Source: Valencia hispanica
Taxonomy: Eukaryota; Chordata; Actinopteri; Cyprinodontiformes; Valenciidae
NCBI GenBank assembly: GCA_963556495.2
Contig: OY747713.1
Span: 4,162,821 to 4,226,820 of the forward strand
DNA length: 64,000 bases
Direction: 5' to 3'
Positions 1 through 64,000 of this stretch are shown one piece after another (the first letter of the stretch is position 1; the number at the start of each line of letters is the position of its first letter). Below the pieces are notes generated by a model. It worked only from the letters and a program-made list of their open reading frames with translations, made no database searches and was not told the origin of the DNA. Both the position numbers and the translations under genes were made by a program.

Positions 1-38
1 ACACAGACAGATGGGTAAACTGTGAGGACTGTAAAAAA

Positions 39-66
39 ATGAGCCGACTGCAGAAGAACACTGAAG
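39..66 (+). CDS. Lectin leader exon 1, unit 1 copy (candidate first exon)
   Basis: ATG followed by eight codons (MSRLQKNTE) and one extra base ends at a good donor (GAAG|GTAAGC). The same exon starts gene C at 23916. It leaves phase 1, which matches every exon 2 of this family in the window. In this unit the next intact exon 2 is gene A's at 7027, almost 7 kb away, with decayed exons between. It is either gene A's distant first exon or an orphan of the decayed gene at 2288-3050. There is no tyrosine motif in the tail. Confidence 0.55.
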
Positions 67-817
67 GTAAGCGCTGGTTACTGTAACGTTTTGGCCAAAT
101 TCATCCGTAAATGATGATATTTAAATATTGGAAGACATGTTTGAGGTATAGACAAAATAGTTTTGCTCAGTATATACAAACCCCAAATAAAAACACCCTG
201 ATAGAAATACTATCAAATAGTTGAAGTGAAAGATGTATCATATTTTCCCAGAGCTACCATAACCAGAAAAATCCAAAGAGAGTTTCCTCTGAGGTTTTGG
301 GAGAAATTGATTTCTGAAAATGATCAGCATATCATGGATTGGCATTATGACGTACATTTACTGAATCTATCTCCAAATCTAAAGACAAAGCATGAAATCT
401 TTATTATGAATATAGTGTATGTTTCTGAAAGTAATAGGTATGTCATAAATGTACATTTCCGGTGGTTAAGAGAGCGCAACACCAGCCGCTTATTTCCAAC
501 AGCATTTGACCCCAGTTTGTGTTCTTGGAGAGCAACATACCCAAACCATACCCACAGTTTCATAAATCGAGGGGACTACATTTTACGACATCACATTTTA
601 TTTTCAGAACTCCACATATCTTTTCCGTCCAATCAGATAATTCCTTAGAAATACTGTACTCAAGAATCAGTACCAGATTTTTTTTACAACTATGTGGACA
701 CTTCAGTCCTGCTTTGACTCAATAAAGACATATAAATAAAAAAAGGCTCAATAGAAAATAAGCTCCATTTTTAAATATACTGTGTTATTACAATAAAAAA
801 AGACATGGTTGGATGAA

Positions 818-1756
818 AGAAAACGCTGCACAACGAGAAGAGGTGACCGGACCCTGAGGAAGATTGTGGAGAAGGACCGATTCCAGACCTTGGGGGACCT
901 GCGGAAGCAGTGGACTGAGTCTGGAGTAGAAACATCCAGAGCCACCGTGCACAGGCGTGTGCAGGAAATGGGCTACAGGTGCCTCATTCCCCAGATCAAG
1001 CCACTTTTGAACCAGAAACAGCGGCAGAAGCGCCTGACCTGGGCTACAGAGAAGCAGCACTGGACTGTTGCTCAGTGGTCCAAAGTACTTTTTTCGGATG
1101 AAAGCAAATTTTGCATGTCATTCGGAAATCAAGGTGCCAGAGTCTGGAGGAAGACTGGGGAGAAGGAAATGCCAAAATGCCTGAAGTCCAGTGTCAAGTC
1201 CCCACAGTCAGTGATGGTCTAGGGTGCCATGTCAGCTGCTGGTGTTGGTCCACAGCGTTTTCTGCCACACTTTTTCCTTCCCACAGACTTCCCACTGAGG
1301 TGCCTTGATACAGCACTGTGGGAACAGCCTATTCATTCAGAAATGTCTTTCTGTGTCTTACCCTCTTGTTTGAGGGTATCAATGATGGCCTTCTGGGCAG
1401 CAGTCAGGTCGGCAGTCTTACCCATGATTGCGGTTTTGAGTAATGAACCAGGCTGGGAGTTTTTAAAAGCCTCAGGAATCTTTAGCAGGTGTTTAGAGTT
1501 AATTAGTTGATTCAGATGATTAGGTTAATAGCTCGTTTAGAGAACCTTTTCATGATATGCTAATTTTGTGAGATATGAATTTTGGGTTTTCATGAGCTGT
1601 ATGCCAAAATCATCAGTTTTAAAACAATAAAAGACCTGAAATATTTCAGTTGGTGTGCAATGAATCTAAAATATATGAAAGTTTAATTTTTATCATTACA
1701 TTATGGAAAATAATGAACTTTATCACAATATGCTAATTTTTTGAGAAGGACCTGTA
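818..1756. mobile_element. Rearranged Tc1-like transposon, unit 1
   Basis: Positions 818-1250 encode, on the plus strand, the middle of a Tc1-like transposase: the helix-turn-helix-side segment (KRCTTRRGDRTLRK) and the start of the DDE domain (WSKVLFSDESKF). A TAG at about 1220 falls where the family has Trp. From about 1250 to 1756 the strand flips: the minus strand reads from the terminal inverted repeat (its end TACAGGTCCTTCTC on the minus strand) through the transposase N-terminus to the same Lys-Arg-Cys codons at which the plus part begins. So the 5' half was moved, inverted, behind the middle, and the C-terminal half and 3' end are missing. It cannot encode a working transposase. Confidence 0.85.
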
Positions 1757-2287
1757 TATTACAGGTGTGGAGAATTGTGAAGTAAACCTCCTGTCCAGAA
1801 TGGGTCTCCTACCAGGAGAATGGAGATTATACCCAGAAGTGGTAGCCCTACTGTAGTCCCAGTTCAGCCTACATTGACCTCTTTCCCTCTGCAGATACAA
1901 CAAGTTGCAAAGGTTGTGTTTGCAAGCTCCCACGTGTCCAGACAGGTTCTAATTTCCAGATCTCATTCAACCAGCTGATTGGGAAGTCAAGACCACTGCC
2001 CACAAGGTCAGGTCTCCTCTATCATATGTGGTCAAATTTGGCACTCAATACCAGCAGCCCTACAATTCTGGGCTTAGTCACTTCACAGAACATCCTTGGA
2101 GATAGACACTGCTATGATAAACAGTGGAGTTCTAAGGCTCTGGCACGTGCTACTGAAAAGATCTAAATGACTGCCATCTCCCATTTCCATGGGGCAGTTG
2201 CAAATGTTTCTTGATCTTTTTAAGAACTAAGATCACTAGGTCAGGGTTTGAATGAAAATGAAATAACGTTTGTCTCGCTTGAGTCAG

Positions 2288-3050
2288 CTGTTTGTTTTGA
2301 TAACAAATCAAATCATTCAAACCCTGAAAGAAGAGAAAGAAGCTCTGGGTAGAAATTATTCGGGTCAGTATTTATATGTCATCAAGGGACTGAAAGTCTC
2401 AGCTTTCAGACTGAACCCTGTGTAATGTGTAATTACTTCCACCTACTAATGAAAGTATTCTCGTAAGTGTAGAATCTGCTATTCAGAATACATATGAGCG
2501 AGTCGCGTGAATGGCTGAACCCATGTTGAGCCTCCATCTTTGAAATACATTCGCCAGCGAGGGACATTCCTGGAAATTCTAGCTCCGCCTTTCGCGCTTT
2601 GGCTACACTCAGTTGCACCGTGACGAATGCCAGAGGGAGATTGTCTACTCGCGATGCGGCAGACGTCTGACTATATAACTAAATGCAATGTAGTTTTCTA
2701 AAGTAACCTCATCACTGGAAGGAACACTGGACGAAGTCGTAGTACTGGAAGCCATGTTAACCTTGGCATGAAACGGCCACCGTAGGAGTTAAAACGGAAT
2801 GGGGGGGTGGGAGGCGGGGCTAGAGCGTAATATTCAGGTGGTTGTTTCACCGCTAGATGGGAGAAGTTCTTACACAATGTAGCTTTAAGTTTGTTTGTAT
2901 TAATGTTTGTGCTCTATTTGGATGACCAAAAGACAAAGGGTTTTCTTCTTGTTGTGAAACATGTTGTGTCTTAATCTGTGTCTCCTTTATCAGGAATTAA
3001 TGCAAACAGAACAATACAGGCAACATGTCCACCACCTCCTGAAGTAAAAA
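2288..3050 (+). pseudogene. Decayed lectin exons 3 and 4, unit 1
   Basis: Two pieces match gene C. Positions 2288-2363 match exon 3 (25984-26061) but are two bases short in the first half and have lost the GTGAGG-type donor. Positions 2994-3050 match exon 4 (CAAACAGAACAAT, then codons for CPPPP), but the donor GTAAGT has become TTAAGT. Exon 2 is absent, replaced by the Tc1-like element, and no CTLD exons follow in place. This is a dead copy of a gene C-like receptor. Its exon 4 shows the short ancestral proline stalk. Confidence 0.8.
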
Positions 3051-6000
3051 TTAAGTTCTGGATATAATTATTGTCTAATTTCTGTTCTCCAATGATGTTA
3101 AAAAAAGACACTCCGTGGGCTTACATGCAGTGGGAAAGAAACGTATTATTGCCTTAGTCTAACTAAATTCAGACTTTTGAAATGCATGTATCTACTAGTG
3201 ATGTTACCTGTGACATCCAAGGTTCAAAGCTTGAATCACAAAAACAAACCACTACATAAGTGAAGCACTGTGTCGGACCTTGATTCGTCTGCTGATGGTC
3301 ACGTGACCAATGACGTTCGTAGCTTCGTTTCACACACCCACCCACCTGACTGCTTCGAATGTTTGTTCAAATCTTTAAAGTGTCCCTTTTTGGGATGTGT
3401 TATTGTTGATGTTTGTGGTGTTGAGATAGAGTATTCACTAAAAAGTAACTGAGTAGCATGTCAGTATTGGAACCTGATGTAAAGAGAGGGCTCTCTGAGA
3501 TGTGGGAATTTTACAATTTAATTTCTCCATATTTGCCAAACAAGGTTGGCAAATTTATATGGTCAAGTGAAATACCGTTATATTAGAATATTGAGCTTCA
3601 TAGCATACATGGACAGGAGCTTTTTAGACTTTTTTTTCATTTGACGGTCCTTGTAATTAAAATAAGTTCTAGTTTTGTGTTATGTCTTTTACTATCTTTG
3701 CAATTAATAGAAATGTTATTTGGTTAAAATACATTTTTGATGAGGTTTTAGGTTTGGCTTTGCAAGTTCGATTTGCAAGAAATAGTGGACTTTGCTATGT
3801 TCTATCCTTTTTTCATGTGAAAGTTTTGGCCCAGGTTGACATGCAAGATATTCGAGTTGAGTTAAACAAAACGGTCAACACAGCTTCAGTTCTGGAATAA
3901 TGATTTATTAGTTTACGTACCTTCTCTGACCAGGACAAAGCATTGAGGACATACAGTTCTGTCGTCTTCAATTGCCCTAGCAAGACTCAACCTCTATCAT
4001 TAGCACTCAGATTCTTATACCTAGTTTATGCGTCATAGTGATGCACGAACTGTCTGACAGTATCCAGATGTTCATTTCCACAACAACTTTTTAACTCAAC
4101 AGTCCTCTGAGGGAACACTTCTTCTTAGCCAAGGCTATAATTCAGCTAGGCCAAGACTCAGATCAGGCTGACCTGAGCCTTTCCTCTGGATAAACACACA
4201 AATTCCTGCACGTAGCATTTTTGATGGGACCACCTCGGACGTGCAGTATTTACCACAACAAAAGAAAGTTGGTTTGTCCTTACATTACTCTGTTTTTATA
4301 AAAGCATGCATAAAGTGAGCTTCATGTACTAGGAAGGGGGTGGGGATACATAATTATATACTTCTGCCTACTAATTTTTACAAACGTAATTCAATGGAAA
4401 TGTGAAAAGTATAATAGTTTGAATATGTACACAATGTGAATACGTGGGAAATAAATGAATTAATAATCACACACTTATCTTATAAAAAGCCATCCTTTAA
4501 AAAACCTGTATTATGTTTTGTAGGTGCAGTATGTTATTTGTGACCAGCAACTGGCTTACAATAGGTACTCCCTAATTCATATCCTAATGCTAGGTGGAAA
4601 ACAGGACAAAGAACAGATAGGGACCCCAGGCGTGATAAGAGCAAAACAGGAGGATCCAGCGAGGAGCAGAGAATGAGGAGCTTGTATACTGAGGAGCTTG
4701 GTTGCTTGCACAAAGAGCGGGTGGCTGATTGAGAAGAGGGTGAAGCTGTGAGGGGAGACCAGGCAAGCTCAGGGAAGGAGACTAATGAACATGAAAGGAA
4801 CTGAGGAGGAAATAAACAATAACCAAGAGGAAACACAGATCTAAGGAAAGATTAAACAAGATCTAGAATGAGCATGAATACTGATAGAAACACAGAAAAA
4901 CCCCAAATAACCCAGGATAATGAAGCGCATTGTTAAACAAAGTATGTTTTTATTTTGCCAGAACAATAATATTTATTTATTTTTTATATAATATTTAAAT
5001 AAGGGTAAATATGTTCACCTGCAAAGAGAGATTTATTTTTAATGCAAAAAGAGACATGGAGTTTTATTTAGTATTTACAGTAAGATGATTAATAAACATT
5101 GACAGAAAACATCAAAGCAGTTGTTGCAGTGAAAGACATTTAATGAAGTCTTATAGCTATCAGTACTAGAAAACTAGTCCTACTTCGTGTTTGATAAAAA
5201 TTACATATTTAGAAATGCAGATTCCACTGCGCATAATTTTAATTTGCAAACTAGAAATTTGCCACAAAATATGAGTTCATCACTTTTGGTTTGGACAGAA
5301 AGGAGGGCAGATCGCTCAGAAACATCTCAATTCCCTCTGAGCAGAATCTGGTAATTTAAAAGTCTCATTCACTTGTGTTTTCAATTCATTTGCTGTGGTC
5401 ACTAACATAAATGGATGCCTTGTGAGTAATTTTCTGTGAAAAAAAAAAAGCTCTCTCACTCCTGTTTCAGGGGGTTAGCGTTTTTGAAAGAGTGGGTGGG
5501 GGAAAACATCAGGGTTACGAGTCTTACTCATTAATATTCATAATATGCAAACATCTCGCATCTGATTGGCTAACAGCAACAAGACTTAGCGTTACAACCG
5601 TTTCTTTCTCAGCTCTTCTTTCTTGGGTAAAACTTCAACCCTGATGTGTTATCTCCATAAATAACACAAGCCTGAACGTGTTCTGCCATGTTTTGGAGTT
5701 GTTAACAGTTAGCTTCTACTTGCAGAGACCCACTCTGCCCACTGCCGACTGCAAAATCAATACAGCATTTCTGTGGGCGGTCGCGAGGCAAGGTGGGCGG
5801 GGCAATGAACACAAATTTTCTCTGTGATGTAGAAGAGACTAGCTTTTTCTGACTCACTCATTTTTGCCGTCTATCTCCTTTCTGTTGTTGATGTAGGCAA
5901 TGGGAGTTGGAGAAAATGCTCACGTGCAGCAAGCATATGCAACTCATTGTGACTGATCTTATTTCAAAAAGAACTAGTATTACACGGTTTCTCAATGAAC

Positions 6001-6430
6001 AAGACCTTTAATAATGTCACAACTGGAACTCCCTGATTTGGATGGCACAGACAGGCTGGAGGAACTCTAAAGTTTGAGGCAGTGAATATCAAATGAGGGA
6101 TAATTAACCTGTGGTTATGATGTGCTCTGCTGAGGTGAACCAACAGGAGAGTAAAACCCCTTAAAGGGGTCTCCTGGACTGTGCCATACCTTAGATGTCA
6201 AAAGGTCCGATGGATAGGCCTTTGTTCAAGGATGCAGTGTCTGTCTGAAGGCATTGTCTCTGCGTTGGTGGGGGGGTCACGATGACTGGTGGCTCACTTC
6301 CATCTCTCTTGAGATTGTCTATTGCTGTCTCTTCCAGTGGGGTTGCCACATTTCCAAAAATTACTTTCCTGGACCTTGGTTCCACAATCTAGTTGCATTG
6401 GTGTAGATTCTCAGTCATCCAGGACATGAT
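3051..6430. other. No intact gene; unclassified repeats and intron-like sequence
   Basis: No coding exon could be supported. About 3190-3450 and 2420-2900 look like old DNA-transposon or promoter-like repeats, but ends were not resolved. Positions 4990-5600 are clearly related to 28900-29400, which follows the orphan exon 1 at 28688, so this stretch was once intron 1 of another lectin copy. The expected exon 1 upstream (about 4780-4990) is not present. Unit 2 carries the same sequence at about 14987-18339. Confidence 0.5.
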
Positions 6431-6683
6431 ATTCTTGAGAGTTTAAATGAAGGCAACTGGTCTTTTCTTGTTCTCTTGAATACGTTTCGTCTCTCATCCA
6501 AGAGGCTTCTAGAAGCTTACGCTAGGTATAGCGATAGCCCCATTAGTGAGCCTTAACCATATTCTTATAAATCTGATGCTCCCAATCCAGTTTTCAAAAC
6601 CGAAGAAGCCTCTTGGATGAAAGATGAAACATATTCAAGACAACAAGAAAAGTCTAGTTGCCTTCATTTAAACTCTCAAGAAC
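6431..6683. repeat. Foldback (inverted-repeat) element, unit 1
   Basis: The left arm (TTCTTGAGAGTTTAAATGAA and onward through TCATCCAAGAGGCTTCT) is repeated in reverse complement at the right (AGAAGCCTCTTGGATGA to TTTAAACTCTCAAGAA). It is a short non-autonomous foldback or MITE-like repeat of about 250 bp with no coding capacity. The copy in unit 2 is at 18340-18609. Confidence 0.8.
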
Positions 6684-7026
6684 ACAATCGGGTTGGCATT
6701 TGAAGACGGTATTTGTGCGATCTACTGGTGTGCTGATTTCAGTTGTTGTGTCTGTGGACTTTAATGTATTGAAAACTTCAAAATCAAAGATTGATTTGCA
6801 ACACAGAGGATTTGTATAACACATTGAAATGCATTGACCCATGTCACCATTGTTGTCTACAGAACAATTTCCGGTTCTTAACCCAAACTGCTTGGTTACC
6901 ATGTTGCATCACTCCATACAACATGGATGCAAAAATCCATACATGAAAGTGTAGTTTTGTTGCGATTATGTCAGGTTATGAGTCCTCTCCAGGTTCTGAA
7001 GTGGATCTCTTCTAAATGCTCCTCAG

Positions 7027-8859
7027 ATGAAGATGCTGCCTCTCAACAAGAAAATCCAATCAGAACCTCCAAACTGTCATCACAGACTACAACGCTGCTG
7101 GTTCTGGTCTGTCTGCTGGTTGTTGAGTCCTTCATTATTTGCAGACTCTGTGAGTTCACATTGGCCTATGCTTTCTCCTAATTTTACTTTCTTAAATGTT
7201 AAAATGATATTTTTGAATGCAATACCAGGTTTAGGGTTGTGTAAAAACTTTTGTCTTTCTTTACTCAGCTTTTGTCGTTTGGATGACCAATCAAACTATC
7301 CACTCCCTGAATGAAGCTCTGAGGACAAATTGCTGCGGTGAGACTGTTTGGGTTTGAAATTATCCACAAGTTTCTGTGTCGGATCACAATAACATGGAGC
7401 TCACTATTTAGTTTTACAATATTAGCAGCATTTATCGGGTTCATTTTCACCGGTGTTCATCTGTTTTCAATAACCAGTGCCACAAAATGTATTTTTATTC
7501 TGTAGGATTTTAACAAAATGAGGCTGAATGAAACTAAAATGTTCAATTTTTCATGTTTCAAAGCAGAAAGCGTAAATGTTCCACCCCCTGCAAAATTTCC
7601 AGCACCACCCCCACCTTCTTCATGTCCACCACCTGCTTCATGTCCTCCACCACCTATAGTCCCATCGCCACCTAAATATCCACCGCCTCCTACATGTACA
7701 CATCCTCCTAAATGTCCGACACCATCTAAATGCCCACCACCTCCTAAATGTTCGACACCCCATCCAGCTCCTAAATGTCCACCACCTCCTACATGTCCAC
7801 CTCCTCCTAAATGTCCGACACCATCTAAATGCCCACCACCTCCTAAATGTTCGACACCCCATCCAGCTCCTAAATGTCCACCACCTCCTACATGTCCACC
7901 TCCTCCTAAATGTCCGACACCATCTAAATGCCCACCATCTCCTCAATGTTCGACACCACCTCCAGCTCCTAAATGTCCACCACCTCCTACATGTCCACCT
8001 CCTCCTAAATGTTTGCCACCACCTAAATGTCCACCACCTCCTACATGTCCACCTCCCCCTAAGTGTCCGCCACCACTTAAATGTACACCACCTCCTACAT
8101 GTCCGCCACCACCTCAAGCTCCTACATGTCCACCACCTCCTTCATGCCCTCAACCTCCTCCACCAATTCCCATTCCAAGAAGGAGTAAGTGACTCAATTG
8201 CAGAAACATCCAGTATGTCTTCCACCTGATTTGCTGACGTACTTTCTTTGTTGCGTTGATAGACGAGCCACGTCTGAGTTGTGGAGCAGACTGGGACCTA
8301 AATGGGGAAAGATGGTATTATTACAATAGCGGATTATTATCATGGGAGAATAGCAGAAGATTCTGCAAAGATCGCGGAGGAGACCTGGTGAAGATAGACA
8401 GCAGAGAGGAGCAGGTTTGAAACACTGCTGGTTTCACAGATTTAATTATGTTCCTTCATCTCAGCATTATTTTCATTAACTTCTCCTATTCAGTTGTACC
8501 TGCAGAGAAAACTCAGAGACATGATGGTGGAGAGGGATGAGAAGTTCTGGATTGGACTGACAAACTCAGGGAGAGACGATAGATGGTCTTGGGTGGACAG
8601 CTCATCACTGCACACAAGGTTTGATTGTTGTAAAAACACCTCCATCTTCAGAATAAAGGTAAACTATTTTATATGAACTTGTCCCTTTTGACCTTTTAGT
8701 TTGAGTTTTTGGAGTTCTGGAGAACCAAATTCCCGGACATGTGTGCAATCTGATGGGACGCGGGATAGAGGACAGGGTGATCATCTGAGGTGTTGGTGTC
8801 AAAGCTCCTATGATGTTTCCTACAAAAGTATCTGTGAAAAAGCAGCAGAAACTGGATAG
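7027..8859 (+). CDS. Lectin gene A: type II C-type lectin-like receptor with expanded proline-cysteine stalk
   Basis: Six exons can be joined in phase: 7027-7149 (cytoplasmic end and transmembrane helix, LLVLVCLLVVESFIICRL), 7269-7337 (short stalk), 7567-8184 (proline-cysteine stalk), 8263-8414, 8494-8618 and 8700-8859 (CTLD, ending TAG). The CTLD shows GGDLVKIDSREEQ, WIGLTN, WSWVD and an EPN triplet near the Ca-site-2 loop, but no WND. With exon 1 at 39-66 the product would be 424 residues. Oddities: the conserved Cys before YYY is Trp (RWYYY; gene B has RCYYY), and two exons use a weak GTTTGA donor. An alternative start lies in the open stretch from 6927, in frame with exon 2. It is probably a plasma-membrane receptor with an extracellular C-terminus. 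Ligand unknown. Confidence 0.85.
7567..8184 (+). repeat. Expanded Cys-Pro repeat exon of gene A
   Basis: The 618-bp exon encodes about 205 residues built from short blocks such as KCPPPP, TCPPPP and KCPTPS, with Cys about every five residues. A higher-order period of 33 residues (99 bp) occurs three times from about 7700. The same exon is 54 bp in gene C and 150 bp in gene D. The phase is kept (phase 1 at both ends). It should form a stiff polyproline rod. The regular cysteines could cross-link chains, which is inference. Confidence 0.9.
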
Positions 8860-8862
8860 ACT

Positions 8863-10320
8863 TAATCTGTTTGTGTGTAAAGTTCTCATCAGTCTAGAAA
8901 ACAGTCTCAGTACAGGTTCAAACAAGGATAATCTTGCCAAGCTTTTGTTTTTGCTCTTTGGTTTTGTATTTAAGATGTGTATCTTGTGTAGCTTCTTTAA
9001 TTTCTGCTACTTTCTATGGGTTTTCACTGTTTGTTTGTCCTGCCATCTACCTATTCCCGATTCAGTCCCCTTTTCCACCGAGCTGATTCCACTACTAGTT
9101 CTATAGCAGAGCCTGACTTGGCACCGCTCTTTGGTTTTTTACCAACAAAGGTTTCAAACCTTAGCTTAACCCAGCACCAACTCCTTGGTGGGCCAGAGCT
9201 GGTGCTTGCTAAGAACTGCCTTCTCCCCGACCACATGGTGATGCAACCAAGGCATAGCATGACGCAAATTTTGTCGGAGCGCTCTGTGTTTTGTAATCAA
9301 ATGTTGATGGTGCACCAAGAACATGTGGTGTAAACATCTTTGCAGATCCCAAAAAAGTGTGGAAACACTATAGCAGCACTTGTAAGTGCATGATAAACTC
9401 GTCCATTAGTGGAAAAATGACTGGTTATTAAAAAAAATCCATTGACTAAGAACCGATCAAGCACTGACTCTGGCACCAGCACAGAACTATTATGGGTTAT
9501 TTTTCAGGTGGAAAAGACCCGTGATCTCTAACCCTAGAACATATTCTTCCTCAGCTCATTTAGTCCTACCTAGATCCTACGGTTAGATCACCTTTTGTAG
9601 TTCTGTTAGCTCATTCAGGTCTTTAATGTTTTTGGTTACTTGTTTTTGAACCATAAATGTTATTTTAGGTTCCCACAATCCAGCCTTCCTCTGTTATTAC
9701 CTCCTCCATTTTTTCATCATATACAAAACATACATGATGGCATGAAGATCTGATGATGGCTCAGTGTTGGATGTCATATCGATGACATCTTTTCAACTCC
9801 TGAGGATCCGGCAGAAAATACGACATCCGCCTCGGAGGGCCAGCCTGACAACAACTCTTCACGTCTTTGGGTTATGAGAGTCTGGGTCATGAGGTCTATC
9901 CAGCCCCCAAAGGTCTGGATTATGATACCAATGTAGTCTGTGAGGATTGGGGCAACACTTATGGTCTGTTTGTGTGTAAAGTTCTCATCAGTCTAGAGAA
10001 CAGTCTCAGTACAGGTTCAAACAAGGATAATCTTGTCAAGCTTTTGTTTTTGCTCTTTGGTTTTTGTATTTAAGATTTGTATCTTGTGTAGCTTCTTTAA
10101 TTTCTGCTACTTTCTATGGGTTTTCACTGTTTGTTTGTCCTGCCATCTACCTATTCCCGATTCAGTCCCCTTTTCCACCGAGCTGATTCCACTACTAGTT
10201 CTATAGCAGAGCCTGACTGGGTCATGAGGTCTATCCAGCCCCCAAAGGTCTGGATTATGATACCACTGCAGTCTATGACGATTGGGGCGATGCTTATGGT
10301 ATCACAAAATAGAAAATTAA
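8863..10320. repeat. Internal duplication 3' of gene A
   Basis: A segment of about 250 bases (8866-9113) occurs again at 9966-10215, and a segment of about 85 bases (9880-9963) recurs at 10217-10300. The second set lacks the intervening MITE body. I read it as a tandem duplication of the 3' flank followed by a deletion within the second copy. The 85-base part contains an open tyrosine-rich reading frame (see findings). The equivalent region in unit 2 is 20789-22247. Confidence 0.75.
9070..9516. mobile_element. hAT-like MITE 3' of gene A
   Basis: The ends CTTTTCCACC (9070-9079) and GGTGGAAAAG (9507-9516) are inverted repeats, and the similarity extends imperfectly inward for about 70 bases (AGTTCTATAGCAGAGCC against its inverted counterpart). 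No transposase is present and no clear target duplication was found. The copy in unit 2 is 20996-21443, and the 5' end alone recurs at about 10172. Confidence 0.65.
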
Positions 10321-11250
10321 ACCCACAGTGCAATCTTTGAGGAAAAACATGACACTCAAGGTTTCTATCAACCAACCCTAGCAGATAGGGTAGTCACTCC
10401 TTGTGCATCCAGTGGCGTCCAAAGTTAGTCCTCCAGGGCTGGTACCCAGCATGTTTTAGTTCTTTCCCTGATTCAAGACACCTGAATCAAATGATGTTTC
10501 ATTAGCAGAACCTCTGCAGAAGTTTGACATACTGGGGAAGTAGTTAGACCTTTTGGAAAAGATGTGTTGGATTAGAGACTGTTCTACAACGGGCAGGACA
10601 CCGGCCCTAAAGGACTTAGTAGTTTGAGATTCTGCAGGAGTTTTTCCTGCTGAAAAATGAACAGAAAAATTAGCTGGATTAGAGCCTAAATAAAAAACAT
10701 GGCTGCTTGCATGTTTGTGTCACTCAAACAGCTGCATTAAGATTGAAAAGTCTTGTGAAAAAGTTTAGTGAATATAAATCAACAGGAAGTGGAAGCTGTG
10801 GTTTGACTGTTTATCATTAACCAAACTGAACTTAACTGCTCATATAAAAAAGTACAAAATAAAAATGTATTTAAATCCATGATTTTAAAGTTTGGACTAG
10901 TTTTAAATGTCTGTACAATTTATAAGACAGTAAAGCAGTAAATAAAAAGCTTGCAATGAAGATCAGAGTTTAAGAAAACTCTAAGAAAAGCAGCCTGTTC
11001 TGTAGCTTTAGGGTCATATGACCCAAACAGAGTGCAGGTCTTCATTGTTGCTCAATAGTTTCACATTATGTGCTTTTATACAAGTTAATTACTGCTTAAA
11101 TACATATACTAAATTCAAGCAGCTTTAAGATTGAATTAGCAACATCAGAGAATATCAGATCTCTGTATTGTCAGAATAGTTTCCTGCATTTTTGGTTCCC
11201 ATGGAGCAGTTTTATAAGCGTCAATATTCACTGCAACTTACTGGCTTGAT

Positions 11251-11394
11251 TTAAAGGGGCTATATGCAACTTTTTCCCCAAAATAAACGTAACAATAGCC
11301 TTTTTATTTGACCATTTATGACTCAAACATCTCCTGATTAGCATGGGGTCAGTCGCGAGTTTAAATTTCAGAAAATTGCATATAGCCCATTTAA
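11251..11394. mobile_element. Short MITE, unit 1
   Basis: TTAAAGGGGCTATATGCAA at the left and TTGCATATAGCCCATTTAA at the right are inverted repeats flanking about 105 bp. It is a small non-autonomous DNA element. The unit 2 copy at 23192-23335 differs by single bases in both ends. Confidence 0.75.
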
Positions 11395-11974
11395 CATCAA
11401 TCAGAACTTTTATTCAGATCACTAAATATTTAATAATTCTCAATAAATTTTACTTCAACTTAACACTATTTGTAATTTTTTTGGCTCATTCCGTACCTTT
11501 ATATTCAAAGGGATAATTTATTGTTGGTTTGAGAAACAAAATGCATTTTTATAAAACAATAACTTTTAAAGCATTTTGAAATTACAAAATGGACGAGAGG
11601 AGGAAAGCACATCATATCATGGGATTTAACAATCTGTATGAATTGAAATAAAAAGCACAATATAGTGAATTTTAAACAACAATCATACGTTCTTTGAAAT
11701 GTATTAAAAACCAAAAAGTTTTTATTTTTGTGTAAAATCTATGGAAATAAAAAGTTGCTTATGCATGCGAAAGTAAAGTAAGATTAAGCATCTCTAGGAA
11801 GTGTCTTATCCACTTAGCGATAAAACATAAATGAGCCAAGAACTTGTTTTCACCAACAGATTTTAAGATAAATGGTTATTGACATGTAAGAGCGTCATGT
11901 GACTGTGGTTATTAAAAAAATAAACGCAGTATTGCAACACAGACAGATGGGTAAACTGTGAGGACTGTAAAAAA

Positions 11975-12002
11975 ATGAGCCGACTGCAGAAGAACACTGA
12001 AG
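11975..12002 (+). CDS. Lectin leader exon 1, unit 2 copy (candidate first exon)
   Basis: This is identical to the exon at 39-66 and has the same GTAAGC donor. It is the best candidate first exon for gene B, whose exon 2 lies at 18953, but that distance and the decayed exons between make the link uncertain. Confidence 0.5.
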
Positions 12003-12753
12003 GTAAGCGCTGGTTACTGTAACGTTTTGGCCAAATTCATCCGTAAATGATGATATTTAAATATTGGAAGACATGTTTGAGGTATAGACAAAATAGTTTT
12101 GCTCAGTATATACAAACCCCAAATAAAAACACCCTGATAGAAATACTATCAAATAGTTGAAGTGAAAGATGTATCATATTTTCCCAGAGCTACCATAACC
12201 AGAAAAATCCAAAGAGAGTTTCCTCTGAGGTTTTGGGAGAAATTGATTTCTGAAAATGATCAGCATATCATGGATTGGCATTATGACGTACATTTACTGA
12301 ATCTATCTCCAAATCTAAAGACAAAGCATGAAATCTTTATTATGAATATAGTGTATGTTTCTGAAAGTAATAGGTATGTCATAAATGTACATTTCCGGTG
12401 GTTAAGAGAGCGCAACACCAGCCGCTTATTTCCAACAGCATTTGACCCCAGTTTGTGGTCTTGGAGACCAACATACCCAAACCATACCCACAGTTTCATA
12501 AATCGAGGGGACTACATTTTACGACATCACATTTTATTTTCAGAACTCCACATATCTTTTCCGTCCAATCAGATAATTCCTTAGAAATACTGTACTCAAG
12601 AATCAGTACCAGATTTTTTTTACAACTATGTGGACACTTCAGTCCTGCTTTGACTCAATAAAGACATATAAATAAAAAAAGGCTCAATAGAAAATAAGCT
12701 CCATTTTTAAATATACTGTGTTATTACAATAAAAAAAGACATGGTTGGATGAA

Positions 12754-13692
12754 AGAAAACGCTGCACAACGAGAAGAGGTGACCGGACCCTGAGGAAGAT
12801 TGTGGAGAAGGACCGATTCCAGACCTTGGGGGACCTGCGGAAGCAGTGGACTGAGTCTGGAGTAGAAACATCCAGAGCCACCGTGCACAGGCGTGTGCAG
12901 GAAATGGGCTACAGGTGCCTCATTCCCCAGATCAAGCCACTTTTGAACCAGAAACAGCGGCAGAAGCGCCTGACCTGGGCTACAGAGAAGCAGCACTGGA
13001 CTGTTGCTCAGTGGTCCAAAGTACTTTTTTCGGATGAAAGCAAATTTTGCATGTCATTCGGAAATCAAGGTGCCAGAGTCTGGAGGAAGACTGGGGAGAA
13101 GGAAATGCCAAAATGCCTGAAGTCCAGTGTCAAGTCCCCACAGTCAGTGATGGTCTAGGGTGCCATGTCAGCTGCTGGTGTTGGTCCACAGCGTTTTCTG
13201 CCACACTTTTTCCTTCCCACAGACTTCCCACTGAGGTGCCTTGATACAGCACTGTGGGAACAGCCTATTCATTCAGAAATGTCTTTCTGTGTCTTACCCT
13301 CTTGTTTGAGGGTATCAATGATGGCCTTCTGGGCAGCAGTCAGGTCGGCAGTCTTACCCATGATTGCGGTTTTGAGTAATGAACCAGGCTGGGAGTTTTT
13401 AAAAGCCTCAGGAATCTTTAGCAGGTGTTTAGAGTTAATTAGTTGATTCAGATGATTAGGTTAATAGCTCGTTTAGAGAACCTTTTCATGATATGCTAAT
13501 TTTGTGAGATATGAATTTTGGGTTTTCATGAGCTGTATGCCAAAATCATCAGTTTTAAAACAATAAAAGACCTGAAATATTTCAGTTGGTGTGCAATGAA
13601 TCTAAAATATATGAAAGTTTAATTTTTATCATTACATTATGGAAAATAATGAACTTTATCACAATATGCTAATTTTTTGAGAAGGACCTGTA
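12754..13692. mobile_element. Rearranged Tc1-like transposon, unit 2
   Basis: This has the same inverted arrangement as in unit 1 (plus-strand transposase middle, then minus-strand 5' half ending in the terminal repeat), with the same premature TAG. The shared structure shows that the rearrangement happened before the 12-kb duplication. Confidence 0.85.
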
Positions 13693-14223
13693 TATTACAG
13701 GTGTGGAGAATTGTGAAGTAAACCTCCTGTCCAGAATGGGTCTCCTACCAGGAGAATGGAGATTATACCCAGAAGTGGTAGCCCTACTGTAGTCCCAGTT
13801 CAGCCTACATTGACCTCTTTCCCTCTGCAGATACAACAAGTTGCAAAGGTTGTGTTTGCAAGCTCCCACGTGTCCAGACAGGTTCTAATTTCCAGATCTC
13901 ATTCAACCAGCTGATTGGGAAGTCAAGACCACTGCCCACAAGGTCAGGTCTCCTCTATCATATGTGGTCAAATTTGGCACTCAATACCAGCAGCCCTACA
14001 ATTCTGGGCTTAGTCACTTCACAGAACATCCTTGGAGATAGACACTGCTATGATAAACAGTGGAGTTCTAAGGCTCTGGCACGTGCTACTGACCAGATCT
14101 AAATGACTGCCATCTCCCATTTCCATGGGGCAGTTGCAAATGTTTCTTGATCTTTTTAAGAACTAAGATCACTAGGTCAGGGTTTGAATGAAAATGAAAT
14201 AACGTTTGTCTCGCTTGAGTCAG

Positions 14224-14986
14224 CTGTTTGTTTTGATAACAAATCAAATCATTCAAACCCTGAAAGAAGAGAAAGAAGCTCTGGGTAGAAATTATTCGGG
14301 TCAGTATTTATATGTCATCAAGGGACTGAAAGTCTCAGCTTTCAGACTGAACCCTGTGTAATGTGTAATTACTTCCACCTACTAATGAAAGTATTCTCGT
14401 AAGTGTAGAATCTGCTATTCAGAATACATATGAGCGAGTCGCGTGAATGGCTGAACCCATGTTGAGCCTCCATCTTTGAAATACATTCGCCAGCGAGGGA
14501 CATTCCTGGAAATTCTAGCTCCGCCTTTTGCGCTTTGGCTACACTCAGTTGCACCGTGACGAATGCCAGAGGGAGATTGTCTACTCGCGATGCGGCAGAC
14601 GTCTGACTATATAACTAAATGCAATGTAGTTTTCTAAAGTAACCTCATCACTGGAAGGAACACTGGACGAAGTCGTAGTACTGGAAGCCATGTTAACCTT
14701 GGCATGAAACGGCCACCGTAGGAGTTAAAACGGAATGGGGGGGTGGGAGGCGGGGCTAGAGCGTAATATTCAGGTGGTTGTTTCACCGCTAGATGGGAGA
14801 AGTTCTTACACAATGTAGCTTTAAGTTTGTTTGTATTAATGTTTGTGCTCTATTTGGATGACCAAGAGACAAAGGGTTTTCTTCTTGTTGTGAAACATGT
14901 TGTGTCTTAATCTGTGTCTCCTTTATCAGGAATTAATGCAAACAGAACAATACAGGCAACATGTCCACCACCTCCTGAAGTAAAAA
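14224..14986 (+). pseudogene. Decayed lectin exons 3 and 4, unit 2
   Basis: This is the counterpart of 2288-3050, with the same two-base loss in exon 3 and the same TTAAGT donor loss after exon 4. It is a duplicated pseudogene fragment, not an independent loss. Confidence 0.8.
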
Positions 14987-17900
14987 TTAAGTTCTGGATA
15001 TAATTATTGTCTAATTTCTGTTCTCCAATGATGTTAAAAAAAGACACTCCGTGGGCTTACATGCAGTGGGAAAGAAACGTATTATTGCCTTAGTCTAACT
15101 AAATTCAGACTTTTGAAATGCATGTATCTACTAGTGATGTTACCTGTGACATCCAAGGTTCAAAGCTTGAATCACAAAAACAAACCACTACATAAGTGAA
15201 GCACTGTGTCGGACCTTGATTCGTCTGCTGATGGTCACGTGACCAATGACGTTCGTAGCTTCGTTTCACACACCCACCCACCTGACTGCTTCGAATGTTT
15301 GTTCAAATCTTTAAAGTGTCCCTTTTTGGGATGTGTTATTGTTGATGTTTGTGGTGTTGAGATAGAGTATTCACTAAAAAGTAACTGAGTAGCATGTCAG
15401 TATTGGAACCTGATGTAAAGAGAGGGCTCTCTGAGATGTGGGAATTTTACAATTTAATTTCTCCATATTTGCCAAACAAGGTTGGCAAATTTATATGGTC
15501 AAGTGAAATACCGTTATATTAGAATATTGAGCTTCATAGCATACATGGACAGGAGCTTTTTAGACTTTTTTTTCATTTGACGGTCCTTGTAATTAAAATA
15601 AGTTCTAGTTTTGTGTTATGTCTTTTACTATCTTTGCAATTAATAGAAATGTTATTTGGTTAAAATACATTTTTGATGAGGTTTTAGGTTTGGCTTTGCA
15701 AGTTCGATTTGCAAGAAATAGTGGACTTTGCTATGTTCTATCCTTTTTTCATGTGAAAGTTTTGGCCCAGGTTGACATGCAAGATATTCGAGTTGAGTTA
15801 AACAAAACGGTCAACACAGCTTCAGTTCTGGAATAATGATTTATTAGTTTACGTACCTTCTCTGACCAGGACAAAGCATTGAGGACATACAGTTCTGTCG
15901 TCTTCAATTGCCCTAGCAAGACTCAACCTCTATCATTAGCACTCAGATTCTTATACCTAGTTTATGCGTCATAGTGATGCACGAACTGTCTGACAGTATC
16001 CAGATGTTCATTTCCACAACAACTTTTTAACTCAACAGTCCTCTGAGGGAACACTTCTTCTTAGCCAAGGCTATAATTCAGCTAGGCCAAGACTCAGATC
16101 AGGCTGACCTGAGCCTTTCCTCTGGATAAACACACAAATTCCTGCACGTAGCATTTTTGATGGGACCACCTCGGACGTGCAGTATTTACCACAACAAAAG
16201 AAAGTTGGTTTGTCCTTACATTACTCTGTTTTTATAAAAGCATGCATAAAGTGAGCTTCATGTACTAGGAAGGGGGTGGGGATACATAATTATATACTTC
16301 TGCCTACTAATTTTTACAAACGTAATTCAATGGAAATGTGAAAAGTATAATAGTTTGAATATGTACACAATGTGAATACGTGGGAAATAAATGAATTAAT
16401 AATCACACACTTATCTTTTAAAAAGCCATCCTTTAAAAAACCTGTATTATGTTTTGTAGGTGCAGTATGTTATTTGTGACCAGCAACTGGCTTACAATAG
16501 GTACTCCCTAATTCATATCCTAATGCTAGGTGGAAAACAGGACAAAGAACAGATAGGGACCCCAGGCGTGATAAGAGCAAAACAGGAGGATCCAGCGAGG
16601 AGCAGAGAATGAGGAGCTTATATACTGAGGAGCTTGGTTGCTTGCACAAAGAGCGGGTGGCTGATTGAGAAGAGGGTGAAGCTGTGAGGGGAGACCAGGC
16701 AAGCTCAGGGAAGGAGACTAATGAACATGAAAGGAACTGAGGAGGAAATAAACAATAACCAAGAGGAAACACAGATCTAAGGAAAGATTAAACAAGATCT
16801 AGAATGAGCATGAATACTGATAGAAACCCCAAATAACCCAGGATAATGAAGCGCATTGTTAAACAAAGTATGTTTTTATTTTGCCAGAACAATAATATTT
16901 ATTTATTTTTTATATAATATTTAAATAAGGGTAAATATGTTCACCTGCAAAGAGAGATTTATTTTTAATGCAAAAAGAGACATGGAGTTTTATTTAGTAT
17001 TTACAGTAAGATGATTAATAAACATTGACAGAAAACATCAACGCAGTTGTTGCAGTGAAATACATTTAATGAAGTCTTATAGCTATCAGTACTAGAAAAC
17101 TAGTCCTACTTCGTGTTTGATAAAAATTACATATTTAGAAATGCAGATTCCACTGCGCATAATTTTAATTTGCAAACTAGAAATTTGCCACAAAATATGA
17201 GTTCATCACTTTTGGTTTGGACAGAAAGGAGGGCAGATCGCTCAGAAACATCTCAATTCCCTCTGAGCAGAATCTGGTAATTTAAAAGTCTCATTCACTT
17301 GTGTTTTCAATTCATTTGCTGTGGTCACTAACATAAATGAATGCCTTGTGAGTAATTTTCTGTGAAAAGAAAATGCTCTCTCACTCCTGTTTCAGGGGGT
17401 TAGCGTTTTTGAAAGAGTGGGTGGGGGAAAACATCAGGGTTACGAGTCTTACTTATTAATATTCATAATATGCAAACATCTCGCATCTGATTGGCTAACA
17501 GCAACAAGACTTTTTTCTCAGCTCTTCTTTCTTGGGTAAAACTTCAACCCTGATGTGTTATCTCCATGAATAACACAAGCCTGAACGTGTTCTGCCATGT
17601 TTTGGAGTTGTTAACAGTTAGCTTCTACTTGCAGAGACCCACTCTGCCCACTGCCGACTGCAAAATCAATACAGCATTTCTGTGGGCTGTCGCGAGGCAA
17701 GGTGGGCGGGGCAATGAACACAAATTTTCTCTGTGATGTAGAAGAGACTAGCCTTTTCTGACTCGCTCATTTTTGCCGTCTATCTCCTTTCTGTTGTTGA
17801 TGTAGGCAATGGGAGTTGGAGAAAATGCTCACGTGCAGCAAGCATATGCAACTCATTGTGACTGATCTTATTTCAAAAAGAACTAGTATTACACGGTTTC

Positions 17901-18339
17901 TCAATGAACAAGACCTTTAATAATGTCACAACTGGAACTCCCTGATTTGGATGGCACAGACAGGCTGGAGGAACTCTAAAGTTTGAGGCAGTGAATATCA
18001 AATGAGGGATAATTAACCTGTGGTTATGATGTGCTCTGCTGAGGTGAACCAACAGGAGAGTAAAACCCCTTAAAGGGGTCTCCTGGACTGTGCCATACCT
18101 TAGATGTCAAAAGGTCCGATGGATAGGCCTTTGTTCAAGGATGCAGTGTCTGTCTGAAGGCATTGTCTCTGCGTTGGTGGGGGGGTCACGATGACTGGTG
18201 GCTCACTTCCATCTCTCTTGAGATTGTCTATTGCTGTCTCTTCCAGTGGGGTTGCCACATTTCCAAAAATTACTTTCCTGGACCTTGGTTCCACAATCTA
18301 GTTGCATTGGTGTAGATTCTCAGTCATCCAGGACATGAT

Positions 18340-18609
18340 ATTCTTGAGAGTTTAAATGAAGGCAACTGGTCTTTTCTTGTTGTCTTGAATACGTTTCGTC
18401 TCTCATCCAAGAGGCTTCTAGAAGCTTACGCAACCCTGATAGCCTCGTTAGGTATAACGATAGCCCCATTAGTGAGCCTTAACCATATTCTAATAAATCT
18501 GATGCTCCCAATCCAGTTTTCAAAACCGAAGAAGCCTCTTGGATGAAAGATGAAACATATTCAAGACAACAAGAAAAGTCTAGTTGCCTTCATTTAAACT
18601 CTCAAGAAC
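18340..18609. repeat. Foldback element, unit 2
   Basis: This is the same inverted-repeat element as at 6431-6683, with about 18 additional bases in the loop (near 18430). Confidence 0.8.
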
Positions 18610-18952
18610 ACAATCGGGTTGGCATTTGAAGACGGTATTTGTGCGATCTACTGGTGTGCTGATTTCAGTTGTTGTGTCTGTGGACTTTAATGTATTGAAA
18701 ACTTCAAAATCAAAGATTGATTTGCAACACAGAGGATTTGTATAACACATTGAAATGCATTGACCCATGTCACCATTGTTGTCTACAGAACAATTTCCGG
18801 TTCTTAACCAAAACTGCTTGGTTACCATGTTGCATCACTCCATACAACATGGATGCAGAAATCCATACATGAAAGTGTAGTTTTGTTGCGATTATGTCAG
18901 GTTATGAGTCCTCTCCAGGTTCTGAAGTGGATCTCTTCTAAATGCTCCTCAG

Positions 18953-20785
18953 ATGAAGATGCTGCCTCTCAACAAGAAAATCCAATCAGAACCTCCAAAC
19001 TGTCATCACAGACTACAACGCTGCTGGTTCTGGTCTGTCTGCTGGTTGTTGAGTCCTTCATTATTTGCAGACTCTGTGAGTTCACATTGGCCTATGCTTT
19101 CTCCTAATTTTACTTTCTTAAATGTTAAAATGATATTTTTGAATGCAATACCAGGTTTAGGGTTGTGTAAAAACTTTTGTCTTTCTTTACTCAGCTTTTG
19201 TCGTTTGGATGACCAATCAAACTATCCACTCCCTGAATGAAGCTCTGAGGACAAATTGCTGCGGTGAGACTGTTTGGGTTTGAAATTATCCACAAATTTC
19301 TGTGTCGGATCACAATAACATGGAGCTCACTATTTAGTTTTACAATATTAGCAGCATTTATCGGGTTAATTTTCACCGGTGTTCATCTGTTTTCAATAAC
19401 CAGTGCCACAAAATGTATTTTTATTCTGTAGGATTTTAACAAAATGAGGCTGAATGAAACTAAAATGTTCAATTTTTCATGTTTCAAAGCAGAAAGCGTA
19501 AATGTTCCACCCCCTGCAAAATTTCCAGCACCACCCCCACCTTCTTCATGTCCACCACCTGCTTCATGTCCTCCACCACCTATAGTCCCATCACCACCTA
19601 AATATCCACCGCCTCCTATATCTACACATCCTCCTAAATGTCCGACACCATCTAAATGCCCACCACCTCCTAAATGTTCGACACCCCATCCAGCTCCTAA
19701 ATGTCCACCACCTCCTACATGTCCACCTCCTCCTAAATGTCCGACACCATCTAAATGCCCACCACCTCCTCAATGTTCGACACCACCTCCAGCTCCTAAA
19801 TGTCCACCACCTCCTACATGTCCACCTCCTCCTAAATGTCCGACACCATCTAAATGCCCACCACCTCCTCAATGTTCGACACCACCTCCAGCTCCTAAAT
19901 GTCCACCACCTCCTACATGTCCACCTCCTCCTAAATGTTTGCCACCACCTAAATGTCCACCACCTCCTACATGTCCACCTCCCCCTAAGTGTCCGCCACC
20001 ACTTAAATGTACACCACCTCCTACATGTCCGCCACCACCTCAAGCTCCTACATGTCCACCACCTCCTTCATGCCCTCAACCTCCTCCACCAATTCCCATT
20101 CCAAGAAGGAGTAAGTGACTCAATTGCAGAAACATCCAGTATGTCTTCCACCTGATTTGCTGACGTACTTTCTTTGTTGCGTTGATAGACGAGCCACGTC
20201 TGAGTTGTGGAGCAGACTGGGACCTAAATGGGGAAAGATGCTATTATTACAATAGCGGATTATTATCATGGGAGAATAGCAGAAGATTCTGCAAAGATCG
20301 CGGAGGAGACCTGGTGAAGATAGACAGCAGAGAGGAGCAGGTTTGAAACACTGCTGGTTTCACAGAATTAATTATGTTCCTTCATCTCAGCATCATTTTC
20401 ATTAACTTCTCCTATTCAGTTGTACCTGCAGAGAAAACTCAGAGACATGATGGTGGAGAGGGATGAGAAGTTCTGGATTGGACTGACAAACTCAGGGAGA
20501 GACGATAGATGGTCTTGGGTGGACAGCTCATCACTGCACACAAGGTTTGATTGTTGTAAAAACACCTCCATCTTCAGAATAAAGGTAAACTATTTTATAT
20601 GAACTTGTCCCTTTTGACCTTTTAGTTTGAGTTTTTGGAGTTCTGGAGAACCAAATTCCCGGACATGTGTGCAATCTGATGGGACGCGGGATAGAGGACA
20701 GGGTGATCATCTGAGGTGTTGTTGTCAAAGCTCCCATGATGTTTCCTACAAAAGTATCTGTGAAATAGCAGCAGAAACTGGATAG
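18953..20785 (+). CDS. Lectin gene B: type II C-type lectin-like receptor with expanded proline-cysteine stalk
   Basis: Exons are 18953-19075 (transmembrane), 19195-19263, 19493-20110 (stalk), 20189-20340, 20420-20544 and 20626-20785 (CTLD, TAG stop). All are in phase 1, 1, 1, 0 and 2 as in gene A. It keeps the Cys that gene A lost (RCYYY), so the N-terminal CTLD disulfide can form. The C-terminal part differs from A at RCCCQSSHD (A: RCWCQSSYD) and CEIAAETG (A: CEKAAETG). EPN is present and WND is absent. The stalk differs from A by a few residues but not in length. With exon 1 at 11975 it would be 424 residues. Confidence 0.85.
19493..20110 (+). repeat. Expanded Cys-Pro repeat exon of gene B
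   Basis: It has the same 618-bp length and three 33-residue higher-order repeats as gene A. Some repeats here read PQCSTPPPAP where A has PKCSTPHPAP. Two neighbouring repeats are more alike within B than to their A counterparts, which suggests repeat-to-repeat conversion after duplication. Confidence 0.9.
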
Positions 20786-20995
20786 ACTTAATCTGTTTGT
20801 GTGTAAAGTTCTCATCAGTCTAGAAAACAGTCTCAGTAAAGGTTCAAACAAGGATAATCTTGCCAAGCTTTTGTTTTTGCTCTTTGGTTTTGTATTTAAG
20901 ATGTGTATCTTGTGTAGCTTCCTTAATTTCTGCTACTTTCTATGGGTTTTCACTGTTTGTTTGTCCTGCCATCTACCTATTCCCGATTCAGTCCC

Positions 20996-21443
20996 CTTTT
21001 CCACCGAGCTGATTCCACTACTAGTTCTATAGCAGAGCCTGACTTGGCACCGCTCTTTGGTTTTTTTACCAACAAAGGTTTCAAACCTTAGCTTAACCCA
21101 GCACCAACTCCTTGGTGGGCCAGAGCTGGTGCTTGCTAAGAACTGCCTTCTCCCCGACCACATGGTGATGCAACCAAGGCATAGCACAGCACAAATTTTG
21201 TCGGAGCTCTCTGTGTTTTGTAATCAAATGTTGATGGTGCACCAAGAACATGTGGTGTACACATCTTTGCAAATCCCAAAAAAGTGTGGAAACACTATAG
21301 CAGCACTTGTAAGTGCATGATAAACTCGTCCATCAGTGGAAAAATGACTGGTTATTTTAAAAAATCCATTGACTAAGAACCGATCAAGCACTGACTCTGG
21401 CACCAGCACAGAACTATTATGGGTTATTTTTCAGGTGGAAAAG
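20996..21443. mobile_element. hAT-like MITE 3' of gene B
   Basis: This is the copy of the MITE at 9070-9516, with the same inverted ends CTTTTCCACC and GGTGGAAAAG. Confidence 0.65.
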
Positions 21444-23191
21444 ACCCGTGATCTCTAACCCTAGAACATATTCTTCTTCAGCTCATTTAGTCCTACCTAG
21501 ATCCTACGGTTAGATCACCTTTTGTAGTTCTGTTAGCTCATTCAGGTCTTTAATGTTTTTGGTTACTTGTTTTTGAACCATAAATGTTATTTTGGGTTCC
21601 CACAATCCAGCCTTCCTCTGTTATTATCTCCTCCATTTTTCCATCATATACAAAACATACATGATGGCATGAAGATCTGATGATGGCTCAGTGTTGGATG
21701 TCATATCGATGACATCTTTTCAACTCCTGAGGATCCGGCAGAAAATACGACATCCGCCTCGGAGGGCCAGCCTGACAACAACTCTTCACGTCTTTGGGTT
21801 ATGAGAGTCTGGGTCATGAGGTCTATCCAGCCCCCAAAGGTCTGGATTATGATACCACTGTAGTCTGTGAGGATTGGGGCAACACTTATGGTCTGTTTGT
21901 GTGTAAAGTTCTCTTCAGTCTAGTAAACAGTCTCAGTACAGGTTCAAACAAGAATAATCTTGTCAAGCTTTTGTTTTTGCTCTTTGGTTTTGTATTTAAG
22001 ATGTGTATCTTGTGTAGCTTCCTTAATTTCTGCTACTTTCTATGGGTTTTCACTGTTTGTTTGTCCTGCCATCTACCTATTCCCGATTCAGTCCCCTTTT
22101 CCACCGAGCTGATTCCACTACTAGTTCTATAGCAGAGCCTGACTGGGTCATGAGGTCTATCCAGCCCCCAAAGGTCTGGATTATGATACCACTGCAGTCT
22201 ATGACGATTGGGGCGATGCTTATGGTATCACAAAATAGCAAATTAAACCCACAGTGCAATCTTTGAGGAAAAACATGACACTCAAGGTTTCTATCAACCA
22301 ACCCTAGCAGATACAGGACATGGCAGTCACTCCTTGTGCATCCAGTGGCGTCCAAAGTTAGTCCTCCAGGGCTGGTACCCAGCATGTTTTAGTTCTTTCC
22401 CTGATTCAAGACACCTGAATCAAATGATGTTTCATTAGCAGAACCTCTGCAGAAGTTTGACATACTGGGGAAGTAGTTAGACCTTTTGGAAAAGATGTGT
22501 TGGATTAGAGACTGTTCTACAACGGGCAGGACACCGGCCCTAAAGGACTTAGTTGTTTGAGATTCTGCAGGAGTTTTTCCTGTTGAAAAATGAACAGAAA
22601 TATTAGCTGGATTAGAGCCTAAATAAAAAACATGGCTGCTTGCATGTTTGTGTCACTCAAACAGCTGCATTAAGATTGAAAAGTCTTGTGAAAAAGTTTA
22701 GTGAATATAAATCAACAGGAAGTGGAAGCTGTGGTTTGACTGTTTATCATTAACCAAACTGAACTTAACTGCTCATATAAAAAAGTACAAAATAAAAATG
22801 TATTTAAATCCATGATTTTAAAGTTTGGACTAGTTTTAAATGTCTGTACAATTTATAAGACAGTAAAGCAGTAAAGCAGTAAATAAAAAGCTTGCAATGA
22901 AGATCAGAGTTTAAGAAAACTCTAAGAAAAGCAGCCTGTTCTGTAGCTTTAGGGTCATATGACCCAAAAAGAGTGCAGATCTTCATTGTTGCTCAATAGT
23001 TTCACATTCTGTGCTTTTATACAAGTTAATTACTGCTTAAACACATATACTAAATTCAAGCAGCTTTAAGATTGAATTAGCAACATCAGAGAACATCAGA
23101 TCTCTGTGGTGTCAGAATAGTTTCCTGCATTTTTGGTTCCCATGGAGCAGTTTTATAAGCGTCAATATTCACTGCAACTTACTGGCTTGAT

Positions 23192-23335
23192 TTAAAGAGG
23201 CTATATGCAACTTTTTCCCCAAAATAAACGTAACAATAGCCTTTTTATTTGACCATTTATGACTCAAACATCTCCTGATTAGCATGGGGTCAGTCGCGAG
23301 TTTAAATTTCAGAAAATTGCATATAGCCCCTTTAA
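23192..23335. mobile_element. Short MITE, unit 2
   Basis: The inverted ends TTAAAGAGGCTATATGCAA and TTGCATATAGCCCCTTTAA mark the copy of the element at 11251-11394. Confidence 0.75.
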
Positions 23336-23877
23336 CATCAATCAGAACTTTTATTCAGATCACAAAATATTTAATAATTCTCAATAATTTTTACTTCAAC
23401 TTAACACTATTTGTAATTTTTTTGGCTCATTCCGTAACTTTATATTCAAAGGGATAATTCAATGTTGGTTTGAGAAACAACATGCATTTTTATAAAACAA
23501 TAACTTTTAAAGCATTTTGAAATTACAAAATGGACGAGAGGAGGAAAGCACATCATATCATGTGATTTAGCAATCTGTATGAATTGAAATAAAAAGCACA
23601 ATATAGTGAATTATAAATAACAATCATACCTTCTTTGAAATGTATTAAAAACCAAAAAGTTTTTATTTTTGTGTAAATTCTATGGAAATAAAAAGTTGCT
23701 TATGCATGCGAAAGTAAAGTAAGATTAAGCATCTCTAGGAAGTGTCTTATCCACTTAGCGATAAAACATAAATGAGCCAAGAACTTGTTTTCACCAACAG
23801 ATTTTAAGATAAATGGTTATTGACATGTAAGAGCGTCATGTGACTGTGGTTATTAAAAAAATAAACGCAGTATTGCA

Positions 23878-24701
23878 ACACAGACAGATGGGTAAACTGT
23901 GAGGACTGTAAAAAAATGAGCCGACTGCAGAAGAACACTGAAGGTAAGCGCTGGTTACTGTAACGTTTTGGCCAAATTCATCCGTAAATGATGATATTTA
24001 AATATTGGAAGACATGTTTGAGGTATAGACAAAATAGTTTTGCTCAGTATATACAAACCCCAAATAAAAACACCCTGATAGAAATACTATCAAATAGTTG
24101 AAGTGAAAGATGTATCATATTTTCCCAGAGCTACCATAACCAGAAAAATCCAAAGAGAGTTTCCTCTGAGGATTTGGGAGAAATTGATTTCTGAAAATGA
24201 TCAGCATATCATGGATTGGCATTATGACGTACATTTACTGAATCTATCTCCAAATCTAAAGACAAAGCATGAAATCTTTATTATGAATATAGTGTATGTT
24301 TCTGAAAGTAATAGGTATGTCATAAATGTACATTTCCGGTGGTTAAGAGAGCGCAACACCAGCCGCTTATTTCCAACAGCATTTGACCCCAGTTTGTGGT
24401 CTTGGAGACCAACATACCCAAACCATACCCACAGTTTCATAAATCGAGGGGACTACATTTTACGACATCACATTTTATTTTCAGAGCTCCACATATCTTT
24501 TCCGTCCAATCAGATAATTCCTTAGAAATACTGTACTCAAGAATCAGTACCAGATTTTTTTGACAACTATGTGGACACTTCAGTCCTGCTTTGACTCAAT
24601 AAAGACATTTAAATAAAAAAAGGCTCAATAGAAAAGGAGCTCCATTTTTAAATATACTGTGTTATTACAATAAAAAAAGACAAGGTTGGATGAAAGAAAA
24701 C
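23878..24701. repeat. Partial third copy of the duplication unit
   Basis: The first 824 bases of the unit occur a third time here. Similarity stops at a GAAAAC hexamer at 24696-24701, exactly where units 1 and 2 pass into the rearranged Tc1-like element (824, 12760). This copy therefore keeps the arrangement without the transposon and continues into intron 1 of gene C. I infer that it shows the ancestral state before the Tc1 rearrangement removed the transmembrane exon from the other copies. Confidence 0.9.
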
Positions 24702-27124
24702 CCTTAGGATTTAAGAGAAACATTAGAGAATATGATAAACACTCTAAATGCGCAACACACGTCATGATCAGAGGCAGACGTTTAACCCACATGCAAAAAC
24801 CAAGTTAAGGATTTTAATAAAGCAGTGAGCTGGAGTTTGGTTCACAGAGGTCCTCTGCACAGGACTTCCTGTGACATCACAGCAGGGACTGTCTAACAGC
24901 TGGGAAGAGGCGTGATCCAGTGTGCAAGATGTCAGGAGTGGACAGCGGGTTTTTGTGGGTTTTGACCCGAGATCCGAAGCAGAGTGATCGATGGAGAGCG
25001 TGGCAGGCAGGTTGGAACAACAGGGTTGAGTTAGCACCTTTTCTCCGATCAGTGTGGTATGACCATCAGGCGTTGAATGGTTGTTCTGCTGCTGCTTAAG
25101 AAGCCACTGAGCTCATCAGAGAAACCACCTGCCGGTGTGTGGGCTGCAGCAGGTGCCCAACTCCTCTCCAAAGACATGCTCTGCAACAGAAAGTGACTCA
25201 CACACTGAATCACAACAACACACTGTATGTAAGAGCTAAAAAGTGGAATTTGCATGATATGTACCCTTTAAATAAAGCTTAAGAGCTTAGAATGTGGATT
25301 AACCCCACCTTCCAGACAGTTTTGTTGTTTGTGGTATACTGGAAGTCTGCATCCATTTCTGCTCCAGTTGTTGGTGTGATTCTCCTCTCAATGCTTCTCA
25401 GGTGGAGCTGCTGCCTCTCAGCATAAAAAAACTAAAAGAACATCCAAGCTGCCATCAGATAAAAAGATCCTGCTGGTTCTGGGCTCTCTGCTAGCCACTG
25501 CTCTGGTTGTTATTTGTCGTCTTGGTGAGTCCTGATCTATACTATACTAAACTAGGCTGAAAAAATAAGTGGGTCCACTTCAAGAGCCACAGCTGTAGAT
25601 AGAGTAAACTGAGCCACCCCCTATTTCCAGGCAGTGGTACATATTTGTCGTCATATGACTTTTTTTCTTACAAAATGCAACTCTTTGGATGTCATCTAGA
25701 CTCCTGCAATAATAGGCAAAAGCCTGTATGAAAGTGTGCACACGCATGGATCTACATAGTATTCTTCTTACAACACAATGATCGCTGTTAATAATTGTTG
25801 CTATGAGACGGTTGCAGGTGTTTTTGGGAGGCAGCTATTCCCTGGTGGCCCAATTCTTCAAAACGGCGACATGTCCACGGTCCCTATTTGGGAAATATTA
25901 AATATGTTTCTTGGTCTTTTCAGGAACCAAGACCAGCTTTGGGTTGAATGAAAATTAAATAACTTTTGTCTTTCTTGAATCAGCTGTTGCTGTTAGGATG
26001 ACCAATCAAATTGTCCAAACCCTGAACGAGGAGAAGAAAGCTCTGGGGAGAAACGTCCCAGGTGAGGCTGTCACGGTTTGTACGTGTCATCAAGGTTCAG
26101 ACGAAAAGTCTCAAACTGCCTCTTGTTGTTTTGCTAAATGATCAATTCTGACCTGTAAGTGTGGTTTTAATTTATTTGGATTAATGTTTTTGTTGTATAT
26201 TAATGACCAAAAGGCAAAATGTTTCTTAGTTTTCTTGTTATGAGACAAAATACGACTGAATCTGTATCTCCTTTATCAGCAATTAATCCAAACAGAACAA
26301 TGCAGGCAACATGTCCACCGCCTGTAATAAAAAGTAAGTTCTGGATTTGATCTTTTTTACATTTCTGTCCTCTAATGATGTTAAGGAGACATTGATAGAC
26401 TGACAGATACAGGAAGTTAGATTGTAGCTGCAGAACAGAATATGTCTGATTCACTGACGTATTGGTTCTGATCTGTTTAAAGATGAAATATGTCTGAAGT
26501 GTGAAGCGGGCTGGGCGCTACATAGAGGAACCTGTTATTATTTCAACACCAATGAATCCTCCTGGACTGAGAGCAGACTTTTCTGCAGAGATCTGGGAGG
26601 AGACCTGGTGAAGATAGACAGCAGAGAGGAGCAGGTATGAAACACTGCTGCAGGTTCATGTTCGCAATGATTTTATCTTGTTTCTTCATCTCAGCACAGA
26701 AAAGTCATTTTCATCAACTTCTGCTGATCAGATGTTCCTGGAGACCAGACTGAGAGGCAAAATGAAGAATGAGAGTAACATGTTCTGGATCGGTCTGACA
26801 GACTTGGAGGGAAAAGACCAATGGTTCTGGATGGATGAATCACCACTAGTTGAAAGGTTTGACTCGTCTGCATACATTCTGGCATATTTTAACAACTGAG
26901 ATTTTTATTGAGCTTGTTTTTGTCATCCTGAATCCCACAGCCTGAGTTTCTGGAGTGAAAACCAGCCTGGAGGAAATAAAACAGCTAGAGAAGAAGACTT
27001 TGTGAAGAAGGGAAAGAAAACAGAAGCTGGAGATTTGAAGAGTTGGTTTAAAAGATCATGTCATGAATCTCACAGAAACATCTGTGAGAAAGCAGCAGAG
27101 ATGAGTCCATGTTATTGTTTGTGA
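23916..27124 (+). CDS. Lectin gene C: complete type II C-type lectin-like receptor
   Basis: Seven exons join into 247 codons: 23916-23943 (MSRLQKNTE), 25402-25524 (transmembrane, ILLVLGSLLATALVVICRL), 25984-26061 (heptad-like stalk MTNQIVQTLNEEKKALG), 26280-26333 (short stalk ending TCPPPVIK), 26483-26634, 26732-26856 and 26941-27124 (CTLD, TGA). All junctions have GT-AG sites and matching phases. The CTLD has CEAGW...CYYF, GGDLVKIDSREEQ, WIGLTD and NICEK. The loop reads QPG rather than EPN or QPD, and the usual EDC is EDF, so one core Cys is missing. Calcium-dependent sugar binding is doubtful. It is a probable plasma-membrane receptor. The exon 4 here is the short ancestral form of the stalk expanded in A and B. 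Confidence 0.9.
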
Positions 27125-27186
27125 AGATCAGTTCAGTTTATAAAACAATCTGAGTCCAAATCAAGAAGCTCTAGAGATGTTGGTAT

Positions 27187-27192
27187 AATAAA
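27187..27192 (+). terminator. Polyadenylation signal of gene C
   Basis: AATAAA occurs 63 bases after the gene C stop codon. Its position is typical for a vertebrate poly(A) signal. Confidence 0.5.
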
Positions 27193-28687
27193 GTTAACCT
27201 CAAAGATTTTTTTCAATAATGTAAAACAAAAAAGAAAATTCGCAACTTTGAACCTCAAATGTTGTCTGCTGCTTTTCCCCCCCACATGGTTTTGTTCTTA
27301 TTCTATTTTCGGATTTACTGCTTTTATGTTGCACAGTTCACTTTCTACTGTAATAATGCAAATTCTCATGTGGGACTAATAAAATACAGTAACAGCGGAG
27401 CTCAGTCTAAAAGATGAACATTTAACACAAAATAAAGCTCTGGAGTCTGTTTCATACTCTCACGTCTCCTCTTAAACACAAAAGGAAACTAGACAACTGC
27501 ACCAACAACCTCCACACATTTTCTTTATCACTGATTGAGGAGTGGAAGCAGTAAAACATCCAAGTTCTTGAGCTTCTCTGGATGTTTCAAACATTATCTG
27601 TCTGATTCTCAGCGAACCACAGAGTCCATTCCTGGACTCCACTGGACCCTGATACAAAGTTTTTACTGTAGCTTATAAAACATTTAAACGGATGGATGGA
27701 TAGGGACATCACCCAGAGTGAAGAGGACTGAGATAAATTGAAAGAAAAAAGCAGAGACTTACTGTAGGAGGCAGACAGGAGGATCAACGTGAAGAATAAA
27801 TCTGAGACGTTAAAGAGAAATTTGAGGGTCAGAGATTCAAAACTCAGTAAAAATGTAATCTGATACAGTCGTTTTTTTTATTTGATCTATTAAGTTTCAA
27901 TTTACCTTTTGTAAACGTTACAATATATAATTATCAATTACAATTTGTTTGGTTTTTCACTTATTCTGTAACATGTATACATTTACATTTGAAGAGATGA
28001 ATCTCGGATGGTTTAAGAAACGGATGTTTAGATTTTTTCCTGCTACACAGTTTCATGCAACTATTAAAAGTAGATGTTGCACCTGTGCAAAGAATAAGGT
28101 AATATTTCAATAAAATGAACTGAGGAAAACATTCACTATGGAAATAAACAGAAAAAGACTAGAGGAGGTTAGAACCTCACTTCTATGTTGCCTGACAATA
28201 ACATTTTTATAAAAATTGAAATGGAGTGAATTATAAATGAAAGTTGTGGCCTCTTTACTAGTGAGAAAAACAGAGAAACCAGAAGAGGGCACACTTTACA
28301 TTTTTGGTTTCCTATCTATAAACATTTAAAAATGGTATGAAAAATGGTAAATTATGAATAACAACCACACCCCCGTTTGATATCAATTCAACAGCGAAAT
28401 ATGTTTTTGTAAATGAAGTGAGAATGAGCTTTTCTTTGTAGATGAGGAAGTGGAGTTTAAACACAGCCCCACCAGGAAGTTTCTTCAACACAAACACGTA
28501 AAACAGAAGAATTCAAAATGTCATTCTGAGGAGGAGCAAGGAGGTCTTTGTGTTGAGCTCTGATGGTTTTCTGCTAACAGATAATAAATAACACTCTTCA
28601 AGAACTAGAGTCTACTTGGCTTTCATATCTGGAAAAGTAAACTAATTGTTGCAAAATAGATATTTGGATAAACTCTGAGGTCTTCAA

Positions 28688-28706
28688 ATGATGAGCAGGA
28701 CTGAAG
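28688..28706 (+). pseudogene. Orphan lectin leader exon 1
   Basis: ATGATGAGCAGGACTGAAG followed by GTAAGA resembles the leader exon of genes A-C (MSRxxxxTE, phase 1 donor). The following 28903-29400 matches 4990-5600 of the tandem unit, so it is intron 1 of a lectin gene. No exon 2 follows on this strand before other elements begin, so the gene is truncated. Confidence 0.6.
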
Positions 28707-28751
28707 GTAAGAACTTTAATGTTCTGGCCATGCATAAAAATCAAACAAATT

Positions 28752-28907
<156 letters not shown>

Positions 28908-29477
28908 CTTAGTATTTACAGTAAGATAAATATTGAAAGTTTTCACGGGAAAACATTGATGCAATTATTGCACTGAAAGACATTTTATTTGGTCTCATAG
29001 CAACCAGCACTAGAAAATTAGCCTCACTTCATGTTTGATAAATATTACATATTTAGAAATGTGATTTTCTACAGCGGATGATTTTAATTTGCAAATTAGA
29101 AATTTTCCACAAAATATGAGTTCATTAATTTTGGTTTGGACAGAAATGTGGCCTGATCGTGCAGAAACATCTGAATCCCTTCCTAAAGGTCTCATTCACC
29201 CATTGTGTCAATAACTCTGCTGTGGTTTCTATTATCACTGAAGGCCTTGTGAGTTGTATTCTGTAAAAAGGTTCAAAGAGGCTGAAGTTTGTCGAAAGAG
29301 TGGATGGGGCGAATGACAGGATTACGAGCCTTACTCATTCATATTCTGATATGCAAACGTTTCGCCTCTGATTGGCAAACAGCAACTTGACTTGGTGTGG
29401 TGCAACTATCTATGATAATCAGAAAACAACGGGATTTTCATTTTGTGTTTAAGACTTCCTCATTATTTTCTGCAATC

Positions 29478-29480
<3 letters not shown>

Positions 29481-29512
<32 letters not shown>
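29481..29512. repeat. (CAAT)n short tandem repeat beside a retroelement-like tail
   Basis: Eight CAAT units are followed by CTTCATAAAGCGTTTTCATAC, a sequence type common at the 3' ends of fish non-LTR elements. About 29690-29850 is related, in inverted orientation, to 52985-53110. Confidence 0.6.
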
Positions 29513-29967
29513 CTTTCTTCATAAAGCGTTTTCATACAAAGATTGCAACTCAAAGTGTTTTACAGATTCATAATGACCCCATATAAACCACATACCCCTC
29601 CCTCCCCCACTGATTTAAAAGTATGATGTAGTTTTTATTTCAATTTGAAATACCTAATCATGATCTCGATTTTCCTCAATGTCTTTCATGCTCTTCATAC
29701 ATAAGATTTTCCTAATTGGTAATCTTAATTTTTCATCTATAATTGAATATGTTCTATTAAATGACATTGAGTTTGGTCCCAGCTCTGCTGATCTGATGTC
29801 TAAACAAAGCAGTTTGTGTTCAGTCTGGTTGTTGTTTTCTGATGAAAACTACTCAGGTCTGACTGGAACTTCTTCATCACCTTTCTGCTGATTTACCACC
29901 ACCTTCATCTTCTTACCATCTTCATCGCTCTGTGGACGTCTCATCGTGGGGACACTTTACTCTGAGG

Positions 29968-30793
29968 CAGTGGCGTCTCTAAGATGATACGTTAGGTGGG
30001 GCACAGCAACTCAACAGCAACTAATTCTTCTGTGATGCATACAATATGACTTTGATCACTAATATTTATTGCTATTTTATGTGATTAATTTAATATTTAT
30101 TCAATAATAAAGGAACCACATAAAATAGCACACATCTACTCACTAGAAACTCCATTTTATGTAAATGTAATTGAAGAATGAAACCTTTTTTTTAGCCTAA
30201 GTGAAATTACAAATAAAGGGTCACTCACCAGCGTTCTTCTTGGAAAAAAACCTGCAGATCTTTTATCTGGGCAAACCTTTCAACAACTGTATAAACTTTC
30301 AAATAATCCCCTTTAACTCTATAGTTATCTCTTAAACTCCTTGAAGGATATTAAAATCCGCTGGCTGGTGACGTCCCAAATGTTTAATCTCTTATGTTCG
30401 CCCAGGAGGCAACGTACACTATCACTATCGAGCAAGGTAGCTGAATCTCAGCTCGGGGCCGAGGCATTTGTGCCCCTCGGCTGTCTACTGAGCGCATGTT
30501 GAGCATGCACACTGGGATTTCAGGTTTTCATTATTTAAACAAAAGTTAAGCAGCCGGCCCCAATCGCTGCTTCAAGAGGATTTAGCCTACTGAGGTTGTT
30601 GATATTCTGGCAAACACTTAGATAGTTATACACAGATGTTTATAACAGAATCTTTTTGATAACAGAATCGGTCTTTATATAATATTACTCTGTAAAGAAC
30701 GACCCTGTTCTAGTGGTTAACTTGACCATGCCGTGCATAGAGCTCCACACCGACATCTGGTGGGGCCGGGCCCCAAATGCAGAGACGCCACAG
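29968..30793. mobile_element. Non-autonomous hAT element with 8-bp target duplication
   Basis: The ends CAGTGGCGTCTCT and AGAGACGCCACAG are inverted repeats. The direct repeat CTCTGAGG flanks the element exactly at 29960-29967 and 30794-30801. An 8-bp duplication with CAG-type ends is the hAT signature. The interior (826 bp in all) has no recognizable transposase. Confidence 0.85.
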
Positions 30794-30801
30794 CTCTGAG
30801 G

Positions 30802-31585
30802 ACAAACACAGTGAAGTGTTCCTGTAGTTTCTGTAGCAGCTGAGGAAAAATATGAAAGTCAGATAAAAGATTTTTACTGGCTTTTTTCCTAGAAGATAAA
30901 AAACAAAATCGAAAACAATGACTGAATGAAAAAACTGTCAAATTAACACCTCAGATTTTCTTTGTACATTTATTGGAGAGAAAATCATCTAAACTCACCA
31001 TCAGTGTGTTTTGTCTCCTCTGTGAACGTTGCAGATAGAAGATCTGTCCGTCAGCTTCTTGTTTCACAGCTTTGTGTTAAAGAAACTTCCTGTTGATCTT
31101 AAAAAAGATGAGGAGGATACTTCATCTAATGCGTAGTTCCTCTTTTTGATTTAATTGCATCTTAGTAGTTTGTTGCACTGATGACATATGCAATGTGTTT
31201 AACTAGAAAAGAATAGAAAAGGGGGAGTTTGCATGAAACAGAGACAAAAAGAGCCAGAAGGGAATGTTTACTGAGGAGATGTGATCAGAGGATCAGAAGA
31301 ACTAAAACGTAACACAGCAATACTCCATCCTGCCTCCTGCAGGAACCTGGCCCTACACCACCTAGTTACCTTCACCACCAGCAGCTCTAGGCAGCATGCA
31401 AGCAGAACCCCTCCCTCCAATGTGATCATCTGTGGCTTCATCCCAAACTCTGCAGCACAAACACAGGCTCCTGCTCAAACTCACCTCTTCTATCATTCTC
31501 TCTTAGAGGCTCTCACATGGTCCAAACACTAAGCTCCTGTTCTTCCCACTCAATCCTCTCTAAACAATCCATCCCTACAGAACAT
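30802..31585. other. No gene recognized
   Basis: No coding exon, CTLD motif or clear element end was seen. A short open frame at 31281-31532 has no recognizable motif and is probably fortuitous. Confidence 0.4.
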
Positions 31586-31803
31586 CAGGGGTGCCCGACT
31601 GCAGTCCTCAAGAGAGACCCTCCTGCATGTTTTAGATGCATCCCTGCTCTAACACCTGAGTCAAATATCTGAAGTCCCTCATTCAGTCATTCAGCTCTGT
31701 AGAGGCCTGTAACGAGCCATTTATCTGATTCTGGTGTGTTGGAGCAGGGATGCATCTAAAACATGCAGGAGGGTTGTTCTCAAGGACTGGACTTGGGCCC
31801 TCC
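31586..31803. mobile_element. MITE with long inverted repeats
   Basis: The left arm (GTGCCCGACTGCAGTCCTCA through CCTCCTGCATGTTTTAGATG) is repeated in reverse complement at the right (CATCTAAAACATGCAGGAGG to CTTGGGCCC). It is about 218 bp and non-coding. A diverged relative lies at about 10410-10560. Confidence 0.75.
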
Positions 31804-33539
31804 TGTTGTACGTCATCTAAGATGGTTTCAGTTGAACCTTCTCAGGTCATTTCCATCACTTCCTTTGTGTTTTGCTGTAGATGTTTTGTTTATTTCTGCC
31901 CTCATTATTAAAGAGTCTGTTTAGTTTGACGGCTGCCAGCTTCTAGGTGATTTGTCTCTATTTGTGTCCTCAGGTTTAACCGTTCGCTGTGAGAAAAACA
32001 CTTCATCAGCTGCAGCCGCTGCAAATATTTGCCAAATAAACAACTGATATATTTAAAGGAGATCCTGCATTTACAGCTAATAAGAATGAGGTTAAAAAAA
32101 AAACAAAATGAAACAAAAAAAGTTTTCAGGTGAAATTTAATGATTATTTCAACATTTCTGGAAGTGGATTTTAATGTTCATGATGACGTCTTCATTAAAC
32201 CAGCATCTCTGCAGCTTCTTGATCCTGGACTCAGATTGTTTCACAGACTGAACTGAACCTCAGACACATGAACACAGTCTAGGTTCAGCTGCTTTCTCAC
32301 AGACACTTCTCTGAGGATATTCACAAGAAATATCAAACCAGGACTTCAGATCATCAGCTCCTCCTTTCTCCCCATCCTCACACAGTCAGCTTCAGGTGCA
32401 CCATTAAAACTTTTGCTGTCGGGTTCTCCATCATTCCAGAACACCAAACTTGGAGAAGAGTAGAAAAAAGAGAAGATAAAAGGCAGAGTGTTAAATATTT
32501 TAAATGTTTAACACTTTAAACACATGATTTCTCATCTGTCAAACCTCTCATCCAGTGCTGATCCGTCCAACCAGAACCATCTGCCTTCTTCCTTTGAGTC
32601 GCTCAATCCGATCCAGAATTTGTCTATTTTAGTATCCTCCATCAAGTCTCTCAGTCGTTTTAGCAGGAACATCTGAACAGAAGTTGATGAAAATGACTCT
32701 GTGAGACTTTTCTGTGCTGAGATGAAGAAACATGATGATGTGATAAAAGTGAGAACATGAACCTGCAGCAGTGATTCATACCTGCTCCTCTCTGCTGTCT
32801 ATCTTCACCAGGTCTCCTCCCAGATCTCTGCAGGAACATCTGCTCTCATTCCAGGAGGATTTACTGGTGCTGAAATAATAACAGGTTCCTCCATGTTGCT
32901 CCCAGCCTGCTTCACACTTCAGACATGTCAGATCTTTAAAGACAAAGACTTCAGTGAGTCAGGAGAAGAAATCTCTGTAGATGATGAGGCAGCAGGAGGC
33001 GTCTTCTGTCCTGCAGCTACAATCTAACTTCCTGCATCTGTCAGTCCATCAATGTCTCTTTAACATCATTAGAGGACAGAAATGGGACATAGACCAAAGA
33101 TTGGACTAACTTTTTACTGCAGGAGGTGGAGGACATGTTGGAGGTTTTGGTCCGTCTGTGGATTTGGTACATGTTGGAGATGGAGGACATGTAGGAGGTT
33201 TTGGTGGAGGACATGTATGTGTAGAATTTCCTGCGTGCATTTTTGTACTTGGATTCATTTCTATGAAAGAAAAAGATTATTATAATGTGAGATATTGAAG
33301 GATATTTTGGGCACTTTTAAATCTCGACCGTCTCACTTTTACTGATCAACAGTTTATACCCGCCGGCTGAAAGAATATATTCCAGTTGGGGTCAATTTAA
33401 ACAGAGAAAAGTAAAAGTTTATTTTCGCTTTTGAAACTTTAAATAAAACTTAGATCATCTTTAACTTATACAGAACAACAATAATATATAAATCCATAAA
33501 AACACACAAACTCACTGGCTGCAAGGCAGATGATGGTAA

Positions 33540-33543
33540 CTAC
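33540..33543. repeat. Target-site duplication CTAC (left)
   Basis: CTAC directly precedes the left LTR (TGTCGG...). The same four bases follow the right LTR at 45345-45348. Removing the provirus and one CTAC restores the reading phase of gene D exon 2, which confirms the insertion point. Confidence 0.9.
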
Positions 33544-34108
33544 TGTCGGCTTCTTCTCATTGTATGCTCTGGAACTCGCTTCTTTTTTTACTCAGAGAGG
33601 GGAGGGGCGCCGAACTCCAAAACCCCAGCGGGAACTGTTTCAAAATAAGACCCAGAGCTGAGAGACAGAGAGTAAAAACAACACAAACAGATATCTTGTT
33701 TGAAAAGGACGCACCTGCAGATGGGAGCCAGACAAAATCTGACTCGCTCTCCTACAAGGCTGTACCATTTTTATTTCCAAAAGAACAAAGAACATATCAC
33801 ATGACTCCTCTCTCCTCCTTCTACATCTTGACAGGTCATTTATTTTCTCCAGGTCTCCTGACCGTACCATGAACTGGATTGTAACCTGAATTAGAGTTAT
33901 ATCTGATCCTCCCTGCTTTCAATTCATATCTTTACTCAAGAGTTTGTTTACTTAAAACCTTCAACCCTATAAAATACTGGTAACAGAGTCATGTTTTACT
34001 ACCCTGAATAATATAAACAGGCCTATTACTTCTAAAGCTTAAAAAAGATATAATTAAAACATATGTACTGCATAATAAAAAATAGCCTCAAAAAAGTAGA
34101 ATACAACA
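33544..34108 (-). repeat. Retroviral 3' LTR
   Basis: This is a 565-bp LTR with TG...CA ends on the minus strand. An AATAAA poly(A) signal lies on the minus strand at 33770-33775, and a TATTTTATA box lies further upstream in the U3 sense. It is identical to the other LTR except for one base. Confidence 0.95.
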
Positions 34109-34122
34109 AATCCCTCTTTCAA
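34109..34122 (-). promoter_or_regulatory. Probable polypurine tract
   Basis: On the minus strand GAAAGAGGGATT abuts the 3' LTR, the expected place and composition for the plus-strand primer of a retrovirus. Confidence 0.6.
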
Positions 34123-34130
34123 TCTATTTT

Positions 34131-36059
34131 TCAAATAGATTGACCACTCCTCTGTACTTCCCCTTCAGGCTCCATGTGAGGGAGTAACAGATATTGACCT
34201 TGCACATTATCACCAACAGCTTTTTCAATACATTTTGTGAGCAAAGAACGTATACAAGGAATACAACAACATCCACATAACACCATAGTTGACACAAATA
34301 CTGCTAAAGAAACCATTATAGACATTGCCAGAGTCTTCCATTTACCAAACATATTATTTAACAAATTGTCCCACATTGAGGTATCTACACCTGATTGTTC
34401 TTTCAGCCTATTTGAAAGTATTCTGAGTCCTTCTACTGCCCTAGTTAATTTACCGTCTGCATTAGTATTATTAGGGATAAAAACACATCATTGATTACCA
34501 AAAAGGGAACAGACGCCACCGGTCTGAGCTAAAATCATGTCGACTGCTATTCTATTTTGAAATGCCATTAAGGAGGTGGCTTTAAGTTGCTCATGAACAG
34601 CCTCAAACCCATCTCTAGTATTATTAGCTAATTTCTGTACATTATAGTGTATATAGTTTATTCTATCCACGTTCTTGTTCAGGGTACACCACCAACAAAT
34701 ACTTGATTCCCATCCTGCTGAGATCTGATTAACCAATTTATATTCGTCTGGAACACCTCTAGGAACTCCAATGGCATCAATATAAGTTGAATCATCTTCG
34801 TGGCTTAAGTCCCTCTTTCTAACATGATTATTCAAAGTGAGAAGAGTCTGGTCTCCTGTGGGATCATAAGTAAATATTGCTACTGGCATAATTAATGTAA
34901 CAGGTGCACACAATCCTGTCCAATTACTAGGTAATATGGAGCGGAGAGTTTTTCCTCCACACCACCACCAGATGTCAGCACGAGCCTGAAAAGATTTAAG
35001 GAAAGTTTGAATTGAATTACAATATGTAATGTTGACTGAACCCACTAGTTTATTTCCAGGCTTACCATTTTTGAAACAAGTGAAATTATTTGGAGCTACA
35101 TTACTATCAAAGAAGGGTGGGGTAGCTCTGTTATCAGCTATAGGGAATACATTTTCCCAGTTACTACAATCTTTTACTGGATTTTCACTAGATAGCAGGG
35201 AAACCAGACAAGTTGTGCTGAGCGCAAAAGGTGCAGGGACCACCTTGAGAACAGGTCGGGCTCCCATGCACACAACACAGTCCTGTCTCGCTTCCTTTCC
35301 GGCCTGTTCTACCATAAGCAACCAATTATTAGTGGAGCCCCCCACTCCTGTCATCATTTCAAAGTAATCGTCCACCGATGGTTCTTCTTTAATTATACTA
35401 CCTCTTGCTGCTGAGGCCTGATTTTGACTTACTGAGGTGGAAACATTAAGAGAGTCTTGACATATTGTAATAGGAAATTGAACATCTTTTCCCCCTTTAT
35501 AAACCCAAATTATAAAGAGAGTACAACTTTCCCCCTTCTGGAGATATTTTAAGGGGAGGAGATCACTCTTAGTTAAATTAACCGTAAGAAGTAATTTATC
35601 TGCAGTCTTATCCAATTTTACCAAGGGACGCATGTGTTTTGCAAAAGAGGTAGTGGTATACCTTCTCCAGTCATATCCTAAAGGATCAGCAATTAAAGTG
35701 GACCAACTAGTATCTTTTTGATCATTCGTTATGTACCACAAGGGGTAGGTTTTATATTTACTTGCTTGTTGTCCCTTATAAACCAATGTATTTAAAGGAA
35801 TAGTAATCACTGCAGATCGTCCCTTTGGTATACAAAATTGAGAAAATCCATGATGTGCCTTGGAAGTGCCGCACCGTGAAGAGGGAGATGGTTTAGCCAT
35901 TAAGTTTCTTCTCTGTCTAATTGAGTGAACTCCAACCTGCGTTTGATTTGAAGAACTATTATAGGGCCATTCATCACAACAGTAAAAGATAATATTGACC
36001 ACTAACACCATGCAAAAACCTGTGGCGCACAGCACCTCCTTATTTCCCCAAAGATGCAT
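34131..36059 (-). pseudogene. env: Retroviral env, interrupted by UGA in the transmembrane subunit
   Basis: The open part is 523 codons (36059 to 34491, stop TGA at 34488-34490). It shows an N-terminal hydrophobic signal segment, a CVVC motif in the surface subunit (residues 261-264), a basic RKR cleavage site (414-416), and a transmembrane-subunit region with QNRIAVDMILAQTGGVC (501-517). This is the gamma-type immunosuppressive-domain/CX6CC region. The stop falls where the first Cys of the CC pair is expected. The same frame stays open downstream to 34131 and includes a membrane anchor (MVSLAVFVSTMVLCGCCC). The truncated product would lack the anchor. Confidence 0.85.
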
Positions 36060-37010
36060 ATTTCTGTCTGTGGTGTGATCCTATGTTTATTTTATCCAAA
36101 AAAGAAGGGTGGCTGTTTTTTTTTTTATCTTTACCTTTAAGCAATATTTTTTCTAATTTATTATTGTTTTTTTTATGTTTTATCCTAATTCTCAATATTC
36201 TTTTAGTAAAAGCAAACTCTAGCAATTGTCACCAACCCTAAAAACATCCTACAAAAACCACATCATAATGAAAAAAGGATAAGTAAAACAAAAATTAGTA
36301 GTCAGTCAACCTGATTATACTTTAAACACTCCTTAAAATATTTTAGCTTATTACTAAGAAGTTTTATAAAACCGTAAAAACTGAATATTAAGAAAAAATC
36401 CTACAAATCGACTACTTAAAAATTCTTTGACACCCTCTTAGGCAGTGTCTACCAATCTGCACCTGTAAATAAAAATCGGTTAAACAACCTGTAAAATACA
36501 AGAAAAATGATTAATAAGTGTTCAGTCTTTATTATTTTGTTCTCTAGTCTTCGCTCTTGTTTATTTCTCTGGCAGCAGGTGGCTACCAGAGTGATGAAAA
36601 GATTCAGTACAGTGGACTCTTTATTTTTCCCAAAGTTACTGTCTTTTCTGCAGATCGCCCTCACTGAAATGACAGTTACTTCATTAACTGAGCATTTCCC
36701 CCAATAAACACAAATGCACAGACAGGCCCCGCCTCCAATAGCTTCCCCCACCGATTGTGAGGTGGTCAAAACCTGCTGTGAAATGTGTTTGATTTCTTGC
36801 GATCTTTTCTCTTCGGTACAATCCCTCTTCGAGAAAAGCAAGTCCAAATTGCTTATCTCGCCCAATTTTTTTTGCACATATAGATTACACTGGATGATTA
36901 CAGCAACTTCAACCAATCTTCTGGGTGGGTCAGGCCCCGCCTCCTGGCTTCGGCAGTCGACACCGCCTAGTCAGAACCGACACCACCCGCTGCAAAGAGA
37001 TTCTCCCAGG
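36060..37010 (-). other. Unusual pol-env spacer of about 950 bp with a 155-codon open frame
   Basis: Simple retroviruses usually overlap pol and env, whereas here about 950 bp separates them. An open frame on the minus strand at 36449-36916 (155 codons) has a hydrophobic stretch (LFITLVATCC) and a Cys-rich part (GGGACLCICVYWGKC). I recognise no family. It may be a decayed accessory gene, captured sequence or chance. Confidence 0.35.
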
Positions 37011-39215
37011 TCAGCAGAGAGCTGCTGCAGCGTGAGGGACAGGAGAGGGGTCGGGGGCCGGAGCACACTGAGACCAATGAAACCAAGTAGAACCCTTTCC
37101 CCGCAGCTGGACAGCATGGGTTGTACGAGCAGCAACCTGGAACGGGCCAGACCACCTTGGCTCCTGCCACTTTCTTTTATACACCCTTAGCCAAACACGC
37201 CCAGCCTCGGAAGGAGACACCGCAGGTCCCTGCACGTCACGGGGAGCCGGAAGGAAGGAGGAGACGAGGCCCTTCAGCTGCTGATGGTCACTGCGAGGGT
37301 CCGGGTCAGGGTGCGGTGACACCTGTGGTTCTCTGCCCGCCCACGGACCAGGAAAAATTCGGCCGGTTAACATCTCATAAGGAGTGAGACCTTTTGTTCT
37401 ACAGACAGATGATCTCATGGACAACAACGCAATGGGGAGTGCATTCAGCCAATTAAGTCCCGTCTGAGCTGTAATCTTTGCCAGCTTTAACTTCAAGGTT
37501 GAATTAGACCGCTCGATGACGCCCTGAGATTGCGGATGGTAAACAGTGCCGAACTTGTGGGTTATTCCCATCTGTTCCTCAACCTGTCGGAGATGTTTAT
37601 TTTTAAAATGTGTGCCATTGTCAGACCTGATCCTAGTCGGAAAGCCATGGCACGGAATCCAGTGGTTTATCAAAGATTTCACCACTGTCTGAGCATCCTC
37701 CCGTTTTGCAGGAAAAGCTGAAACCCACGAGGTCAGTGGATCAATCATCACTAACAGGTAACGGAAACCTCTAACAGGGGTCACCATATCTGTATAGTCG
37801 ATAACGACCTCCTCGCCAGGCCTGCACAAGTCCTGGAAGGCGCCCATTTCTGGCTTGATAGTAGGCTTAGGATTAAATTGACCACACACCACACATTCAC
37901 TCAAAAAACGCTTAATTAAATGTGGCAGGAAGGGATGCCACCAAAAACAAAGATTACGTTTCATCTGAGTGTATGACACATGTGCCGCACCATGAGCCTC
38001 CTGAAAAAGAGTGGGTTTTAACGCGGCAGGTAAAACCAAACGGCCATCAGGCACACGCCAAAAACCATCAGAAAAAATCGCACCTCTATCCTTCCACACA
38101 GTTATCTCCTGCGACGCAGCAGCCTGCTGTGCCAACTTCACTTCCTCAGCAAAACTGTCTGACATTTCCTGTGCTGACGTGACAATCAGCTGCGTGTGGA
38201 CATGTGACAGGTAGCCTGCTGCTCCCTTTGCCGCCAAGTCTGCAGCCCTATTTCCCCACGCGTCAACAGTGTCAGCCTTGCTGTGACCCTTACACTTAAG
38301 AACAGCGAGGTTAGCTGGTAACTGTACAACATCCAAAAGCTCCATAATATCTGCATGATGGTGTACAGGTTTACCAGTAGCAGTAACAAAACCTGCTCTC
38401 TTCCACTGTGGTAATTCATAATGTATAACAGAAAACCCGTAGTTCGAATCAGTGTAAATCGTGACGTCTTTATCTCTTCCCCATTTGCATGCTTCAATAA
38501 GAGCCCTTATCTCAGCACGCTGTGCGCTCTGCTTGCCGTCCAGCTTCCCTGAAACAACAGTCTGTAGTGAATCTCCATTCTGCTCAACAACTGCAAAACC
38601 TGATCTCAACTGGCCCTGTCCATCTCTGAAACAACAACCATCTGTATAGAGCACAAAACCTGTAGGTAAGGGATCAGACCGTAAATCAGGACGTATTTTT
38701 TGAGCAACAGAATTCAGCCTGACACAGTCATGCTGCTCCCCAGAGGCGGTGATTTGGTCAGCCATGTTTATTCCTTCATGCGTAAAAATAATGTTTGGTG
38801 CCTCCAAAACTCTGCTAATCTGCTGCTGACGCAAAGTAGAAAGAGTAAACGTCTCAGAATTAACCAATGCCATGACTCCATGAGATGTCAAAATATTAAG
38901 TGGATAACCCCTAACAATGTGTGAAGTTTTCTCCACTAGGTGTGCAATTCCTGCTGCATGTCTCGTGCAAGGTGGCTGTCTCATTTCAATAGCTTGCAGC
39001 TTTATGCTAAGATACATAAGAATGTATCTCTGACCACCTTTTTTCTGAAACAAAATCCCATTAACCACCCCATCTGTTTCTGATGTGTTAAGAAAAAATG
39101 GACATGTATAGTCAGGAGTGCCTAAATCAGCTGCTTGTGCTAGAGCCTGTTTCAACTTAATAAATGCCTCCTCAGCTGGTATGTCCCATTCTAATTTAGC
39201 ATGCAGATTTTTCAT
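37011..39215 (-). pseudogene. pol: Retroviral pol: RT connection, RNase H and integrase
   Basis: This is a 734-codon open frame. RNase H motifs are at residues 191-192 (YTDG), 235 (E in AQRAEI), 256 (TDS) and about 319 (D in VDAWGNRAAD). The integrase zinc site is H408/H412/C441/C444. The catalytic residues lie in VIDYTDM (about 473-476), IRSDNGTHF (D532) and VIERSNS (E568), and a GPF-type C-terminal module lies at about 688-705. These domains look intact. The frame differs from the upstream RT piece because of the deletion at about 39283. Confidence 0.9.
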
Positions 39216-39226
39216 ACCATGAGCAT

Positions 39227-39886
39227 TTACAAGAGCCCTGAGTGGTGTGGTAAGGTTTGTGTAATCAGTACACAGCCTGGAGGGAGCTGTACAGTGCTTA
39301 ATGACTGCTTCAACACCTGATTAAAAATACCTGGAGATAAAGCAAAACCCTGCGGAAGCCTACTATAACGTAGCTTCCTGCCCCTGAATGTAAATGAAAA
39401 AATATCTCTGACAGAAGGATGGAGCGGTAAACAGAAAAATGCATTAGCCAAATCTATGCAGGTAAACCATTTTAAATCAGGAGTCAGTGATGCCAGAGCT
39501 GTATACGGATTCGGTGTAGAAATGGGAGGGGTTCTAAGGGCCTCATTAATAGCACGCAAATCATGTGCCATTCTGTATTTACCAGTACCTTGTTTTTCCA
39601 CAAGAAGAATAGGGGTGTTATATGAAGAGTTTGATGGTTCTAAAACTCCAACTTCAAGTAAGCCTGCAATAGTGTCTGCAATACCTTCCTCAGCCTGAGG
39701 TTTATGTGGGTACTGAGAATGCCAGATTGGATCAGAATGTTTCATCTCAAATGTGATGGGTGTGGTTTGCACTAGACCAACATCAGTGGGACCATCTGAC
39801 CACAAAGAGTCAGGCACGACCTTTAAGGCCTCCACTGCATCAGGATGATCTGTTTTTTCTCTGCCATGATTTCTAGAAAGCTGCAA
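39227..39886 (-). pseudogene. pol: Retroviral reverse transcriptase fragment lacking the YxDD box
   Basis: The 219 residues contain the fingers and early palm: KYRMAHDLRAIN, the first catalytic Asp in FTCIDLANAFF, and LPQGFALSPGIFNQVL. The text then jumps to the connection region, and the YxDD catalytic box and the segment after it are missing. The deletion junction is near 39283 and also shifts frame, producing a stop at 39227. The RT is therefore inactive. Confidence 0.85.
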
Positions 39887-39889
39887 ATG

Positions 39890-40783
39890 TTACAGAATGG
39901 TAGTATCAGAGAGCTGCGTGTCTATTTTGTACATCTGAGTAGAAGGAGAAAAAGAGACTGAAGGTATCTGGGTAGAAACCCAATCCTTTAATTCAACTCC
40001 CCTCTTAACCATTCCCCCCAAATCTTTAGCTTGATGTTTCGGATGCAACAAAAGCGATATGTGTGGAAGCGCTTCAGCTTCCATCATATACCATTTATGC
40101 TGCTCTGAAGTCAGATCAGCATACAGTGCCACACCCTCCTTCCCCACAAAGCATGGACCCGAAGCCACAGACCAACTTTGGCCTTCAAGTTCTGTTTCAA
40201 ATTGTTCCTGATATAAAATAGGATCGCTTCTCTCATAGAGGAAGGTCACATGGAACGGGTCAGGCGGTGGAACAAAAGGCTGGAGTTCAAGCAGCCAAGG
40301 CTTCCAGCATCTCAGAAAGTCAGCCGCAGAAGATTCATGTGCAGACATCGTAGTCAATCTGGCCCAGAAAACATCAGCCACTTGTGAAGTGTCATCCTTC
40401 AGTAAAAATTGACCACTCATGGTGTCACAGCAATGCATACGTCCATTCGGAAAAGTCACCATAAGTCCATCAGGGGTACATAGGATAGTAGCACCAAGTT
40501 TGATAAGCAGATCTCTGCCTAACAAGTTGACAGGCGTGGTTTGAGCAATGACAAAAGGATGTGATAGTCTTTGATCTCCCACTGAAACAGGCAATGGTTG
40601 AGTTATAGGGAGAGTCATTGGAGCCCCAGAGATTCCGATCACAGACACTGTGTTCCCAGAAAAATTGACGTCTGGTAAAACTCTGTCCAATGTGCTGAAA
40701 GTAGCACCAATGTCAACAAGGAAAGGCAATGAATGTCCATGTACGTCTATTGTGAGCATCGGATCCCCCTTTGTCCTGCTCAC
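39890..40783 (-). pseudogene. pro: Retroviral aspartic protease region
   Basis: This is a 297-codon frame with the flap-side LLGRDLL motif and FLVDIGATFS at residues 21-30. The catalytic D is present, but the following residue is Ile where Thr or Ser is usual, so activity is doubtful. It is in the same frame as gag, separated by a single UGA at 40805-40807, as in readthrough-type retroviruses. It ends at TAA (39890-39892), still in frame with RT. Confidence 0.8.
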
Positions 40784-40804
40784 TAAGGTACTCTGTGGGC
40801 ATTG

Positions 40805-42948
40805 TCAATACTGAGGCCCACTCTGTCCTCCTGGATAGGAGGGAGGAGCCATATGCTGATTCGGAGCCATATGTAGAGGTGGCTGACCGGGAGGTATAGC
40901 GCCCCCTTGTGGGTGTGGGCACTCCCTCACCCAGTGTTCATTGGAGCCACACCTGTGACAACCGTTAGCACCTGGCTGCCCTCTCCCCATGCCTCTAAAA
41001 TCCCCAAACCTGGCCCTGCCACGTGACCTGCCACGAGGCTGCCATGTCCTATAAGGAGCAGTAAATGGCGGATTCGGCGCAGCTCCAGCATACATCACAG
41101 GAAAAGAAGGCAGCACTGTCCCTGATCCAACAGTAGGTGCTGCTTCAGCCACCATCTGTTTCACTTTTTTAGACTGATACAAGTCAGTCAATTTATTCTG
41201 AGCCTCTTTTAACTGTAGTTTTAACAAAGCAGTCTCCATTTTCTTATTCTCCTCAGCGTCCTTTAACGCAGAATCTTGCCCATCTTGTAAATAATATGTT
41301 ACGTGTCTTTCCCATGAAGGCTGATCATAAATGTGTGAATCAGGATTCCGTTTCATTAATGTAGCAACAGACTCTGGCATGCCTGCTAAAACTGCTTCTC
41401 TAAACCAAATCCGATTATTTCCCGGATCTCGAGGATGTTCTCCAGTAACTGCAACCCATTTATCTTTACATTTTGCTATATGTTCTGCGGGAGTAACATC
41501 AGTTGACCAGGGAAATTTCAAAATTTTAGACGCAGGCGGAGTAGGATATTTTCTTCTGACCCACTCGGCAAGCTCATATGCATGATGCGTGAATGGGGCT
41601 TCATCAAGTACACATGCTAACTGGCACTGGAGCATCATCTCATTATAAACTGTCAATGTCAACATTCTACCCATAATAGCTTTCCAATCCCCCACCGCTA
41701 GGGTTTGCCCTCAAGTCAGCTGATTTAATTTATTTATCCAACAGTTTCCTCCACCAGTCAAAGCAGGGAGTTGCAGAATGATGGCAGATATGTCAGCCAT
41801 CTTCCATGGTTTGTAAATTACTGAACCATCTGATGCTCCCACTAAAGGAAGCATTAAATCAGGGCCTCCACTTGCCCCCAGTGACACCTGAGATCTGGTA
41901 TTCTTAAATGGTCCCTCACTCCCCTTGTCCCCTAACGTCTGCATATTTTTGACCTGTAGAACCGCTGCACATTCATCACGTTGAGTGGGGCTGGCACTCC
42001 CTGAAAGGTCTGCAGCTTGACCCCTTACCACAGATGCTAATCTTTCCTGATCCTGCAGCACCCCATCCATCTGTAGCTGAACTTTAGTTAACCTGTGTTC
42101 GTGCTGCTCCATCTCATCGATCAATTTAGCATTATACGCCAAGAACAATTTATCGGTGCATTCTAATTTGTTGCTAACTAAATTTAGTAGCTGTCGCTTT
42201 TCCTCCCCAGTGTGTTCTACAACCCCTTTACCGGTGACTTCAAAACGCAATTTATAATCTTGTCCATCATCTTTTACCTTTAAATCACCCTGTGGTTTTT
42301 TAGTCAATGGTTCATGGGCTACAGACCTCTGTGGGAGGCCACTCCAGTGCAACACTGCACTGCTTGAAGGAAGGGGGGGAGTAATGCCCACCGGGGGTGG
42401 CTCACAAAGAGATGGTGAACTCGGTGCGTCACCCTGCGTGTTTTGAAGTATAATCTGGCCATTGTCTGTCTCCAAGCCCCATGAAATATGTGTTTGACCA
42501 GAGGTCGTCAATATGGGGTACATAGGTTGATATGGGGGAGGGATATGGTCTGCCGAAAAACTATTTTCTGCAGTAACACACAAATGATCAATACCCTGTC
42601 CTGCTAAACCCCATGTTTTCCACATTTTCTCAGATTTAAGAGTCTCATTTTAGCACCAGTGATGCTCTTTGCTGTTTTAGCTTTATCTGCATAACGTTTC
42701 CCTTCCTCAAAACACATTTGTGACAAACTTCTTTTGTCGTCTCCTCGGGCACCATGACGAGCCCACATGGCCGTCATAAGGCCCTGGAACTGGTTTTTAT
42801 CTTTTTTACCGGGCTTATCAACTAAAACAGAATATAATTTAGAAATGTATATTAACAATTGGGCATCTAAAGTACTCCAGTTTTGTCCCTGTGGAGCAGG
42901 AAGTAATTTATATTCAGCTGCCATTGAATATTCGTAACAAAAATCCAA
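40805..42948 (-). pseudogene. gag: Retroviral gag, broken at two places
   Basis: The matrix-like start is 42948-42604. The frame then changes within a short overlap near 42604-42625 and continues to a UGA at 41711-41713. The same frame resumes to 40805 with capsid-like sequence (from VGDWKAIMGRM) and a nucleocapsid CCHC knuckle (CHRCGSNEHWVREC, residues 246-259 of the last part), flanked by an RG-rich stretch. The terminal UGA at 40805 is probably the authentic gag stop before pro. The first two breaks look like inactivating mutations. Confidence 0.85.
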
Positions 42949-44757
42949 AATGGATAAAAATTTAACAAAGTAGGTTATTTGTATTAACTCTTATAAATTA
43001 TGTATTTTAATTGATAAACTATCAATTCGTAGGCCCAAATTTATCCCAATATTAATGCAGTTAACAGTAAAGGCAGGCACCGTTTTTATTTATTTAATTT
43101 ATTTCTTTTTATAGTGAAGGAGTTTATACATTATTTATTCATGCAACATTAACCTTAATAATGTTTTAGGCAAAGCCGAAACGAAGGAAAGCTAAAAAGG
43201 TTTATAACGCACTGTTTATCTTATCATTAATTTATTTATATACGGAGATTATTGCCGTTTCATCTAAAAATCAAAGAATTCCTAATAGAGTCCGGCCTGC
43301 GCCAAAACTCGGGACGCACACTTCGGTGAAACACACGAAGAAATAGAATTCTCCCAATATAAAGCAATTTTTATTTATCATTAAAACATATACCGAAAGA
43401 AATACATTTAAAACTCGCTTTGCAACACAAAATCGTCAACAGTTTGCTCAAAAAAAAAAAAAAAAAAAAAACTCAGCCGGACTGACAGATCAAAGTCCGG
43501 CCCAATAAAACTTCCGTGTCACACCGCGGAATGAATACGCCGGTGCACAGATGGCTAATTCTTCACTACGATGCTAAACCTATCAAACCGTACTCATAAG
43601 TAAACCAACCAAAGACAAGAACAAAATGCCTCCAACAAAACCACACTTCGCCATCAATACTCGAATGACTGTTTAACCGAGCCAAATAAATACAGTTCGG
43701 AAGCTAAGCTACCAAAGATTAGCTGTCATCATGAGCAACCTAGCTCAACCGGAAGCCAAACGTGACCGCTCCGTTATCATAAAAAGTAATTTTATATATA
43801 TTCTATAGAGTTTACTACCAGTTATTCATAATAACAGTCCTATATATATGTGTTAGACAATGCTTTAGACGTGTTTACGTAGTTGCACAAGGTTGAACGC
43901 CTTTATTTCCAGGCGAAACTCATCCAAACTGTGCGTTAGCTGTAAGCTAACTTATGGGGGTACTTTAGCTGACTGAAAATGATATTCCCTTATTCCTCTA
44001 CAATGTCAAGCTTCTACGCTTATTGTCTATACAAGAAGCGAGGGCATTGTCTAGGCGTTTAAGATTCGCAGAGGAATTATGGTTTTAGATTCAGTCGGTT
44101 AGTTCCCCTAAATGAGAAGTTTATGTGAGGCCGGAGTGCAAAAAGCTACCTGGTAGCCCTTTTTTCCGTCACCGCGACTTCTCCAATCACACACACATTC
44201 ATCCGAGAGAAAGAAAGAACAACAATTTTTACAAGCTCATCAAACACTAACCTCTACCGGAGCCACCTAAAGCCGGACCTTTAAACACAATCCAATTCAC
44301 GTGGCTCAAACGTGCGTTTGGAAGATACGCCGGCCTCTCCAAGGGAATCCGTCTAGACAACAGAGAGCACACAGGCTCTTAACTGCTGTCTTTTCTCGCT
44401 TGCCAGCCTGGGAGATTTCCGACAGCGTCCCATCGGATCTGAGCGGCCAACTCTCAAGCCTGGTCCGCACTTCGGTCGACCCTCAACCGAAAAAACAACA
44501 CGTCAACATTAAATGGAGAACGTTTAAATCGATCAATACCTATTAATTTGGTGTTAGCGCTTTTCCAGATTGATACAAAACCACCCGGGTGTTGATTAGC
44601 AAGGATCAATCCAGTCGCTCTCCGAATCTCTGTTGAACTCAAAGAAAAAACACAAAATCACTATAATTGCCACAAACACATGTATCAATCAGTTATGCCA
44701 CACTCATTACTCACACTCAATCTCTCCCAGCCCTGAGAAAACTCAAAACCAAATCAA
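42949..44757 (-). other. Retroviral leader (untranslated region before gag)
   Basis: About 1.8 kb lies between the primer site and gag. It contains a homopolymer of about 20 bases at 43451-43470 (A on the plus strand) and no recognizable gene. It probably holds packaging and splice-donor signals, which I could not assign. Confidence 0.5.
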
Positions 44758-44776
44758 ATGCCCGCATCCTCCACCA
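44758..44776 (-). promoter_or_regulatory. Primer-binding site matching tRNA-Ala
   Basis: On the plus strand ATGCCCGCATCCTCCACCA matches the 3' end of a tRNA-Ala with CCA, over 19 nt. It lies three bases from the 5' LTR end, the normal place for minus-strand priming. Confidence 0.8.
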
Positions 44777-44779
44777 TTT

Positions 44780-45344
44780 TGTCGGCTTCTTCTCATTGTA
44801 TGCTCTGGAACTCGCTTCTTTTTTTACTCAGAGAGGGGAGGGGCGCCGAACTCCAAAACCCCAGCGGGAACTGTTTCAAAATAAGACCCAGAGCTGAGAG
44901 ACAGAGAGTAAAAACAACACAAACAGATATCTTGTTTGAAAAGGACGCACCTGCAGATGGGAGCCAGACAAAATCTGACTCGCTCTCCTACAAGGCTGTA
45001 CCATTTTTATTTCCAAAAGAACAAAGAACATATCACATGACTCCTCTCTCCTCCTTCTACATCTTGACAGGTCATTTATTTTCTCCAGGTCTCCTGACCG
45101 TACCATGAACTGGATTGTAACCTGAATTAGAGTTATATCTGATCCTCCCTGCTTTCAATTCATATCTTTACTCAAGAGTTTGTTTACTTAAAACCTTCAA
45201 CCCTATAAAATACTGGTAACAGAGTCATGTTTTACTACCCTGAATAATATAAACAGGCCTATTACTTCTAAAGCTTAAAAAAGATATAATTAAAACATAT
45301 GTACTGCATAATAAAAAATAGCCTCAAAAAAGGAGAATACAACA
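44780..45344 (-). repeat. Retroviral 5' LTR
   Basis: This is the 565-bp partner of 33544-34108, with TG...CA ends and the same TATA-like and AATAAA signals. It differs by G instead of T at 45333. Confidence 0.95.
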
Positions 45345-45348
45345 CTAC
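45345..45348. repeat. Target-site duplication CTAC (right)
   Basis: This CTAC directly follows the provirus and matches 33540-33543. Confidence 0.9.
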
Positions 45349-45431
45349 CAAGATGGCAAAGAGCACCAGCAGGACCACTAGCTTTAAGGTGACCTTTGAC
45401 TTCATGCTCTGTCCAACTGGTTGAACATTTG

Positions 45432-46893
45432 CTGCACACGTTGCACAGACTGGAGATTGGAAACAGATACACTTCTGTCAAAAAAAGTCCAATAACTCAA
45501 CCACATGTCTGATGTTTCATCCTGACATGTATGGAATAATAAGCTTCTCCTTCTGTAAAGGGGTCCTTAAATTTAAAACTGAGCAAAGCTCTGCATCATA
45601 GGCCATAGACACCTCCCCTTAAATTTACATGTCCCTGTAAGTGGGTTCGAGCGATGCGCATGTAAGTTGATTGACAGCCGACAAGCCAGAAATTCGAATT
45701 CTATTGGCTAAAAGAATTCGCAGCTCAGTGTGAAATGCATAGGCGTCTATGGGAGGAAGGCAGGACTTAGGAAGATTCAAAAATGTTGTGGAGCGCTAGT
45801 CTTTTGTCATAGTATTGAACCCCACTATCATTTTAAAGATATATAAAACTTTGATACATAAATATATTCTCCGGACTGCAGCTTTAACAGGGATGATCTG
45901 ACCCTAGACCAGTGACCGGCTGACACTCTTAATCAGAACAATACGGCCGCCATGTTTATTCCAGGTTGAACATCTGAAGCACTGAAACAGCTCTGATTAA
46001 AGTAACTAAGGATGATCTCGTGGCCTTAGATAATGGACCACAGGGCTACAGTATGAGTCCTCTTTCTATCTACAAACATAATGTGGGATCTATAAGGAGT
46101 TTTAATGGTTCTGTGTAATCCAAGCCTAAATGGTGGTTGGTTCTCATTTTAGGCAACACCTCTGAAGAAGAGCTAAAAAAGAGGAAAGTCAGAAGAATCA
46201 CACACAGCAGAAGAGCAAACTGAAGCGATGACACTGTGCGTTGTGATCGCTATATATATATAAATTACTTCTGCTTAGAAGCTTCTTCACTTGTCGCTTC
46301 TTAGAAAACTACTCTGGTGTTAATGACATACATACATATCTTACATACATATCATAAAAGTTACTCGCTGTGGGTAGAGGAGCAAGAAATTTTACTCCAG
46401 TAAGACTAGCGATACTTCATTAAAATATTACTCAAGTAAAAGTAAAAATTACGGTTTAGTAAAACTACTCCAAAATTTTACTAAAGTAAATGTCACTAGT
46501 TTCTACCTGCCTCTGCTGAGCTGTCAAACACTGGTACATTTGTTTTTCAGCTACTTTTGGTTTTCCTGTTCAATAAAAAAGCATAAATCATCTCTTAAAC
46601 AGACATCGAATTCCACATTTTAATAAAAATATCAGTCTGTTAATTAAAAACAGGACTGCACAAAAACATAGACTTGGGTTTAATTTAAGACTTGGATTTA
46701 ATTTTGAATCAAGTTTAAGTTTAAATTTTTCTTAAACAAACCTTGCTCTTGAATTTGTGGCCTTCTGACTGTAGAATAGACAACATTAGCTGCAGGAACC
46801 TCATCTGCACAACAGAAAACACAGAGGAGTCAATGGGGAGGAGATTAAAGACTGGAACTGATAAGATGTAGGTAGGCTGGGAGGTAGGCTTAC
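45432..46893. other. Intron 1 of lectin gene D with unclassified repeat
   Basis: This lies between exon 2 and exon 1 of gene D. About 45560-45900 resembles a promoter-like fish MITE (CpG-containing, ending near GGACTGCAGCTTTAAC) and 46248-46262 is a short TA run. No other gene was seen. Confidence 0.45.
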
Positions 46894-46948
46894 CTTTGGC
46901 CTTTTTTGTAAACTTCACATCAACGTATGTTACATCAGCTTCAGCCAT
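46894..46948 (-). CDS. Lectin gene D exon 1 with ITIM-like motif
   Basis: ATG at 46948 opens 18 codons (MAEADVTYVDVKFTKKAK) plus one base, ending at a GTAAGC donor. VTYVDV fits the inhibitory motif [I/V/L/S]xYxx[V/L]. This is the only cytoplasmic exon in the window with such a tyrosine motif, so gene D was probably the inhibitory member of the cluster. The phase matches exon 2 at 45431. Confidence 0.75.
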
Positions 46949-47767
46949 CCTTCTGCTGTGACTCTGAGACACCTCAGATATTACTTTAAGCTTTAAAAAG
47001 CTTCCTGAAGACAGCTAGGGCTGTCAGATCAGAGAGGAAGTCCCAAATCAAGCCAATGGCATGCAGTGTTAACTTCATGCAGTGAGTACACAGTTTTAAA
47101 TCACAAATCATGCACTGTTATGAACCACACAATTTTAATCCATGTGTCAGAACACTGAACATGTTGCGTATCTGCAGTTCTGTTGGTCTTTAGGAGGGGG
47201 TGCTTTATTTTGCTAGTTTTTCTGCTGGTATTTATTAGAGAGTTGACAGAGCTGCCCAAAACAATGCTCATCAATCATTTCCCTCTCTTATAAAAGCAAA
47301 AAAACACCACACTCATCTTACAGGATTGGCCCAGAAGCCTGTGAAAATTCACTAAAAGCTGGTATGTTGGTTGGTGTTGGAGGAACTGAAGACAGGTTTT
47401 TTTTTTGCCTAACAGTGGTGGGTTCAGTTTAAACGCTGATGTCAGCCTTTGCAGCTCCTCCTTTAGCTGAGAGACAAAAGTCTCCAAGCAGACGACCTGT
47501 CAACATCAGGGTGAATTCGACATCGATCAGAGGCCTATCTAAAGTAAAACAAGGCTTTTATTAGGAATTGCCACAAACTCATAGATGCACATTTTGTAGG
47601 TATCCTAGCGCTGCAGTAGATCCTAATGTTAAATCCGTTCAGCCTTTTCCAACCCTAACACCTCTAATTAGTGAGTTGATTTGTTTGTAGATTGGCGTCC
47701 AAGAGCTAAGATAGTGTTTCCTGTAGTGACATGGAGTATCTGACCAATGAAAAGCTATTTTCTCACA
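46949..47767. other. Upstream region of lectin gene D; no gene recognized
   Basis: This lies 5' of gene D exon 1 and should include its promoter. I could not identify specific elements. A 70-codon open frame at 47275-47487 (minus) has no recognizable motif. Confidence 0.35.
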
Positions 47768-47772
47768 TATAC

Positions 47773-48086
47773 TGTCACGAGGTGTGTGGAGAATGGACCC
47801 AAACGCACTCGCTGAAGGAAGGTGCAGGATGTTTATTATAGTGAGGAGATCGTGATGATGGTGGTGAAGACGGTCAGGAACGGAGACACTGGACATCGGG
47901 CAGGGAAGGAAGACAGCAGGAAGAACACACCATGGCGGTAGACGATTACCAACTAATGAACTACTAATGATCCGGCCGGGAGTGAAAGGAAGTGAGGGGT
48001 CTTAAAGGCAGGAGGTGAGTAGGATCAGGTGTGGATGATGAGACAGACAGGTGAAGACAATGAGGCAGGAATAGGGCAGCGTGACA
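47773..48086 (-). mobile_element. Gypsy-like solo LTR with 5-bp target duplication
   Basis: The ends are TGTCACG...CGTGACA, 314 bp, flanked by the direct repeat TATAC (47768-47772 and 48087-48091). AATAAAC lies on the minus strand near 47836, which gives the orientation. No internal genes are present, so it is a solo LTR left by recombination. Confidence 0.8.
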
Positions 48087-48639
48087 TATACTGATTATAT
48101 AAACAGCTTGGTGGTTATAAATATGAACATGGATTTGGTGAACTAGCAGAAGACGTATAAGGTTAATTCAGGCTAAAGATTAGTCCACACACCAGCCCGG
48201 TAGAGCCATAGGAATGCATACATTTTCCCTCCAATTGGAACTAGTAAAGACTAACCTCTGCTACTTTCTTCTACTACCCTCCAGTTTCAAGATATTTGCT
48301 CTTATTTTATCTTTTAACTTTATGTTCTGTTTTTCTTCTCTTAATAGAGAGAGCTAATTATGCTAATGTACCCCTTTAACATATGATACACTTAGCCCTT
48401 TCTTTTTTGTTTTAACCCTGTCTCTCTTCTATACAAACGTATTGGATAAGATTTTGCTGTGATTAGCTGTGCCTCCTTTATCCTATTGACTTTAAAACAA
48501 GCATAGATCGGATTTGTTTAGATGTGTTTCTCTTCTAGATGAAGCCAGTAAAAGCAGCGACTACTGAAATAAACTCATTACGATGTCACCAGGTTACTTT
48601 GAACCCATCCAAACCCTAAGTAAATGCATCGAGCTAATC

Positions 48640-49965
48640 AACTAGTGGATGTGCCATAACTTTCTCCAGCTTAACAGAAACAGAACTGAAGTAATTACTT
48701 TTAAACCTAAAGAGGAACGATCCACAGTCAGCACACAGGTTCAGTTAATCCAGCTAGAAACTACTGATCAGGCCTGAAATCTAGGTGTAGTAATGGACTC
48801 AGACCTGAACCTCCAGGGTCACATAAAAGTAATAACAAGGTCAGCCTTCTATCACCTGAAGAACATTTCTAGGATTAAAGGACTGATGTCGCAACAGGAC
48901 CTAGAAAAACTCATCCATGCGTTTATCTTTAGTCGGATTGATTACTGCAACAGCGTCTTCATAGGTCTGCCTAAAAAGTCAATCAGACAGTTGCAGCTGA
49001 TCCAGAACACTGCTGCTCGTGTTCCTCACTAGAACCAGGAAAGTAGTGTTATGGCAAAAAAATGTATCTCAGGGTTTCCATTATAAAGAAGACTTGAGTC
49101 CCAAAAGGCGTTTAAGTATTTAATACAAACATGTCTGGCCAGAGCATGGAGGGGACAGAGTTACTCGTGCATCACCCTAACCAACCTTTCTAACTAACCG
49201 CTTAAATAGTATTCAGCAATCACTGTTTATCTCTGTAGACGTCTTCTCCAACTTTCACGCCCCACCTCTGGAGTAACTGGTTTATGCGAGTCTGATAGCA
49301 ACGCATAAAACAGCTCATCCGAAGGCCAGACTGTTATCTTACTGCCCCGGCGTCTGTCTCTGTGGTGACCTGACACATATATCTCATAAACATTAAGTTG
49401 GAACAATAACCTTGTCATTTTACCCTAGATGCATTCACTAAACAGAAAATATACACTTAATTCCTAATTGCATAACAATTTTCCACCACAGTCGAGCACA
49501 TCAACCCCTGTTCAAAAGCCCTTATACTGGCTCCCTGTAGCTCAGAGAATAGACTTTTAAATACTTTTACTAGTTTATAAATCATTGAATGGCTTAGCGC
49601 CAAAGTATGCTGAAGACCTACTGTTACTATACCAACCCCACAGACCATTTAGGTCCTCTAATTTCAGTCTACTAATAAACCCTAGAATTAGAACCAAACA
49701 TGGAGAAGCAGCTTTCAGTTTCTATGCTCCTCTAATCTGGAACAAACTTCCAGAAAACTGCAAAGCTGCTGAAACACTGAGTTCTTTTAAATCACAACTA
49801 AAGGTATCTGTTTAGCGCTGCCCTTGAGTAATGTTTTCCTGTATCAAATGTTTTGTGTGTGTTTTATGCTTTATTGCTGTTTTTACTTTATCCCCTTAAC
49901 ATGTAAAGCACCATGAATTACCTTGTTGTTGAAAGTGTGCAATAGAAATAAAATTACATTTCCTA
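48640..49965 (+). mobile_element. 3' part of an L2/CR1-like LINE, split by a solo LTR
   Basis: Positions 48793-49032 encode the RT thumb region (SAFYHLKNISRI, LIHAFIFSRIDYCNSVF, LPKKSIRQLQLIQNTAARV). Positions 49585-49815 encode the C-terminal end (RTKHGEAAFSFYAPLIWNKLP, LSSFKSQLKV). The 3' tail (AAGCACCATGAATTACCTTG to CAATAGAAATAAA) is typical of this class. The upstream frame is broken by stops. An LTR at 49047-49490 interrupts it. Confidence 0.85.
49047..49490 (-). mobile_element. Solo LTR nested in the LINE
   Basis: The element starts TGTTATGG and ends CCACCACA, 444 bp, and lies exactly where LINE coding similarity breaks off and resumes. On the minus strand it has a TATTTAAG-like box and a later poly(A)-like region. 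The flanks are GTAG and GTCG, a 4-bp duplication with one change. It is a retrovirus-like solo LTR of a different family from the provirus here. Confidence 0.65.
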
Positions 49966-50700
49966 GTTTTTATTTAACATAGAAAGTAATTCTGCATCAT
50001 ATTGTTTATTTTTTATGCATCTGCTCTGGCTTCTCAGACCCCCAGTCGGTTATGGCAGACTTTCCTGCTTCCTGCTTCGCTGCAATTGGCTGCTTCGCTA
50101 CTTCGCTCTCCCTTCTGCTTGCATTTTTCTGCATTTTTCAGCTTATTTTTTATTTTTTTCCCCCTTATGATCCGACCTGCAGGACTTTTGAATACATATA
50201 CATTTATGGGAAAAACCTTTTTTAGTAGTAACGGCAATATTTCATAGATCTTTTACCTTCAGCGCTCTGTGTGTGTGGCCTACACACAGCTGAAGCCTGA
50301 TCTACAGCATCTAAGTACTTAGCATTCAGCAGGCAGAGATAACACCACCAAGAAAGAGGGAGCCTCTGCTCATTACATTAAATCACAGAGTGATAATCCT
50401 CCCTGGAACTGTCTTGGTGCTAAGCCAAAAACTAAATCATGTCTCTGTGAAACGGGAGGACGTAGTGCAGGCTAGACACAGCGAGTGGAAATCTGTGATG
50501 ATACCGACTGGCCTGCACTCCCTACAAGAGAGAGGGCTTCTTCTACTCCCATACATGAGAGGACACGGGACAGAACAGCTGCAAATGGGAAAGTTAGCCA
50601 CAGACTTTCAAAACAACCGAATGTGAAGCTGCAGAACAGATTTGCTTCACTGTTGGAGAACCCTGGATCTTAATCTGACGACCATCCACCCCAAGGCAGC
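49966..50700. other. Intergenic and 5' region of the next LINE
   Basis: No host gene was seen. About 50260-50700 runs without a break into the LINE ORF1 below and is probably its 5' part. Confidence 0.4.
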
Positions 50701-50703
50701 AAG

Positions 50704-51486
50704 ATGAGGACTGATAACCTGTCAGAGAGTGAGAGGCCACAGAGAAAGCAAAAGACTGGGCCTGAAACTCTGATTGTAGGTGATTCCTCTGTAAAGGACG
50801 TTCAGTGGATGTGTGGAAAGAACACCAAAGTCCTCTGCTTTCCAAAGGATATGGTCAGTGACATGCAGAAGAGGATTCTGAAAACTGTGACTAAATATCC
50901 AACAGTGAAAAACATTGTTCTCCACACAGGGTCGAATAATGTGTCCAAGCAACAATCGGAGGTTCTGAAACGGGACTTCACTGGATTATTGAACACCGTG
51001 AGCTCGTTGGATGCAGCAGTATTCATCAGTGGACCTTTACCACCCATCAGAGGGGGAGAAGAAAGATTTAGCCGTCTTTTGGCATTAAATAAGTGGATTT
51101 TATCTGCATGTCCTGACAAAGAACTGCAATTTATTAACAACTTTCAGATTTTTTGGGAGTGTAGACATCTTTTTAAGGCAAATGGATTTAGTTTGAACAG
51201 GTCAGGTGTAAGACTGTTTACCTTCAATATTTTCTACTTCCTGCGTCATCCCTCTGTGCTTGGAGCCAAAAAGGAGATACACAAAGACTTATCTCAAAAG
51301 GAAGACCTACCACCCCACTCCCCCCATCTGAAATTCACTCAGCAGATAATGGAGCAAGTCAACATTGGGCTCAGATCTACCCCCCAGACCAATTTGTTTT
51401 CTTTACCAATAAACCCCACACCAGGACGATCAAAGGTAGGGCAACAAGCCCGGCCCCCTCCTACCCCACCACGTAAGCATGTGTAA
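50704..51486 (+). CDS. LINE ORF1 with esterase-like (SGNH) fold, decayed motifs
   Basis: This 260-codon frame has VGDSSVKDV (block I GDS), SGPLPPIRGGEERFSRLLALN, and FKANGFSLNRSGVRLF. In the last block the usual D-G-x-H of SGNH hydrolases reads N-G-F-S, and the third block reads GSNN, so catalytic residues appear lost. It belongs to the esterase-type ORF1 proteins of L2/CR1-like LINEs, which act in retrotransposition particles. A proline-rich tail precedes the TAA stop. The endonuclease of the same element follows. Confidence 0.75.
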   Translation: MRTDNLSESERPQRKQKTGPETLIVGDSSVKDVQWMCGKNTKVLCFPKDMVSDMQKRILKTVTKYPTVKNIVLHTGSNNVSKQQSEVLKRDFTGLLNTVSSLDAAVFISGPLPPIRGGEERFSRLLALNKWILSACPDKELQFINNFQIFWECRHLFKANGFSLNRSGVRLFTFNIFYFLRHPSVLGAKKEIHKDLSQKEDLPPHSPHLKFTQQIMEQVNIGLRSTPQTNLFSLPINPTPGRSKVGQQARPPPTPPRKHV

Positions 51487-51559
51487 TCGCTACAGTCTTA
51501 TGTATGATGTGTTAAGGGTCCAGGCTGCGTGGATATCAGCAGTCAGAACTTTTCCCAGG

Positions 51560-52005
51560 ACAAGCTCTTGGAAGTTTTCCTTCTTTTGAATATGTTGCTG
51601 TACAGCTGAAGGCCTCATCTAGAGCCATGTTTCTTAACATTTATCGGTCTCCAAATTACTGTGCTGACTGTAATGATGATTTTAGTGAACTGCTGTCTAT
51701 AATCTGTGTTAATTTTGACTGTATAATTATTGTTGGGGATTTTAACAGCCATGTTGACAATCCCCAGAACAAAGAGTCTAAAGACCTGAGTAACACTCTG
51801 GACAACTTTGGGCTGACTCAGCATATAACAGAGCCCACACATAACAAGGGTCATGTTTTGGACTTACTGATCTCGAAGGGTCTGGGCATTTCCAAGATTA
51901 ATGTGCGTGATGTGGGCTTGTCTGACCATTGTTGTGTTTTCTTTGAGAGTATAATTTCGGTTCACATAAATGTTTTAACGGAGGTTATCACAAAGTGATG
52001 TATAA
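51560..52005 (+). pseudogene. LINE endonuclease fragment (ORF2 N-terminal part)
   Basis: The frame reads FLNIYRSPNYCADCNDDFSE, IIIVGDFNSHVD, and VGLSDHCCVFFES, the apurinic-endonuclease-type motifs (GDFN, SDH) of LINE ORF2. The start of the domain and everything after about residue 123 are missing, and a TGA ends it near 51998. A short (CCCTAA)-like run follows at 52044-52058. Confidence 0.8.
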
Positions 52006-52059
52006 TTGAAAACACTAGTGAGATCATGGGTTAGGATCACCAACCCTAACCCTAACCCA

Positions 52060-52985
52060 TAATCAATTAAAAGCTAGGCTAAAAAGGTGTGTCTTGAGCC
52101 TGCTCCTAAAAACATGAACGTTCTCTGCGGCCCTGAGGTCCTCAGGCAGCCTGTTCCAGAGGTGAGGGTCATAATAATGAAAGGATGCCTCACCATGAGT
52201 GCGTGTCCTGACTTTTGGGATGACAAGGAGACGGCTGCCAGAGGAGCGCAGAGACCGTGAAGGCTCATATGGTAAAAGCAGTTCTGAAAGATAAGACGGC
52301 CCAAGACCATTAAGACACTTAAAACCATTAATAGAACCTTAAAATCGATCCTAAAACGTACGGGGAGCCAATGCAGTGATTCTAAGACAGATGTAATGTG
52401 TTTCCGCCTCCTGGTCTTTGTCAGGACATGTGCTGCTTAATTTTGTAGAAGTTGTAAACCTGAGATACCCTTTTTGGGAAGTCCAGAAAGCAGGGCATTA
52501 CAGTAATCAATTCTACTGGTAATAAAAGCATCGTGTCTCCGTATCGGCCCGGGAAAGAATGGGGCGGACTCTGGCAATATTCTTTAGATGATAAAAACCT
52601 GTTTTAGTAATATTTTTAATGTGAGGGATAAAAGTCAGCTCAGAGTCAAAAATCACGCCCAGGTTCTTCACTTGTAAAGAAGGATTAAAAGACAGTGATT
52701 GTAGTTTTGGTAAAAGTTTCTCTCTCTGAGCCTCAGGACTGATGACTAAAACTTCAGTTTTGTCCTGGTTGAGCTGGAGAAAGTTTTCTGCCATCCAGGA
52801 TTTGATGTCTAAAATGCAGTTAAAAAGTGAATCCATTGGCCGTGTGTCATCAGGAGACATGGAGATGTACAGCTGTGTATCATCAGCATAACTGTGAAAG
52901 TTAACGCCATGTCTTCTGATGATGCTGCCAAGAGGGAGCATATAAAGGTTAAAAAGCACTGGGTCTAAAATCGAACCCTGGGGCA
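52060..52985 (-). mobile_element. LINE RT fragment in opposite orientation
   Basis: On the minus strand 52959-52513 reads SYADDTQLYISM (the RT active-site box), ENFLQLNQDKTEVL, VKNLGVIFDSEL and [12 protein letters not shown]. Below 52513 the similarity continues (LPKKGI, HWLPV, GTGCLRTSG) but in shifted frames with stops. It is a truncated, frameshifted L2-like insertion. Confidence 0.85.
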
Positions 52986-53110
52986 GTGGTCTTCATCAGA
53001 AAACAACAACCATACTTAACATAAACAGCTTTCTTTAGACATCAGATCACCAGAGCTGGGACTCGACATTTAACAGAACATCTTTAATTGTCGATGAAAA
53101 ATTCGGATGA

Positions 53111-54860
53111 ATCCAACGTATAAAAGACTCAGAGGATCTTGGGTCTTGGTCTTTGCACGCTGCAGAGTATTTTGGTCGGGTGATGTAACAGGACTTGGTT
53201 CAGGTTAACTGGTGGACGGGCCGGGTACTGGAGGTGCAGGGCAATGGACTTAGGCGAGGGGGTGGCTTCGGTTGCTTGCTGAGCCATCAGACAACAGTTG
53301 TTGCACTGCCGGGGATAGGGGGTGGGCACATCAGCAGGTTTTGGGCCGGTGTGTGCCCTGGGTTCCTGCTTTGGCACGGGGGCCTTCAACACAATGGTGG
53401 TGCTGGGGGCCTCCTTTATTGGCGGGGAGGTTGTCACCATCTAGCTGAAAGTGCTCTCCCCCTAGGGGGTGCACTACTTTTTTCTACTTTGATAGTAGAC
53501 CGAATGTCGGGGTAGGTGTAGATCTTCTTCTGGGATGGGGTCGGGGTGACTACCTTGGGCTCCGTGGGGATTGGTGGTGCTGCAGCCATGGGCCCTGGGG
53601 TGGATGTGCCAGCGCCTCCCTCCCTTGGTGGATCTTGGTGAATGGGGGTGCATATTGGAGTCAGTGGGGGAGCGAGCTCCGTGGGAAGGTATTTTGTCCC
53701 CCAGTCCATCCCTTCCCATCTCCAGCACCTCTGTCTGCCCATTCCATGACTCTACCACTAATGTAGGTCTTTGAGGTGTAGGCACGTCACTGGGGTGTGG
53801 GGAGGGGTTTCCATCTCCGCTACCACGTGGAGCCTGGGTCCCAATTTTACTGTGCAACATTAACACTCTCACTCATAACATTCTCATGAGACACACATGT
53901 AGGGACTTTGGGACTATTCGGCATCCAGAGGAGGAGCTGTTCAATCAGCTTCACCTCTGGTCCCGGTGCCCACCGTTAAACTGCTTATGACATTGAGGGT
54001 TCGGGGTGGGGGTTGGGGGATGTGTGGCTGCATTCCCCACATCCCACCCCTCTGTTTTTAATGCACATTATAACAACACACATCCACACTATACTCGAAC
54101 GGGAGGAGGGAGGCTAGGGGTCTTTCCACACCCTTGTTCACTATTGGCCATCAGGGGTTGGGGTCCGGGAGGAGAAACAGGGAGTTTGGTCGGGGCCTGG
54201 GCTGGTGGGCTGCTTTGCCACTGTTTGGGCATTGGCGGTCTGCTTGTCTCCATCCTAGAGGGTAGGGGGGGGCGCCTCCTGGGGCCAGGGGCTCGTTGCT
54301 CTGCTGGAGCATCGGTACCTGGACCTGGGAGTATAGAGTGTGTATGGGGAGTATGAGTGGGTGTACAGCGTCCTTTCTTGTGTGTCTTGGTGTGCAGGTG
54401 AGAGGGTATGTGTGTAAGAGGGAAGGAACGTATGACTATGTCTGTGTGTTCCACTGTATCCGTCAGGTCCAGTCTTGGGCTGCATTGTGGCCTGGCACAT
54501 CTCAGCCCCCCTACCAAATGAGGGGCCCATTTCCCCTCTGCCTTTCCCTGCTGGTGACTGATGCCACTGACCTCTGGTGCGTTGGTGGCTCTTGGTGTCC
54601 GGGGCTTGGTGCTCGGGGGGGTTCATCCCTGGTGCCTGCCTGACTGGGCCCAGGTGGAGTGGGGTATCGGTCAGCCGCTGTTCAGGGACGCCACTTTGGG
54701 AGGGGCTGGTTTGGGCATTGTTTGGCGGTAGCTGTTGGGTGGCTCGGTGGGGTCAGGTACGGCATCTCCACTTGATCTCCTGTTCTGTATGTTTCATGCT
54801 TGGTCAGTTCATTGGTGGGTTTGGTTGCATGCTTGGTGCGCTGCGGTGTACACAGTGCTT
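53111..54860. repeat. G-rich, strand-asymmetric unclassified repeat
   Basis: For about 1.7 kb the plus strand is strongly enriched in G and T (many GGGG and GGTG runs), and the minus strand is correspondingly Pro/Thr-rich when translated. No domain was recognized in any frame. I think it is a decayed repeat or minisatellite-like sequence, not a gene. Confidence 0.45.
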
Positions 54861-55403
54861 TAAGTGGGCCGGTACGCAAGGGTACGCAGTACCGGCACTT
54901 CAAAATTTTACTCCTCAGTGTACCGGGACTCATTTCCAGCGTGCGCTGCATACCACAGTCTATCCTGACCTGTTATTTGGTTAAAACGTTTTAGACGTCT
55001 AGCTAGCATCTGCTCTCAGGAGGTCAAACCAAATAATAACAGTATTTTAATTTTTCTAGTTTTCCAGTGGAAGATACAACATGAGTGGGTGTTCATGTGC
55101 AATTTCGATGTCGGTTTTTTGTATTTACCATAATTACGATACCACTTGAAGGCAGCATACGTCATGACACACAAAGCTTGCTATACGTCAGGGCGCGCTT
55201 CACATAGATGACTGTTTACATTCAAGTAGAAGTAGCAGGAGTTTCAGACTGGTGAGGAAAGGCGGAGGAGAGGCGGACGGAAGACGTTTGCGGCAGCGAT
55301 GTTGAACTGACTTCAAAAAGGCTCAAAAAGGACATGAACTGTAGCAGATTTAAATGATGACAGCAGCACTCTAGAACAAACGAAAATAATATAACGGTAA
55401 AAT

Positions 55404-58400
55404 CAAGGGCGTAGAATTACCATGGACGGAAGGGACATGTCCCCACCAATATCCAGCGATTATTGAATTGTCCCCACCAATAATTTGATCTCCTCGAGAA
55501 ATGAAAAACAAACCCGATAGAAAGCAAAAAGGAGAAAGAAAAATACCGATCTGTCAACGTCTCATTCACCTAGATGTGCAGAAATAGTTTAATTACGTTC
55601 CCTAACGGAGTCCTACCTCCCGTAACATATATGGTCAATGTGATTGGCTGTGCCTTTTCCTGCTTTCAGGTGAGACTCTGCAGCTATGTTGGTTGTTAGC
55701 AGCGCCAAAACTGCAAGGAGAACTTTCCAGGACTCAGGTAAAACGTGGGTGCAGAAGCGAGTAAGGATGGCACCAAAAAAGAAGAATTTGGACATGAGGA
55801 ACTATTTTTCAAAGAAACCTGTAAGTCACTTAAAGTCAAGTTCGCTAATGAAATGTGTCCATCATAATAACTTTACTGGCAATGCTACGCTTTGTCGCAC
55901 ATAATACAGTATAAAATTGTATGTAACTATGAATTAACTGGTTTGGAAACTAACTGCACAACAAGCTGCTGTTGCGGACACACAGGCATTGGTTGGCGCT
56001 AACCCACATTCTAGCTCCGACAGGAGAAGAAGAGGACCAGAGGTTATATAAGGCACCGCCACAGATTTTCACGCGCTCTCCAGTTCTGGTGTTCAGCCAA
56101 ACAGCGCCAGGAGAGATCCCATCCTTACTTCGCTGGCGAGGGAAAAGATACGAGTTCTGGGAGGATCTCACTCCAACAACGACAATACTGCTGATCAATC
56201 AGGTGAATCGCAGCCCAGTTTGTTTTGAGATAAACCCCACTGTTCCGCCCTGAGCCCTGCTTTCTGACAGATGCTGCCGCATGAGGCGAGCCGCTAACAA
56301 GCTACCGAATGCCGCAGAACCGCGTCGAGACTGGAGCATTACCTCACCGCGACAAAGCCTGGGACAATGCGATCTTGAACCTGAAGAGAAGGTACTGTGT
56401 CAGTGAAATGAGGTGCAGCTGATCGCTGTTTAACAAGCCGAAGAGGACGAAACAACGTTCCAAGCTAATGCTACCCGCGATTCATAGTCGATAGAGATCG
56501 ACTTTAAAACGGATAGTTTAAACACTAAAACTAATCTTTTATGTCATTTTTTTAGACCGCCTTCTTGGTAAGTCAAAATACTAAATTAGATCGACATAAT
56601 TGGTACGGCCGTTAACATAAACTCTAAATATTAAATTAGATCAATCACTGCAGTGACCGATCAATTAAATTGAATCAATTATCTAAAGGTTGTTGATTTC
56701 TAATTCAGCAAATGGTTTAATGAAACATTACTTCTTCCAAACAATGTTTTTCTTCACTTCTACGTTGCATTGTGAATTGGTGGTTTGAAAACAAACCAGA
56801 ATCTGCTGATTAGTCTTAAACTAATCGCAATTAGTTTAAAACTAACTTAGCCTTATTCCCAACACTGTTCAATACAAGCCTTGGTCTTTGAGCAAACATA
56901 TTCATTCTGAACTGTGACATCATTAATAATTTATTGTTTATTGTTTCTATTTCTGTGCATTTTTATCACTTTTACTGTTTTACTTCTGAGTGTGAGTTTT
57001 ATTATTGTTATTCTTTTCTTAGTAGTTTAGTTGTGTGTTACTAGTTTGGTGAGTTTGTTGATTAAAGTATGTTAACTGAAGGTGAATTCTTTTTGTAATA
57101 AACTCTTGTATTTTGGAAAACCATTGTTGTTATTTCACCTACATGTGTAGTAACTTGCTGTTCAGGTACGCCAAGAACTTATTCCTTCATATATTGTTTA
57201 ATTGTCTCAGCCTTATCAGGCAGGTAATCATAAACATAAACTGAGACTGAACAATTTGGCTTTTGATATTCCTGGAAACCGGTTGGTGCCCTAAACTTGG
57301 TAATTTTTACATAAAATTATTAATCTTATTGATAATTGCTCTAAGCAATTATTCATTATTATTCATAGCCAAAACGTACCTATCTGTGGCACAACACTGC
57401 CCACTATTAATTATGTCACACCATGCATATAAGGATGGCGCAGGTCTGTGCGCGCTTCCCCCAGGGAGCAAGGTGCGCATGGACTGTGTGATTGCTGTCA
57501 TATTTTTTAGCTCATTTTCCAGTCATGCAACAATTATTGCGATCGGTTCGTCTTCAAAGCTGTATAAAAATAAATATTGTTTCCTCAAGAATTTCTGCTT
57601 GCATATCTAATTTCCCTCACATATGTTTAAATACAAAATAATTGCAGTAAAAGTATACAGTTTACTGTTGCAGAGTCCTGCACTGGTCCAATTTTACCAA
57701 CCCCCATGCATTAAGATGATTTTTTTAACCCGACCCTTTACCCACAGTTATCTCCAGATTAAATCCCAACCCAACCCGCCTGTTGATTTAAAACTGCCAT
57801 CGGTCTGTGTCCGCGCAGCTACGCGCTCCGATCCCTCCATAACTCTCCATGGTGCTGTCAGTTGAGCTCTGAGATAGCGATGCTTTGAATACGTGTCCAG
57901 GTCTGAGATAATAATCAGTCAGATGCTCTAATAGGAATCTTTTTTTTGATTGATTCAGTTACCTGAACTCTGTGCGTAAAGTTGAAAATATCTGCGCGTC
58001 TGCACAAATGGTCAGGGATGTGAATTGTAAACTGCTTGTGTTTAAAAAAAACAAACGAAACAACAACAAAAAACAGAAAATAACATGACCACATATTAGA
58101 TTAAATTATTTTCCTTTTTATTTCTCTGGAATGTTGCACAGCTGGTACTTCTTTTATGCAGAACTATAGTGAAGTTACAGTTGAAGTTCCTGCGCACAGA
58201 ACGGCGAGGGTTGCAAGGGAAATGCTTTTGTTTTGTTTGTTGAGCATTCTTCTTCTGGGGCAAACATAATATTAATGTAGCCAACATTATTCTTTGTGCT
58301 ACGATGTGAATAAACATGATCTTTCACAGACAACAGTCTAATGATGGTTTTCAGCACTGTTTGAAAAACTAAATAAAACACAATGGGCTTTCAATTTTTA

Positions 58401-58552
58401 CACCTGTTATTACACCACAGTGTATATTATAATAAAACGTCAAAAGGATAAATATATATGAATGATTATTTATTGTCCCCACCAATCTTCAAACCACACT
58501 CATGTTTATGGTTATTGTCCCCAGCAATTTTAAAAACAAACCTACGCCCTTG
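55404..58552 (+). mobile_element. Long hAT-like transposon, internally deleted or invaded
   Basis: The ends CAAGGGCGTAG (55404) and CTACGCCCTTG (58552) are inverted repeats. Subterminal TGTCCCCACCAAT boxes occur at both ends. A short exon at 55767-55820 (MAPKKKNLDMRNYFSKKP, then GTAAGT) looks like the start of a ZMYM/TTF-type hAT transposase, but the rest of the transposase was not found. About 56000-57300 has a TATATAA box and is unrelated in composition, perhaps a nested LTR. A target duplication is not clear. Confidence 0.6.
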
Positions 58553-58904
58553 GCTACGCTTATTCACTATGGTGACATAATGTATGCTCTTGGACAAGCC
58601 TGATATGTGGCAGGCTAGCTGTGGGCTTATTCTAACTTAATGAATATGATTGGACAAGCCGTGTGATGTCACACAGCACGGCGTCATCTTCTTTCCACCC
58701 CACCCACCCTCCAATGTAATGGCCAATGCAATGTGGGGGTTTATCTTTTAAAATGTAGTTCTAATTAGATTTAATTTTTAACATTTTGAAGAATGTCTAA
58801 AGAAAAAACTTGATCTAGCCGGTACATTTTTCCTATCATTCTTGTATGACCGTGAATGCTTCTATTATCTGTTACTTTGCTGCTGTTACAGCCGAATTTC
58901 CCCT

Positions 58905-59387
58905 TTGTGGGACATCCATCCATCCATCCATTTTCTATACCCGTCCATCCTAATGCAGGGTTGCGGGGGGGCTGGTGCCTATCTCCAGCGGTCCCTTTGT
59001 GGGACAATGAAGGATTATTCCATTGTATTTTAATATTGCTGTATTTAATCTTTACCTGCTGCCAGAAACTTTTTGTTCCACCCAAGTTGCTTCTGACACA
59101 AAGCATTATTATTAATTACAAATATATAACTTTTTGTGTAAGATGGACGCATAAAATCCACATGCTGTCTTGTTTAAATGTGTTAAAATAGCCTTAAAGT
59201 ACCTCACAACTAGTAAGAGAATTCACATGTAACAGGAAATACTGTATTAATGTGACTTTACGCCCTATGATGGACTGGCGACCTGTCCAGGGTGTACCCC
59301 GCCTCTTGCCCATGACACTGGTTATAGGCACCAGTCCCCCACAACCCTGCCTAGGACAGACGGGTATAGATAATGGATGTATGTGTG
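58905..59387. repeat. Inverted pair of short retroelement-like repeats
   Basis: 58912-58985 (CATCCATCCATCCATTTTC, then GGGTTGCGGGGGGGCTGGTGC) and 59262-59387 (GGCACCAGTCCCCCACAACC, then GGGTATAGATAATGG) are inverted relatives of one common fish repeat. There is no coding content. Confidence 0.65.
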
Positions 59388-59608
59388 TGACTTGAAAAGG
59401 CTTGAAACTGTTCTTATTTAATTGTTAAATATTTTTACATCCTTACTTATGTAAATCATGTTCTTACACATTTAACTGTCAGCTATTTTCAGTCATGTGT
59501 TATATTCTGTTTTTAATAATTCCCTACAGACTCCAGATTATCCTGCCCTACACATGTAAGATGAGTTATTAACATAAATTAAGACGTTTACAGTCAGAAG
59601 CGCTTCTC

Positions 59609-61011
59609 CTGTGGAGGACCAAAACTGACATAATTAAGAATAAAAGCAGAAATATATATGTTTTGTTTTTCCTTTACCTTATACATGCATTTTTGCAAAG
59701 AAATTTATATACTTTGTTTTTCCTTTTCCTTATATGTGCATTTTCTTAAAGAAATGTATATATTTTGTTTTTCCTTTTCCTTATACGTGCATTTCCATCA
59801 AGAAATGTTTATATTTTGTTTTTCCTTATATGTGCATTTTCGTCAAGAAATGCAAATATTTTGTTTTTCCTTTTCCTTTATACGTGCATTTCCGTCAAGA
59901 AATGTATATATTTTGTTTTTCCTTATACGTGCATTTTCGTCAAGAAATGCAAATATTTTGTTTTTCCTTTTCCTTTATACGTGCATTTCCGTCAAGAAAT
60001 GTATATATTTTGTTTTTCCTTATACGTGCATTTTCTTCAAGAAATTTATATATTTTGTTTTTCCTTTTCCTTATACATCTATTCCTTGTTTTTACATTCC
60101 CTCGTCTCCTCTTTTTACTTTTCCTTATGCATTTCTCCCTCATTATGCAAATGAGGAGGGCTGCCCTTCTTGGTGCTGCTCCTCTACTATTGGTCAATAA
60201 ACAGGAAGGAGCAGGATCCATGTGCAGATTGATTGTGCATGACTGCGCTTTTGGCCTTTCAGCAGAATTACTTGTTTGATAGAAAGTGAACTCCTACCAG
60301 AGATGTCCCAGACGATTGCTGAAGAATTAAGGCACATTGCTATCTTAGCTGAAAGTAATAGAGTCAGTGACGATTATTTATTGTTTCGCGTAGACATTTT
60401 GGGTGAGAGGCTACTCCAGTTAGCTGCAGACACGGAAAATGAAGCTGACCCATTAGTTCTCCAGATTTTGGAAGAAGTGGCTTGTCGCTTGCAAACGTAA
60501 CTCCGACACAGACCGTCTTTGTGCTCCCTCCATAACTGTACTTTGGTTGCTAAACTGAAGCCAAAAGCGCAATCATGCACAATCAATCTGCACATGGATC
60601 CTGCTCCTTCCTGTTTATTGACCAATAGTAGAGGAGCTGCACCAAGAAGGGCAGCCCTCCTCATTTGCATAATGAGGCAGAAATGCATAAGGAAAAGTAA
60701 AAAGAGGAGACGAGGGAATGTAAAAACAAGGAATGGATGTATAAGGAAAAGGAAAAACTCAATATATATATTTCTTGAAGAAAATGCACATATAAGGAAA
60801 AACTAAATATATACATTTCTTGATGGAAATGCACGTATAAGGAAAAGGAAAAACAAAATATATAAATTTCTTCGCAAAAATGCACATTTAAGGAAAAGGA
60901 AAAACATAGTATATACATTTCTTGAAGAAAATGCACATATAAAGGAAAAGGAAAAACAATAGATATATTTCTGTTTTTATTCTTAATTATGTCAGTTTTG
61001 GTCCTCCATAG
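59609..61011. mobile_element. Palindromic DNA element with minisatellite arms and a small ORF
   Basis: The ends read CTGTGGAGGACCAAAACTGA and, inverted, CTATGGAGGACCAAAACTGA. The direct repeat TTCTC flanks them at 59604-59608 and 61012-61016. The left arm (to about 60260) and right arm (from about 60555) are reverse complements and carry arrays of a repeat with alternating 45- and 53-bp periods (core TATACGTGCATTT, then CAAGAAATG), more copies on the left. The inner arms also match over about 130 bp. The loop holds one open frame (60276-60500). The superfamily could not be assigned. Confidence 0.8.
60276..60500 (+). CDS. 74-codon ORF in the loop of the palindromic element
   Basis: It starts MIESELLPEM and ends CRLQT before TAA. 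The sequence is acidic and predicted helical (EELRHIAILAESNR, ILGERLLQLAADTENEADP, VLQILEEVACRL), resembling in style the N-terminal helical part of some fish transposon proteins, but I cannot name a family. It is the only open frame in the element and spans most of its loop. It could be the remnant of a transposase gene or a small retained protein. Confidence 0.45.
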   Translation: MIESELLPEMSQTIAEELRHIAILAESNRVSDDYLLFRVDILGERLLQLAADTENEADPLVLQILEEVACRLQT

Positions 61012-61016
61012 TTCTC

Positions 61017-62090
61017 GTGGTTGCTGAAACGCCTGCTCCCACCTATCCCCGCCTTTTCCACCCATCTCCTCCTCCGACCTTACGTACTCAGCCGAGAGGC
61101 TCGCCCCTGCAGAGCTGCCTTCCCCTCCTCACCTCACACAACTCCAGCTGAGTCCCAGGTGCAGTAATTAAAACACACCAGCTGCAGCTGCACGTCTTTT
61201 GTGGGATTTATTTTCCGACTCCGTGCATGCTGCGATGATGCACAGTATGTGACGAACTGAAGGGGGAGTGTCAGAAAGAGTAGGAGGGTCTTAGAGAGGC
61301 ACAGGCGAAAATCAAGGCGTCCAATGCGGAAGTAGATTTCTTTAAGGTGGATTTGAATATATATGACGCACTTTAAAAAGACTTAAGGTGACAATTTTAT
61401 TGGAGTGTGCTATAGAAGGGTAATATGTGGCTGGAAGAAGCATAATACCCCCCCTTTAACTTGGTGATTTCAGACTACTGTAAAGGAGCTTTTAGATCAG
61501 GTTTGATTTTAGTTTTTAGTTTTACCCATCTCCGAATCTGGTTTAACATTCTTATAAAACAGTTACTGTAACTTAAGGTTTCCCCAGTTCATGGATTGAA
61601 TCTTTCTCATAAAACAGTTTTCCATCACACTGTCTGAGATTAAAGCTGCTGATTAATCTTAAAACATGTTTTTTATTAACAGATAAATCAGTTTATTGTG
61701 TTTATAAACATTGATATACTGCATCAGAGAAGTTAAAATAAATCTGTGCTATTTTTAAAAGCATTAATCAACATTTCAGTCATTTGTCCAAAGACACTTT
61801 GACATATCAGGACATGAGGAACTGAACTCATCTGACTGAAAAACAAAAACTTTATCTGCTCAGCTACAGATGCTGGAAAAGTTTACAAATTACAAAAACT
61901 GTTAGATTTCAAAGGTAAGAACAAATCAGAAACAAAATGTGATTAAATGTAGAAAATGTAATGATCATTTCATGATGTCTGGAAGTGTATTTTAAATGTT
62001 CATGACAGCATCTTCATTAAACCAGCATCTCTGCAGCTTCTTGATCCTGGACTCAGATTGATTCACAGACTGAACTGAACTTCAGACATA
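61017..62090. other. No gene; 3' flank of lectin gene E
   Basis: 61020-61480 looks like an unclassified repeat with a CpG-containing, promoter-like left part. The rest is AT-rich flank. Positions 61990-62096 resemble 32170-32260, the 3' untranslated region of gene D, which shows common origin of D and E. Confidence 0.5.
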
Positions 62091-62096
62091 AACATA

Positions 62097-63705
62097 TTAA
62101 CTCAGTCCAGCTGCTTTCTCACAGATACTTTTCTGAGGATATGTACAGGATGCAAAAAACCAGGTCTTCAGATCATCCGTTCCTCCTTTCTTTCCCATCT
62201 TCACACAGTTGGATCCAACTCTACATTCCAAACCCTGATTAGTCCAAAAACTTTGAGAAGAGCTGAAAAAAAAAAAACAGCAGGTGAGTGCTGGAGAGTT
62301 AAATTCTTCAAAGTGACACGTGATTTTTATTTATTTTATCAGTCAAACCTTTCAGTCAAAGGGGATCCGTCCACCCAGGACCATCTGTATACTTCCTCTG
62401 AAAATGTCAGTCCGATCCAGAACTTCTCCTCATCGTTCTCCATCATGTCTCTCAGTCTGGTCTCCAGGAACATCTGAACAGAAGAAGTTGATGAAAGTGA
62501 CTCTGTGAGACTTTTCTGAGATGAGAGGAAGAAACATGAAGATTTAATAAAATCAGTGAGAACATGAACCTGCAGCAGTGATTCATACCTGCTCATCTCT
62601 GCTGTCTATCTTGACCAGGTCTCCTCCCAGAGCTTTGCAGGAATGTCTGCTATCATCCCAGGAGAATTTAATGGTGGAGAAATAATAACAAGTTCCTCCA
62701 TGTGGCTCCCAGCCTTCTTCACACTTCAGACATGTCAGATCTTTAAAGACAAAGACTTCAGTGAGTCAGGAGGAAGAAATCTCTGTAGATGTTTGTGTGA
62801 TCTGGAGGCAGCAGGAGGCGTCTTCTGTCCTGCAGCTACAATCTAACTTCCTGTATCTGTCAGTCCATCAATGTCTCTAACATCATTGGAGGACAGAAAT
62901 GGGACAAAGACCAAGATCTGAATTTGCTTTCTAAATGTAAAGTGATCAATCAGCACTGAGACTTTCAGTCTGAACCTTGAGGAATCCTCCAAACTCTGAC
63001 AGACTCACCTAAGAGGTTTCTCCTCAGAGCTTCGTTCTCCTCTTTCAGGGTTTGGACGGTTTGATTGGTCAAAACATCAAAGGCTGATTCAAGAAACAAA
63101 AAAAAGTTATTTCATTTTTACACAATCTGAAACCTGGTGTTGCGCTCCAAAAGTATCAGTTTAACATTCCAGACAGTGAAATTAGGTGAAAAAATAAAAC
63201 AAAATAAATTAACAAAAGCAGTAATGGAGAAAAAAATTATCAAATCCTATCTCTTTATTTTAACAAGACTGAAAATTAAAAGATAGAAAGGGGGTTATTT
63301 TCCTGCTACAAGGATTGTGAAGCTAGAAGCTAAACAATAATGTTGAAAACCTTTCAGACTTGTAAAAACCTTCAAACTCTGACAGACTCACCTGAGAGAT
63401 TCTTTCTCAGAGCTTCATTCTCCTCTTTCAGGGTTTGGCAGCTTCGATTGGTCTCCAACATGACAGATGCTGATAAAATAAAGTTTAGAGAGGATCAGAT
63501 TGAACAGGATTGTCTTCATCAGCATCATTTCTAACTGGCTTTAATCAAACAGGAGGTGCATGGTTCAAAGCATAAAACTCACAGAGTCTGTAGATGATGA
63601 TGAGAGCAGCAGCCAGCAGAGAGCCCAGAACCAGCAGGACTACTCTCTCTGATGGCAGCTTGGAGGTTCTGTTTGGGTTTTCATGTTGAGAGACAGCAGC
63701 TTCAC
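62097..63705 (-). CDS. Lectin gene E: C-type lectin-like receptor with duplicated coiled stalk exon (partial, exon 1 not seen)
   Basis: Minus-strand exons: 63583-63705 (transmembrane, VVLLVLGSLLAAALIIIYRL), 63392-63469 and 63009-63083 (two related stalk exons, both with QTLKEENEALR), 62589-62740, 62349-62473 and 62097-62262 (CTLD, TAA stop). All phases fit. There is no proline-rich exon 4: the second stalk exon joins directly to the CTLD in phase. The CTLD has CEEGW...CYYF, GGDLVKIDSRDEQ, WIGLTF, WSWVDGSPL, NCVKMG and SICEK, so the core cysteines are present. The loop reads TNQGLE, not EPN, so calcium-dependent sugar binding is unlikely. Exon 1 is probably beyond the window. An unspliced start (MWFSSKCSS) is possible at 63733. 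Confidence 0.85.
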
Positions 63706-64000
63706 CTGAGGAGCATTTAGAGGAGAACCACATCAGAACCTGGAATCTAAACCCGACCTAATCTTAATCTCCACCCTCAGATGTCCATCATCTTCTCCTC
63801 CATCACCCAAAGGCGTCTATAGAGGGCAGGTGTAAACCCAGCAAAAATAGAAAAGGCCAGCAGGTTTGTCATCAGTGTTATGGCTTCTTTTATTCCTAGT
63901 TTAAATGCTGCCATCTTTACGCATCCTCACATTAGACATGACCGTCCTTTTGAACAATTGATGTTAAAGCAAAAAGTATAAATATAGTCCTGATTGTAAT

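What the first reader, a model, noticed from the sequence alone, without database searches (positions are those of the whole stretch)
33516..45431. A young provirus splits the transmembrane exon of an ITIM-bearing lectin receptor
The provirus ends (TG...CA) are flanked by CTAC on both sides. Taking out the element and one CTAC joins 45345-45431 to 33516-33543 into a 111-bp exon whose phase fits exon 1 (46894-46948) and exon 3 (33337-33366). The tail encoded by exon 1 has VTYVDV, an ITIM-like motif. With LTRs differing at one base, an inhibitory immune receptor was probably interrupted recently and may still be intact in other individuals.
Basis: partly seen in the sequence, partly recalled or inferred. 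Interest (0 to 1): 0.88.

Follow-up and report, generated by a model that had tools for sequence, protein, structure and literature searches.

The report
Retrovirus splits fish inhibitory lectin receptor
In what is likely a killifish-group genome, a provirus that probably inserted recently sits inside the membrane-spanning exon of an immune-type lectin receptor gene with two predicted inhibitory motifs, so this gene copy is likely a null allele; a separate one-base frame change in the same gene leaves open which damage came first.

Summary
A provirus at 33544-45344 (565-bp LTRs, one mismatch, CTAC on both sides) lies inside a 111-bp transmembrane exon of a minus-strand C-type lectin receptor gene. 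Removing it with one CTAC restores frame and splice phase; keeping two copies or none does not. Homologous fish proteins run through this place unbroken. I add a second ITIM-like exon (VVYSTV, 46742-46804) and a Pro/Cys stalk exon (33111-33230), giving eight exons. So this allele was hit twice, and whether the receptor was intact when the virus landed is open. The provirus is a class I (epsilon-like) element with several interrupted frames, in the gene's orientation. Host transcripts would probably end in its 5' LTR, leaving at most a headless 93-residue stub with both motifs. No empty allele could be sought: no fish DNA collection is held and the genome search did not complete. Likely a null allele of a known kind.

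The parts
33544..45344 (-). provirus, class I (epsilon-like) endogenous retrovirus, same orientation as the host gene
   Evidence: paired LTRs and TSD; RT, RNase H, integrase, protease, zinc knuckle in Pfam
44780..45344 (-). 5' LTR; AATAAA at 45080 and 45011 on the gene's strand
33544..34108 (-). 3' LTR
   Evidence: single mismatch at 34097
45345..45348 (.). target-site duplication CTAC, copy on the exon 3a side
33540..33543 (.). target-site duplication CTAC, copy on the exon 3b side
46894..46948 (-). host exon 1: start codon, ITIM-like VTYVDV
   Evidence: 44 tblastn matches of homolog tails start in 46800-47099
   Evidence: tblastn of Poecilia latipinna P0001 tail against intron 1, E 7e-5; splice sites
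45345..45431 (-). host exon 3a: first part of the transmembrane exon (with its CTAC copy)
33516..33543 (-). host exon 3b: rest of the transmembrane exon (with its CTAC copy)
33337..33366 (-). host exon 4, 30 bp
   Evidence: phase and splice sites; TCPPPP-like stalks in several homologs
32782..32933 (-). host exon 6: first lectin-domain exon
   Evidence: Lectin_C 7e-15 over the joined model
32545..32672 (-). host exon 7: second lectin-domain exon
32260..32448 (-). host exon 8: last lectin-domain exon with a one-base frame change at 32367-32373 and a stop at 32346-32348
   Evidence: two neighbouring paralogs have one base more there
34488..36080 (-). env open piece, ended by one in-frame stop about 118 codons before the end of the frame
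34131..34487 (-). rest of the env frame, same phase
37011..39320 (-). pol piece: RNase H and integrase; other frame than the upstream piece
39227..39889 (-). pol piece: RT
39890..40804 (-). protease-bearing piece, ends at a stop in the same frame
40805..42649 (-). gag region in two pieces of one frame (41711-42649, no Pfam match, and 40805-41710 with a zinc knuckle)

Best explanation
A class I endogenous retrovirus sits, in the sense direction, inside the transmembrane exon of a C-type lectin receptor gene with two ITIM-like motifs, and this gene copy is likely a null allele. Shown: the exact insertion with its 4-bp duplication, the restored exon on paper, the second ITIM-like exon by homology, the frame change in the last lectin exon, and the interrupted viral frames. 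The eight-exon model is a prediction from splice sites, phase and homology. Inferred: transcripts starting at the host promoter would run into the 5' LTR and mostly be cut and polyadenylated there (AATAAA at 45080 and 45011), so the lectin exons would not be reached. Transcripts starting in the 3' LTR would lack exons 1, 2 and the first part of exon 3, and would end in a truncated lectin domain. Also inferred: the insertion is recent, since only one of 565 LTR positions differs, and may therefore still be absent from other individuals.
For: LTR pair, ends and TSD. Only the one-CTAC join keeps the frame through to the lectin domain. Poecilia latipinna and P. formosa proteins P0001 and P0007 run through the insertion point without a break; the TM exon matches P0001 at 21 of 37 residues. 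Pfam Lectin_C 7.2e-15. Exon 2 by homology, E 7e-5. Apart from the two lesions the gene looks fresh: at 61 columns conserved in at least 90% of 87 homologs it departs at 4 (L to I, A to T, T to S, I to V); the 87 others, scored the same way, depart at a median of 1 (0-8), and 10 of 87 at 4 or more. The read-through of exon 1 and exon 3a into the LTR meets a stop at codon 73; with exon 2 it is 93 residues.
Against: No RNA data, so termination in the LTR is not seen. Skipping the 111-bp TM exon would keep the reading frame, so some transcript could bypass the provirus, though it would encode no membrane anchor and still end early. The frame change means the allele may have been dead before the virus came. 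Three in-frame stops beyond the gag/pol one are more than the LTR distance predicts since integration (0.30 expected, P 0.0036; P 0.24 at the upper limit of the LTR distance), so either the virus was already defective when it landed or the LTR date is too young.
Confidence: 0.82

Rival explanations
1. The gene was already a pseudogene: the one-base change in the last lectin exon came first, and the provirus landed in a gene no longer under selection, with no consequence.
For: The frame change is independent of the provirus and removes the last two conserved cysteines. A neighbouring copy also shows wear: the one at 8.3 kb has W where its twin has a conserved lectin-domain cysteine.
Against: The frame beyond the change is still open and carries the conserved residues through to the end, and departures at conserved columns are few (4 of 61), so any earlier death was also recent.
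Confidence: 0.35
2. The frame change is a sequencing or assembly error in a short G run, and the provirus alone broke an intact receptor.
For: The change lies next to GGGG, where single-base errors are common. Between the two 12-kb tandem copies all 3 single-base gaps lie in runs of one base. The other exons of the gene are open.
Against: Those 3 are the only single-base gaps in 11,908 aligned bases, beside 89 substitutions, so the indel error rate looks low.
Confidence: 0.2
3. The insertion makes a new protein: a headless membrane stub with both ITIM-like motifs, ended by the LTR, that recruits phosphatases without binding a ligand.
For: Exons 1, 2 and 3a run in frame into the LTR for 24 more codons and keep a hydrophobic stretch (mean 2.94 over 19 residues, against 3.45 in the native TM). 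AATAAA signals follow in the LTR.
Against: A frame staying open for 24 codons is common by chance (about one in three, worked by hand). No RNA or protein evidence; the hydrophobic part now holds Pro and Arg.
Confidence: 0.06
4. Assembly chimera: the provirus was placed in this gene by mistake.
For: Only one assembled sequence was available.
Against: A perfect 4-bp duplication and an exon that closes in phase to the base are not expected of a misjoin.
Confidence: 0.02

Closest known systems
[quoted passage not shown]
   Same: Env 39% identical over 93% to the SSSV envelope (P0230); RT-RNase H best matched by p80 RT/RNase H entries; total length 11.8 kb, near the 11.2 kb given for ZFERV (PMC4977317, passages)
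   Different: The closest Env is an unnamed protein at 62% (P0196), so it is not a close copy of either; this copy has several interrupted frames. No RT tree was made.
Teleost immune-related lectin-like receptors (ILLR) and CD209/CLEC4E-like or 'hepatic lectin-like' genes of cyprinodontiform fish
   Same: ITIM-like tail, one TM, Pro/Cys stalk, one C-type lectin domain; [quoted passage not shown]
   Different: Broken by a provirus and by a frame change; strict orthology to any one gene is not resolved
Recently inserted polymorphic fish proviruses, such as the foamy virus near alkal2a in swordtails (PMC12642411, abstract and passages)
   Same: Young full-length provirus in a cyprinodontiform genome, flanked by near-identical LTRs
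   Different: There a foamy virus in an intron is linked to higher expression of a nearby gene; here an epsilon-like element interrupts a coding exon, and polymorphism is untested
Sense-oriented LTR insertions that truncate transcripts (Fas-lpr early transposon insertion in mice; recalled, no call)
   Same: LTR polyadenylation cutting an immune receptor transcript is the mechanism proposed here
   Different: The mouse case lies in an intron and is experimentally shown (recalled)

Membership tests
Class I (gamma/epsilon-type) endogenous retrovirus | paired LTRs with TG...CA ends and a 4-bp target duplication (size class recalled) | tested here: met
Class I (gamma/epsilon-type) endogenous retrovirus | pol most similar to gammaretroviral RT-RNase H and integrase | tested here: inconclusive
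   RT-RNase H stretch: best solved matches are p80 RT/RNase H entries, E 1e-49 (gammaretroviral by recall; one lower row is named XMRV). Integrase stretch: best solved match is the foamy virus (PFV) integrase, E 4e-26. MLVIN_C 20 bits, under its cut-off of 29.2
Class I (gamma/epsilon-type) endogenous retrovirus | gamma-type Env (TLV_coat family) | tested here: met
   own hit 21.5 bits, E 1e-4, just under the 22.5 cut-off; by my count 111 of the 120 listed relatives, of 334 found, carry PF00429
Class I (gamma/epsilon-type) endogenous retrovirus | CX6CC motif in Env | tested here: inconclusive
   104 of 120 relatives have it; not found in either open piece here, and the frame is interrupted in that part of the protein
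SSSV/ZFERV lineage | placement in an RT tree | not tested
   only Env identity was used
ITIM-bearing type II C-type lectin receptor (teleost ILLR-like) | cytoplasmic ITIM, (I/V/L/S)xYxx(I/V/L) (consensus recalled) | tested here: met
   VTYVDV and VVYSTV; 59 of 120 homologs have at least one such motif, 50 two or more (wider pattern)
ITIM-bearing type II C-type lectin receptor (teleost ILLR-like) | single N-terminal TM and C-terminal lectin domain | tested here: met
   on the joined exons only: hydropathy 3.45 over 19 residues, Lectin_C 7e-15
ITIM-bearing type II C-type lectin receptor (teleost ILLR-like) | complete lectin domain with its last two conserved cysteines | tested here: not met
   frame change in exon 8 ends the domain early; so the allele as it stands is a broken relative, not a working member
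ITIM-bearing type II C-type lectin receptor (teleost ILLR-like) | inhibitory signalling through SHP phosphatases | not testable with these tools
   needs cells

The most novel reading that the evidence does not exclude
The provirus has turned a ligand-binding inhibitory receptor into an LTR-terminated, headless two-ITIM membrane stub that acts without ligand, and carriers and non-carriers of this allele coexist, giving a natural on/off test of an inhibitory lectin receptor in fish.
Probability: 0.05. Interest if true: 0.72.

Novelty: new member of a known kind. Interest (0 to 1): 0.38.

Why it matters
This gene is the only one with ITIM-like exons that I found in a 64-kb cluster of at least five related lectin genes (diverged or out-of-window exons could be missed), so losing it could shift the local balance of inhibitory and other receptors. 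If the insertion is polymorphic, the species would offer a natural knockout of a predicted inhibitory lectin receptor. If it is fixed, it is one more case of gene loss in such a cluster.

Tried and rejected
Empty allele in the same species: could not be sought. Seven calls to the genome search did not complete, and no fish DNA collection is held. In the protein database the best-scoring hit to the receptor was 53% identical over 99% of the query, and the highest identity in the listed rows was 77% over 55% (120 of 373 rows listed), so no same-species intact copy was seen there. The same held for the 62-kb paralog (best 69% over 99%), so the species was not identified.

Rfam scan: 0 matches. 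Env against solved structures: 0 matches. Other ITIM exons: a search for start-codon exons in six stretches found only exon 1; tblastn of the first 60 residues of 59 homologs at E up to 0.01 found the focal exons, TM-exon matches at 25.4 and 63.7 kb, and one weak hit at 61.1 kb (E 0.004) that lacks the motif. A protein tree did not resolve the strict ortholog (31 of 195 listed lectin homologs, chosen by hand). A primer-binding-like site, TGGTGGAGG..., begins 3 bases after the 5' LTR; I could not assign its tRNA. My first script for exon 2 failed to find it (length 0) because its search region was cut too short and a motif mistyped; one search has the right coordinates. Papers: seven searches; going by titles and openings of abstracts, none listed describes a provirus in a coding exon of a fish immune receptor. 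PMC11505477 (passages) only showed illr4 as a zebrafish neutrophil marker.

Rows left out: one search aligned 15 of the 120 listed homologs; one search dropped 33 of 120 for covering under 80% of columns.
Full report
Insertion. The window holds a provirus at 33544-45344 on the minus strand. Its LTRs (565 bp each) differ at one position and end in TG...CA, and CTAC stands on both sides. The host gene runs in the same direction. Joining the flanks with one CTAC gives an open 111-bp exon in phase with its neighbours and with fitting splice sites. Keeping both CTACs or none breaks the frame. This is a clean retroviral integration, not chance.

Gene model. I predict eight: 46894-46948, 46742-46804, 45349-45431 plus 33516-33543, 33337-33366, 33111-33230, 32782-32933, 32545-32672 and 32260-32448. 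Exon 2 was found with the tail of Poecilia latipinna P0001 (E 7e-5) and adds VVYSTV to VTYVDV. Of 120 listed fish homologs 59 have at least one such motif in the first 80 residues and 50 have two or more (with a slightly wider pattern), so a double ITIM-like tail is usual in part of this family. Exon 5 encodes a TCPPPP-type stalk. The lectin domain matches Pfam Lectin_C (7.2e-15) and, among solved structures, mannose-receptor-family, CD209 and CLEC4 entries.

Homologs and host. The nearest proteins are 'hepatic lectin-like', CD209-like and CLEC4-like genes of Poecilia, Gambusia, Fundulus, Poeciliopsis, Ilyodon, Kryptolebias and Xiphophorus. I looked up the order Cyprinodontiformes for Kryptolebias, Ilyodon and Anableps and recall it for the rest. 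The host is likely a member or neighbour of that order; its species was not found. In P0001 and P0007 the protein runs straight through the place of insertion (GILVVTII against AILVVTII). In a tree of 33 rows the focal gene falls in a half in which 16 of 18 database rows have an ITIM-like motif, and the 62-kb paralog in the other half, where 3 of 13 have one; but the dividing fork is weak (78/99) and strict orthology is open. Whether such fish genes belong to the NK-receptor group V or to group II has been disputed (PMC514892, passages).

Second lesion. The last lectin exon has one base fewer than two neighbouring paralogs at the same place. The frame then meets a stop at 32346-32348, and the two last conserved cysteines are lost. 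Beyond the change the other frame is open to the end and carries the expected residues. At 61 well-conserved columns the focal protein departs at 4; 87 homologs depart at a median of 1, range 0-8, and 10 of them at 4 or more. So the gene shows no long decay, though it is on the high side. An error in a short G run is possible. Two 12-kb copies in the window differ by 89 substitutions and 8 gaps over 11,908 aligned bases; 3 of the gaps are single bases, all in runs of one base. That suggests few indel errors, but of just this kind if any.

Provirus. Pfam finds protease, RT, RNase H, integrase and a zinc knuckle in separate open pieces. The RT-RNase H stretch is most like p80 RT/RNase H entries (1e-49; gammaretroviral by recall), while the integrase stretch is most like foamy virus integrase among solved structures (4e-26). 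[quoted passage not shown] Fish genomes mostly carry epsilon-like and spuma-related elements, and the SSSV-related ZFERV is 11.2 kb long (PMC4977317, passages). Epsilon-like is therefore my best placement, from Env; no RT tree was made. In this copy the gag region is split by an in-frame stop, a further stop follows the protease piece, pol changes frame near 39.3 kb, and env meets one in-frame stop about 118 codons early. The stop at the gag/pol border may be the normal read-through site (inference).

Age. One difference in 565 bp gives K = 0.0018, 95% interval 0.00004-0.0099. At 3e-9 to 1e-8 changes per site and generation (rates recalled) this is about 90,000-300,000 generations, with an interval from about 2,000 to 1.6 million. 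The 12-kb tandem copies differ by 0.75%; the LTR value is lower, but not significantly (P 0.077). About 0.3 new stops would be expected in the coding pieces since integration, against three seen beyond the gag/pol one (P 0.0036; 0.24 at the upper LTR limit). The copy was therefore probably defective when it integrated, which would need help from another virus, or the LTRs are older than they look. Neither was tested further.

Mechanism. Host transcripts would meet the LTR's AATAAA signals at 45080 and 45011 and probably end there; this is a known effect of sense LTRs (recalled) but was not observed here. The open frame would then be 93 residues with both motifs, a hydrophobic segment and 24 LTR-coded residues. 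That such a frame stays open is not surprising by chance. Skipping the split exon keeps the frame but removes the anchor. None of the routes considered gives a membrane-bound complete lectin from this allele.

Context. The window holds at least four further related lectin genes, near 8, 20, 26-27 and 62 kb. None has an ITIM-like exon that I could find, though the start of the 62-kb gene may lie beyond the window and a diverged exon could be missed. A recent case in swordtails shows that young proviruses segregate in fish of this order and can have effects (PMC12642411, abstract and passages), but that is a foamy virus in an intron near another gene.

Verdict. The reading 'recently interrupted inhibitory receptor' is half supported: the interruption is real and inhibition is predicted from motifs, but an independent frame change means the virus may have hit a gene already broken. 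Polymorphism is a fair guess without a test.

Noticed in passing
1-24701: Head-to-tail segmental duplication with a period of about 11.9 kb; copies differ by 89 substitutions and 8 gaps over 11,908 aligned bases; each carries a lectin gene.
   Followed up: partly
7611-8114 and 19537-20040: Long Pro/Cys repeat (18- and 99-bp units) in the stalk region of the duplicated lectin genes; a much longer stalk than in the focal gene.
   Followed up: partly
8274-8414 and 20200-20340: One duplicated lectin copy has W where its twin has a conserved C of the lectin domain; the twin in turn differs in its last lectin exon.
   Followed up: no
59612-61008: Inverted repeat (about 400-bp arms, 92% alike) made of 51-bp tandem units; hairpin-like element of unknown kind.
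   Followed up: no
28753-28902: Perfect (AG)75 microsatellite.
   Followed up: no
50674-51486: Open frame of 270 codons (260 from the first ATG) with no Pfam match, beside a GC-richer stretch at 52-56 kb.
   Followed up: no
45432-45459: Sequence just upstream of the TM exon reads PVCATCA and matches the tail of a Fundulus protein, so the exon may use two in-frame acceptors 18 bp apart.
   Followed up: partly
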